Origin: Lactarius indigo
Taxonomy: Eukaryota > Basidiomycota > Agaricomycetes > Russulales > Russulaceae
Assembly (NCBI GenBank): GCA_025766275.1
Contig: JAFKAC010000076.1
Span: forward strand, 124,001 to 188,000
Length of the DNA: 64,000 bases
Direction of reading: 5' to 3'
Positions 1-64,000 of the stretch are shown one piece after another (the stretch's first letter is position 1; every line of letters begins with the position of its first letter). Below the pieces are notes generated by a model. That model worked only from the letters and a program-made list of their open reading frames with translations. It searched no databases and was not told the DNA's origin. A program made the position numbers and the translations under genes.

Positions 1-2
1 CA

Positions 3-1226
3 GTAACAGATCATGATTGTACCAAAGCTGCCATTTTTATCCCTTGCAACGAAGAAATAACCACCGAAGGGATGGCCGCCCTGTATGTCTCTCATGTCTT
101 CCCTCAATTCAGACTCCCCTCACACGTTATCAGTGATCGAGACCCTTGTTTTGCATCCAAGTTTATGCAAGAGATATGCAAAATCCTTGGCATCAGCCAA
201 AATATCTCAACCACTTACCACCCCAGAACTGATGGCCAATCAGAATGAACAAATCAATGGCTGGAACAGTATCTCCGCTTCTGGGTAAATGAACGACAGG
301 ACGACTGGGTCCGTTATCTGCCTATGGTGGAATTCATGCATAACAATTGGCCTAATGAAACCATGCAGGAATCCCCCTTTTTCCTCTTATCAGGGTTCAA
401 CCCTCATGCTGATTGGATCAATAGGCCTTCCCCTATTCCACAAGTATTGTTAAGGTTAGACCAATTCAAACAGGCATGACAGCACGCCTTCTCCTGTATG
501 TTCCAGGTGCAGAAATCATGGGTTAAACACAAAGATACGCCCAAGTTCAAACAAGGCAACCTCATGTGGCTTAAAGGACGCCACCTACACACACACCAGC
601 CAACTGCAAAATTAGCCACAAAACGACATGGACTGTTTAAGGTTATCCAGGTGATGTCCCCTGTCAACTATCGCCTCGAACTTCCCACGCAGTGGAGCAT
701 CCATGATGTCTTCCACATAGATCTTCTCACACCTTATTGCAAAACACCCACACACAGACCAAACTATCAGCGCCCACCACCTGATTTGGTCAATAACGAA
801 GAAGAATATGAAGTCAAGAAGATTCCAGACTCTCAGCAATTCAGCAGAAGACGTCGACTCCAATACCTTGTGAAATGGAAGGGCTACCCTGACTCCGACA
901 ACCAATGGATAGATAAGGATGACATATTTGCCAATGAAGCCGTTCGGGAGTTCAAATGTTCCAACCCTGACAGAGAAACGCATATAAGGATGACCTCTCA
1001 CCACGATGAGTCCCCATCATCTCTTCACCCCATGTCCTCTACTCGACGCAATGACCAGCTCGCACTCCTCTCCACTCTTGTCAACAACTCTTCTACCACC
1101 CTCGTTAACCCTGACTCCACCAACGACACCACAACCACTGGAGCTGCGACCATCAACCATGTCACCATGCAGCATGAGGACGACAGGCCTATTACTGCTG
1201 AAGAACTGCACCAGACACTGCAATGA
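3..1226 (+). pseudogene. Element C pol: integrase catalytic core, C-terminal domain and chromodomain (decayed)
   Basis: Frame 3 reads through a Ty3-type integrase. It shows TDHDCTKAAIFIPC with the first catalytic Asp nearby, then VISDRDPCF (second Asp), then HPRTDGQSE with the catalytic Glu region. The SH3-like region around residues LKGRHLHTHQPTAKL follows (about 565-625), then a chromodomain with LQYLVKWKGYPDSDNQW (about 855-915). Stops at 246-248 and 477-479 are TGA. Family A has CGA (Arg) at the first site, so this one fits a CpG transition. Host DNA integration is the family's function, and the chromodomain is known to guide insertion to methylated-histone chromatin. This copy cannot make a full protein. 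After the chromodomain the same frame stays open for about 90 more codons to 1226. Confidence 0.88.
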
Positions 1227-2206
1227 TTCCCTATGCCCCTACAGGGAACTCTCAGTGACGATACAGCAGCAACTCAACCAACACCTCCGCCAATGTACAC
1301 CCTTACCAACCCCAACACCAGTGAGCCTGAAACCTTCATCACAGAAGACAAGCTCTTTCAGCTTCAAGTAGCTGTCTTGCGCAGTGAAACTGCCGAATGC
1401 CATGCAGAAATACAAACAAGAATGGAAGGAGATGGTGGCACAGTGGCAGCGGGAGCAACTGCATATCGCCGCCTACCATTGCAAGATGAGGCAGGAGAGG
1501 AAGGAATACTGGACGAAGTTGAGGATGAAGATGAGCTTAGTGCCATTACCCCATCAGGCATGCATTCCTTGAACATGAATTCTATGCTGAAGATCCAACA
1601 GCCACTCCCTTCCTCATCAATGCATCGGGAAACCCCCTGCACTGAGGAAGAGTCGCTGTGGCACAAGCGGCTTGTTATACACCAATGGGTGAGCAAGACC
1701 CAGCAACCTGAGTCGTCATCCCTGAAGGGTTCAGGATCAATTGAGGACCCAATTACATTCCATTCCCAATCAAGCTCCCCAACAGACTGATGATACAAGC
1801 ATCCCATGTACAGGTTATCTGAGGAGGAGACCCCTTCATACTCGGACTAGTTCCAGGGTCGGGTTTCCTCTATGGAAAACCCCTCTACGCCACACCACAC
1901 CTCCCGAAGAATAATTGGGCCTTTATCCCCCACAAAGAGTATTTCATGCTTCGTGATCGTCACCCCACTGACCTATTACTGATGCACCTTGGGGATGTTA
2001 CCCTCATTGAAGAGCTGCATTGGTTTAGGCAGATGGCCTTTGCCGAAGACCAGCTGGAGAAGCGGATTAGGAAGTTACAGGAGGAGAAGTACATGGTGAC
2101 AGAGGATAAAAAGGCTAGTCTCTATCGTCTCAAGAGGGCTAACATATTGGAACGGATGGAAGATGAAGCAGAGAAGATGAGACAAGAATCAAAAGCGGAC
2201 AAGTGA
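1227..2206 (+). pseudogene. Element C Pol C-terminal extension / 3' coding region (coiled-coil-like, frameshifted)
   Basis: The TGA at 1224-1226 is not a natural end. The same frame continues to 1790, and element B has an Arg codon (AGA) at the matching place, in a matching context (ITAEELHQTLQ here, ITAQEWANVLQ in B). A segment in another frame at 1384-1572 is rich in K, E, Q, R and W and looks helical. The last part, about 1850-2206, is in a third frame and ends in a charged heptad-like stretch (EDQLEKRIRKLQEEKYMVTE). It matches B at 39807-40202 (RANILERMED against RANVFEHIED). At least two frameshifts are therefore present. I recognise no enzyme fold. The extension stops about 30 bases before the LTR. 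Confidence 0.6.
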
Positions 2207-2235
2207 GGTGGGCCTCACTCCTGAAAAGGGGGTGA

Positions 2236-2742
2236 TGTTACGGTACAGACTTATTACACATTTTGGATGACTTATGGCCAGTTATGACTACGGTCCGATA
2301 GTAGTATTAGTCATGGACTCTTACATTGTATCAGTCAGCATAGTAGTTTGCATGTGATTGTGACTCATGTATGACTCATTCCTAGGATAGCTGTACTAGG
2401 GTTCAAGCTAGTTACACTATTGGTTACCCATCATTCTAGCAGCACTTTAAAGCCCGCACATATCTGTATAAGTAATTGTCTTGGAAGACCAAGGATCCCC
2501 ATCTTGGTCTTCTTCAATCCACTCTCTTGACTTGTCTCTTGTCTGCCTTAGTCTCAGACTAAGTGTACTTCCGCTTCTATCCACCAAGGGATAGTACTCT
2601 TTCATCTTAGCTGCAACATGTGCCTGTGAGCCCTTGTTCAGCTTGCATTGGGTTGACATGTGATCCCCATTCGCCTGGTCTTCACTAAGTCGATTACGCC
2701 TATCTAGAGTCCAAGTTGGACTAACACCAGTGGAGCGTAACA
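2236..2742 (+). repeat. LTR C, copy 1 (3' LTR of element C)
   Basis: It begins TGTTACGG and ends GCGTAACA, so it has TG...CA ends with inverted TGTTAC/GTAACA termini. A TATA-like TATAAGTA sits at about 2467. It is immediately followed by an imperfect hairpin (2484-2512) whose arms are GAAGACCAAG and CTTGGTCTTC. The second copy is the solo LTR at 37068-37578. Confidence 0.9.
2484..2512 (+). promoter_or_regulatory. Conserved LTR hairpin (LTR C1)
   Basis: Arms GAAGACCAAG and ATCTTGGTCTTC with one bulged G, 15-20 bases downstream of TATAAGTA. Also at 37317-37345 in C2. Confidence 0.75.
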
Positions 2743-2829
2743 TGGGTGATGGACGTTCCTCATAACTGGGGTACTACTGTGTGTGGAAAACTCAGTGTGA
2801 ATAATTGCCGTTCACCTTCCCATCACCCT

Positions 2830-3760
2830 AATCAGACTTTGGGGCATGGATGATGCACCTGAAGACTGGAAACACAAACTCCAGAACTTCATGGACTTAG
2901 TTTGAGCAATTCAGATTACCAACTTACAATCAATTTCTAAGAAGGACATCAAGCTATACAAAAGTTACATTCAATGCTACCTTGCTGATTTTAAAACATT
3001 GTACAAAAGCACAAAGGTGAAACCTGTACATCACATGGCCTTGCACTATGGTGACATCCTTCGGGGTTTTGGACCAGCACACACCCATGGAGCTGTATTT
3101 TATGAACAGTATATTCATTCTATGCAGGGTGAGAACCACAACATGAAGCTTGGTTTGTTGTTGGTTTTTATGAGATAATTGTGCCTGGCCCTCATGTGAT
3201 TCCAATCAGGTGAGCTGGAGTCAATGTTTATGCATAGCTCTGCAAGAGAGGCAAAGTTACAAGCATTGCTCTTCAATTGCAGTGAAGTGTGCAAACATAT
3301 TGGTGAACTTGCAAGAACATATGAAGCCTTCCTTACTGAAGATTCCTGTGGAACACACCTGGCCCATATGGTTGATACAGCATGTCTAACACAGCAACCA
3401 GATTTTGCATTCGACAAGATGTGTTTGTGTGATGTGACTCTTCCAGATGCCATACTTCATCTGTTGGTACCTTTCTTAAACAAAAAGCATAGGACTACCA
3501 TATATTCTACTGATGGTGTTCATGGAATATCGGTATCGCCTAGAGCAAAGCTCCTAGGCAAGTTTTCCCTCCAAGGAGTTCAGTATTCAACCACCACCTG
3601 TTGAATGCACAATGGTCATGTCTTTTTCAGACCCCCCAAGCTGGACCAATCTGAATGGTTGGCTTGTCCACAGCCAGGCCAAATCACACATGTTTTTCTA
3701 CATCCCCAATTTAATATCTCTAGTACTCAAGAAGACGAACAACTTTGCTATCCTTCCATT
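2830..3760 (+). pseudogene. tnp2 / Plavaka-like transposase, C-terminal remnant
   Basis: Translation gives the conserved C-terminal region of agaricomycete tnp2-type transposases. KPVHHMALHYGDILRGFGPAH is followed by a Phe/Tyr-rich block, then NHNMKL. After a gap of 3153-3209 that looks like a 57-base intron (GTTTGT...ATCAG), GELESMFMHSSAREAKLQALL resumes in frame. The reading frame then runs to TGA at 3602-3604 and continues in the same frame (FFRPPKLD, PGQITHVFLHPQ), as in complete homologues. There is also a stop near 2900. The N-terminal part is missing, probably cut off by element C. DNA transposition is inferred from family resemblance remembered, not searched. Confidence 0.65.
3153..3209 (+). 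other. Probable spliceosomal intron in the transposase remnant
   Basis: The 57-base stretch starts with GTTTGT and ends with AATCAG. Its removal joins codons for NHNMKL to GELES in frame, whereas reading through it gives two stops. The length is typical of basidiomycete introns. Confidence 0.6.
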
Positions 3761-5426
3761 TACCTCTGCATTCAACCTTGTTACAGACTAGACTTGTTTT
3801 TGACTTTACCTTAATTTCTTACTTACACTTGCATTCACAGGAAAGTCTTTCCTTTCTTGGCTTTCCCTTTCTTGGACTTGCTGTGCACTAGGAGCCTTAA
3901 GATTCTCTCCTAGTGCAAAGTGAGACAATGAGACACTCATTGTCCTTATAAGTCTTTATTACTACTATACTTGGGCTAAATGCACCATTTTACGGCAGGT
4001 GTCTCACTTTTGTTAAAACTGAGACATGTCTCACTTGCCTTTTATATCCTTGTTTCTTCTCACACTTACTGTGGATAGCTGTGCACACCTTCTTCTTTTT
4101 CCCATGCCTGCTGTGGATTGCTGTACTTTCTTCTCACACTTGCTGCAGATTGCTGTGTTACTTCAAACACTTGCTGGGGATTGCACCATTTGTTTGTTCC
4201 ACACAAACAAACCTTTTTCTATGTAAGTCATGGCCCTAAGTAGCTTGTATCCTTAGACTTGACTTCTTTACCATCACAGTATACATTGTTTTCCCATTCC
4301 CTTGGGGTAACTCTCTGCTGAACTGTCGAACCTCTTGAACCCCTGAACTCCACTCACATCTTGAGTATTGTGTCATACTCTGAGATCCTTGTTAACCACT
4401 TAAACCTTGCCACTGTCGGCTGAACCCTCACTCATTGACATAGAAAGACCAGACTTGCTCATGCTGAGCTGAACATTCCTACTGTAACATTATAAACCTT
4501 ATGTGCATCTTCAATTGGAACTAAGTGACATCAACAAATCGTATCAGAGATTTGGCTTTGCTGGAGGGTTTTTGTCTGCACAAGAGCTAGGGCCACCAAT
4601 CATCATCAACCAATCCAGCATCATCTCCCATGTGGCAGTAACACCGCTAGAAACAAGAGGGTGCAAAGCTCTCCATGTCCTTCCCATGGACAGGATTAGT
4701 GTCTCTTTCATAACTTGATAAGAAAGGAGAGAAACACTGACAGTTCGAGACTGTCAATAACTAGCTCATGCAGATGTTGACTACATGTGGCAAAGATGAT
4801 GAGGTAGATAGCACCGGCATCTGAGAGGTGCTATGGGACACTGACGGATTTGGGTCCACCAAAGGTGAACACTGTTTCTTCTTATTTTTGTGTGCACATT
4901 TTGAATACTGTATGCCTTGTGTATATGTCTTGTGTATTTGTGGTTTGCCTATAAGGCTGAGCACTGAAACCCGAGGTCTAGATTTGGTCATCAGTCACAG
5001 TTGTGGGGACTTGGAGGCCCACTGCACATGTCAGGGTCAAGTCCCCCATGTTCGTATTGATGTCGTTGCTGCACACAATCTAGAATTTATTGGTGCTTGA
5101 TATGAGTGGCATGAATGGATTTGGACAAACATATATGTCCCTGCATTGTGGTGATCACCAGGGTGATCTGGGTGCCCATGACTGGTAATGTTGTGACCCA
5201 CCATACACAGGTGTAAATACATGCATGGTGATGCCACCTCTGGGTGGAGTACACCATGTATGGTGTGTGGACATTAGCTCTTGGTCCCAAATCAGTCTCA
5301 CTGTACCCACAAAACCCATCAATAGAAAAAACATCCAATACACTGATACCATTAACCATCCTTGATCACCAGAGAACACGTCTAAGATGTTGCGAGTGAC
5401 CAGGCGTGATGAAGCACAAATGGGCG
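3761..5426. other. No supported gene; degenerate intergenic DNA
   Basis: Open frames here are short and have no recognisable domains. AT-rich and pyrimidine-rich stretches alternate (4020-4220 is CTT-rich). I see no LTR ends, satellite or RNA gene. Confidence 0.5.
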
Positions 5427-6041
5427 TGTTGATAAGTGACCTGTGTGCACTTAGTGGCTCATACGGACTGGACTTGGAGCATGGACTGCTTTAGATTAGA
5501 TTAATTGGACTTGTAGATTACATAGATTTGATCTGTACAATCTAATGCTTATCATTGCGTCATGTATGACATCACTGTACAATGACATCATGTAGACTAC
5601 TCTGGACTCTTCATTGTACTTCATCCTTTGTTCTCCTTTCAGTGTTATCCTTATTGTGATGTCACTATGATATCATTCTTGTCTAGACTCTCTTTGTTCT
5701 GCACTCCTTGTTCTCCATTAGCACACTCCTTTGTCCCACATGTAGAACAACATCCCTTGTATTCTGTGACCCTATGTTACTTCTCTTGTACTAGTGTCAC
5801 TCCCCTGTGTAGTATAAGTAGTAGGCTTGTACGCTCCTGATCCACATCAGTACCTCACTGTTGTGTGCCAGGTATGTTCCCTCTTCTCCAATGTATCATC
5901 AGTTCCTCACTGTTGTGTGCCAGACAATCTCTCTTGCTTCACTTGCTTGCACCCCTGTTGCTGCTTCTCAGACACCCTATTATATCTCACCACAGTACTC
6001 TTGTCCACTGTGAGTATGTCTTCCATGTGTGCTGTTCATCA
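5427..6041 (+). repeat. LTR D copy a (solo)
   Basis: It starts TGTTGATAAG and ends CTGTTCATCA, flanked by a perfect 5-base TSD, gggcg (5422-5426 and 6042-6046). It has TATA-like agtataagtag near 5812. It carries the GT...AG insertion (about 5872-5924), starting GTATGT and ending in a second copy of the preceding 24-27 bases (tcctcactgttgtgtgccag). No coding sequence. Confidence 0.92.
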
Positions 6042-6046
6042 GGGCG

Positions 6047-8188
6047 CACAGGCTTCCACAGGGCAAGAGATGTCATATGTAGGTCTGTTGAGGTCACAGC
6101 TGTGTCCATGTTGAATAACTAAGCCTGCGCACAAGTGCTGCAAGGTTGGTAAAGGGAATGGTGAGCTACATGGAGCCCTGCTGGGTTGGGTGGTTGCAAG
6201 TGATTGGAAACAGTTGTACATGCTTCCATGTGATGCAAGACTTCACAGACATGGGTGCCTTGGTTGTAGACATGTCGTGCACAATTTTCTAAGGCCACAC
6301 ACAAGTGTAGTGAGGTCAGGAATATGAACAGTAAGCTATGGTCAATAGTCATTGACAATGGTCATGCACACCTCCACAGTACACAAAACTTCACAGAGAT
6401 AGCCTCCTCAGTCTTTGACAGGTTGTGCTACAGTTGGTAAGGCTGTGCGTGGGTGCAGAATGCTGGGGAAATTGTGGAACATGAGGGGGAAAGTTAAAAA
6501 AAGTCGAAATGCACAAAGAGCCCTAAGGGCACTAAGGACAGTCAGGATGAAAATGCAAATCATTCTAAATGTCCTAAGGACACTAAGTGCTGAGCATGCT
6601 ATCGTAAGCAAAGGCTTGGGTGCATGTATCTTAGGGGTCCTGTGGTGGTGACCCCCCAGTGATGTGACTGCCCATCACCAGCACTGTCACCAGGCCCAGC
6701 TACTGACTGGATGTATACTCTATATATTACTGTACTTATTCAGACACTCAGCCACCCCCTTATCTGGTAGCCCCTGGACTACAAGTTACAAGCATGACCA
6801 TGGATGGAGCTTCAGATCTGACCTCACACCTCTGCTTCCCCACTTAAAGAACACCCCTCAATGCTATCAGTCACAACCCTTGTCACCCTTTAAAGCATAT
6901 TTTGAGTGCGTTTCCTCCACTCATCAAATTTCTTTACTCTGCCCTTTCACCACTGAATCCAAGACTGAATCTGTTTTCTCCTTGTATATAGGTCTGCCCC
7001 TGTGGGGTCCTTCATGTGCACTGGCTCCTGACAGTCACAATTTCTCCATGTAGTATGTTTCTCCTGAATGAGCCATGTGCAGAATGGTGTGGAACATCGG
7101 TAGTGCTGGCCAATGTCACAAGAATATGAGAGTTGAACTTTTCTCTAACTGTTGTTTTCAAGCTTCAAAAGGCGGCGCATCAGTGCTTCAGCTGCCACCA
7201 CATGACAACCATACGTACTTTTACACCCCATTCCTCAGACTCGCTGACTTGCCATTGATATTTGTTACAAATCTCATATATGTTTGTGCCTACTCCCATT
7301 CTTGACTCTTTGTTCATTACTCACCACCTATGGACCCGGACAAAATGCTTGTAGGTACCTTGCCACCTCTCCATGCTAAAAATAAGCAGGTCATCTTTGT
7401 GTGTTCTTGAATTCCTCCATGTGGGTGTTCTACCATTTCTCTCTTCTTATGTTGGCACTCTAAATCTCGACTTTGACCTCTCTTCCTTCCTTTCTCTCAT
7501 TTACACTTCCCCTTGGGTTGACATTCTTCATAATTCTGCAACATAACTAACTTGAGATCCTCCTACTTTTTGGTGCTCACTTCGTTTCAAAGTGTCTGTG
7601 CACAAATCCCTTTCAAGGTAAATGGTGCCACAATCATGATAAGGGTGGAACAGGAACATACAGAGGCTGTCAGCCTTGTGTCACGTCACAGCAAAAGTTC
7701 AACTTTTTCTCCCTCACCCTCCTCACTTATCCTCCCTGACCCAAGCTGCCACTGGCACACAGATCCACCTTCTGACCATAATGGGTTCTTGACCCCTGCT
7801 GATCTCCCCCATATCTGGCAGGGACCTGTTTGCTTGCTCCAACATTGCCCTATCGTTGCTCTGGTCTGCACTTGCAAACTGCCCTCTCTTAGCACACTCT
7901 TCAACTTGTTCATTTATTGAGGGTAATTTTCTACTTTCACCCAGGTTTTTATGCCTGTAATTACCTATCACCTATCACCTACTCACCTATATTAACCAGA
8001 AACGTTTGCCTTTGGAGCAAGCAGAGAATGAACACTACTTACTGTGGTGTGCCCTTGTGTCTTTTGTTGGCAGGGCCCAAAAATTCAAACGCTTGCTGGT
8101 GCTTGGCATCTGCTGGCTCATGTGCTTCTGGACAATTCCCCCAAGTCACCAAAGTTGTGCTCCACCATCTACATTGTAAGGATACCTT
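6047..8188. other. No supported gene; unique degenerate DNA
   Basis: Open frames up to 129 codons (6664-7053) show no domain, low-complexity bias apart, and no homologue I recognise. No terminal repeats or RNA gene seen. Confidence 0.45.
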
Positions 8189-8193
8189 GGGCT

Positions 8194-9321
8194 TGATGAA
8201 CAGCACACATAGAGATGATACTCACAGTGACAAGGGAGACTGTGGTGAGATATCAAAGGTGGCTGGAAGCAGAGGTGAACAGGGTGAGTTGTGATGAACA
8301 GCATAGCTAGAGAATCATACTCACAGTGAGACAAAGAGTACTGTGGTGAGATATGAAAGCACAGGGAAGCAGTTGACAGAGATATCTTGCAGGCAAAGCA
8401 AAGTGTCTGGCACACAGCAGTGAGGGAACTGATGTGGACCAGGAGCGTACAAGCACTACTACTTATACTATACAGGAGGGTGACACAACTACAAGGTAGG
8501 TAACAGAGTGTCACAGAATACAAGGGACGCATTGTTCTACAACAGGACAAAGGAGTGTGTGTAAAGGGAACAAGGCGTGCAAGAACAAGGAAAGCCCAGA
8601 CAAGGGTGATATCATAGTGACATCATAATAAAGATAAGAACTAAAGGAGAACAAAGGACAGAGTATAATGAAGTGTCCGGAGTGTTCTACATGATGTCAT
8701 AGTACATGATGTCATACATGATGCAAAGATCAGCGCTAGATTGTACAGATCAAATGTAAGTAATCTACAAGTCCAATTAATCTAATCTAAAGCAGTCCAT
8801 GCTGCAAGTCCGGTCTGTGCGAGCCGCTAAGTGTGCAAGGGTCACTTATCAACAAGTTGCAAGTGAAGCAAGGAAGTCTGGCACACAGAGCAGTGAGGAA
8901 CTGATGTGGACCAGGAGTGTACAAGCCTACTACTTATACTATACAGAGGAGTGACACTAGTACAAGAGAAGTAACATAGGGTCATAGAGTACAAGGGATG
9001 TTGTTCTACATGTGGGACAAAGGAGTGTGCTAATGGAGAACAAGGGGCGCAGAACAAAGAGAGTCCAGAAGTAAATGACATCATAATGATATCATGATAG
9101 AGATAGAACAAAGGAAAGTACAAAGGCATTGAGTACAACGCTGAGCCCGGATCTATGATATCATGAGGTACAGTGATGTCATACATGACGCAATGATAAG
9201 TGCTAGATTGTACAGATCAAATGCAAGTAATCTACAAGTCCAATTAATCTAATCTAAAGCAGTCCATGCTACAAGTCCGGTCTGTATGAGCTGCTAAGTG
9301 CATATGGGTCTCTTATCAACA
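8194..9321 (-). repeat. LTR D copy b (solo), split by LTR D copy c
   Basis: On the minus strand it runs from TGTTGATAAG (right end, 9321) to GTTCATCA (left end, 8194). The TSD is gggct (8189-8193 and 9322-9326). It is interrupted at 8292-8854 by a second D LTR. No GT...AG insertion in the CACATCAG...GCCAG region. Confidence 0.92.
8292..8854 (-). repeat. LTR D copy c (solo), nested in copy b
   Basis: Complete D LTR with TG...CA ends and TSD agttg (8287-8291 and 8855-8859), inserted inside another D LTR. It shows at least two rounds of D activity. It lacks the GT...AG insertion. Confidence 0.92.
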
Positions 9322-9326
9322 GGGCT

Positions 9327-10889
9327 CTGGGCCTGAAATCATCTATTTTTGCTAGTTTTGGCCATATTCGGTTAATCAAATCCTTCAGCCACTGCAGCCA
9401 CCCAATTTCAAGTCAACTTGTCACCGTTCACATATTTCGCTCTCCACCCCCTCTGGCCTCATTCTTGTCATTTCCTTGTTCCCCTCCTCATACCCTAACA
9501 CCCAGTCATAATTCAAGTCTTGCTGCATTGTCTTTGTCTCTATTCTCGTCGTCTCCTGTCTCACTCATCATCCTTCCTGGCCACCTCCTCCCATGTCACC
9601 ACTGCCCTGTCTGACCCCAGACACCAGTAGAATGCCACCAGACAACATGCTTCAGACGCCTCACCTGAGCCCTCCTTTCATCCTGCCATCTGCCTCTGCA
9701 TTGATTGCAGACATTTTCTTTCAAGTTGTCAAACATTTTCCCATCACTCCACTAACCTATGTCTCTGCCCTTTGTCTCTTGCCAATCCACCTGGTTAGTT
9801 CTACTAGCCCCTCACAAGACGCCATTGAAGATTGTGCAAACCTCTACGCTGCCTCTGGAGTCAGAGAAGGATTCCCATTGTTGTGCGTCATAGCACCCTG
9901 GTCTTCTTTTTGTCTATTGTCTCCTATGATCACTTCCTTTTACTTAGATTCAGGAGGGTGCTCTCCTCATGGTCACACCCATATTAGTGTGTCAGCAACT
10001 GTCCAAGTCGAGCCAAGCCACAGCTACCCTGCACAAGCCAGCCCAGTCAGCTTACTGCACCAAGTGGAGCCATCTACACTGGCTTCACTGAGCCACACAG
10101 AGCCTAGCCAGTCAAACACCGGCTTTCTCTGACTCAGTCCTGGCTCTAGCTCGAAGCCAGCTGAATCTGAGGGATAAGACAGTTCAACAATTTGAGTTAT
10201 TTGACAATAAATTCACTGGGTACACCAAACTACAACAAAAACAAATGTGCTACATGAGCCCCACACCTGAAAAGCCCTGAAACACAGCCTTATTTCCTGA
10301 GCATCTTTGAGCCCCAAATACTTTCATAATTTTACCTATTTTATTTTGAATGTCAGCTTGAGCTGCTACAGCACTAGTCACTGAACTGTTCAAATAACTT
10401 TGGAATACTGATCAAATAACCTAATGTTGGCAAAGGACTCCTTGGCTTCTGATATGATCTAGATCTTTAAATAGTTTCATATTTTTATCTATTTTATTTC
10501 CTGAGATATCAGAAACATCAGCTTATCTGGCTGCAACACAATAATTAAATTCCTTGGTTTTTTGTATTGTTGTAGCTGTAGTTGGTACTGGTTTTCCATA
10601 TCTATACACTCCCATACATTCTGTAATTGTTTGAGGCAGAATGATCCAGAAAAAGTGTCATTTTGTCCTATTTTTTGCAGACACACACCCAAATTGACTT
10701 AGATAAAAAATGTTGTTATCTGGGTGACTTCCAGGCCAAATTTTAATTTGTGGTAGGAAAAGGCACCATGAGGGCAGCCACTTGTTTGAATTCAAACACC
10801 CCACTTTCCTCCACCCTTGCTGTCACAAACACGTGACATGTGACCGTCACAAATGAGCCAAAGCGGCTGAAGTTCTGAAGTCTCAAAAT
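9327..10889. other. No supported gene; one unexplained 179-codon frame
   Basis: A plus-strand frame at 9593-10132 is open for 179 codons. Its product is Ser/Pro/Leu-rich with no motif I recognise and no flanking splice or promoter signal, so I do not call it a gene. The rest is AT-rich without long frames. Confidence 0.4.
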
Positions 10890-11330
10890 TGTAACAGTAT
10901 GTTCTCATCCTGTCTCATTCTGATGTGCTATGACCCCTTGTATGTGATAACATCATTCTGTTGTGATATGGCACCATTCTTAGGTCTTTAGCTATATGCA
11001 AAATAGTAATGGAAAACCCCAGTTTATATGACTATAAGTAGTAGCTCTGTGTACTAGAGTAGACCTTAGTCTACTCTTTCCTTCAATCTAGCAACCAGTT
11101 TGTCCCCTCTCACAGATAGCCTGCTCCCAGCCCTCTTCTCTAAGGTACTATCTAAGTTTATCATCTTAGGGGTTCCCCAGCCTGAACCCTTGAACCTTAA
11201 GCTGGGCTTTCTCCTGCCCAGCTTCTCAAAGTCTTCCCTAGGCTCTGTTTGAACCTTCTCCCAGCCCCAGAAGGTCCTCCTAGTCCCCTTGCTGAACTCC
11301 AAAGTCAAACAGCCCTGCTAGGCTGTAACA
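10890..11330 (+). repeat. LTR I (probable LTR, 441 bp)
   Basis: It begins TGTAACAG and ends GGCTGTAACA. The layout resembles LTR A: a TATA-like actataagtag at 11031-11041, then a caatctagcaacc block, then a terminal ctgctagg motif. A 7-base hairpin, AGTAGAC-ctta-GTCTACT, lies just downstream of the TATA box. Flanks aaaat and cttgc do not match, so it may be one LTR of a lost element rather than a clean solo LTR. Confidence 0.6.
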
Positions 11331-14300
11331 CTTGCATTGCTACTTCTCACTTTCCTCCACTTTCTCCCTCCCCCTTCATGCAGATTTTGAAGACACATAT
11401 ACAAAGCTACATTTCCTTTTTCTTCTTTCTTGTTCATTTTTAACCAGCGCAGTGCAGGACAGTGGTGGCCTTCTCAGACATGCCTCCTCACTGCCTTCAC
11501 CTTGTGGCATGTGAGTGAGCACCCAACCCATCTCACCAGCCACTCCCACCCCTCAACCTGCCACTCAGGCATATGTACATGGGCCCTCCCATTGCTGCCA
11601 TCTTGATTGTGGGCATTGAGCAACACCTAGATAAGCTCTTTTTTCTCTTTTTCTTTTTTTTCTCACCCACATCAGGAAAAACCTCCTTCAAATTATTGTT
11701 AAGTGAAGTAAGACAGATAAAGTGGCAATAAGCTGGATAATGCATCCATAATATGACTAAGCAAGTACCAAGCCACAAGTTGTTACTAGCCTAACTGTAA
11801 ATTTCTAGAAAATTATGAGATAATTACAGTAGGAGCACATCCAGTAACATACAAAGCAATCTAAGAGTGCAATATATAAAAGGCCTTCACCATTGCTGCC
11901 ACTGTTGTGGTTGCAGTTGTCACCTCCACTGTTATATGTAGTTGCAGCCATTGTGGTTGCTTTGATGTGATCATAGTCATTGTCATCATCATGGCTGCTA
12001 TCTTACTGTAGTCATCTTTGTTGCTTTGTCCAAGGGGTGCACAAGAATTTTAGCACCCATATGGACATAGGAAGGTCTGAACAGGCCTTTGCAATTTTTT
12101 GTGGTCTGGTGTTAAATGAGTGCTAAACCATGGCCTCATGGATTGAGGGCCATTCAGCTGCTCAAGCAAGCACAAATGCCCTCCTCCTGGACACATCACA
12201 CACAGCAAAGGGGAAAATCACAACATGGCAGGAAAGAAATATAAATTCTGTTATTACTTTGAATACAATTTTGTGCACCTCCATAAGATAACAACCCCTA
12301 GTACTTTTGCCATTGCTGCCTTGCCTTTGTTGTGGTCATTCATTGCTGCCACTGCCACCACTGCAAACACCACCATTGTTGTCACATCCACCATGTGGAA
12401 ATTGTTGCAGTTGTCTTCACTGTGGCTGCTATGACCTCATTGTGGTTGTCCAATACATCATCTTGTCATTTCCAATTTGCTGTTGTTGTTGCCACCACAA
12501 CTCTATTGTTGTTTGTGTCTTCCTCTCATGATGGGATTTGCACTGTAGCCACAGATGACACACAGTTGTGAGGTGCAGGAAGCCAACTGTCCAAGCTAGC
12601 AGATGCACAAAAGTGTCACAAGCTTTGAGGGTGTTGATCCAACTGTTGCCAAGGTCTTATTTCTTGCTTCAGAACTTGTGCACAAGGGGTCGCCAAAATG
12701 TTGAGTACCAAGACTAGGGCCACAGTGATGATGAGATGGAGCACAAAGTCAAAACAAACAGAACCAGAGTCAATCACCAGCAGAGAAAACAGGGGCAAGA
12801 TGGAGGTGTGTAAGAGGTGAGGGGTAAGAGTTGACAAGAGTTCATGGACCAGTGAACCTGAGGGTGATTGAAGAAGACAGTAGGAGATGCAATATTGGAG
12901 ATAACATAAGTATCTGAGTGTGTGAGTGAGGATATACAGTCCAGTTGACCTTCAAATGTGATAAGGGAAGGGTTGGGAAAAGTGCCCAAGTCACATTTGT
13001 TTGTTGATTAGTCTGATTGTGGGAAGTTTTTCCCCATTCCCTTGACAACCTCATTTTGGTTTTTTTTTCTAAGCCCCCTTTCACCCAACTTTCATCTGTT
13101 GGCCTTCTCCACCTCTATCTGAGTCCACTGTCTCACTTCTGTTCTTCCCCCATAGTGGACCTGAACCAGCCAGGACATGAGGTGCAAGCTTGCAAACATA
13201 AGTTCCATTTCTCAATTGCCCTCCCACCAAACTAATGTTGATCGCAGACTCCTAATTCTCTCTTACTGACACACAGCAGTTCATGGCACCATTCACCAAC
13301 TCATCCACTTATCCATAGAAGCAATGTCATCCACCAACAGCAAGATGTCCCTTGCTGCTACCACTCCAATTATTGCCATGTTATCAAATTACTTGTAAGT
13401 CTGAATCCACCTGCTTTGCACCATCCACTCACTAGCAGCAGTTACTAGCTACTCATTACAAGCTGGTGCACCTGCTGCACAAATTTACAAGATACTGCTG
13501 ATGGTGCCAAACCCCACACCAAAAAAAAAAAATAAGGTATCATTCCATTTAAATTTAGAGTGTGCTGAAGTTGAATGCTGGTCTACACAGTTGTCAATGC
13601 CACAACTGCAACCACTTCCTCATACAGGCCCCAACTCCATTACTGGTCACCACTGAGGGGTTCAATGCCAGCCCCATATGATCATGACAACAACAGTGAT
13701 GCAGCCACATCAGGGTGCACACAAACCACAAGAGATGAGGGGAATCCTACTAGGATGACAAGGGTAAGCATGATGGCCAAAGAAATGGGCAATGATGATG
13801 ACAAGGAGTGTTGCTTTTATGTTAGACTGGTTAAACTATATTGTTTGCTTGCTGTACTACTAGCCTACTGCAATGATAGTATTTGGACAATAATACTGTA
13901 TTAGTGTGGTCAACAATTACTCCTAGCCTAGTCATCAATTATGATTCACTTGAACATAAATTATTGCTAAATTAGCAGAAATTCTGATAATTTAGGGGGG
14001 GTCACCTTAATTCTGATAATTTAGACTAACAATAATTTTTCTCTAGCCTAACACTAGCCTAACAAAATTATCTCTTGCTAACATGGGAGGTTTTTCCTGA
14101 TGCATTTCTACCAAGCAGGACCTCCTGCTCCTGTGAGTGGAACAACTCCACCCACCTGGCTACCACCACCACTTCAACCCTGCCACACAGCTGCCACCAC
14201 CATGTCAATGTGGGCCATCCCACTCCCCACCAAGCACATCACCACACTTAGTCCAAGGTTTTTCTTTTCTTTTTCTTTTTCCTTTCTTATGTTGAGCCAT

Positions 14301-14440
14301 TGCAGGACAACAGCACCCACCTCAATGCAGGCAACCCTGCTTATTGCCAAGCCCATCAGTGCCCCAGTCATGCCACCACCCCAGTCCTCACCACCTCAAC
14401 CACTGTGGCCCCCACTTCACCACCACCCCAGCTAGAGTAA
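11331..14440. other. Low-complexity and unique DNA without a supported gene
   Basis: Two blocks (about 11885-12010 and 12305-12530) are imperfect triplet-like repeats of ttg/gct/cca units (cattgctgccactg and variants). They produce artificial Cys/His/Val-rich frames. There is a poly-A run near 13521. Tandem-like gcccaccac text sits at 14150-14430. No recognisable domain. Confidence 0.5.
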
Positions 14441-14442
14441 GG

Positions 14443-14874
14443 TGATCATGACTTAGCAGATAATAATGCTCAAAGGCATGTGATGTAGGAACACTCACAG
14501 GCATCCTGATATGAGCTTGGTACTCAAAGGTACCAACATCAAGGCAAACTGGATAAGGCAAAGAGACAAGACAAGGCAAACAGGAGGAAGCAAGAAGTGA
14601 CAATTCAAGAAGACCAAGATGGTGTATCTTGGTCTTCATAGCTCAGGCTATATACAAGTAGAGGTGGGCTTTGAAGCACCACCTGTAAGTGTCCAAAATA
14701 TCACATAAGTATCGCAAACCCTAGTACTACTACTACTAGTACTAGGATCAAGTCATTGTCTTATTGTACATGTGGTACTTATTGATTGATCCACTTAACA
14801 AGTCTGTGACTAATTACAACTCACAAGGGCAGCCACTGCAGAGCATGTGAGCATCCACAACCACAAATGTAACA
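14443..14874 (-). repeat. LTR J (LTR B-related), left boundary uncertain
   Basis: On the minus strand it starts TGTTACA at 14874 and resembles LTR B. It has the ctactactactag-like tract and the block with a perfect 12-bp hairpin at 14609-14637 (GAAGACCAAGAT / ATCTTGGTCTTC, loop of 5). A TATATA sequence lies just upstream of the hairpin in the minus direction. Similarity to LTR B fades near 14440. No matching TSD was found, so either the end is eroded or the flanking DNA was lost. Confidence 0.65.
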
Positions 14875-16874
14875 ATGTCCCTACGAAGGGCAGAGTCATT
14901 TAGGACATATAATTTACCCCAATGGTATATGAAACCTTCTTCTTCCCACATTAAAACACCATCCATAAGAGCTTTAGGAGTGGTCTTAGAGATACTTTTA
15001 AGACCCTCTATAACTTCAGCTTCTCTAATGGATGTGAGCTTGATGCAACTTCCCAACAAGTCTATTTCAGGGATGAAGTGCACTTAAGTGGCAGCTAGGA
15101 AATGTTCAGGTTTTAACACCTGAACCTGGCAGTTATCTTCAGAGTCTCAGACTTGGTCTTTAAAGAAACAACTTAATGCATTGGCTTGCATTGATTCTCC
15201 CTTTGTGTAAGTAATTTTGAAGACAAACTGACTCAGAAATAGGGCCCATCATGCTTGGTGCCTATTTAAGTCTTTCATGGTTGCCCACCATTCCATATTC
15301 TTATGGTTGGTGATCACTTCAAAGGAGATACCTTCAAGGAAATGTCTCCAGTCCTCTAAGGCACAAATTAAGCCAAGCATTTCTCTGTTGTAGATCTTAT
15401 AATTGCATTCTTCTTTGCTCATAGACTGTGCACTAGTGATACACAATAGGATGCCAGAGACCATCCAGATACTTCTGTGTAAGTATGCCACCAGTAGCAA
15501 ATCCTGAAGCATCCACCTCAACTCTAGTCAGGAGGTTTGGATTGTACACCTTAAGAATAGGTTCTTGTATGAAATGCTCCTTCAATAGGTCAAAGGCTTT
15601 CTGCTGCTCAGACTGCCATGTCCAAGGAGTATCCTTCTTAGTAAGGTCATGAAGGGGTCAGGCAATGGCTGCAAAGTCCTTTATGAACCTTCTATAGAAG
15701 TTGGTGAACCCAATGAATGCTCTTACTTCTTTGAGCATAGTTGAGGTTGGCCACTCCTTTACTGCAGAGACCCTGCCAGGGTCCAACTGCACTTCTCTAA
15801 GATGGATGATCATCCCTAGGTACTCCATTTCTTGCTTTTCAAAATCACACTTCTCAGGCTTGAGATAAAGATTGTACTGTTGCAGACAACTTAACACTTT
15901 GTGTACAATTTTGTGATGATGTTTAAGATTGTTGCTATAGATGAGAATATCATCCATATATGGTGATCTCCCCCTGTGTGATAAGATCAGCAAAGACAGC
16001 ATTCATCAGGGCTTGGAAGGTGGCAGGGCTATTAGTCATGCCAAAGTACATGACTTTAGGTTTGTATAGGCCCCTATTGGTGACAATAGCACCCTTCCAT
16101 TCATTGCCTTCTTTGATGCAGATATTATGATATCCCCATCAAACATTGAACTTAGTGAAGTACTGAGCTCCCTTGAGTCTATTGATAATATCAGCTGCTA
16201 TCAGCTGCAAGTGGAAGTGGATACCAGTTCTTAATAGTGATTTTATGAAGATGATGGTAGTCTTGAACTAGATAGAGTTTGCTGTCCTTCTTTTTTATGA
16301 AGAACACAGGGGATGCCATAGGTGACTTAGATGGCACTAAACACCCTTTTGAGATGTGTTTGTCTAGAAATTTATCCAATTCCACTTGTTCACTAGGTGA
16401 CATGGGATACATCTTGACCTTCCAGTGCTTAACTGCATCTGGTTCAAGGTCTATGGCATGGTTCCATGGCTGGTGCTCAGGGAGTCTCTGGGATTCTTCC
16501 TCAGAGAATACTTTTGTGAAGTCATGATAGTGTTCAGGGACCATTTCTTTGAAGGTTTTCTTAGGTTTGGAGGTTACTGCTTTCTCAGAAATCTGCTGAG
16601 AATATGTGAAACCAGCCAAGCAGAAAACTTCATCAGAGACTGTGTCCAACACTTTCTCCACAAGGAGATGGTGGCATTCCATATGGTTCACCATAATGTG
16701 TGTCACCTCTACCTCAATCTCCAGTGCAGCTATTTCAGTGCTGGAGTTAAGGCACATTGTGCCTTCCTGCCAATCTATGTGTGGGTTCTGATGTCTAAGC
16801 CACAGCAGTTGCAATATAACTCATTCTGGGCCTAGTGAAGTGACCATGAAGTCAAACTTTTCTTTGCTAGGGCC
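14875..16874 (-). pseudogene. Element F pol fragment: protease end, RT, RNase H, start of integrase
   Basis: Reading the minus strand from 16874, the Ty3/Gypsy order is visible. First is the protease-RT linker (LLWLRHQNPHIDW; HAIDLEPDA). Next is RT with FFIKKKDSKLYLVQDYHHLHK and a PYMDDILIYSN catalytic box (about 15960). Then come the thumb (GFTNFYRRFIKDFA), RNase H (YKIYNREMLGLICALEDWRHF) and the beginning of integrase (WEEEGFIYHWGKLYV, ending at RRDI). Many stops and frameshifts separate the pieces. The sequence is clearly a different family from A and B. The element is cut at the integrase by LTR J on one side and by a D fragment on the other. Confidence 0.85.
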
Positions 16875-16935
16875 TGATGAACAGTGCACATAAAGACTAT
16901 ACTCACAGTGGACTGATAAGACTGTGGTAAGATAT
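16875..16935 (-). repeat. LTR D copy d (60-bp terminal fragment)
   Basis: It contains the 3' terminus of LTR D (TGATGAACAG on the plus strand, then the atactcacagtggac and actgtggtaagatat blocks) and stops abruptly at about 16935. The tail of an A pol follows. The intact terminus abuts F. The break marks a deletion or recombination point. Confidence 0.8.
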
Positions 16936-17883
16936 GGATGGATTGGTTGTGGCTCATACAGGAGGGAGGGGGGTTGGCTTGGGAATGGAGAGTAACCAGA
17001 GGAAGGGGTGACAGAGGGTGTTTTGTCAAAGGAGCCCCTCTCCATAGTGCAAGCAACAAGACATTCAACAGAGGAGTGAGAGGGCATGGTGGAGAGACTA
17101 GTGGGAAAGGTGGTTACTGTTTGTATTGTTACTTCCTTTTGTTTTAACCACTGCTTCACTGCTTCACTTCTGAGGTTGCTTTCAAAGCGTTCCTGGATAA
17201 GTTCTGGGGAATAGAGGTTCTTCTCTGGTTCCCAGCTGTTGTGTGCATCAGAGTACCCTTTCCACTTGATCAGGAACTGCAACTGGTTCCTGTGGCATCT
17301 TGTTCCTAGTATTCTCTCAACTTCCCACTCCTGTGCTCCATCTACTAGATCTAGGGGTGGTTCCATAAAGTTCTTTCCATGTATGGGGGTTTCTTTGTAT
17401 GGCATCAAGAGGGATGCATGGAACTGGGTAGATCCACCACTGATGGGGGAGTTTTAGGGCATATGTGGTGGCAGAGATCTTCTTTGTGACCCTGAAGGGT
17501 CCATATCTTTTTGGGGCTAACTTGAAACTGGGGTGTGTTGTTTTCAAGTTTCTGGCATCTAGCCACACACTATCTCCTTCTGTGTGTTGTTTGAAGTGAG
17601 AACTTTTGTACAGAGACTGTGCATGGGTGATTGCTACTTGAGCTGTCCTCCTGGCCTCTTGGATTCGTTTCAGCATTTCCTGTGTTCCTGGTATGGTGGC
17701 TATTCTTTCTGGTTGGTGTACCCTTGGGATATATCCAAGGATTAATTCATAGGGTGTCTTTTTAGTGGTTGAACTTGGCCAAGAGTTGTGTATATGCTGT
17801 GCCAGTGGTAGTAGTTGTTACCTTGTTGGTGATTGATGAACATCTGAAGATATTGTTCCAGCCACTGGTTCGTTCATTCTGAT
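16936..17883 (-). pseudogene. Element A2 pol 3' part: integrase C-terminus, chromodomain, start of C-terminal extension
   Basis: On the minus strand from 17883 the frame gives RTNQWLEQYL, HNSWPSSTTKKTPYELILGYIP, then VWLDARNLKTTHPSFKLAPKRYGPF. The chromodomain (NQLQFLIKWKGYSDAHNSWEPEKN) and the extension (FPTSLSTMPSHSSVECLVAC) follow. The decisive codon is at 17141-17139: CAA, where copies A1 and A3 have TGA, so chromodomain and extension are one uninterrupted frame here. The extension is truncated at 16936, next to the D fragment. Frameshifts occur near 17410-17450. This is the 3' end of A2, whose upstream parts continue at 18586-24483. Confidence 0.88.
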
Positions 17884-18580
17884 TGTCACAGATGCTCTAT
17901 TTTCACCTTATTCTTCTGGATTTATTTGGTAAAGATATAAGCCTCCAACATTGAGCTCAAACATCAAAGTCCTTATCATTAGATATCATAAGATGGTTAG
18001 TCATGTGATAACAACATGTGCACCCACAAGCATGTGACCATGAGATAGTTACTTCCCTATTGAATGTTACCTCTTTAGGCCACTTTCCACTCTAGTAAAA
18101 GTAGTTTCTTATTAGATGATAAGCAGGAAAGGTTCTAGATAGTTCTAGACTACATTGCCATAGGTTATGACTCATAGATAAGGACACATCACTGTTCTGT
18201 CAGCCTCAATGACTGTGCATCAGTCAGCACAATAGATAAGGCTATTTTTAGACACAACATGTCAGTGTCTGACTCATTACTACTTACTATACCTTTAGTA
18301 ACAAGGTTCTATAGTAATTTGAACTCAGCTGCAGTATTGTATATAAACCCTCATGTAGTGTCCTAAGTGGAACCAACTTGTCCTCTTGGTTCTCCACTCA
18401 GCATACCACAGTGTGATCACCTGACCTAGAGTCTTGCATAAAGACTCCATGTGTGTCTATTCTCCACTGTGACTATATGTTCAGCATATGACTTGTCTCT
18501 GCACTAGGCTTGAGTGTGCACCATGTCAGTTCACTTACACTTTGCTTGGTCTAGTTGTCACAATGAATCATACTGCTACA
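17884..18580 (+). repeat. LTR G (solo, 697 bp) inserted in A2 integrase
   Basis: TGTCACAG...CTGCTACA with a perfect 5-base TSD, ctgat (17879-17883 and 18581-18585). Removing it and one TSD restores the continuous A integrase text seen in A1. TATATAAA at about 18340 suggests plus-strand transcription. No coding sequence and no second copy in the window. Confidence 0.9.
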
Positions 18581-18585
18581 CTGAT

Positions 18586-19629
18586 TGTCCATCTGTTTGT
18601 GGGTGGTATGCTGTGCTGATGTTTTGTTTTATGTTGAGCACTCTGCATAGTTCTTTGATGAACTTGTTGATAAGTAGCCTGTGCACACTTAGTGGCTCTA
18701 ATGGACTTGTAGATATTGGACTACTTTAGATTAGATTCAATCTGTACAATCTAGGACTACTGTGACATCACTGTACAATGACATCATATGGACTGCTCCA
18801 GACTCTTTATTGTACTTCATCCCTTGTTCTTCTTTTAGCATTATTGATATTGTGATCTCACTATGATATCATACTTGTCTGGGCTTTCTTTTGTTCTCTT
18901 TGCCATGTTCCCCATTTAGCACACACTCCTTTGTCCTGTATGTAGAACAATGCTCCTTGTATTCTGTGACCCTGTGTTACACTCCTTGTAGTAGTGTCAC
19001 ACCTCTGTACAGTATAAGTAGAGCACTCTGTATGCCCTGGTCCACATCAGTTCTCACTCTGCTGTGTGCCAGACCTCTTTGCTTCACTGCAACTCACCCT
19101 GTTCACCTCTGCTTCCAGCACTCTAGTATATCACACCACAGTCCTCTAGCCACTGTGAGTATACACTTTATGTCTGCTGTTCATCAGAACTTTGCTGTGA
19201 ATCTAGGGTCTCTATTGGAGATGGCCCTTCTTGGTAACCCATAGTGTGGTAGCACTGCTCTGGTGTAAAGCTTTGCCACTTCTTCTGCATCTATTGTTTC
19301 ATTGCATGGGATAAAGAAGGCTGCTTTGGAACAGTCATGATCCATGATGGTGAGAATGGTGTCATGACCTTCTGATTGGGGTAGTTTTGTGATGAAGTCT
19401 AGAGTGATGGTTTCAAAGGGGAGTGCTTCTGGGTTAGTCTTTAAGGGGAATATCAGTGGTGTCAGGTTCCCAGGGAAGTTCTTGTTTGACTGGTATGTGG
19501 CACAGCCCTTTACATATGTGGATATATTTTCTTTCATGTTTGGCCACCAGAAGGCTTGTGATGCTAGCCATGAGGTTTTTGTTATTCCAGGGTGTCCAGC
19601 TGTTTTTGTGTCATGAAACAGGGAAATAC
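18586..19629 (-). pseudogene. Element A2 integrase fragments, split by LTR D copy e
   Basis: The minus-strand pieces at 18586-18664 and 19192-19629 encode the integrase middle. They show the zinc-binding region (HDTKTAGHPGITKT, AFWWPNMKENIST; the CxxC pair has become CATY, TGC to TAC) and the catalytic core (TILTIMDHDCSKAAFFIPC, RRAISNRDPRFTAKF). The D LTR lies between them. Confidence 0.85.
18665..19186 (+). repeat. LTR D copy e (solo) in A2 integrase
   Basis: TGTTGATAAG...TGTTCATCA, 522 bp, TSD gaact (18660-18664 and 19187-19191). No GT...AG insertion. Removing it rejoins the A2 integrase text. Confidence 0.93.
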
Positions 19630-20240
19630 TGATGAACAGCACACATAGATAGCATACTCACAGAGTGACAAAGTGTTCTGTGGTGAGATAGGCTGAGTGG
19701 CTGGAAGCAGCAACAGGGAAGTCTTTGACAAGGTAAAGCAAGAGTGTCTGGCACACAGCAGAGTGAGAACTGATGATAGTATTACAGGAGAGGGACTTTA
19801 CCTGGCACACAGCAGAGTGAGAACTGATGTGGACCAGGGCATACAGAGTACTCTACTTATACTATACAGAGGTGTGACACTAGTACAAGGACAGTAACAT
19901 AGAGTCACGGAATACAAGGAGCGTTGTTCCATACACAGGACAAAAGGAATGTACTAAAGGAGAACAAGGCGACCAGAACAAATGAAAGTCTAGACAGGTA
20001 TGATATCATAATGACATCACAATAAAGATAACGCTGTAAAGAGAACAAAGGAAGGAGTACAATGAAATGTCCAGAGTGTTCTACATGATGTCATTGTACA
20101 TGATGTCATAGATAAGCTAAGAAGTCCGAGATTGTACAGATCATATAATCTAATCTACAGGTCCAATGTATCTTATCCAAAGCAGTCCATATCTGCAAGT
20201 CCTTTAGAGCCGCTAAGTGCGCGCGGGCCACTTATCAACA
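19630..20240 (-). repeat. LTR D copy f (solo) in A2 pol
   Basis: Minus orientation, TSD aatac (19625-19629 and 20241-20245). It contains the GT...AG insertion in diverged form: on the minus strand, GTAAAG follows the first tgtgtgccag and a second tgtgtgccag ends it. Confidence 0.93.
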
Positions 20241-20245
20241 AATAC

Positions 20246-22375
20246 CCCCCTCTTTAGCAGTGTGTTGTCCACAACCACCAGTTTGTTGCCCTTCCACCAG
20301 TGTTTTCCTTGTTTCACTAGTTGAAAGGGGGCTGCCCACTCATCTAGAGTGTCTTGGTGATCCAGTTGATGTGCCATGACTCTGTCATCTATCCTTATGG
20401 AGAGGGTGGAGTTTGGAAAGATGGTTGGGGTCAGGACCACTACATTGGTGTTATCTTCTGCCCCTGTGTCATGGTCAGGGTGCCTTGACAAGACATCCAC
20501 ATGATTCTGAGGGCCTGGTTTGTGGTGGAGTTTGATGTGGTAGTCCACAAGTCTGGGGATGTATTGCACCACTCTCCTGTTGATCTGTTGAGGGTGGCAA
20601 TAGTATTCTAGGTTCTTATGGTCTGTGAACACTGTGATTTGTGTGGGGACCCCAATAGGAGGTGTCTCCAGTGTTCCAGTCCTCTGATTACTGCTAAGAG
20701 TTCTCTGTCATGAATGTCATAGTTGTGCTCCACTTTTGTGAACAATTTGGAGAAGTATCCCACAGCCTATGGCTTGTTTCTGTTGTCTCTTTGGGTCAGG
20801 ATTGCCCCTGTGGTGAAAGCAGAGGCATTGACTTCCAGTTCAAAGGATTTATCCATGTCTGGTTGGCACAGAATGGGATCTTTGCATACAAGTGTGATGA
20901 GTGTTTGTGATGAGTGTTTCTAGGGCCTTTGCTGCTTCTTCTGTCTATTGGAAGGGTCCTTCTGACATCTTTATTGTGTCTGTGATGGGTCTTGCTAAGT
21001 GGGTGAAGTTGAGGATGAAAGGTCACTGATAGCTTAGTGTTCCCAGTACACTTCTTGCTTGTTTGACTGACTTGATGTCTCTTGGCCAGTCTTTCAATCC
21101 CTCCACCTTTTTATGGTTGATTTTGACTTGAGATCCATTGATAACAATGCCCTGGTAGTGGATCTTTCTTTGTTCAAATACACACTTTGATGCTTTGAGG
21201 AAGTAGGACTCCTTTTTGCAGATTTCCAGGAACTCATTTACAATTGGTCTGTGGCACTCAGTGTCTTCTTCTGTGGCTATTAGGACATCATCCATGTACA
21301 CAAATAGCTCTCTAGGATATTTGTCCATGAGTGGTCAGAGTATTCTGCTCATAGTTCTTGCAAAGGTGGCTGGTGCATTTGTGAGGCTGAATGTCATGAC
21401 CCAAGGGATGAACAGTCCTCTTGGTGTTTTGAAGGCCACTTTTCACTGGTCTTCTTCTTTTATTCAAATGTTATGATACCCCCACCTGATGTCAAACTTT
21501 GAGAACAATGTGTTTCCATTCAAGTTGGTCAGGATGCTAGAAATGAGAGGTAGTGGGTAGGTGTCTTTTATTGTCCATGTGTTCAAGGGTCTGTAGTCAA
21601 GGATGAGGCACAACCCTCCATCTGTCTTCTTTCTAAAGGAGGAAGCATAGGGGGAACTCCCTTCATAGATGTACCCTTTTGCTATGTTCTCTTTGAGGTA
21701 TACCTTCAGCTCTTTGTTTTCTTCAAGTGTCAGGGGGTAGATCTTGCAATTGATCTTGTTGGGTGCATCTTGGTATAGTGTGATGGAGTGATCTTCCTCT
21801 CTTTCTGGTGGAAAGTGTTGTTCTTCTTCATCTGAGAGCACCTTATTGTGGTGTTGGTATTCTTCTGGGATCACAATCTCTTTTACTGGGTCAAAGGTCA
21901 TTTTGGTTGCTGCTGCTTTGGCTTCCTGATGTTGCTTTCTCCTGAAGCAGTATCCTCCTGTCAGAATGGTAACTGCTTCTCCTTTCAGCTCTTGTTTCTT
22001 CCAGTTTATATCTGGGTTTTTGTATTTGAACCAGGGATATCCAAAGATCATTCTATCTTCTCCTAGACTGGTTACAAAGAATTGGAAGGGGACATCTTCT
22101 TCTCCTCTTTTTATCCATAGTTGGCATATTTCTGTTGTGGTGCCATCTTTGTTTAATGATCCATCTATGTTTTGAACTAGTCTGGGTGGTTTTAAAGGTG
22201 TGGTTTTTAACCCAAGCTTTTGGTTTAGGTTTCAGTTGATCAGGTTATCTGTTGCACCACTGTCTAGCAGCACATTTATGCAAGCTTCTTTGTAGTAAAG
22301 GCAAATGAGGACTTTGATTGTCATAGCACTATTGCAAATACTGTACATTGAATTGGCCTCCCTGTCAGCTCTCAT
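20246..22375 (-). pseudogene. Element A2 pol: protease, RT, RNase H, integrase N-terminus
   Basis: Minus-strand reading gives the protease start with D-S-G-A-T at about 22270-22256. It is followed by the same TGA (ATC AAC TGA) that A1 has at 60186. Then come the PR-RT linker (MIFGYPWFKYKNPDINW), RT (ILDYRPLNTWTIKDTYPLPLISSIL; LFVYMDDVLIATEEDTE at about 21300), RNase H (KNLEYYCHPQQINRRVVQYIPRLVDYHIKLHHKPGPQ) and the integrase linker. Numerous TGG-to-TGA and CGA-to-TGA changes and single-base indels break the frame. Nucleotide similarity to A1 is high throughout. Confidence 0.9.
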
Positions 22376-24483
22376 AGGTTGGCATTGCAAAAATCCTGGT
22401 TAAGGGCATAGTAATGTCTCCTTTCATCCTCAGTCATGCCTTGGACAAGTGCATGACCCTGTTGGACTTTGTCTTCAGTTGTGGCAGCAGACACTGATGA
22501 GGTGCTCACTTCTGGGGTGTATGGGGGTACAGTGTCCACTTCTTGAGTGTCTGTGGCTCTGGCCTTGATTTTGTTGGTGGTATTCTGTTGTTGGCAGTTC
22601 CTGGCCATGTGTCCTTGTTGTCTGCATTTGAAGCAGTGCCCTTCCTTCATGAGGGTTTTCTTTTCTTCTTCAATGAGCTTCTTGAAAGGGGTGGAGGTGG
22701 TAGCATCTACATCCATTGCATTGGGGTCTCTTTTGGGTTGTCCTTGGTGGACATTCTGGGTTTTTTTTGTTTTTTTTTTGAATCGATTTATATTCCGGAG
22801 CAGTACTTAATACAAAGCCGGTCCTATGGTACTGTGCGCTACTACTCTGTATGGAAACTCAGTATATACTGGACTCCCTCACCGCTTGATCGGATATTCC
22901 TGGGCATGCTTATCTGGCCTCTCAACCTGCTACCCTAATTGTTATTGACGGCAAAGGGTGGAACCTTCTGTGCCAGGGCCCATATAGAACCCTCGGTCTA
23001 CTCTGTATACCCTGACCATACGTATAATTGGGATGTAAAGGGACTTGAGACAAGGGTAAGCAGACAGCGTGTACACATAGATTACAAGAGGAGAAGAGTC
23101 TGTGGGTCCGGGGACCCGGTGCGTGTGTAAGGTTGTAGGGGCGAGGGATTTAAACCCCACCCACTAGGGGCATCTCCAGAGGAACCCAGTCAGAGTTGGT
23201 GTGTTAGGTAAGGTAGGGACGTGTCGGTCCCAAGTGCGGTCTCCCAGTCCATCTGTGTGTATGTCATCCATAACCTCATCCCTACCTCCCATGCCGTCAT
23301 CACCTTCCAACCCTGAGGCACCGGTGCCATCATCGCCCTCCCAGTCTCCTGGAACACCCTTCCTGTTTTTGTGTTTGGGACACTGCAGAAGTAATGGAGA
23401 CCTTGCCTTATTTGTCATGGTACTCCTTGGGGGCCCAATCCCAAGTTTCCACAAGGTTGGTGTTGCAACCATCTGCAAGGAACCCAGCTCCTGGCCCCCA
23501 GGATGGGTTTGCGACCTCCTGAGACGGGCTGAGCGGGGATTGTGGGAGTTTGAATTGGACAAAGGCTGTGAGTGGCAAAGATTGAATTGGGGGTGGTATG
23601 GGATTGTTGGAAGCGGAATCGGAGATAGAGCAGGGGTGTGGTGTCAGGGGGTGGTGTTGGGGATGCCGGTGGCTAACCGGCAGAGCCCAGAATGGTAATG
23701 AGTGCATTGGTAGTTGGTGACATGGGGTGTCAGTGGTGCATGTGACAGAGCCCAGGTAGGAAGTGAGCGTGTGGCCAAGCAGGCCAGAGGTGTTTGGTGG
23801 TGTTGGGGGCAGGGTGGGAAAGGAAGGTGGGTGCCGAGAAGCAGTGTTGAAATGAGTGCCCTCATCTGTCTCCTGCCAGGATCGAACCCAGGGTCTGACA
23901 CATGACATTCCTCAGAACGAGGTAGGGGGGTGGCAAAAGCCCAGTGCACCATCCACCCCCCAAGGACATTCTGGGTTGGTCCTGGGTTTCTGGTTCCTGG
24001 TCTGGCTTTTAGCAGCTTCCAGCATTGATGTTCTGCTCTGGCTGCAGTTTGCCACTCATCCATGATGTTGGGTATAGTGGCTTCTCATGAGGCAAGCACA
24101 ATAGAGACCCACCCTGCATCCTTCAACTGATGTGCTTTTGGTAGGCTCTTTCTTTGTTCAGAGTGTCAGTTCAGTCTCTGTCAAAGGTGCCAGTGAAACT
24201 GTTCCACAGATCTATGCTATTTTTGGTGAGGGCTTAGGTAGTGTCTGCTAGTGCTGATTCCATATCATCTTCAGTTTGGTTGACCCATAATTGTACTCTG
24301 GGTCCTTTAAACAGTGTAAGGGCGAACAGTACTTGTCCATAGGGTTCTTTAATGAGTTCATTTTCACTATTCAACTTGATGTATCACAGTAGCTCTCTTT
24401 TGAACTGACCACTCTCTGTTTTGCCTCCAGTGAATGGAGTGGGAAGTACTCCCTTGAGCCCTCCTGTGTTTGTTGTTGGTGTT
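22376..24483 (-). pseudogene. Element A2 gag, 3' part, split by a retroposon
   Basis: The minus-strand pieces at 22376-22748 and 23978-24483 give the second half of A gag. They show the capsid-like region (MDEWQTAARAEHQCWKLLKARPG), a zinc knuckle (CFKCRQQGHMARNC, CX2CX4HX4C) and the C-terminal YYALNQDFCNANL. As in A1, a TGA follows KRELL (about 24380-24385). The upstream 5' half of this same gag is at 33011-33727, moved by the inversion. Confidence 0.88.
22763..23963 (-). mobile_element. Poly(A)-tailed retroposon, ~1.2 kb, tRNA-like (SINE-type) head
   Basis: Inserted in A2 gag and flanked by a 14-base TSD, ggacattctgggtt (22749-22762 and 23964-23977). The plus strand starts with a T-run, i.e. 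a poly-A tail on the minus strand, so its 5' end is at 23963. Within 85 bases of that 5' end, on the minus strand, lie an A-box-like TGGTGCACTGG (23951-23941) and a B-box GGTTCGATCC (23888-23879), spaced as in tRNA-derived promoters. The long TSD and poly-A tail indicate LINE-type mobilisation. It is CpG-rich compared with its host, so it may be younger. Overlapping open frames of 130-165 codons on both strands have no domain, and I see no RT or endonuclease. At 1.2 kb it is much longer than typical SINEs. Confidence 0.7.
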
Positions 24484-24488
24484 CTTCC

Positions 24489-25110
24489 TGATGAAAAGCA
24501 CACATAGAGATGATACTCACAGTGACAAAGTAGACTGTGGTGAGATATCAAGGGTGGCTGGAAGCAGAGGTGTACAGGGTGAGTTGCAGGTGAAGCAAAG
24601 AGGTCTGGCACACAACAGTGAGGAACTGATGATACATTGAAGAGGAGGAGACATACCTGGCACACAACAGTGAGGAACTGATGTGGACCAGGAGCATACA
24701 TGGTACTCTACTTATACTCCTACAGGTAGTGACAATAGTACAACGCTAGTAACACTGGTCACAGAATACAAGAAGGTATTGTTCTACAAACGGACAAAAG
24801 AGTGGATGCTTTGAGAACAAAGGTATGGAGAACAAGAAGAGTCCAGAGCTAAATGATATCATAGTGACATCATAATAAAGATAAAACTAAGTATGGAACA
24901 AAGGAAAGTACAAAGGCGATATACAACGCAGAGTCCGGATGTATGATGTCATAGAAGTACAGTGATGTCATGTATGATGCAATGATAAGTCCAGATTGTA
25001 CAGATCAAATAATATCTAATCTACAGGTCCTGTATATCTAATCTAAAGCAGTCCATGCTGCAAGTCTGGTCCATACGAGCCGCTAAGTGCGCAAGGGTCA
25101 CTTATCAACA
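24489..25110 (-). repeat. LTR D copy g, hybrid flanks (inversion breakpoint)
   Basis: 622-bp D LTR in minus orientation with the GT...AG insertion. The left flank is cttcc (24484-24488; ggaag in LTR sense) within A2 gag. The right flank is attgg (25111-25115; ccaat in LTR sense) within B gag. The flanks do not match each other but match those of copy k at 33733-34354, with which it is about 98-99% identical by eye. Confidence 0.93.
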
Positions 25111-25115
25111 ATTGG

Positions 25116-26085
25116 AGCCTGCCAACTGCACCTTGGTTCAGTCTGCCGATGTATCCATTGCCCAGGGGTTTGCTAGATTTTGTGGCATGGTCCATCCCAC
25201 ATTTCCAGTTTTCTTCATCTTACTGTCTTTGTAGCCATTAAGGCACACCTTGAGATGAATATAATTCTTCTGCCTTCTGAGCACTGCCAGTTTCCATTCA
25301 TCAAACGTCTCTGGTTCATCTAGTTTGAATGTCTTCTCATATAATTGTTTGGGTAGCCCTCTAGTAAAGATGTCAATTGTTTGGGGGTCGTTAAGCCTAT
25401 ATCCTGCCTTCTGGGTGGCTTCTTTGAATTTGTTGACATATTTATCAATGTCTCCATCGATCATGTTGAGCCCTTTTCTTAGAAGCACTTGAGCTTGTTC
25501 TCACTTGAGGGTATTAACGAACCTTTGGTTAAACCCTGCCACTACTGCATCCCACAAGGCTCACATGTGTTGATCAATTCCCTGTTGGATCTGTCTGTTG
25601 AGCCATTTGAGATAGAAGAGCACTCATTCACTGACAGTAGTGCCCTTAATGTAGGATAGGAAGAGGAGGCAATGTCAGTAGTTGTTGTGCATGACAGGTG
25701 TGTTGAGGTTTATTCCCCAGTATACATGCCACTGGGTCAAGAATGCATCTACTTTAGTTCTGTCCCCATCAAAGATAGTGGGAGGCTCACCAGTTAATTT
25801 CTCATGACCATGTGGTCCACCTCTGCCTCCACCTCCAGGAGCTCCTCCTCCCAGTGGTCCTCTGGGTGGTCCATTTCTTCCTGGTAAGTCAGGCAGGAAG
25901 TCTCTGCCTCCTCCCCTTCTGGATGGGAAATCGTCCCCTGGAGGTCTGCCGTGCCCAGGCAGTGGTTCCAGGCCCAACATTCATCCTCCCCCAGATGGAG
26001 GATTGGGTTGATCTGGCCCTATTGCTTGAAATATGGCTGCATCATCAGCAGTCATCCTGACCCCAGTTTCTGGGTTGATTGGCAT
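25116..26085 (-). pseudogene. Element B gag, N-terminal two thirds
   Basis: On the minus strand an ATG at 26055-26053 starts MTADDAAIFQAIGPDQ. An earlier in-frame ATG at 26085 lies directly at the LTR edge. The same frame continues through TGA near 25983 into a Gly/Pro/Arg-rich stretch (25975-25815), then EPPTIFDGDRTKVDAFLTQW (a typical Ty3 capsid entry motif). After several stops comes the capsid C-terminal region (LLRKGLNMIDGDIDKYVNKFKEATQKAG; TRGLPKQLYEKTF; TFDEWKLAVLRRQ). Translation ends at the D LTR. The remaining zinc-knuckle part is at 34360-34750. Particle assembly and RNA binding are the family role. Confidence 0.85.
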
Positions 26086-27097
26086 CATCACAATGTCAGC
26101 TCAACTTGAGCTCTGGTTTAGGTGACAATAAGACTTAGCTAAAAGATCACACTTGACAGCGTATGGCACAAAGGCTGATGTAGTCACTTGCAAGTGCTAC
26201 GCTTGAAGGCATGCCTACTGATACTTGCAGTTTGAGGCAGTATATGGACTTGAACAGAATAGAGGAGAAGGGATTCACAAGTGACAATTGAAGAAGACCA
26301 AGATGGTGATGAATAGCACACATAAAGACCATACTCACAGTGGACAAGAGGACTGTGGTGAAATATGGAAGGTGGCTGGAAGCAGAGGTGTAACAGGGGA
26401 TCTTGCAAGTAAAGCAGGGAGTCTGGCACACAGAGCAGTGAGAACTGATGTGGACCAGGGTGTACAAGCAGTCTACTTATACTGTACAGAGGTGTGACAC
26501 TAGTACAAGGGAAGTAACTACAAGTCACAGAGTACAAGGGACGCATTGTTCTACAACAGGACAAAGGAGTGTGCATAAGGAGAACAAGGCATATAGAACA
26601 AGAGAAAGTCTAGACAAGTATGATATCAAAGTGACATCACAATAAAGATAACACTAGAAAGAGAACAAAGGATGAAGTACAATGAAGAGTCTGGAGTAGT
26701 CCATATAATGTCATTGTACATAGTGATGTCATAGAAGTGCTAGATTGTACAGATCAAATCTAATCTACATAAGTGCAGTATATCTAATCTATAGCAGTCC
26801 ATATCTGCAAGTCCATTTAGAGCTGCTAAGTGTGCACAGGCTACTTATCAACAGATGGTGTATCTTGGTCTTCACAAGCTATCCTAAATACAAGTAAAGG
26901 CAGGCTTTGAAGTGCCACCTAGAAGCGTCCTATGAATCATGTAAATGCAGCAAATCCTAGTACAGCTACTACTAGGATCGAGTCATAACTATCCTACACA
27001 TGATGTATCCACTATGAGTCCATGACAGATTACACCCTACTACAAGTGCCACACTGTAAGTAGTAAGTGTCCACTCTGCAAGCTTGAACATGTAACA
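26080..27097 (-). repeat. LTR B, 5' LTR of element B, split by LTR D copy h
   Basis: Without the nested D it is about 470 bp and matches 40246-40723. Its outer end (TGTTACATG on the minus strand at 27097) is followed by caaag (27098-27102), one half of the TSD for B in A3. The inner end near 26080 has diverged, so that boundary is approximate. Confidence 0.88.
26307..26853 (-). repeat. LTR D copy h (solo) inside LTR B
   Basis: 547 bp, TSD gatgg (26302-26306 and 26854-26858). It lies exactly at the loop of the conserved LTR B hairpin, splitting its two arms. No GT...AG insertion. Confidence 0.93.
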
Positions 27098-27102
27098 CAA
27101 AG

Positions 27103-27356
27103 AAACCCCCATACATGGAAAGAACTTTATGGAACCACCCCCAGATCTAGTAGATGGAGAACAGAAGTGAGAAGTCAAGAAAATACTAGAAACAAGATGC
27201 CACAGGAACCAGTTACAGTTCCTGATCAAGTGGAAGGGATACTCCAATGCACACAACAGCTGGGAACCGGAAAAGAACCTTAATGCCCCAGAACTCATCC
27301 TGGAACACTTTGAAAGCATCCCCAGAAGTGAGGGAGCAAAGCAGTGGTTAAAATGA
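27103..27356 (+). pseudogene. Element A3 pol, chromodomain end
   Basis: Translation matches A1 from the KETPIHGKNF region through NQLQFLIKWKGYSNAHNSWEPEKN to KQWLK. A Trp codon has become TGA (about 27166-27168) just before the chromodomain. The frame meets TGA at 27354-27356, the site read as CAA in copy A2. The 5' remainder of this pol is on the minus strand at 40729-43657. The B insertion and the later inversion separated them. Confidence 0.88.
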
Positions 27357-28826
27357 AAGGAAGTAACAATACAAACAGTAACCACCTTCCCCACTAGCCT
27401 CTCCACCATGCCCTCTCACTCCTCCTCTGTAGAACACCTTGTTGCTTGTGCCATGGAAAGAGGCTCCTTTGATGAAATACCCTCTGTCACCCCTTCCTCT
27501 GGATACTCTCCCTCCCCAGTACAGCCCCCTTCCTTACCCCTGGTCCTCCATGAACCACAACCTATCAACCCCACTGTGCCCAGCATCATAGAAACAGAAG
27601 GAGGAGGAATAACTCTTCATGTTCCCCCTCCTGGACACACAGCTCCCCCCACTCCTGAGATACACCAATCTATCACCTCTCCTCCCAACCCCAGAGTAAC
27701 CATAGCTCACCTCAGTGAAATAATCAATGACCCAATCATGGATGTGCTTCCTATCAACTATGAAAGGATGCACATCACTGCTGAGGAGGATGACAACCCT
27801 GGCTACCCCTTCTTCTTGAATGACCCTTGGAGCAGTCACTATGTCCACTTCCTTATCCCTGATGATGCTGACCCAACCTTGTACATCTGAAAGGATGCTA
27901 AATGGATCAAGATCAGCAAAAACAAAGAAGAGGTCATTGGCACCATGGGCAAGAATCTCCCTCACTATGGCTTCTCCCTCTTCCTCCTTCCCAAAGACAA
28001 TGACCCCCACAACCCAGCTCCCCCCATCACTCCAGCTCAGATGCAAAACTTCGATGAAGCTTCCCCTACAACCAGCCAAGTCAATGAAGTCTTAGAAGAC
28101 CTGGGAGATGACCACCTCACAGCAGAAGTCTTCAGGACTCATTGGCTCCTGTGAAACCAGAAAGCCCTCCAAAAGGAGATCGAAGGCCTGTACAAGACAA
28201 TGGAGCCCCTCAAAAGGCACCTTCTCAATATGGACATGCAACTGACCAGTGCCAGAAGGAGGCTACAAGAACACAAGGCTTACATGAGGATTGCAGATAA
28301 GTGGCTCACCTTACACCCCCCTCCTGCTGAAGAAGAAACTCACCCCTTTGGAGTCCACCCCATCCCTGCTCCTGCCCCACCTTGCTATCACACTATGCCT
28401 GAGCCCCACAACAAACCAGAAGGACCTGGCCCCTCTGCAGAAAGGAAGAGAAGATGCAAGAGCAGATCCAACAGGAAGGAGGCTGGCACCATCCAACTTT
28501 GTTACAGGTGCCAGTCCGAAGACCACCTATCCTTCACTTGTCCTCAAAAACAGAAGTACTGCTGGAGGTGTTCTAGCACTGACCACTTCCCCTATCAGTG
28601 CCTTTGGCCAGCCCCAGAAGAACACACTCAGTGGTGTGGCAAGTGTTTCACAGACAACAGCCATGAAGAGATCAAGTGCCCCAAATACAAAAACTGTCAC
28701 AAGTGTGGGGCCCATGGTCCCTTCAACTTCCTTTGCCAACACCGCTGCCCCCTCCCTTGTGAAAGCACCCCCTCTAATGATGTGGACAATGATGTCTACG
28801 ACCTGATGGACTTTGAAGCACTCTAG
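27357..28826 (+). pseudogene. Element A3 Pol C-terminal extension with coiled-coil-like segment and zinc-knuckle array
   Basis: The frame of the chromodomain continues without any other change after TGA 27354-27356. A possible internal ATG is at 27408. Two further in-frame TGA codons (27888-27890 and 28152-28154) interrupt it. At the first, copy A1 has CGA (63970 region), which proves a CpG transition there. Residue order counted from 27408: a Ser/Pro-rich N-terminal 130; a conserved block with NDPIMDVLPINYERMHIT and GYPFFLNDPWSSHYVHFLIPDD (about 105-158); a helical, charged stretch (KALQKEIEGLYKTMEPLKRH; LTSARRRLQEHKAYMR) at about 250-298; a basic stretch ERKRRCKSRSNRK; then four Cys/His motifs; then an acidic tail. 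It stops 26 bases before the LTR. I know no described function. RNA/DNA binding is inferred from the knuckles. No signal peptide or membrane segment, so it is not envelope-like. Confidence 0.8.
28500..28748 (+). other. Four zinc-knuckle-like motifs in the A3 extension
   Basis: Motif 1 (28500-28541) CYRCQSEDHLSFTC and motif 2 (28560-28601) CWRCSSTDHFPYQC are exact CX2CX4HX4C. Motif 3 (28635-28679) CGKCFTDNSHEEIKC is CX2CX5HX4C. Motif 4 (28695-28748) begins CHKCGAHG and ends CQHRC, an irregular arrangement. Gag knuckles usually number one or two; here three to four lie at the far C-terminus of the pol frame, separate from the gag knuckle. Confidence 0.82.
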
Positions 28827-28852
28827 GGAGAGTTGACTTATAGAGGGGCTCA

Positions 28853-29428
28853 TGTTATGATCCAATGTGGACCTCAGTTACAGGATGTCCTCAACATGTT
28901 CTTTCCCCTTTTTGTTTGTTACTTTGTTACCAAAGGAGCTACTATCATTAGTGGCACTGTTTACCTTGATTTGAGTATCCCCTTGACCCATTTAGTTTCT
29001 TTGCTAGTGTGGGCCTGTGTTCATGTTATTTGGAACCTCACCCTATATAAACTTGTACCATAGACCATAGGAAGCCAGACTTGGCTTCGTTTGCAATCTA
29101 GCAACCTTGCCTTCATACTTTGGTGTGACTTTGCCTTCTCCCCTCTTCTTGTGCATCCCCTACCTCAGTCCTTGACCAGGACACTTCGAAGTCTTTGCAG
29201 TTGAACTATATCAACACGTCACACCTGTTAGACTCTGTGCACTAGCAAGATCAAGTGTAGAGAAGTGTTAGACACTTTGGGTGAGGAGCCCTACATTACA
29301 GAGTAGTGCTGCACATTGTGCCACACCTTTACCACTTGTATTTCATAGCAACAAGACAATAGATGTCTTCACTTGATACTTGTGTGATCCAGAACCCTTA
29401 GAACCCACACCTCTGCTAGGGTGTAACA
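28853..29428 (+). repeat. LTR A copy 3 (3' LTR of A3)
   Basis: TGTTATGATC...GGTGTAACA, 576 bp, preceded by a purine-rich tract (atagaggggctca). It contains TATA-like cctatataaac (29042-29050). The same family is at 31873-33010 and 57570-58148. The TSD cannot be tested because A3's 5' end is missing. Confidence 0.92.
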
Positions 29429-29439
29429 CCTGTGAATAT

Positions 29440-29862
29440 GCTGTGCATCCCATTATGTTTTCAGGTACTTGCAAGAGAGAGACAGGCCTACACCATGCGC
29501 ATGTCATACAGTCGATTCTCAATGCAGTAGGAAACACAAATGTGCAAAAGGACCATGTTTATCACACCATCTGCATCGCCTCCAATGGTGAAGCAAAGCA
29601 TGGAGATGCGCTTGTCATACTGACAATGAATTCCCAGTTGTCTGCAAGTTCACCAATTTATGGGCAACTATTCTCACTGAAGCTCATGAACTATCTTGTT
29701 GGCCCAGACAATGTCACAGCTGACAAGGACTTCAAACAAGTATTCAAGTGTCAATGGAACCTCCTCATGTGCCAGAAAGGTATCCTAGTACAAGGCTTTT
29801 GTGTCACTCCTGCAATACTTTGGACACATCTCAAGTCACATAGCATTCCCCCTCATTGACTC
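29440..29862 (+). pseudogene. Conserved-looking coding remnant, family not identified
   Basis: A frame entering from the LTR edge is open for about 140 codons to TGA at 29857-29859. The composition is balanced (GDALVILTMNSQLSASSP, MNYLVGPDNVTADKDFK, CQWNLLMCQKGILVQGFC, ILWTHLKSH). It resembles a block I recall from repeated agaricomycete hypothetical proteins, but I cannot assign it to a family. Positions such as QWNL and CQKG look like Arg-to-Trp and Arg-to-Cys changes (CGG to TGG, CGC to TGC), as expected from CpG decay. Element A3 interrupts its 5' side and D copy i its 3' side. Confidence 0.45.
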
Positions 29863-29889
29863 CAGTCTCTCCTCAATCCCACCAACAAG

Positions 29890-30477
29890 TGTTGATAAGT
29901 GACCCTTGCACACTTAGCAGCTTGTACAGACTGGACTTGCAGCATGGACTGCTTTAGATTAGATATACAGGACATGTAGATTAGATATTGATCTGTACAA
30001 TCTTGAACACCTTGTATTTACTTATCCATGACATCACTGTACTATGACATCATGTGGACTCCTCTGGACCTGACATTGTACTACACCTTTGTTCTCTGTT
30101 TAGTTCTATCTTTATTGTGATGTCATTATGATATTATCTCAGTCTGGACTTTCTTTGCTCTTACACTCCTTGTTCTCCATCTGTACATTCCTTGTACTAT
30201 GTGACCCTATGTTACATCCCTTGTAGTAGTGTCACTCCTGTAAACAGTATAAGTGGTGTACCATGTATGCTCCTGGTCCACATCAGTTCTCACTGCCTGT
30301 GTGCTGGGTATGTCTTCTGCTCTCTAATGTATAATATCAGTTCTCACTGCTTGTGTGCCAGACACCTCTCTGCTTCATATCAAGACTTCCCCTCTGCTGC
30401 TTACCAGTTGTACCTTATATCTCACCACAGACACTTTTGCCCTCTGTGAGTATAGGTTCTGTCTGTGCTGTTCATCA
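29890..30477 (+). repeat. LTR D copy i, no matching TSD
   Basis: 588-bp full-length D LTR with TG...CA ends and the GT...AG insertion. The 5' flank is acaag (29885-29889) and the 3' flank ggtta (30478-30482), which do not match. The coding remnant on its left does not resume on its right. A recombination partner outside the window, or a deletion, is the likely reason. Confidence 0.88.
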
Positions 30478-30722
30478 GGTTATGGGCCCTGGTGCCCTAG
30501 CCACTCCACTTGGCTGGTCACTGTCTTCCTAGGAGGACACACCAGGCTAAGGTCTGTCTGGGGCCTTACTAGCCTTGCCCAAGGCAGAGAGCAGTGGGGT
30601 GCCACTTGTCTCCACTAAGGAACCTCCTGTGTGTGTACTGCCCAGTAGTCCTACTTTCACCCCTACTGTTTTCCTAGCCCCTGCACTATGCACAAGGAGA
30701 CTTGGTCTGGTAGCCCCTTAAC

Positions 30723-30925
30723 TGTTAGAATGCAACCTATAGAGGGCCCTTGAGTCACAGAGGACACAAGGGGACTGCAGAGGAGGATATAAGACTAAAG
30801 GCATATTTTCCGTCCTCTGCAGGATATATCAACCTGACTAAGCATATCTAAATAAGGTAACTCGACTTAGGGCAATGTACAGTCACAGAATAGGTGAAAC
30901 AACGACGCTCTAGCCACAAATAACA
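30723..30925 (-). repeat. LTR H copy 1 (203 bp), no matching TSD
   Basis: It is the reverse complement of the short element at 39364-39619 without its 52-base insertion. Ends TGTTAGAA and AATAACA. Flanks ttaac and caggt do not match. I gave the strand from copy 2, whose TATA-like cttatatcc reads in the TGTTATTT direction. Confidence 0.7.
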
Positions 30926-31872
30926 CAGGTGCCTTGTTTTTGATTCATGTTGAATGTTGAACCTGGGATGTTTCAAGTTTTCCTCTTTCCATGTGGCTTC
31001 TGAGGGCAAATCTGGGGATTCTCATGAGTGTTCATGCTCTGTTCATGGCCCTCTCTGTATGAGTTACTGACTTTCCTACTATCTCAGTTCCACCACCACT
31101 CAGCTTTACACAGTGTTTCACTGTTGTCACCTGGCCAGTCCCATCATCTTGCTACCACCTTTAACCCCTTGCCTCCTCATTCTGTACTTCCATTCCCATT
31201 TGTCATACTTTCCCTCATGCTGCTGATGCCACCTGGCATCCCCTGGTCACCATCAAGAGGATCAAGTGCCACCAACTTGGCTGCCAACCTACCAGCCCAT
31301 TAGCCCAGCCCTCACCCTTTCTGAGCCCCCTTTCCAAGCTGCTTGCCAATTGGGCCTTTCACTCTTGCTTGGGTTGCCCCTCTACACTCCACCATTGTAT
31401 TCACCACTGTCTACTTGTCCCCTTGCTTCCATCTGCCCACCCTTGAATTTTGCCACATGTGTGTCATGCAACTCTTGCCACAAAGCTGCATGACACCATT
31501 TAAGTGAGTAGCATCCATTTGTAGCTTTGTCCTTACTATTTCTAATTGTCTCTTAGCATTAGAACAGGTCTAGGTGTGCCAGTGCTAGTGTCAGACTACT
31601 TGCTCTACTAGCTATCTCATCTCAGTTCTTCATTTATGATTGTCCAAGATTCACCCTCTGCTGTCCTTTTATGTCACTGCCCATTTTCTAAGTAGGATTC
31701 TGTATGCATGTATTTAACCCCCTGTTTCCTAGCTTTCCCAATCCCAGTGCATACACCCCACTTCCTCCTTTAGCAACTTGTGTGAAATATACTGACCACT
31801 TCTGGTATCAACTCTGACATAGTACTTGTACCACACAAGCATTGTCCAACTGAACATGTCACTGAAAATGGT
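30926..31872. other. No supported gene
   Basis: Pyrimidine-rich unique DNA with short frames only. No terminal repeats. Confidence 0.5.
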
Positions 31873-33010
31873 TGTTATGATCTGACACTTCAGACCTCAG
31901 TTACAGTATGTCTCCAGTTGTCTTTCCCCTTCCATACTATACTTTGTTACCAAACAAGCTACTGCTACTAGTGATGAACAGCACAAGTAGAGAGCATACT
32001 CACAGTGGCAAAGATGACTGTGGTGAGATATGCAGAAGGTGCTTGAAGCAGCAACAGGGAGTTGTCAGGCAGAGTTGAAGCAAGTGAAGTCTGGGACACA
32101 ACAGAGTGAAAACTGATGTGGACCAGGGCATACAGAGTACTCTATTTATACTGTACAGAGGGGTGACACTACTATAAGGGATGTAATGTAGAGTCACACA
32201 ATATAAGGGAGCATTGTTCTACATACAGGACAAAGGAGTGTGCTAATGGAGAACAAGGTGAGCAGTACAAGGAAAGTCCAGACTGAGATGATATCATAGT
32301 GACATCATAATAAAGATAGAAACAAAAGGAGAACAAAGGATGAAGTACAATAAAGAGTCTGGAGTGATCTACATGATGTCATTGTACATGATGTCATAGA
32401 TAAGTAAAGAAGTCCTAGATTGTACAGATCAGATCATAATCTACAGAGGTCTGTATCTAATCTATAGCAGTTCATATCTGCAGGTCCTTTGAGCCACTAA
32501 GTGTGCGCAGGTCACTTATCAACAACTAGTGGCACTGTTTCCCTTCATCCAAATGTCTCCTTAACCCATTTGGTCTCTTTGATATTGTATGGATTTGTGT
32601 TCATGTTGTTTGGAACCTTGTCCTATATAAACCTGTACCATAAACTGTAGAAAGCCAGACTTGGCTTCATTTGCAATCTAGCAACCTTGCCTTTGTACCT
32701 TTGGTGTGACTTCATCTTATCACCTCTTCTTATGCATCCCCTAACTCTGTCCCTAACCTGGACACCTCAAAGTCTTTGCAGTTGAACTATATCAATGTGT
32801 CACACCTGTTAGACTCTGTGCACTTGCAAGATAGAGTGTAGAGAAGTGTTATACACTTTGGGCAAGGAGCCCTACATTACAGAGTAGTGCTGCACTTTAT
32901 GCCACACCCCTATCACTTGTATTTCATAGCAATAAGACAATAAATGTCTTTGCTTGATACCTGTGTGATTCTGAAGCTGTTAGAACCCATGCCCCTGCTA
33001 GGGCATAACA
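31873..33010 (+). repeat. LTR A copy 2 (5' LTR of A2), split by LTR D copy j
   Basis: Starts TGTTATGATC and ends GGGCATAACA; about 580 bp without the nested D. The A leader (taagccaag...) and gag follow directly. The orientation is opposite to the rest of A2 because of the inversion. Confidence 0.92.
31972..32524 (-). repeat. LTR D copy j (solo) inside LTR A
   Basis: 553 bp, TSD actag (31967-31971 and 32525-32529). No GT...AG insertion. Confidence 0.93.
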
Positions 33011-33727
33011 TAAGCCAAGTCTACAACCTCTGACACACCTAAGACACTACTGCTGCATAGCAGAGTGAGGTGACAATCCAAGAGGATGCTTCAGCCAATG
33101 ACCAGACAACTCCATAGACCCCAGAACAATGGCATAGCCAGGTAACGGATCCTTGCTGACACAAGAGGCTACTTTAGCCATCCCCTTACACAAACCAGCA
33201 CTCAGGACAGACCACAATCATAGCTAGCATCAGTGTCACCTTCAAACCAGATGAGAATTGGACTCCAGTCACAACCAGAACACAAGATGACCTCCCACAC
33301 CATGTTAAGAGCAGTCACTTAGGAAGAGGAGCTTGCTGGGCCACAACAACAAAAGACCACCCTCTTACAACTCAGACCAGTAGAATTCATCAACAATGAC
33401 TGGTACATCCTCAGATATTTCCAGAACTCCTACCACACTAGGACTATAAATGTCACACCACACAGATTTGCTGAAGGACTACCTCCAGACACCACCTAGA
33501 CATCATAGTACCCCCCCAAGCCTCATCACACACACACTAGCCCAACTATCCTCATTTGGATAGAGCCATCCTCAGCAGAAGAAGTGTTTCCCACCCCAAT
33601 TCCACCAATCAGAATACCTTCCTCAGTTGAACCACCCCAGATTCCCATCACACCACAACCAACACTCACCATGTCATCTGTAAATGCCACAGGCACTGGC
33701 TCAGGCACTAGTTTAGGCACTGGTATA
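33011..33727 (+). pseudogene. Element A2 gag, 5' part
   Basis: Leader and N-terminal half of A gag. The expected start codon at about 33223-33225 is ATA (A1 has GTG), both single transitions from ATG. ASISVTFKPDENW and FINNDWYILRYFQN are readable. Relative to A1 about 165 bases encoding the acidic Ser/Glu-rich region are missing near 33478. The frame breaks off at TSD ggaag (33728-33732) where D copy k begins; the continuation is at 24483 on the other strand. Confidence 0.87.
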
Positions 33728-33732
33728 GGAAG

Positions 33733-34354
33733 TGTTGATAAGTGACCCTTGCGCACTTAGCAGCTTGTACGGACCGGACTTGCAGCATGGACTGCTTTAG
33801 ATTAGATATACAGGACCTGTAGATTAGATATTATTTGATCTGTACAATCTGGACTTATCATTGCGTCATACATGACATCACTGTACTTCTATGACATCAT
33901 ACATCCGGACTCTGCGTTGTATATCGCCTTTGTACTTTCCTTTGTTCCATACTTAGTTTTATCTTTATTATGATGTCACTATGATATCATTTAGCTCTGG
34001 ACTCTTCTTGTTCTCCATACCTTTGTTCTCAAAGCATCCACTCTTTTGTCCGTTTGTAGAACAATACCTTCTTGTATTCTGTGACCAGTGTTACTAGCGT
34101 TGTACTATTGTCACTACCTGTAGGAGTATAAGTAGAGTACCATGTATGCTCCTGGTCCACATCAGTTCCTCACTGTTGTGTGCCAGGTATGTCTCCTCCT
34201 CTTCAATGTATCATCAGTTCCTCACTGTTGTGTGCCAGACCTCTTTGCTTCACCTGCAACTCACCCTGTACACCTCTGCTTCCAGCCACCCTTGATATCT
34301 CACCACAGTCTACTTTGTCACTGTGAGTATCATCTCTATGTGTGCTGTTCATCA
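33733..34354 (+). repeat. LTR D copy k, hybrid flanks (inversion breakpoint)
   Basis: 622 bp, the same length as copy g and nearly identical to it, in opposite orientation. The 5' flank is ggaag (A2 gag) and the 3' flank ccaat (34355-34359, B gag). It carries the GT...AG insertion. Confidence 0.93.
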
Positions 34355-34359
34355 CCAAT

Positions 34360-34750
34360 GAAATCAATTACAGCAAGCCACCATATACCAGCTTAACCCC
34401 ATTCCCACCAAGGGGAGGGCCTGGCGTGAGGGGGAGAGGGCAAGGAGGATCTCGCCACAACCTAAGGACAGTCCTATGCTATAACTGTAATGTGCCAGGT
34501 CACCTCTCATGAAACTGTCCACACCCCAGGCAGCCTTGACAGTGGCAGCCTACGGCTGGGCCATCGAACACACATGCTGCTGAGACTGACTATTACACCC
34601 AAGAGCAACCACTGGCCCAAATTCAAACCACATCAACTAGCAAAACAGCCAAGGAACAAGCCAAGTAGTGGCTGTCAGGAGTGGCAAACACTCCCAATGA
34701 AGTAAAGGACTTAATACTACAAGATCAATGGGGAAAAGAGGGTTTTTGGA
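34360..34750 (+). pseudogene. Element B gag, C-terminal part with zinc knuckle
   Basis: It continues the B gag that stops at 25116. An RG-rich stretch (GRGQGGSRHN) is followed by a zinc knuckle at 34477-34518, CYNCNVPGHLS-stop-NC. The stop is TGA at 34510-34512, where an Arg (CGA) is expected, giving CX2CX4HX4C. Further stops follow before the pol frame. Confidence 0.85.
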
Positions 34751-37062
34751 GTGCCTGAACCCATCAGCCAGGGTGAGAGGGCTTTACATTGTCATTTTGT
34801 AATCATGACTCACTTTCGATCTGTTCAAATTCCAGTATTGATTTGCACAAATTACCACATGGCTGACATCAGAGCATTGGTGGACTCAGGAGCCACTGAC
34901 AATTTCATACACCCAAAGTTTGCACAAAAATTGGGCATCAGGATCCAACCCCTAGAAAGGGTGTGCAAGATATGGAATATAGAGAATACTGAAAATAAAG
35001 CTGGGTTAATCACTCATTTCTCCAATCTTGACATCTACACCAAAGGATTCCACAGAACAATGAGGTTTTTGATCACCGATCTAGGGAGTGAAGATATCGT
35101 CCTTGGATACCCTTGGCTGGCAACATACGAACCAACCATTAACTGGAGAGATGCAGTGATACATGAAGAAGTGATGCTGGTCATCATTAGTACGAAGGAA
35201 AGTCAAAGCATTGATGTCATTATAGCTGCAGTGCTCACCACGCAAGAAAAGGAGGATATCTTCCACAAATTAGGGGAGGAAGAAACACACTTGAGAGCCA
35301 CCACGTCAACCAAGTTGACCATTCAAGCACAACAGCATGACAAGGCAGTCAACCTCCCTCCTGTTTACCATGCATTCAAGCAACTCTTCAATGAGGAAGT
35401 GTCACAATGTTTTCCCCTGGCTCGGCTGTGGGACCACACCATCGACTTCAAGCCAGGAACACCATCTGCAATTGACTGCAAAATTTACCCCCTTATGCAA
35501 GAGGAGGAGAGTAAACTTAAAGAATTCCTCAATGAAAAATTATCCCAGGGCTATCTATGCCCCTCTATATCCCTGTATGCCTCATCTTTCTTTTTTGTTA
35601 AAAAGAAGGATGGAAAGCTACAACCAGTACAGGACTACCGCGTCATCAATTCCCATACCATTCAAAATCAGTATCCTCTTCCCTTAATCCAAGACCTCAT
35701 CTACAATCTCAGTAATGCCCATATCTATACCAAGCTTGACATCCGGTGGGGGTACAATAACATTTGCATCCATGACAGCGATCAAGAAAAGGTGGCATTC
35801 AAGACCAAATTTGGCCTTTTTGAACTGACCGTTATGTTCTTCAGGCTAACTAACTCCCCTGCCACCTTCCAGACAATGATGAATCATATCTATTGTGATA
35901 CAATCGCAAAACACGAACGGTTGGGGACTGTTATTCGCATCTATATGGATGACATTGGCATTGTGATGCACAAGGGGTACAATCTTGATGCACATGTTGT
36001 GGCAGTCACAGATGTCCTCCACATTGCTAAAGAACACAACCTGTACTTCAAGTTGGAAAAATGCCTCTTCCACTAACCTTGGATGAATTACCTGGGGGTA
36101 ATCCTTGAAAAGGGGTAACATGAATGGACTTGATAAAAATTCGTGGCATCAAGGATTGGCCTATGCCAACAAAAGTCAGGGACATACAATCTTTCCTTGG
36201 CTTCTGTAATTTTACCACTTATTCATCCAAGGTTTTGCAACCCACAGATGACCATTAAATCGGCTTACAAGAAAGGACGTGGAATGGAAATGGATGGATG
36301 AAGAAGAGAACACCTTCCAAAGACTCAAATGTCTTGTAATGGCAGAACCAGTACTTGCACACCCCTGCCTACAGGACCAATTTGAACTAGAGGTGGATGC
36401 ATCAGGGTATGTGGTGGGTGCAGTACTCCTACAGAAGAAAGATGATGGGCAAAAACACCCTATAGGATACTACTCAGCAACACTGAATGAGGCCAAGCAC
36501 AACTATGACATATACAACTTGGAGTTGCTGGCTATAGTCAAGGCCCTGTGACATTGGAGACCTCTCCTCACTGGATCCCCTCACAAAATCAAAATCTTCT
36601 CTGACCATCTCAACCTCCAGTACTGGAAAACTCTGCAAAAGATTAGCAGGCAAGTGGCAAGAGAGGTGCTGGAGCTGATGGAATACAACTTCAAGATCCA
36701 CCATATCCAGGGAAAGAACAATGGAAGAGCAGATGCACTATTGAGACAACTGGATTATGATCAGGGCGAGGATGATAACCAAGGTGTGATAGTACTCCCT
36801 CCTGAAGTCTTTGTACAAGCCACTAATGCTGTGTGCACCCTTGAAATACATCCAATGTTGCAACAGCCGAGGCATCAACAAGACCCAGTGATCATCAAAC
36901 AATGGGTAGATGTGCACCAGCTTAAACAGATCGAAGGAGAATGGTACAAAGATGGACAACTCATTGTCACCAGACCTGCATCTACTTACTGAGTTATCAT
37001 TCACGACCACCATGACATCCCCATCCATGGACATCCAGGTACTAGTTGCACCCAACAAATTG
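34751..37062 (+). pseudogene. Element B pol: protease, RT, RNase H, integrase N-terminus
   Basis: The frame at 34751-36076 is open for 441 codons. It holds the aspartic protease motif ALVDSGATDNFIH (about residue 40), linker DIVLGYPWL, and RT with FFFVKKKDGKLQPVQDYR, LDIRWGYNNI and the IYMDDIGIV catalytic box (about residue 400). After TAA 36074-36076, RNase H follows (36380-36760: LEVDASGYVVGAVLLQ, YDIYNLELLAIVKAL, KNNGRADALLR), then the integrase zinc-binding start (HDHHDIPIHGHPG, 36998 on). A TGA replaces a codon after IVKAL (36549-36551). Only three or four lesions occur in this stretch, which is better preserved than most. LTR C2 interrupts it. Confidence 0.9.
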
Positions 37063-37067
37063 TGGAG

Positions 37068-37578
37068 TGTTACAGTATGGACTTTACAACATGTTGTGAA
37101 TGACTCATGGCCAGTTATGACTATGGCCTGATAGTAGTATTAGTCATGGACTCTTACATTGTATCAGTCAGCATCGTAGTTTACATGTGATTGTGACTCG
37201 TGCATGACTCATTCCTAGGATAGCTGTACTAGGGTTTGAGCTAGTTACACTATTGGTTCTTTATTGTTCTAGCAGCGCTTTAAAGCCCATGCATATCTGT
37301 ATAAGTAGCTGTCTTGGAAGACCAAGAGTCCCCATCTTGGTCTTCTTCAATCCACCATCTGATTCACCTCTTGTCTGCCTTAGTCTCTGGACTAAGTGTG
37401 CTTCTGCTTTGACTTAACCAAGGAGTTGAGCTTGTTGTCATCTTTGCTGTAGCATGTGCCTGTTGTGCCCCTGTTCAGCTTGCATTGGGTTGACATGTGG
37501 TCCCCATTTGCCTAGTATTCACTAAGTCATCTATGCTGTTACAAATCCAAGTTGGACTAACACCTGTGGAGTGTAACA
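37068..37578 (+). repeat. LTR C copy 2 (solo) in B integrase
   Basis: 511 bp, TGTTACAG...GTGTAACA, with perfect TSD tggag (37063-37067 and 37579-37583). Removing it and one TSD rejoins the integrase frame. TATAAGTA at about 37300 is followed by a hairpin (37317-37345). Confidence 0.94.
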
Positions 37579-38760
37579 TGGAGCACCAGTATGTTGCCAG
37601 GTGTGCGGAATACCAGCAAAATAAAGTAAACACAAGACCAACTCACACACCATTACATCCCATTACTCCATTAACCGACGCCCCTCCATTTCATACCATA
37701 GCCTTGGACTTTAATACCAAACTCCTGATTTCTCAGGAATATGACAGCATCCTGACAGTGACAGACCATAACTGCAGCAAAGCATCAGTATTTATTCCAT
37801 GCAACAAAGACATTACAGTGAAAGAGACCACCCTCCTGTACATAAATCATATATTCAGACAATTTGGACTACTGCGTAAAATCATCAGTGACTGCAACCC
37901 CTGCTTCATGTCCAAATTCACAAAGGAGACATGTAGGATTTTGGGCATCCACCAGAACATCTCCACCACCTATCACCCACGCACCAATGGTCAATCAGAA
38001 CGAACAAATCAGTGGCTAGAGCAATACCTTTGATTCTGGGCCAACATGCACCAAGATAACTGGGCTCCTTATCTACCAATCACAGAATTTGCCCACAACA
38101 ATTGGCCCCATGAACATACAAAGCAATCCCCATTCATGCTCCTCATGGGGTATAACCCAATTACTGATTGGATGGATAAGCAATCCCCTATTCCCAACAT
38201 AATCACATGACTGACACAGTTGAAAGAAGCACAACAAATGGTGCAAGACCTGATCAAAAAGGCCCAGGCCACATGGATCAAGCACAAAGACACCCCACGA
38301 TATCAGGTGGGAGACCAAGTATGGCTTGAAGGAAGACACCTTCAAACCAATCAACCATCAGCAAAATTGACAGTACAATGCCACAGCCCCTTTAAGGTTG
38401 TTCAGGTGATGTCCCCTTACAACTATCGCCTTGAACTTCCCATGCAGTGGAGCATACATCCAGTGTTTCATATTGATCTTCTCACACCATACAAAAGTAC
38501 CAACTTCCATGGGGAAAACTTCCCATGACCGCCTCCCACTTTAGTAGAAGGAGAAGAAGAATACGAGGTTGAGGCTGTTCTTGACTTTTGGCATCACGGA
38601 CGCTGGAAGAAACTTCAATACCTCATCAAATGGAAGGGGTATCCAGACTCAGAGAATCAGTGGGTCGATAAGGATGATGTCTTTGCTCCAGAGGCAATAG
38701 CAGCATATCAAGCAGGCCAGACAACCACTTGAAGACTTAAAAACCTGCTCAACGATCCTG
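37579..38760 (+). pseudogene. Element B integrase core, C-terminal domain and chromodomain
   Basis: It starts with CAEYQQNK; the second Cys of the HHCC zinc site has become Tyr (TGC to TAC). The catalytic core shows LTVTDHNCSKASVFIPC, KIISDCNPCF and HPRTNGQSERTNQWLEQYL, then TGA at 38031-38033 where C has CGC (Arg) and A1 has CGA. The C-terminal domain and chromodomain (LQYLIKWKGYPDSENQW, about 38610-38665) are intact apart from TGA at 38526-38528. A TGA follows QAGQTTT near 38729, after which the same frame continues into the extension. Confidence 0.88.
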
Positions 38761-40202
38761 AGGATAGCCAGCCCCTCTATATACAATCCTCTTGTACTTC
38801 CATGCCCACTTCCCCTCTACAACATGTCACCACGGCGATCCTCCTCAACCAAGTTGCACAAGACACCACCACCCTCATCATGGACAACGAAGAAACCATG
38901 ATTCCACAGGTCCAGCTCACTCCATACACACCTAGCAACTTGCATGCTGGGTATATCACCGCTCAAGAATGGGCTAATGTCCTACAGAGATTCCCTGACC
39001 TGACACAGCAGCCAGATGTTGAGCATGCCATTGCTCACATCTTCAGAGATGACAATGGCAATTGCAAACCCATCACTGTCATCCCCCCAGGTGACAACCT
39101 CATTGGCACAAGGGGAATATTCCCTGCTGAACATCCCCTCGAAGACCCTAGTGGAGTATGAAGCAGTGGAGGCTTGGTGGAGAGTGGCGAAGGAGTGGGC
39201 TGACAAACAGTTGTGGTTAGTGCAGAAGAGATTGAGTGAGTTGCAGCAGCGCAGGCAACACTGCCAGATGACAAAGCTCACTATGAAGACGGAGATTACT
39301 ACCTGGTCAGACACCCCCTCCTTCGAACGCACAGCCACCCTACTGATCCCCAAATCACCCCCTTGTTATTTGTGGTTAAAGCGTCGCTGTTTCCACCTAT
39401 TCTGTGACTGTACATTGCCCTAAGTCAAGTTACCTTATTTAGATATGCTTAGTCAGGTTGATATATCCTGCAGAGGACGGAAAATATCCCTTTAGTCTTA
39501 TATCCTCCTCTGCAGGTGAGTAACTAGCTTTACCTTGATCAATATAGTCTTATATCCTCCTCTGCAGTCCCCTTGTGTCCTCTGTCACTCAAGGGCCCTC
39601 TATAGGTCGCATTCTAACACCCCTGGCTCATCCATACCAATGGAACCCCCATGCCTCAAGGACATGTGTAACTGCCCAGCATTGCACCACATACCCCTAT
39701 CTCCTGAGAAGATGACCCTGCACAGGTCCTTGCGCCTGAAGGGTTCCAGGCAAATTGACAGCCCCATGACATTCACTTCCCAATCACCAGCCCTGATGGA
39801 GTAGAGATGAACACTAGCCATGTTCAGATTGTCACAGGTGCAAACCCATTTGTGCTCAGTGTAATCCTGGGCTCCCCCCATCTCAATGGCAAACCCCTCT
39901 GCACCCATCTGATGCTGCCGGCTGCTCAACATGCCCACATTGCCCACAAGGATCTTGTAATCCTCACAGCTGACAAGATCACCAACCACACACTTGACCA
40001 CATTGGAGATGAGTCTCTGGTAGCAGAGGTGATGTGCTACCAAGCAGCTGTGTATAAAGAAGAGCAGCTGCAGGCACATATTCCCCAACTCAAGGTGATG
40101 GCCCTTGGAGTGAAGGATGACAAGATGGATTGCATCTATCACTTAGAGAGGGCCAACGTCTTTGAACATATTGAGGACAAACAATGCTTGTGGCTGGCTT
40201 AA
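38761..40202 (+). pseudogene. Element B Pol C-terminal extension / 3' coding region
   Basis: The frame of the chromodomain runs on to 39161 (LLNQVAQDTTTLIMDNEE; YITAQEWANVLQRFPDL), with about 120 open codons. A second frame (39130-39260) is Trp/Lys/Gln-rich and helical (AWWRVAKEWADKQLWLVQKRLSELQQ). The third part (39807-40202) is open for 131 codons and ends HLERANVFEHIEDKQ. It matches the C element extension in order and in local motifs. H copy 2 sits at 39364-39619. No zinc knuckles occur, unlike family A. It ends 25 bases before the purine tract ctgaaaaggggg. Confidence 0.62.
39364..39619 (+). repeat. LTR H copy 2 (256 bp) with 52-base GT...AG insertion
   Basis: TGTTATTT...TTCTAACA with TSD cccct (39359-39363 and 39620-39624). 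Compared with copy 1 it has 52 extra bases starting GTGAGT and ending CTCTGCAG. The last 23 (tagtcttatatcctcctctgcag, given here only as its ends tagtc...tgcag) repeat the sequence just before the insertion. Confidence 0.88.
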
Positions 40203-40245
40203 GACTTTCAGTGAGCCTGGGAGTCTCACACTGAAAAGGGGGTAG

Positions 40246-40723
40246 TGTTATGTGTTTGAGCTTGCAGAGTGGACACTTACTACTTACAGTGTGGCACTTG
40301 TAGTAGGGTGTAATCTGTCATGGACTTGTAGTGGATACATCACATGTAGGATAGTTATGACTTGATCCTAGTAGTAGTTGTACTTGTACTAGGATTTGCT
40401 GCATTTACACAATTCATAGGATGCTTCTAGGTGGTGCTTCAAAGCCTGCCTTTACTTGTATTTAGGATAGCTTGTGAAGACCAAGATACACCATCTTGGT
40501 CTTCTTCAATTGTCACTTGTGAATCCCTTCTCCTCTATTCTGTTCAAGTCCATCCATATACCGCCTTGAACTGCAAGTATCAGTAGGCATGCCTTCAAGC
40601 ATAGCACTTGCAAGTGACTACATCAGCCTTTGTGCCATATGCTGTCAAGTGTGATCTATTAGCTAAGTCTTATTGTCACCTAAATCAGAGCTCAAGTTGA
40701 GCTGACATCGTGACAATGTTACA
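40246..40723 (+). repeat. LTR B, 3' LTR of element B
   Basis: 478 bp, TGTTATGTG...ATGTTACA, preceded by the purine tract at about 40231-40242. It is followed by ctttg (40724-40728), the reverse complement of caaag at 27098-27102. It contains a perfect hairpin: 40476-40487 and 40493-40504, 12-base arms, 5-base loop. Confidence 0.92.
40476..40504 (+). promoter_or_regulatory. Conserved LTR hairpin (LTR B), perfect 12-bp stem
   Basis: GAAGACCAAGAT, loop acacc, ATCTTGGTCTTC. The same in LTR J at 14609-14637 (minus element). In the 5' LTR B the loop is split by D copy h. Confidence 0.85.
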
Positions 40724-40728
40724 CTTTG

Positions 40729-42559
40729 TATGGCATCAAGAGGGACACATGGAATACTGGGTGGATCCACCACTGATGGGGAAGTTTCAGGGCATATGTT
40801 GTGGTGGAGATCTTCTTTGTGACCCTGAAGGGTCCATATCTTTTTGGGGCTAACTTGAAACTGGGGTGTGTTGTTTTCAAGTTTCTGGTGTCCAGCCACA
40901 TACTATCTCCTTCTGTATGTTGTTCAAAATGAGAGGATCCTTTGTAGAGTGACTGCGCATGAGTAATCACTGCTTGGGTGATCCTTCTGGCCTCTTGGAT
41001 CTGCTCTAGTCTTTCTTGTGTTCCTGGTACTGTAGCCATTCTCTCTGGTTGGTGTACCCTTGGGATGTATCCAAGGATTAGTTCATAGGGTGCTTTTTTA
41101 GTGGTTGCACTTGGCCAGGAATTGTGGGTATATTGTGCCAGTGGCAGTAGTTCTGTCCAGTTGTCTTGTTGGTGATTTATGAACATTCAGAGGTATTGCT
41201 CTAACCACTGGTTTGTTTGTTCTGATTGTCCATCTGTTTGTGGGTGGTATGCTGTGCTGATGTTTTGTTCTATGTCAAGTACTCTGCACAGTTCTCTGAT
41301 GAACTTTGCTGTGAATCTAGGGTCTCTGTTGGAGATGACCCTTCTTGGTAGTCTGTAGTGTGGCAGGACTGTCTTGGCATAGAGTTTTGCCACTCCTTCT
41401 GCATCTATTGTTTTGCTGCATGGGATAAAGAAGGCTGCCTTGGAACAGTCATGATCTGTGATGGTGAGAATTGTGTCATTGCCTTCTGATTGGGGTAACT
41501 TTGTGATGAAGTCTAGGGTGATGGTTTCAAAAGGGAGTGCTTCTGGGTTAGTCTTGATGGGGAATATCAGGGGTTTTGGGTTCCCAGGGAAGTTCTTGTT
41601 TGATTGGCATGTGGCACAGCCCTTTACATATGCATATATGTCACCTTTCATGTTTGGCCACCAGAAGTCTTGTGACACCAGCCACAAGGTCTTTGTTATT
41701 CCAGGGTGTCCCACTGTTTTTGTATCATGAAACAGGGAAATTACCCCCCTCTTTAGTGGTGTGTTGTCCACAACCACCAGTTTGTCACCCTTCCACCAGT
41801 GTTTGCCTTGTTTTATTAGTTGGAAGGGGGGTGCCCACTCATCTAGAGTGTCCTGGTGATCCAGTTGGTGTGCCATGACTTGGTCATCTATCCTTATGGA
41901 GAGAGTGGAGTTTGGAAAGATGGTTGGGGTCAGGACCACTACATTGTTGTTATCTTCTGCTCCAGTGTCATGGTCAGGGTGTCTTGATAGGGCATCTGCA
42001 TGATTCTGGGGTCCCAGTTTGTGGTGGAGTTTGATGTGGTAGTCCACAAGTCTGGGGATGTATTGTGTACCCTTCTGTTGATTTGTCAAGGGTGGTGATA
42101 GTATTCCAGGTTTTTGTGGTCCGTGAACACTGTAATTTTGTGGGGGGACCCTAGTAGAAGGCATCTCCAGTGTTCTAGTCCTCTGATTACCACTTGAAGT
42201 TCTCTATCATGGATGTCATGGTTGTGCTCTGCTTCTGTGAACAATTTGGAAAAGTACCCTACAGCTTGTGGCTTGTTTCAGCTATCCCTTTGTGTTAGGA
42301 TTGCCCCTGTGGCAAAAGCAGAGGCATCCACTTCTAGCTCAAAGGGTTTATCCATATCTGGTTGACATAAGATGGGGTCGTTGCACACAAGCATGATGAG
42401 TGTTTCTAGGGATTCTGCTGCTTCTTTTTTCCACCTGAAGGGTCCTTCTGACATTTTTATTGTGTCTGTGATGGGTCTTGCTAAGTGAGCAAAGTTGGGG
42501 ATGAAGGGTCATTGATAGCTTAGTGTCCCCAACACGCTTCTTGCTTGTTTGACTGACTT
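40729..42559 (-). pseudogene. Element A3 pol: RNase H and integrase
   Basis: On the minus strand from 42559, RT thumb/RNase H gives way to integrase. Visible are HHKLGPQNHADALSRHPDHD, the zinc-binding HDTKTVGHPGITKT with CATCQSNK, DDE blocks (TITDHDCSKAAFFIPC; RRVISNRDPRFTAKF; AYHPQTDGQSEQTNQWLEQYL), and LILGYIPRVHQPE. TGA at 41189-41187 replaces the CGA of A1. The frame at 42164-40719 is otherwise nearly continuous. It stops at the B insertion site; the chromodomain and extension are at 27103-28826. Confidence 0.9.
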
Positions 42560-43310
42560 TGTCATGAACTCCCCTGCTACCTTTTCTTTCTTGTCCTTAT
42601 CCTATCTGATCCATCACCATTTCCCTTCTTGGCAGTTACTGTCTTAAACCTATGCTTCCCCACTATCTGATTGTTCCAGCACCTTCTGTGCTATTCTTGT
42701 CCACCCTTCTTCTGCCTTGCTGGCATGACACCATCTTGCACAATGCTAGCATCATCTTGCCAGCACATTACTCTATTTATAGCAACCAGTAGCACTATGT
42801 GCTCAGGCGCAATCCTGTACCATATAAAGACCCCCTGTAGTGCGCCTTAACCCCTTAGCTTTGGCTTAATCAACTATCTGCATTGTATCTCCCATTGACT
42901 CCTTGAGTGCCTCAGTCCCTTCAGCACTCAAGCCCTTGACCCAGAACCCCTGACCCTTGACCCTTATCCCCTTTGGGTCATTCCCATCTCAGCCTCTGTG
43001 CAGGCTTCTCCTTGACTTTCTCTTACCCTCCTTCTGTCTTACTGGTCAGCCCAGTGACATGTGACCTTTGGACTTAGGCCTCTGAGCTTGTCCATTGCCA
43101 CAGGTTCAGTCACCTCAGTGTAGGGGCTGTTACAGGCCAGCCTTTCCCACCTCAGCATAGGGGGATTACCACAGACTCAGCTACCTTAGCATAGGGGCTG
43201 TTACAGAAGACCTTAGGAGTCATTGCATACAATGCCGATCCAACTTGACTGTTAACTGCCATGTGACAGGAAGCCATTACAGAAGACCATGGCCCCGCAG
43301 AGGTGTGACA
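42560..43310 (+). repeat. LTR E (solo, 751 bp) in A3 RT
   Basis: TGTCATGA...GGTGTGACA with inverted TGTCA/TGACA ends and perfect TSD gactt (42555-42559 and 43311-43315). CATATAAAG at about 42821 suggests plus-strand transcription. Only copy in the window. Confidence 0.93.
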
Positions 43311-43657
43311 GACTTGATGTCTCTTGGCCAGTCCTTCAGTCCTTCTACCTTTTTGGGGTCAATTTTGATTTGAGACCTGTCAATGACAATGCCTAGGTAG
43401 TGGATCTTCCTTTGTTCAAACACACATTTTGATGCTTTGAGGAAGTAGGACTCCTTTTTGCAGATTTCCAGGAACTTGTGTACAATTTGTCTGTGGCATT
43501 CAGTGTCCTCTTCTGTAGCTATTAGGACATCGTCCATGTACACAAACAGTTCTCTAGGGTATTTGTCCATGAATGGTTGGAGTATTCTGCTCATGGTTCT
43601 TGCAAAGGTGGCTGGCACATTTGTGAGGCCAAAGGTCATTACTTGAGGGATGAACCT
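43311..43657 (-). pseudogene. Element A3 pol, RT fragment, truncated at 43657
   Basis: Minus-strand frame MTFGLTNVPATFARTMSRIL, LFVYMDDVLIATEEDTECHRQIVHKFLE, then the connection to RNase H. It breaks off at 43657 in the middle of RT, where satellite-like DNA begins. The 5' half of A3, with its 5' LTR, is absent. Confidence 0.9.
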
Positions 43658-43659
43658 CA

Positions 43660-44145
43660 GTAAAAAGGATTAGTCAAGTGAAGTCGCTAAAATAGGACAT
43701 CAGTCAAGGAAAAGTCAGCTACAAGTCAAGATTTTTGCACCAGTCAGACAAAGTCAAGATTTAGTCAACCAAAAATCAATTGAAACTCAGACAAAAATAA
43801 CAAAAAAAAAACCTTGACTTGGATATTATCCAAGGACATAGCTTGGTCAGTCAAAGTCAATGCTAGTCAGTTAAAGTCAAATGAAAATAGGGAATAAATT
43901 ATGGAAAATTGGGAACATCAGGGTGGGTCTGGGTGTAGATGGAATTGGGATGGAGAACATGGGGGTGGGGTGTGGGTGTGATGGGGATATGAGTGGGGAG
44001 CATGGGGGTGGGGTGTGAGGAACATGGGGGTGGGTAAGGGGAACATGGGTATGGGTGTGGGTGTGGGTGGGATGATGGGGAAAGGGAATATGTGTGGGTG
44101 TGGGTGTGGGCAGGATGTGCATGAGTGAGGGGGATGAGGAAGATG
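43660..44145. repeat. AGTCAA-rich tract and G-rich minisatellite
   Basis: 43660-43875 has many scattered agtcaa motifs. 43915-44125 is an imperfect minisatellite of gaacatgggggtggg-like and gtgggtgtgg units with many G-runs, able in principle to form G-quadruplexes. The long Pro/His/Thr frames on the minus strand are artefacts of the repeat. Confidence 0.7.
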
Positions 44146-44159
44146 ATTTTGCATGTTTT

Positions 44160-44905
44160 ACAAAGAAGCTTTAGAGGCCTTTGTGATACACATTTTGTTG
44201 TACAGCACAGAAAGTGGATATCAGTACAGATACTGTATAGTTTGCTAAAGAAGCTTTCAAAGGGAGGTCCTCTTGACAGATACTTCTGAAAGGCTATCAA
44301 TAAAGACCTTATTTTGCTGCAAAGCACAGAAGGTGAACACTAGCCTAGATACTGTATGCTTTTCCAAAAGAGCTTTGAAGGTCCTCACAACAGGTATTTC
44401 TCACAGCTTTTGTTATCTGCAGAGCACAGAAGGTAAACACCAGTTCAGATACTGTATAACTTGCCAAAGAAGCTTTGGAGGTCTTTGCAACAGGTATTTC
44501 TCACAGGCTGCCAATACAGACCTTATTTTTCCATAGAGAACAGAAGGTGAACACCAGTCCAGACACTGTATATCTTGTCAAAGAAGCTTTGGAGATCCTC
44601 ACAACAGGTATTTCTCACAAGGTGCCAATACTTTTCTATAGAGCACAGAAGGTGAACACCAGTTCAGATGCTGCATATCTTGCTAAAGAAGCTTTTGGAG
44701 GTCCTCTTGACAGGTATTTCTCATAGGCTGCCAATATAGGCCTTATTTTTCTATAGAGCACAGAAGGTGAACACTAGTCTAGATACTATATGTTTTGCCA
44801 AAGAAGCTTTGAAAGTCCTCTTGACAGGTGTTTCTCACCAGCCACCAATATAGACCTTATTTTTCTATAGAACACAAAAGGTGGACACCAGTCCAGAATA
44901 CACAA
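44160..44905. repeat. Tandem satellite, about 7 units of 100-119 bp
   Basis: Each unit has cacagaaggtgaacacc, then agatactgtat, gccaaagaagcttt, aggtcctc and acaggtatttctcac. The unit landmark cacaga recurs near 44206, 44325, 44425, 44540, 44644, 44759 and 44872. Frames run through several units because unit lengths vary around multiples of three; I see no reason to call a protein. Confidence 0.8.
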
Positions 44906-45595
44906 GAGGGCAAACACTGAGCAGAAGAGGTGGTGCATGTAAGCCTGAAACCTAAAGACACTATAGGAAGCTAGTCCCTGATAGCCAGCATTAAGCAATA
45001 TGGAATCACAATGACAAGTGCTATGATCATATAGCATTCTCACATGGAAATTTCTTCCTCCCCCACTTTAGTATAGTACTTCCTCTTCACTCTACTTCTC
45101 TCTTCCCTTTCTTCTCCTTTCTAAATATGTAGCAGTCCTTTGGTATGAACTAGGCACTCTAGTTACAACTCTGTAATCAAGTAGTTATCCTAGCAAAGAT
45201 GAGAGTCATACTTGTCTTTGCTGAATACCATCCAGCTTACCTTATAAATTCTAGACCTTGATTTGTTTCTCTGTGTAGATCGTCATCCCACTAGACCTGC
45301 TAATATGGCTAGCATCTGAGCATCATCTCTACCAACAATACTACATATTGGCTGCTTCTGGCACTCCATATTCATCTTAAGGCCTACAGAGGTGAGACAA
45401 CAATTGTAACTCCACTCATTTTGCTGCCCCTACCAAGGCCCCTATCAACAGTGGGCAGCTGGTAGCATGAGCTGTTGCCACCACCAGTTGGCACACAGGG
45501 CCTTAACCTGATCCACCATAAGGGCCTGCAGATGTGAGACAAAGGTGCTGGTTTGTGAGAATCTAGAGAAACTACTTTGACACTATCTTCCTCTG
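44906..45595. other. No supported gene
   Basis: Unique DNA between two tandem arrays. No domain, terminal repeat or RNA gene seen. Confidence 0.5.
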
Positions 45596-45835
45596 CACTA
45601 TGGGGAAGGGGCACATGCATACAGGTGTGGGGGAGATGAGGAACAGGCAGGGGTGTATATGTGTGGGGGAGTTGGGTAAGCGGGACATGTATATGGGAGT
45701 AGGGGAGATGAGGAAGGGGGACATGTGTACAGGTGTTGGGGAGATGAGGAAGGGGTACATATATATAGGTGTGGGGGAGATGGGGAAGGGGCATGAGTGT
45801 ATCGATGTGGGGGAGATGAGCAAGGGGGATGTGTG
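45596..45835. repeat. Minisatellite, ~39-bp unit, about 6 copies
   Basis: The unit is a variant of gtgggggagatgaggaagg followed by ggcacatgtatacag, repeated from 45600 to 45830. The regular MGVGEMRKGD-like frame on the plus strand and the Pro/Ser/His frame on the minus strand reflect the repeat only. Confidence 0.78.
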
Positions 45836-46055
45836 CAATTGACTTGGTGCATGTTATGCAGACTCCTGACATCACATTGTTCTTAATACATACAAAAGTC
45901 TCCCTGGTGTTCTCTTGAGAAACACAATACCATTGTGCTTCAACACTTTATCTCTCCCATGGTTCAAACATTTATAGCCAAGAAGCCTGTTATTGTAGAC
46001 ATTTTTCAACCCCTTTATGTATGAAGCACAAGTATGAGACATCTATCTAACTACT

Positions 46056-49000
46056 TTACTCCTCTTCTTGTTCTTCAATACCATGCTCCTCAGAACTAAG
46101 CATATCTAATCCTGGGTGCTTTCTCAAGATATGAACCTTTGACTCCCATTCCCAAACTCCAACCAGTGTAACAAGACTAGATGTTCTCAACACCATGCAG
46201 TCATTTGACCACTCTCCACACCATCTTCCCAGCACATTCCTTATCTCTCCTAGCCCATAATAGACCACCAGACTGTAGTCATAGTCTGGCAAAAAGTAAA
46301 ATGCCAATGCCTCTCCAAAGATAAGCCCCTCCTCTCCTTGAGCCTCAAAATATCTAGATGACCTTGTGGCTTGACCTCCCTTCTCAGAGATTCTGCTCCT
46401 CAAAGTGACATCTCCTGGCATATTGCACTTTCCCCATCTCTGAATTATGAGGTCCATATCCAGAGTGACTTCAAGAAAATCACAAATTGCAGCAAGGTGG
46501 TTATAATGTTCTGAGGGATTTTCTATCTCAGTCCTTTTGATTGGCAGTGACTGAAACAGGTGTTCCTTCTTCCTCCCTTCTTTAGGGGGAATGGCCAGGG
46601 ATGGGTACTGCAAAGTCAACACCTTGGTGCTTGCCCTTTCATATAGAATTGTGGCTATATTAGCAAAGGGTGCCTTCTTGGACCTGACTTTATGGCCAAT
46701 TTCTCCAATGGCCCTCTCCACTGTAGCTTGAGAGCCAAATCTGATTGAGCCATTCCATGAGATATGGTGTGGGACATGAATTAATTGCCAGATGCACAGC
46801 CTGCATCTTGAGACCTTGACTGGGTCATCCTCAACATAAAGCCTCTCAAATTCCTGGAGGAAGGACTTGATTAGACTGTGTAAGGATGCTAAGTCCTCAT
46901 CAGACTTTGGTGAATGAGACATTGCAGCTTCAACAATGTCTGCAAACTGGCCAAAGTTCTTGAGGACATCCTTGTCAAAGCCTAGCTCCCATGCCATTGG
47001 TATAATATACCAGTGAAGGAGGGCCATCCATTCATAGACTTTGTACTGGCTATGGCGCTTTTTGTATGGGTCCCTGATTGGCCCACAGAAAGATGAAGGG
47101 AGGGTCTTCACTGCCTTTTTAACCTCTGCACCAAGTTTTGAGGCCATGCCTGCATCCATATGTATCTTCTCATCAATGGAGCTGTGGGTCACCCACAAGT
47201 CGCAGATGTGTACCATGCAGTTTTCATAGAATAAATGGAAGGGGTCCAATGGGAAGAATGATGGATGGGAAAATGTAGGACTGGCTGCACATATTGTAAG
47301 GCGTGAGATTCCTGTCTCCTTGACAGTCCTTTGAAGCTCTGCTTGGGTTCTTGCAGCCTTTCAATAGTCTGCCAATATTGTCTTTGGCCTCTCATAGGCA
47401 AGTTATCCAGGTCAACAATATGGTGACCAGGATTATATCTTTCCTTTTGAGGTGGAGAGATTGGATAGTACTGGGCTCTAGCACCTCTGTCCTTGGCAGG
47501 GTGAGCACCTTGTACCAAACTGAAGCAATCACCATAAAGGGCTGAATGTCCTGCCATCCCACTCAACTTGGCAGATCCAAGCATGTCTCCTTTTACACCA
47601 CAGAGATATGCTCTCAGAACAAAGTAGGATGAGTCAATAGCATCCCATGTTCACATCCCCACACTTGCCATTGCCATCTCTTCAAAAAGGGGATATATGA
47701 AGGACTCAATGTTCCCAGGTGCTGATGGGCCTGGGATGGCAAGTGGGACAATGAGATTGCTTGCTCTGTAGCACATCTCTGGTGGGAGATTGAGCAACAC
47801 AACAATTAGGAGCCACATATTGGACTGCTTTTTCATGGTGAGCTGAGCACCATCTGTAGAGATTGATAGGGCAGTGTCTCTTTCATCATGGAATAGCCTC
47901 AATTTGGTGTAGTGGTGAATATGGTTGTCAGAGTTGGCAAACTCTGACCTCTTCACACCAGCACCCCTTGCAAGCACATCTAGTGTCCTCTTCAAGCATT
48001 CATCTCTATGGTGCATCTCATGGGATGTCTCTGCATTGGCATAGTATGCCTGAATGATGGGAGTGATGGGCATATAGAGCATGGTTGCCCTTGACTTTGG
48101 TCTGGCTGTAGGACTCTGCTGTGGTTTGTAGCACTGTTCATCACAGTCTTTGAATGAGCAGGTGGATTGAGAATGAGAGTCTCCAGTATATGCCATGCAA
48201 ATTTTAGGGCACATGTCAATAAATGAGGGGTGTAGGCCAGTGAGGTCTTCAGCTAGCTTTCTGACCCTATAAAGGCTGAGGATTTCCTCCTTTGTGGCCT
48301 CTCCAAGTACCTGTGCATGGGCATTGTATGCTTTAACAGTGCCATTGGACTCTATCCATGCAAGGTAGTGCTGGAGGGATAAGGTCTGTGCCCTGGATAG
48401 TGTCTGTTGCCATGGGGCATGGATAGGAGGAGGGGGGAGTGTATATTCCTTCAACAGCTGTTTCTGAAGCTTCACAACAATTTCTGGCAAATTCCCACCA
48501 CCACTACCACCAGAGGGCCCATATGAGGACTTGTAAGGGGCAAAGTCCTCATCAGAGGCTAAAAAACTATCATCATCCTCCAGTGAGTCCAGTTGACTAG
48601 AACTAGAGCCAGATTCAGAGCCAGGGTCTGGAGCAACATCCAAGGTCTCCTCTGGAATCCTGAAGATGACAGAGCTGTCATCCTCATGCTCCTGGTCTGA
48701 TATATTGTCCAACTCCTGTATATCCATAGAGCCCTCCTCCTGCAAGGAAAATGGGGTGTCTATGCTGGCATTAGGACAAAGATATCATAAGTTCACAGTA
48801 AATTACTTACAATCATCATTGACCATCCTCCCCTCTGGAAATGGGGGTGAACTAGTAGGGGCAATAGCTAGATCTAAGTAGATCAGTATTAATTGGGAGC
48901 ATAAAAAATAAGTGCTCACCATCTGAATAAAGAGATCCAAGTTGCCTGGATAACTGTGACTCCTCAACCAGGCTGCCAAGCAGCTCTGAAAGCTGGTGTT

Positions 49001-49166
49001 GACAGCTCTGGACAAAGTTCACAGTGTCCTGAGGTGCACCAGAAGCTATCAGATTATATAGATGCTTCAGGTTTTCCTTGGAGTGAATCCTGATAGTCCT
49101 CTTGGAAAGCTCCTTATTTGAGGTGCACTTGAAGCATGGGCAAATATATTTAACTATTGGTCCCAT
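46056..49166 (-). pseudogene. Plavaka/tnp2-type transposase, nearly complete, two or more lesions
   Basis: The N-terminal exon is likely 49166-48920, with ICPCFKCTSNKELSKRTIRIH: a CxxC...H pattern typical of this family's N-terminus. One or two introns lie between 48919 and 48740 (GTGAGC donor; ...TTGCAG acceptor), but I could not find joins with consistent phase. The main exon (48739-46056) has an acidic stretch (48660-48560), TRCP-like family blocks ISTDGAQLTMKKQSNMWLL, NLIVPLAIPGPSAPGNIESF, LCGVKGDMLGSAKLSG, DPFHLFYENCMVHICDLW, WMALLHWYIIPMAWELG, and GSIRFGSQATVERAIGEIGHK. Lesions: TGG to TGA at 47653-47651 (before TWDAIDSS) and a 1-base frameshift near 47320. Total about 980 residues, close to family length. 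Cut-and-paste transposition is the family role. Assignment is from memory of the family; terminal inverted repeats were not found. Confidence 0.78.
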
Positions 49167-49480
49167 TGTTGTTGTGGGAAGGCATATATACAGGCCTGGT
49201 AGCACAAAAACTATCTGCTGATAGACTACAGATAACAAGTTGTGAGTTTCAAGTCTTTGGAGCCCTGGGCTGGCTATGCTGCAATTTGTCAGGGGCCAAC
49301 AGGAGCAAGTGAACATATTGACTTACATTTATATTGACTTACATTTTTTTTTTCCCTTGCTTGTTCATTTGGTCATTTGTCCTCTCCACCTTCCGTGTTC
49401 CTTCCTTCCCCATTCCCTCTTTCCTCTTCCTCTCATTCCCATCTTCTTCCATCTTCCCTTCCCATCTATTTTTCTTGCAT

Positions 49481-50779
49481 GTCGACTATTCTGGATGATC
49501 TTGATGAGCCTCTTTTAGACTTTGATGAGATGGACCAGGAGGACTTGTTGGCAACTCAGTCTCGCCCCCCTGAGCATGATGTTTTCTGCAACCGCAAGTA
49601 CCCAGTTGTCTGCTGCAGCACCTCTCTCTCTTTTCTCTCAGGTTTCTCAACCTTCTGGCCTCCCCATCAACATCATCACCTGCCTGACTCATGACAAACT
49701 CATGCACAACCTGGAGTTCATGAAATACATCAATATGGTTGGCCACCTTCAAGAACTTCTCAGCCTGCGACAAAGTACTTTGTCAGCAAATCGTGAGTTG
49801 CATTTTGTCTTTTTTTTCTATTTTTTTACTCATCCTTTCCTCATCCTTCTCTAACTACAGTTGCCAGTTCATTCACTTTGTCCCTGTGCCCAATGGCAAC
49901 AAGCTGTAAGTGCTTTTTTTTTTTTATCATCATAATTGTACAACTAATCTTTTTTTTACATCGTCAGCTCCAGCCATTAGCTTGGCCACTTCGTCTTTGC
50001 ATCCGAGTGAGTCAGCCTTGCAAGTTGCCTCCAGCACTCCACTGCCATGGCTCCCTTTACCTTCCCCTCATCCATCAACCTGCCTGGATTGCTACCTGTA
50101 CTCTGTCATCTGGATGTGGGACGATTGCAAGAATGATCCTGGTGTCGGTGTTTCTGTTGGCAATATGTCCTGACCCCCCATGTGACACATGGTTCAACAT
50201 GAGGATGGGAGGATGCTCTCAGACAGGGAGTGGAAAATGATCCACCAAACCACGCTGACCATTGTCCACACCCACCTGGAGCCACTGAGGCATGATCCCC
50301 GCACCATTGCTGACAAGATGCACAAGAAAGGGTTCCTCAAGCACAACTTTTCCGGCGAGTGGGCTCAAGCCGTTGAAGCACTTGAACGTTTGGCTCCCCT
50401 CCTCTCACTGTGCAGCACCAACTGGAAGGCTGATATAGTCCTCGGGTCGGTGATGGATTGCCCTTTGGACTGCTCACATTCTGTACCTCCTTCCTGTCCA
50501 TTGACTCCTAGCATTGTGGGATCTTCCTGCATCCCTCCTTCCAGCCATGTCAGTACTTCTTCCCACGCCTTGCCTTCCCCCTCTCCCACTTCACACTCTC
50601 CTGCTTCTTCCAGTGTTGCCCCTTTCCGCCTTTCACAGCTGTCCCCTCGTTGTGCCTCTTTCAAGTCCCCCCATCCTTGTCCCCATGTAACTTCCATATG
50701 GCCACCCTCAGAGCCAGAGTCATCGAGCAAGGCTGGCCCCAAGGCTAAGTGTAGGCATGATCTCAGCCCTCCACAGTGA
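49481..50779 (+). pseudogene. Divergent partner gene of the transposase, hypothetical, spliced, decayed
   Basis: ATG at 49481 gives an acidic start (MSTILDDLDEPLLDFDEMDQ). A frame change near 49575 leads into TCLTHDKLMHNLEFMKYINMVGHLQELLSLRQ. GT-AG introns fit at about 49796-49859 (GTGAGT...TACAG) and 49907-49967 (GTAAGT...GTCAG); both joins keep frame. The next exon runs to TGA 50171-50173 and, in the same frame past a second TGA, continues as LSDREWKMIHQTTLTIVHTH, KKGFLKHNFSGEWAQAVEALE, LLSLCSTNWKADIVLGSVM, then a Ser/Pro/His-rich tail to 50779. It is divergently oriented, 315 bases from the transposase ATG. I recognise no domain. The arrangement suggests a second protein of the same transposon. 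Confidence 0.5.
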
Positions 50780-52911
50780 ACTGGGAAATGCTTAAAATCC
50801 AACAAGGGTACCAGTGGGATGTTAGTAGGTCCCAATACAGGTGAGCAAGAATATTCGCATATACAGCCTGACCTACTGACCTAATTACTTTGTAGGTCAC
50901 CAACCTCCTTCCCCTCGCCTGGCTTTTATGTCTCTCGTTTGACCTGGTGCAGCCTCCCAGCCAGTGAGTACTGTTCCTTCTCACAGTCACCATGTGCCAC
51001 CCCTTTCCAGACCTCAACTCCTGAACCTCCCTCCCCCAAATTGTCACATTCCAACACCACATCACGTGCCAAGGCCCCGTCGACACGGGCAGCCAAAGCC
51101 AAGGACACCCGTTCTGCAACAATGGACAATGACATGGCTACTCAGTCACAACTCAAGTCGCATTCAGTGAGCCCTGCTGAGGACAACCCCAGGCACAAGA
51201 GCCCAAGATGGGGCACCCAGGATCCAGGTGGAAAGGTGACTTCATTGTCTGAGGTATGTCTTCCATTGCTGCCACATATCACTGATGATTCATTTATTTT
51301 AGGGCTTGGCTGACGATGACAAGTCCGACTCACACCTCCAAGACCTTCAGCATGACAAGCTCATGCTGTGATGACTCACTGTCACTCGACAGGGGGTCAC
51401 GACGTAGGCAGAGACTGGGGGCTGAGGAGGGTGTGGAGAACGACAAGGGAAGACAGAAGAACACAAGGTATGCTCTTGGCTCAAAGAGGAGTAGTGGCGT
51501 GCGAAGAGTGGGGCACTCGGAGGAGCTGAGAGGCAAGAGGGAGGATGTCACAAGTGGACAGTCTGAGGGACTGTCCGTAGAATTGCACCAGCTTATATAC
51601 TACACACTGTGGGCATTTTGGGATGTTACATTGATTTTTATGTTAATTTTATGAGGAAGATAATTAAAAAAAATCTAAAGTGTCATTGCATAAGACAGCA
51701 TGAGCTTATTTACAATGTACTTCACAATGAAAAACAGGTATTGGTCCTGGATATTTTGTAATTAAATTCACAATGTAATTACCTATAATGTTAGCATGTG
51801 ATCAACTTGTTCATTGGCAATGATTTCGGGTCATTCATCTTGATGATACTGCAGAATATAATTTGAATGTAATCCCTATAATTCCTCACATTTCATCAAG
51901 GGGATATCCAGTGCATCATCTGACATCGGAATGTTGCAAGTCAATGACTCAAGACATCCAGACTTGTGACATCAAAATCTCAACTCACAACTCACAACAT
52001 TCGCCTGACATCAGATTATCACAAGGCATTTCAACAGGTCAGGATACAGGCTGACACAATTTCGGTGGGTTTTTGAACCCATTGCGGGTTTGTAGGACTG
52101 TAGTTACATATTATATTAAAGGTGCTACTGATACTTACTAGCCATGCCCATCGTTGTCCTCACCGTTGTCGGTGCATAGTTGTCTGAGTCGTAACTGCCG
52201 TCGCTGTAGTGGCCTAGTTGTCGTCATCATTTGCAGCTTGCATTGGGGCAGAACTCACATTGGTGTTGCAGTGGGATTTTTGTGCAGTGTTGTGGGGGCT
52301 TGCATGCCATGTTGGGATGGCGTTGTGAGGATGATGTTGTGATGGGTCTTGTGGCAAAGCCTAGGGTGGAGGTGCCAACTATGAGCTTGCATGCAATGAG
52401 GAGGAAGTAGGTGGTGACTTGAGGGGTGTGACACCGTACGGAGCTGAGTCCATGTGAGTCTGAAGCGGAGCAGATTCTGCAGTGGTGAGACAGGAGGAAG
52501 AGAAGCGTCAAGGACCAAGGGGAGTTGACCCAAGAACACGTGAGAGTGAGGTGAGATGAGATGAGACTATGACTTGTGGGCTTGGTCCTTCGAGTGCCCG
52601 CGGTAGGGCCTGACTTCCAGGATGAGCACACAGAGTGATGGGGGAAACTAAGGCGACCGAGCACTGGCCCATTCAGCAGGGAGATGTGGTTTAAATACAG
52701 GCGAACCCATAGCTACCACAGAAAGGGTAAGGTAAGAAGGTAAGTTATGAAAAAAAAAGAGTAAGTGGGATTGGTGGGAACTGAGTCGAGACATGGAATC
52801 AAGGCATAGGGCACAAGTGGCCAAGACAAAGACAAAGGTGTTCGATATGAAGGTAAGGAACGTGAACAAAGGCCAGGGTTGTAGCTGACGACAGTGCACG
52901 CATGGAGATAA
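50780..52911. other. Possible 3' exons of the hypothetical gene, then unassigned DNA
   Basis: 50930-51310 has Ser/Pro/Thr/Lys-rich open frames (SPKLSHSNTTSRAKAPSTRAAKA) and a possible splice acceptor (tttattttag) at 51291-51301, so the preceding gene may extend to about 51650. From 51650 the DNA is AT-rich, then GT/GA-rich (52140-52620) without recognisable coding. Confidence 0.35.
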
Positions 52912-52916
52912 AAGTG

Positions 52917-53544
52917 TGATGAACAGTCACATAGGAACTATACTCACAGTGGACTGATAAGACTGTGGTGAGATATAGAAGGTGACTGAGAAGCAGCACA
53001 GGGTGTCAAGCAAGTGAAAGCAAGAGAGGTTGTCTGGCACACAAACAGTGAGAACTGATGTTGTTACATTGGAGGGAAGGAAGCTTACCTGGCACACAAA
53101 CAGTGAGAACTGATGTGGACCAGGAGCGTACATGGTACTCTACTTATACTCCTACAGAGGGTGACAGTAGTATAAGGTAAGTAACGCTAGTCACAGAATA
53201 CAAAGGTGCTATTGTTCTTCAAAGGGACAAAGGAGTGGACGCTTTGAGAACAAGTGAAAGGAGAACAAGGAGAGTCCAGAACTAGATGATATCATACTGA
53301 CATCATAATAAAGATAATACCAAGTAAAGAACAAAGAGAAGTTCAAAAGCGTTATACAACACAGAGTCCGGATATATGATGTCATAGAAGTACAGTGATG
53401 TCATAGATGACGCAATGGTAAGTCCAGATTTGTACAGATCAAATAGTATCTAATCTACAAGTCCTGTATATCTAATCTAAAGCAGTCCATGCTGCAAGTC
53501 CGGTCCGTATGAGCCGCTAAGTGCGCAGGGGTCACTTATCAACA
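52917..53544 (-). repeat. LTR D copy l (solo)
   Basis: 628 bp, TSD aagtg (52912-52916 and 53545-53549). It carries the GT...AG insertion; in LTR sense this starts GTAAGC after tttgtgtgccag and ends with the same word. Confidence 0.93.
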
Positions 53545-53549
53545 AAGTG

Positions 53550-55835
53550 CAGCGTGGCCGGGCATCCTATGGGCAAAGTAAGTTGACATGTGAAAGAAAA
53601 ATGACGACACAATGAAAGAGTGGATGATACGACGAGGTTGGACGACCCTACAAACAAAGGCTAAGTGCCAGGTTGTGGGGAATTGGTGTCGTCGTTGTCT
53701 ATCTGCATGGTTGCAAGGGAGGGGCCAAAGGAGTGACGGGAGAGAGAGAGAGAGAGAGGACGTAGAACAATGGGATCGTGTTTATAAAAGTCCAGTGTTG
53801 GGACATCGGAACATTGATTGCAGGCACTAAACTTGAAATTGAAGTCAGAACAATAGTGGGTTGACAACTGTATCACTAACGCTCAAGTTACAACAGCGTG
53901 ATATCAACACTGTGTTTAGATCATGGCACGTTCTGTTAATTTGAGGACTGACCTGCGAATCGGAAGATGACCCAATTAATGACCCAATTACTGTTAGTCA
54001 GATCTTGGCCAATCTGGGTCACCTCAGTCAGGTGAGGCATGTCACTGAGGTAGCAAATATCATTTCGGTGGGTGGTCAACCTCATGCGCAAGTATATTGC
54101 GTCACGTGTGCATAAGATCGAGGCTTCAATACATCAGCTTAGACAAAACGTAAGAGAAAAGGAGGTGCACTGACAAAGGCCTAGCTAGGCGCATCCTACC
54201 ATACTTGACTTGCAACACTGCAGGTACAGGTGTCAAGATGGTCTTCAACCTTTCAAGCTTATGGGTTACTGGTTGAAGCACAGAAATGTAAGTATGGCAT
54301 ACAAGAAGGTCATATGTTGAGGTCAGGCATTGATCATTGGCAAGGGCAGAAAATAAACACATTACACTTTGGGATGAATATCCAATCTGCTAATACGAAA
54401 GTGGTCTTGAAATAATCGACCCGACTGGTTTCCCTCGTGCTGCTCCAATTCCTGGTGACACCCACATTAGGATCAGGAATATTAGAGAAAAATATTCAAC
54501 ACACATTCATGATCAGCAGGCTGCTCACTCATGGTAGTAGACCGAGACGAGTGATGGCTTACAACCCCCCCCTGCCCAGCTTCCCTCTTTCCCAGTCCTG
54601 CATCCCAGTGGTGACCGACCCAAAGCCCCCCTTCGGAGAAGGCAAGTATTCACATTTGCCTACCCAAGGGCAGCAGAACCAGCCATGATGGCATTGGCCA
54701 AGCAACCACTCACCGGCGTCAGTGGTTTCCCAACACAGCTTGCCACCACAGAACCTCCAGGATGCAGAAGGTTGCTTGTGAAAGGTACCCTGAAGTTGAA
54801 CCCATGTCCGCACTCACTGGAGTAAGTGGAGCACTTGGGTAAGGGGTCCAACACATAAGGGCACAGGCCAGCGCAGGACGCACCGAGTAGGATATACCAA
54901 CGAGAGAGGGGTGGCAGGACCGACAAAGACAGTCATTTCTTCCCCTTAGGTTGGACCTCTTCAACACGGAAGCATGTGAGTCTGCCTTAACATTTGAGGC
55001 GACGTCGACAAAAAGTCAGCCATCCCTTCAAATGTGCCTTCCTCCCGACAGTCACAAATCCGTCACCTGAATCAGAGAGCTTAAGCAGGATTGTAGGCCC
55101 ACTGCCCCTACTCGACACCCTGTCGGCACTCCCCTTACCTGCCTGCTCGTATGGACCGCTCCACTGGCTGCAGGAGGATTCGGGTCTCCCGCTGGCACTA
55201 GGCAAACAATGGAGGCCACATGAGGGTTGCCCTTGCAGGCAGTTGAGGGACCAATGCATTCTAACCCAGCTACAGGCTTCATGGGGCCTTCCCCGGCTGA
55301 ACAAGAGGCCCATGTAGCGGGGGCACATCTCCGCCGGGGGCTTTGGGTCTAGCAATGGTGCTTGGTGGGTGCGAGGTACGAGACGCATAACTTCCCTTCT
55401 TTGAAGTGGCGGTAAGTGATGTGCAGTGTGGTGCACCTTGTCCAAATCTGTTGACAATGTGACTTTGTCTTTAGGCAGGTGCACCAGCTCCGCATCAGTC
55501 AAGCAAGCAAAAAAACAACTCACCACAACCAACACCATTCAGCATCAGCAACAAGCCCAGGTTGGTCACTAGACTGTCCTCCCATCCCCTGCACAACTTC
55601 AGCACTACTCACACCCGTAACCCTGTAAGGGACAAAGGGCCCACATAGCAGGAGCGCACTTTCCTAGGGGACTCTAGGCCAGTGACGATGCTCTGCGGAG
55701 GTAAGTAGCAACGCGACCAGGGATTGTGTATCACCGCAGTGTTCATAGAACATTGAGAAGGTTGTATTTCACTGTAAGAGGTGCAATTGAGCCTTTAAGG
55801 TCAGACAAATGATGAGTGTCACCTAAGAACTCTCA
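53550..55835. other. No supported gene; GC-richer unique DNA
   Basis: CpG is commoner here than in the TE blocks. A 183-codon minus frame (55538-54987) and others of 80-107 codons overlap on both strands with no motif. Two short diverged copies of a gcccatgtagcggg / gcccacatagcagg block lie about 340 bases apart (55307 and 55649). Confidence 0.45.
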
Positions 55836-55839
55836 CCAT

Positions 55840-56232
55840 GTCAATCAGATGGTGCATCAAAAAAAATTTGAAGGTCGCGAATGCCAGGTGGGAATGGGGG
55901 GGCAATGAACACATCCACCGCAAACAACCAGATGGCACATCAAGGCTGCTCGCAAAGGCCGGCATGTGGATGGAGGGGACGACAGAGAATCGAGTGACCG
56001 CACCTTGAACAGCTTGAAGAACACCAACACGAGATGGGAAAAGAGCAACAAACACTCCCACCGAGGCAACCAGATGGCACATCAAGGTTTCCCACGAAGG
56101 GTGACGTGCAGATAGAGGGGATGACAGAGGACAGAGAACCAATCGACCACGCCGGGGGGGCAACAAACATTCCCACCGAGGCAACCAGACGGCACGTTGA
56201 GGTTGCTCGTGAAGGGTGGCATGCAGGAATGG
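55840..56232. repeat. Tandem repeat, ~115-140 bp unit, three copies plus a partial
   Basis: Units begin near 55901, 56044 and 56158 with gggcaacaaaca-like text, followed by cccaccgaggcaaccagatgg, cacatcaagg and a gaggggatgacagag block. A partial copy precedes at about 55846. Minus-strand frames of up to 141 codons come from the repeat. Confidence 0.75.
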
Positions 56233-56906
56233 TGAGAAAAACATGAACAGTGAAGAGGAGGGGAAATGGTGCAGATTGGGAATCGGAGCTGAGTGGGCAG
56301 CTTGTTGTCATGCGTTATATTATTGACTGTTTGGCTATCTGCATGTGCAACATTTATCGGGTGGTCGATCTCACCATTCTCAAATTCAAGTTTCTCTGTT
56401 TCGACAGTTGCTCTCTGTTTTGGTATCATCCTGATAGCGTGAACTTAATGCCTGAGGACTGAGGACTATTGTAGAGAGTAGTGAGTATACAGAAGGGGGT
56501 GAAGCGGCCAAGTTGTTGTGCGAGGACTCATGTACTACTAACTTACAGTAGTCTGAGAAATTCATAATATTATTCTGACTCATATGTATCAGCTCTCAAG
56601 AACAAGAAACAGACCTGCCCTACCTTCCCTGATCAGGCAAAGAATGCACCAACTTATCTAAGAATGTTATTCAGTTGGGAATATTTCTTACGCCCATCAT
56701 CACCTAAGATTGAATTCACAATTACAATGAACAACACTTTCACACCAAGGGAGAGCGGCACTACCAATACAAGTCCCAAAAAACCATAAAACAATCATTA
56801 TATGAAGGTGGAACACAACCAGACCTCGTGTCGTCACGCACTTTCATACGTCATACCAGTGTGGAACATACATGTTGGATCAGGAAGGATTGCACTGCAC
56901 ACAAGT

Positions 56907-57473
56907 CTAGAAACTGAGCGCACATGCACGATGAAGAAATGATAAACCAAGACTTACCACACAACGCTGTTTCTGTGTCACAAACCCATCAAACCCATCA
57001 TTGCTGTGCTTTCCAGCACTCGTCCCTCGAAGTTCCCAGAGTACTGTGGTCAACGGAGGCCTCTGTCTTGGATCCAGACTAAGTAGTCCGGTATATGTGA
57101 ACCCCCAAACTGAAGCCCTGCCAGCCAGAAGGAAGCTTGCGAAGTACTTGAGCATTTGTCCACAAGACCACCGGTCAGCCAGGACCACACTATATTTCAT
57201 TGTGGGTCCATGTTCGGTTCTGGCTTCTGGGGCGACCCAAGACGGAGTCCCACGAAAGCCCTCAACCAAGGTCTCTTTGCTTTCCACAAAAACGGAAAGT
57301 CCGAAGTTGATGATTGACAACTGTGGTGACAGCAAGGTGTGCCCGCCATCGACAAGGACGTTCCCAGGCTTCAAATCGAGGTGAGAAACTCTGAACTCGT
57401 GTAGAAATGCGACCCCTTCTAGGAATTGGATGCGAAGCAACTCCACCGCATGAGGAAAGTAGGCTTCCCTCAA
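56907..57473 (-). pseudogene. Protein-kinase-like fragment, catalytic C-lobe, altered DFG
   Basis: The minus frame gives the helix before the catalytic loop (LLRIQFLEGVAFLHEFRVS), then HLDLKPGNVLVDGG (catalytic loop HxDLKPxN with the Asp and Asn present). SIINFGLSVFV carries Asn in place of the DFG Asp (GAC to AAC fits a G-to-A change). GFRGTPSWVAPEA is the APE motif, and DRWSCGQMLKYFA is subdomain IX. LSLDPRQRPPLTTVL fits the C-terminal Arg region. The N-lobe (Gly loop, Lys) is not seen; upstream codons to 57498 are in another frame and LTR A1 lies 70 bases away. Without DFG Asp it should not bind Mg-ATP normally. It is probably a dying host or family-expanded kinase gene. Confidence 0.6.
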
Positions 57474-57569
57474 GCATCAAGTCAATGGCATTTGCCATGG
57501 CATCACAATCACGTTGCGAACAGTGCTAGTAGGGGGGATATTAAGTTGGATAACATCTAGCAACTTGAT

Positions 57570-58148
57570 TGTTATGATCCGACGCTTCGGACCTAAGTCA
57601 CAGTATGTCTCCACCCTGCCCTTCCCCTTCTGTACTATACCTTGTTACCAAAGGAGCTACTGTTACTAGTGGCGTTGTTTCTTTGATCCGAACTTCTGTT
57701 TACTCCGTTTAGTCTCTTTGATATTGTGTGGACTTGTGTTCATGTTGTTTGGAACCCTGTCCTATATAAACCTGTACCATAGACCGTAGGAAGCCAGACT
57801 TGGCTTCGTTTGCAATCTAGCAACCTTGCCTCCGTATTTTGGTGTGACCTCGCCTCATCCCTCTCTTCTTGTGCATCCCCTACCTCAGTCCCTAACCAGG
57901 ACACTTCGAAGTCTTTGCAGTTGAACTATATCAACGCGTTACACCTGTTATACTCTGTGCACTAGCAAGATCAAGTGTAGAGAAGTGTTAGACACTTCGG
58001 ACGAGGAGTCCTACATTACAGAGCAGTGCTGCACCTTGTGCCACACTTTTATCACTCGTATTTCATAGCAATAAGACAACAGAGGTCTTCGCTTGATACT
58101 TGTGTGATTCAGAACCTTTAGAACCCACGCCCCTGCTAGGGCGTAACA
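57570..58148 (+). repeat. LTR A copy 1 (5' LTR of A1)
   Basis: 579 bp, TGTTATGATCC...GGGCGTAACA. TATA-like cctatataaac at about 57761. The leader starts taagccaag immediately after; I cannot match this to a tRNA primer. Confidence 0.95.
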
Positions 58149-58356
58149 TAAGCCAAGTCTACAACTCCCAACACACCCAAGACACTACTGCCACACAGCA
58201 GAGTGGGCGACGATCCAAGAGGACGCATCAGCCAACAACCAGACACTCCACAGAACCCAGAAACGACGGCATAGCCGGGCGACGGATCCTCCTTGACACA
58301 AGAGGCCGCTTCAGCCACCCCCTTACACAAATCAGCACCCAAGACAGACCACAATC

Positions 58357-60048
58357 GTGGCTAGCATCAGTGTCACCTTTGAATCAGACAACGATTGGAC
58401 CCCAGTCACAACCAGAACACAAGACGACCTCCCACACCACGTTAAAAGCAGTCAACTAGGAAAAGGAGCTCGCTGGGCCACAACATCAGGCAGACCACCT
58501 TGTTACAAGTGCCTCATCAAAGGCGAACTCAGACCAGTAGAATTCATCAACAACAACTGGTACATCCTCCGATACTTTCAGAATACATACCACACCAGAG
58601 CCATAAACATCACACCACACAGATTTGCTGAAGGACTAGGCTGGTGGAACGAAGAAGACGAACAGAACCCAGAAACACCCACACAACAATCATCCTCAGC
58701 ACCAAGAAACACTAGGGGAACATACGGATTACAACAAGACTCATCAGAAGAAGAACCCAGCTCAGACGAAGCGGAATCACACTCAGAACTATCCCACTCC
58801 TCAGAACACCGCCTAGACATCACGGTACCCACACAAGCTTCGTCACAAGCCAGCCCCACTATCCCTATCTGGATAGAACCATCCCCAGCGGAAGAAGGAT
58901 TCCCAGCCCCACTACCACCAATCAGATTGCCCTCCCCAGTCGAACCACCCCAGATCCCCATCACACCACAGCCAACACTTATCATGTCAGCCATAAACGC
59001 CACAGGTACTGGCACAGGTACCAGCTCAAGCACCAGAACAGGAGGAACACCAACAACGAGCTCAGGAGGACTCAAAGGAGCACCCCCTACTCCGTTCACC
59101 GGAGATAGAACAGAGAGTGGTCAGTTCAAAAGAGAACTACTATGATACATCAAGTTAAATAGTGAGAATGAACTCATCAAAGAACCTTATGCACGGGTAC
59201 TATTCGCCCTTACAATGTTCAAAGGACCCGGTGTACAGCTATGGGTCAACCAAACCGAAGATGACATGGAAGCGGCACTAGCAGACCCCACCAAAGCCCT
59301 CACCAAAAACAGCAAAGATCTTTGGGACGGTTTTCTTGACACCTTCGACAGAGACTGGACCGACACTCTAAACAAGGAAAGAGCCTATCAGAAGCTCATC
59401 AATTTGACGATGCAGGGTGGAGCATTGGACAGTTACATCCTCGACTTCGAACACCTTGCAGGAATAGCAGGATGGGCAAGAGACGCCCCTGGGACGGTGG
59501 AATTCTTCAAAAGAGGACTACCCACAGGACTGTATCGTGCTTGCCTTATGCGAACCACCATCCCAAACACCATGGACGAGTGGCAAACCGCTGCCAGAGC
59601 AGAACACCAACGCTGGAAGCTACTAAAAGCCAGACCAGGGAATAGAAACCCAGGGCCAACCCAGAATGTCCACCAAGGACGACCAAAGCGAGACCCAAAT
59701 GCGATGGATGTAGATGCCACCACCTCCACCCCCTTTAAGAAGCTTACTGAAGAGGAAAAGAAAGCCCTCATGAGAGAAGGACGCTGCTTCAAATGCAGAC
59801 AGCAAGGACACATGGCTAGGAACTGTCAACGACAAAACACCACCAACCAAACCAAAGCCAGAGCCACAGACACCCAAGAAGTGGACACTGCACCCCCATA
59901 CACCCCAGAAGCAAGCACCTCATCGGTGGCTGCTACCACAACTGAAGATAAAGTCCGACAAGCCCATGCACTCGTCCAAGGCATGACTGAGGATGAAAAG
60001 AGACGCTACTATGCCTTAGATCAGGATTTTTGCGATGCCGACCTGTGA
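58357..60048 (+). pseudogene. Element A1 gag
   Basis: One frame of 564 codons with a single TGA at 59143-59145, also present in A2. The first codon shown, GTG at 58357, aligns with ATA in A2, so ATG is the likely ancestral start (MASISVTF). The N-terminal 100 residues contain CYKCLIKGEL and a WYILRYFQN block. Residues 100-260 are acidic, Ser/Pro/Thr-rich and disordered-looking. GGLKGAPPTPFTGDRTESGQFKREL is the usual Ty3 capsid entry. Residues 285-430 are capsid-like (LWDGFLDTFDRDWTD, YILDFEHLAGIAGW, FKRGLP). A zinc knuckle CFKCRQQGHMARNC lies at 59784-59826. The pol frame is -1 relative to gag and overlaps it by 52 bases (59997-60048). Confidence 0.9.
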
Positions 60049-60071
60049 GAGCTGACAGGGAGGCCAATTCA

Positions 60072-63000
60072 ATGTATAGTGTTCGAGATAGTGCTATGAC
60101 AATCAAAGTCCTCGTTCGCCTTTACTACAAAGAAGCTCGCATAAATGTGCTGCTGGACAGCGGTGCAACAGACAACCTAATCGACTGAAACCTAATCCAA
60201 AAACTTGGACTAGGAACCACTCCTCTAAAACCACCCAGATTGGTCCGGAATGTAGATGGATCGCTAAACAAAGATGGCACCATGACAGAAACATGCCAGC
60301 TATGGATAAAAAGAGGAGAGGAAGAAACTCCTTTCCAGTTTTTCGTAACCAGCCTAGGGGAAGACAGAATGATCTTTGGATACCCCTGGTTCAAACACGA
60401 AAACCCAGACATAGACTGGAAGAAACAAGAGCTGAAAGGAGAAGCCGTCACCATCCTGACAGGAGGGTACCGCTTCCGAAGAAAGCGACACCAAGAAGCG
60501 AAAGCGGCAGCAACCAAAACAACCTTTGACCCAGTAAAAGAAACTGCAATCCCAGAAGAATACCAGCGCCACAACAAAGTATTCTCAGACGAAGAAGCAC
60601 AGCGCTTTCCCCCAGAAAGAGAAGAAGACCATCCCATCACATTGCGACCAGATGCATCCAACAAGATCAACTGCAAAATCTACCCCTTGACCCCAGAGGA
60701 AGACAAGGAGTTGAAGGCATATCTCGACGAAAACATAGCAAAAGGATACATCTATGAAGGAAGCTCCCCCTACGCTTCCTCCTTCTTCTTCAGAAAGAAA
60801 ACAGATGGAGGGTTGCGCCCTATCCTGGACTACAGACCCCTAAACACCTGGACAATAAAAGACACTTACCCACTACCTCTCATCTCCGACATCCTGACCA
60901 ACTTAAATGGGAAAACACTGTTCTCAAAATTCGATATCAGATGGGGGTATCATAACATCCGCATAAAAGAGGAAGACCAATGGAAGGCAGCCTTCAAGAC
61001 ACCAAGGGGGCTGTTCATCCCTCGAGTCATGACCTTCGGCCTCACAAATGCACCAGCCACCTTTGCAAGAACCATGAGCAGAATACTTCGACCACTTATG
61101 GACAAATACCCAAGAGAGCTATTTGTGTACATGGACGACGTCCTGATAGCCACAGAAGAAGATACAGAACGCCACAGACAAATTGTACACGAGTTCTTGG
61201 AAATCTGTGAAAAGGAATCTTATTTCCTCAAAGCGTCGAAATGCGTGTTCGAACAAAGAAAGATCCACTACCTAGGCATTGTCATCGATGGGTCTCAAAT
61301 CAAAATCGACCCAAAGAAGGTAGAAGGACTAAAAGACTGGCCAAGAGACATCAAGTCAGTCAAACAAGCAAGAAGCGTGTTGGGAACACTAAGTTATCAG
61401 CGACCCTTCATCCCCAACTTCGCTCACTTAGCAAGACCCATCACGGACACAATAAAGACACCAGAAGGCCCCTTCAGATGGACAAAGGAAGCAGCAGAAG
61501 CCTTAGAAGCTCTCATCACGCTTGTGTGCAAAGACCCCATTTTATGTCAACCAGATATGGACAAACCTTTCGAACTAGAAGTAGATGCCTCCGCTTTCGC
61601 CACAGGGGCAATCTTAACACAAAGAGATAGCCGAAACAAACCACAAGCTGTGGGATACTTCTCCAAATCGTTTTCAGAAGCGGAGCGCAACTATGACATC
61701 CATGACAGGGAACTCCTGGCAGTAATCAGAGGACTGGAACACTGGAGACACCTTCTTCTAGGGTCCCCCCACGAAATCACAGTGTTTACAGACCACAAAA
61801 ACCTGGAATATTATCGCCACCCTCGACAAATCAATAGGAGAGTGGCGCGCTACATCCCCAGACTTGCAGACTATCACATCAAACTTCACCACAAACCCGG
61901 ACCCCAAAACCATGCTGATGCCCTGTCAAGACGCCCTGACCATGACACCGGAACAGGGGATAACACTGATGTAGTGGTCCTGACCCCAACCATCTTCGCA
62001 AACTCCGCTCTCTCCATAAGGATAGATGACCGGGTCATGGCACACCAATTAGACCACCAAGACACTCTAGACGAGTGGGCCGCCCCCTTCCACCTAGTAA
62101 AACAAGGCAAACACTGGTGGAGAGGTGACAAACTGGTGGTTGTGGACAACACACCGCTAAAGAGGGGGGTAATTTCCCTGTTTCACGATACAAAAACAGC
62201 TGGACACCCCGGAATAACAAAGACCTTGTGGTTAGTGTCACAAGACTTTTGGTGGCCAAACATGAAAGACGACATATCCGCATATGTAAAGGGCTGTGCC
62301 ACATGCCAATCAAACAAGAACTTCCCTGGGAACCCGAAACCACCGATATTCCCCATCAAGACTAACCCAGAAGCACTCCCTTTTGAAACCATCGCTCTAG
62401 ACTTTATCACAAAGCTACCCCAATCAGAAGACAATGACACAATTCTCACCATCACGGATCATGACTGTTCCAAAGCAGCCTTCTTTATCCCATGCAGCGA
62501 AACAATAGACACAGAAGGAGTGGCAAAACTCTATGCCAAAACTGTCCTGCCACACTATGGACTACCAAGAAGGGTCATCTCCGACAGAGACCCCAGATTC
62601 ACAGCAAAGTTCATCAAAGAACTGTGCAGAGTGCTTGACATAGAACAAAACATCAGCACAGCATACCACCCACAAACAGATGGACAATCAGAGCGAACAA
62701 ACCAGTGGTTAGAACAGTACCTCCGAATGTTCATAAACCATCAACAAGACAATTGGACGGAGCTACTACCACTGGCACAGTACACCCACAACTCCTGGCC
62801 AAGCGCAACCACTAAAAAGGCACCCTACGAATTAATCCTTGGGTACATCCCAAGAGTACACCAACCAGAAAGAACGACCACAGTACCAGGAACACAAGAG
62901 AGATTGGAGCGAATCCAGGAAGCCAGAAGGACCGCCCAAGCAGCAATTACCCATGCACAGTCACTCTACAAAGGATCCTCTCGCTTCGAACAACACACAG

Positions 63001-63443
63001 AAGGAGATAGTGTGTGGCTGGATGCCAGGAACTTGAAAACAACGCACCCTAGTTTCAAGTTAGCCCCAAAAAGATATGGACCCTTCAGGGTCACAAAGAA
63101 GATCTCCGCCACCACATATGCCCTGAAACTTCCCCATCAGTGGCGGGTCCACCCAGTATTCCATGCGTCACTCCTGATGCCATACAAAGAAACCTCCATA
63201 CATGGAAAGAACTTTACGGAACCACCCCCAGATCTAGTAGATGGAGAACAGGAGTGGGAAGTCGAGAAAATACTAGAAACAAGACGCCACAGGAACCAGT
63301 TACAGTTCCTAATCAAGTGGAAGGGATACTCCGATGCACACAACAGTTGGGAACCAGAAAAGAACCTCAACGCCCCAGAACTTATTCAGGAACACTTTGA
63401 AAGCAACCCCAGAAGTGAAGGAGCAAAGCAATGGTTAAAATGA
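60072..63443 (+). pseudogene. Element A1 pol: protease, RT, RNase H, integrase, chromodomain
   Basis: The frame opens at 59997 inside gag, with a first ATG at 60072. The protease motif LLDSGATDNLID is at about 60150-60185, followed by TGA 60186-60188 (also in A2). From 60189 the frame is open for 1,084 codons. RT has RKKTDGGLRPILDYR, LFSKFDIRWGYHNIRI and LFVYMDDVLIA (61126 on). RNase H has ELEVDASAFATGAIL, YDIHDRELLAVI and DHKNLEYY. The integrase zinc site is HDTKTAGHPG...CATCQSNK (62183-62310), and the DDE core includes TITDHDCSKAAF, VISDRDPRF and HPQTDGQSERTNQWLEQ. The chromodomain is EWEVEKILETRRHRN...LIKWKGYSDAHNSWEPE (63250-63365). The stop TGA 63441-63443 is probably a mutated CGA (see findings). 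Confidence 0.93.
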
Positions 63444-64000
63444 AAGGAAGTAACAGTACGAACAGCAACCACCTTCCCCACTAGCTTCCTCACCATGCCC
63501 TCTCGCTCCTCCTCTGTAGAATGCCTTGTTGCTCGTGCCATGGAAAGAGGCTCCTTTGACGAAACACCCTCTGCCACACCCTCCTCTGGCTATTCTCCCT
63601 TCCCAGCACGACCCCCTTCCTTGCCTTCACTCATCCAGGAACCACAACCCATCGATCCCACCATGCCCAGCGTCATAGAAACAGAAGGAGGAGGAATAGC
63701 CCTTCGCGTTCCCCCTCCTGGACACACAGCTCCCCCTACTCCCGAGATACACCGACCTACTACCTCCCCCCCTGATCCTAGAGTGACCATGGCTCGTCTC
63801 AGCGAAATAACCAACGACCCAATCATGGACGCACTCCCTATTAACTATGAAAGGATGCACATCACTGCTAAAGAAGATGATGACCCTGGCTACCCCTTCT
63901 TCTTGAATGACCCCTGGAGCAGCCGCTATGTCCACTTCCTCATCCCTGACGATGCTGACCCAACCTCGTACATCCGAAAGGATGCCAAATGGATCAAGAT
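63444..64000 (+). pseudogene. Element A1 Pol C-terminal extension, start (cut by window edge)
   Basis: After TGA 63441-63443 the pol frame is open to the end of the window: 17 codons, then an ATG at 63495 (MPSRSSSVECLVARAMERGS), then about 168 more codons. It matches A3 at 27408 on, with NDPIMDALPINYERMHIT and GYPFFLNDPWSSRYVHFLIPDD. CGA near 63970 stands where A3 has TGA 27888. Coiled-coil and knuckle regions would follow beyond 64000. If the upstream TGA is natural, ATG 63495 could start a separate 3' ORF. Confidence 0.82.

Follow-up and report, generated by a model that had tools for sequence, protein, structure and literature searches.

A probable 8.6 kb inversion between two opposed solo LTRs of Lactarius indigo, indicated by exchanged target-site duplications and interrupted elements

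Results

Two opposed solo LTRs with exchanged TSDs

How did two solo long terminal repeats (LTRs) of the D family, in opposite orientation and some 8.6 kb apart, each come to be bordered by halves of two different target-site duplications (TSDs)? The locus lies in the window, by which we mean the whole 64,000-nucleotide stretch analyzed (contig C266:124001-188000), and the genome searched was the 90.3 Mb assembly of 291 contigs. Counts from genome searches are rows among the matches listed rather than all copies, because only the best 40 or so candidates were scored per search.

Re-reading of both LTRs bore out the coordinates, strands and flanking 5-mers that an initial annotation had given for the two copies, g and k (Table 1). 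These homologous sequences lie on opposite strands at the two breakpoints, and their alignment over 622 bp yielded six differences and no gap, in agreement with the equal length and few differing sites noticed earlier. In LTR sense the order is ccaat-g-ggaag at one breakpoint and ggaag-k-ccaat at the other: the TSDs are exchanged between the copies. We refer to the insertion with TSD ggaag as X and to that with TSD ccaat as Y.

D copies have TG...CA ends and are bordered by a 5 bp TSD made on insertion, as is characteristic of solo LTRs. Within the window, six of the eight other complete D copies have a perfect 5 bp TSD. A tandem composite of two D LTRs (8194-8854 and 8878-9321, the latter being the upstream, truncated member) has outer ends that share agccc and raises the number to seven; matching TSDs are thus found as the initial annotation held, in fewer than the nine copies that it counted. 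Another copy, at 29890-30477, is followed by ggttatgg, a sequence found after the 5′ LTRs of the D family. Genome-wide, we collected the 30 closest D copies with their flanks and set aside nine as LTRs of longer elements, because they border ggttatgg or cggggaga, which we take to be the primer-binding-site and polypurine-tract sides. Perfect 5 bp TSDs flank 18 of the 21 solo-type copies that were left, a further copy (L007) matches at 4/5 positions, and g and k are the only ones with wholly mismatched TSDs. Relatives of full length exist too: their two LTRs lie on the same strand at a spacing of ~5.75 kb, next to ggttatgg and cggggaga.

Table 1. Features of the inverted locus, its uninverted counterpart on contig C112 and full-length D relatives. 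Positions are those of the window unless a contig is named.
Feature	Position	Strand	Remarks
D solo LTR copy g	24489-25110	-	left breakpoint, 622 bp
3′ flank of g, ggaag (LTR sense)	24484-24488	-	half of insertion X TSD
5′ flank of g, ccaat (LTR sense)	25111-25115	-	half of insertion Y TSD
D solo LTR copy k	33733-34354	+	right breakpoint, 622 bp
5′ flank of k, ggaag	33728-33732	+	other half of insertion X TSD
3′ flank of k, ccaat	34355-34359	+	other half of insertion Y TSD
Inverted segment, 8,622 bp	25111-33732	.	nested retrotransposon pieces plus ~1 kb (30926-31971) common to C112
Element A (Ty3/Gypsy-like), 5′ part, inside inversion	32525-33732	+	aligned with window 57665-59033 on +
Element A, gag continuation, outside inversion	24109-24488	-	extends leftwards; aligned with window 59420-59039 on -
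Element B, leader and 5′ gag part, inside inversion	25111-26081	-	left 5′ LTR limit approximate; includes the LTR's last part
Element B, 5′ LTR	26081-27097	-	limits approximate; interrupted by a D solo LTR
D solo LTR inside B 5′ LTR	26307-26853		TSD ccatc
Element B, 5′ TSD ctttg (B sense), inside inversion	27098-27102	-	
Element B, 3′ part, outside inversion	34360-40245	+	rest of gag onward
Element B, protease and reverse transcriptase ORF	34751-36076	+	within 34360-40245
Foreign solo LTR in B 3′ part	39364-39619		
Element B, 3′ LTR	40246-40723	+	orientation opposite to its own 5′ LTR
Element B, 3′ TSD ctttg, outside inversion	40724-40728	+	
Element F (same family as A), one part, inside inversion	27098-29428	+	
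Element F, other part, outside inversion	40724-43655	-	contiguous with the first only if the segment is turned back
C112 match to window 22587-24488	C112:3165502-3167407	+	2.37% substitutions
C112 match to window 34354-30926	C112:3167408-3170837	reversed	99%
C112 match to window 30926-33732			0.61% substitutions
C112 match to window 43656-49699			1.04% substitutions
C112 match to window 10312-16737			99%
C112 match to window 46000-52900			98%
D LTR pair	C1:249548/255300		same strand within pair
D LTR pair	C263:140521/146274		same strand within pair
D LTR pair	C135:274554/280303		same strand within pair

Three interrupted elements are continuous only when the segment is turned back

The two breaks in gag sequences that the initial annotation described are present. 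The gag of element A runs up to the ggaag copy at 33728-33732 and onward from 24483 on the opposite strand; that of element B runs down to 25111 (ccaat = 25111-25115, minus strand) and onward from 34360. We rejoined A by placing the reverse of 24483-24084 after 33333-33732 and searched the whole genome with the result. Among the matches listed, the join was crossed in 37 of 79 rows, at 82-84%, the others being partial pieces or halves from C266 and C112. When an A-family ORF was searched against proteins, the six hits all had uninformative names. The join as assembled at g, with the LTR omitted, was crossed by none of the 40 rows listed for it.

Element B gave the same picture. When reversed 25510-25111 was joined to 34360-34759 and searched against the whole genome, the join was crossed at 72-77% in 38 of the 40 rows among the matches listed; the other two were the window's own halves. 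The two LTRs of B point opposite ways, because its 5′ LTR lies on the minus strand and its 3′ LTR on the plus strand, and they differ at 25 of 463 aligned sites (5.4%). The right breakpoint thus separates the LTRs of B and the halves of its TSD, evidence that is independent of the D LTRs.

Element B entered element F, which is cut at the ends of B. The reverse of 27098-27913 followed by 40724-42559 aligns in one piece with window 64000-61353 (89% over 2,653 columns); the F join as it stands matches that region only in two halves. The row sets for F comprised 39 of 45 rows for the inner part and 39 of 81 for the outer part, and 11 pairs of abutting F halves occurred among the matches listed, one of them on the window's own contig. 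In all 11 the halves lie on opposite strands, the turned-back orientation. Only an inversion of the window's segment would predict this. A, B and F are all continuous only with the segment turned back.

A near-identical contig holds the uninverted breakpoint at X

Contig C112, 3.62 Mb long and from the same assembly, is 97.6-99.4% identical to C266 at the inversion region. Its copy of insertion X is a single solo LTR of 619 bp that has ggaag at either end and connects window 24488 to reversed 33732-30926. The model of the initial annotation predicts just this order for X prior to the exchange. Window 25111-30925 and 34355-43654, the intervals containing Y, B and F, have no counterpart on C112 at this locus; only the X breakpoint is seen uninverted, because C112 is without Y and B.

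Several further differences set the two contigs apart. Where the window has its B/F/Y block, C112 carries 2.1 kb of different DNA (C112:3170838-3172956, L055). A solo LTR from a third family (TGTTATTTG...TAACA) lies in this DNA, interrupted by ~0.9 kb that ends in an A-rich run. Collinearity with C112 stops left of window 10312: window 9400-10311 corresponds to C112:3059380-3060291 at 98%, 94 kb from the neighboring matched block on C112, an offset that reads as a large insertion/deletion difference between the contigs, and window 1-8190 has no 98% match among the matches listed. In the comparison of window 22587-33732 with C112 3165502-3170837, divergence is ~2-4% per 250 bp at 22587-24086 and drops to ~0.5% beginning at 24087, a level that holds across X and the inner segment; the difference between the outer-left and inner parts has a Fisher p of ~3e-7. 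Apart from these differences, several further contigs carry repeats of the block at window 46000-51370, ~95% alike over 5.4 kb, and a Transposase_21 (tnp2) ORF lies inside it at 47654-48745 on the minus strand.

The simplest reading of these comparisons is that C266 and C112 would be two haplotypes in one assembly; alternatively, C112 would be a segmental duplication rather than the other haplotype. A further sign of two haplotypes is a pair of D copies with the same flank and TSD on two contigs. One (L008, contig C237) is the 3′ LTR of a full-length copy and the other (L013, contig C256) is a solo LTR; they have a flank and the TSD ctact in common, with 98.7% identity over 1,741 bp. They are seemingly a full-length and a solo form at one site. 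The divergences suggest, too, that the B block may be older than the split between C266 and C112 and was lost from C112, because the LTRs of B differ by 5.4%, more than the 0.6-2.4% between the contigs.

Sites that differ between g and k are largely CpG transitions

A crossover would be expected to leave g with the 5′ part of Y and the 3′ part of X, and k with the 5′ part of X and the 3′ part of Y. Of the six sites that differ between g and k, the C112 LTR shares the base of k at four (30, 38, 44 and 615) and that of g at two (34 and 133). With the C112 LTR taken as the X parent, a crossover between 44 and 133 fits four of the six sites, and no exchange, with k equal to X, also fits four.

Five of the six differences are CpG transitions, and four of the six cluster in a 15 bp stretch close to the 5′ end (positions 30-44), a bunching that looks non-random (weighted resampling, 0.004). 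The initial annotation suggested looking for a gene-conversion tract between g and k, and we considered this cluster as a tract boundary. We rejected it: the cluster is explained by hypermutable CpG sites, because LTR sites 30, 34, 38, 44 and 133 also differ between two other copies, L004 and L005, seemingly the LTR pair of a single element. A conversion signal is therefore absent or uninformative here. Judged from these copies, CpG transitions are hot spots in the D LTR family, a pattern that methylation of transposons would predict.

The C112 allele of X differs from g at 10 sites and from k at 8, plus a 3 bp gap, whereas g and k differ from each other at 6. For independent insertions it is a mild surprise that g and k resemble each other more than either resembles the C112 allele. 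They are 99% alike, while the next-closest copies have 43-44 differing sites. Their closeness could reflect homogenization or recent insertion from one source. Homogenization of X and Y is not needed, however, because near-identical independent insertions do occur in the D family: two solo LTRs on C1 (L029 and L030) have different TSDs and zero differences.

Discussion

We propose that element B inserted into element F with TSD ctttg, that D elements then entered B (insertion Y) and, in the opposite orientation, A (insertion X), and that the internal parts of both D insertions were lost, leaving solo LTRs. Ectopic, that is, non-allelic, homologous recombination on one chromosome, with a crossover between the opposed and near-identical LTRs, would then have turned the 8.6 kb between them on the C266 side. 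The outcome would be two LTRs with swapped TSDs and the splitting of A, B and F. We infer that the exchange was a crossover, where in the LTR it fell, and that both D insertions were solo by that time; X was probably already solo, because its copy on C112 is.

This history, in which the ~8.6 kb was inverted by exchange between the LTRs of two opposed D insertions, agrees with the proposal of the initial annotation and explains every junction tested; on the sequence evidence we give it a probability of roughly 0.87. The evidence is better than what the initial annotation had. The TSDs, the continuity of A, B and F and the state of C112 all sustain the inference, although "proved," the word first used, is a strong one. 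The main doubt left is assembly error. Inverted repeats are a weak point of assembly, and an 8.6 kb segment misoriented between 622 bp, 99% identical inverted repeats would show the same sequence signs on a chromosome that is itself uninverted, as the near-identical C112 copy is. The 64 kb window nevertheless contains 0 N, and contigs reach at least 4 Mb (C1) in this repeat-rich genome, features that suggest long reads, which would easily span 622 bp; we therefore consider an artifact unlikely.

The other rivals fare worse. Five-base flanks are short, and those of two unrelated D insertions might cross-match by chance with no inversion at all; the chance that both 5-mers do so is, however, ~1e-6 per copy pair and ~7e-5 over 66 pairs, and A, B, F and C112 each independently require the turn. 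With the continuity of A, B and F contradicting it, coincidence is so improbable as to be negligible. Segments inverted between inverted repeats can flip back through the same mechanism, so that the inverted order might be the older state and C112 might have been turned back later. Such a flip requires an extra step, and for a second turn X would need Y as its partner, which C112 now lacks; moreover, on C112 the TSDs of X match and X links two parts of A, like an original insertion. We regard this order of events as very improbable.

Taking exchange between opposed D LTRs as the preferred reading, we lean slightly toward live structural heterozygosity: two nuclear haplotypes of one organism, C266 inverted and C112 not, with the inversion arisen after they parted and perhaps retaining, on the C266 side, the ability to flip. 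If so, the states before and after an LTR-LTR inversion are both present in one assembly. As an example of an established type of rearrangement, with a well-known mechanism, the locus is very clear, and the C266 inversion leaves knowledge of that mechanism unchanged. As a rule, mismatched TSDs are the sole grounds on which LTR-mediated inversions are inferred; in this assembly the swapped TSDs can be read alongside three interrupted elements and an uninverted contig of near-identical sequence. The locus serves well as a worked example and lends itself to testing how frequently short (622 bp) inverted LTRs recombine, and solo LTRs with mismatched TSDs can be used to detect small inversions. An LTR inversion in a fungus was not found in our literature search, which had most subscription journals outside its scope.

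Among known systems, Ty elements mediate rearrangements in yeast, and LTRs of endogenous retroviruses in primates undergo rearrangements marked by mismatched TSDs. In the primate case, as here, LTR-LTR ectopic exchange is read from TSD mismatch, in another host and another element. Yeast Ty elements and solo LTRs likewise serve as substrates for homologous recombination, there in the context of circles and solo-LTR formation, not of inversion with swapped TSDs (PMC4751563). Exchanged 9 bp TSDs of BuT5 are, as described for inversion 2s of Drosophila mojavensis, likewise evidence for ectopic recombination; BuT5 is a DNA transposon and 2s is fixed, unlike the solo LTR case here (PMC3355041). Galileo offers a further parallel: ectopic recombination between opposed copies inverts the interval and swaps the outer TSD halves, and this textbook signature was used at inversion 2z3 of Drosophila buzzatii, where opposed transposon copies likewise lie at the breakpoints with exchanged TSDs (PMC2775673). 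Galileo belongs to the P superfamily of DNA transposons, and 2z3 is a large natural inversion, whereas here solo LTRs bound 8.6 kb; chimeric copies were shown there, whereas here crossover and no exchange each fit four of six sites; and its uninverted breakpoints were sequenced, whereas here one uninverted breakpoint is seen (PMC2775673).
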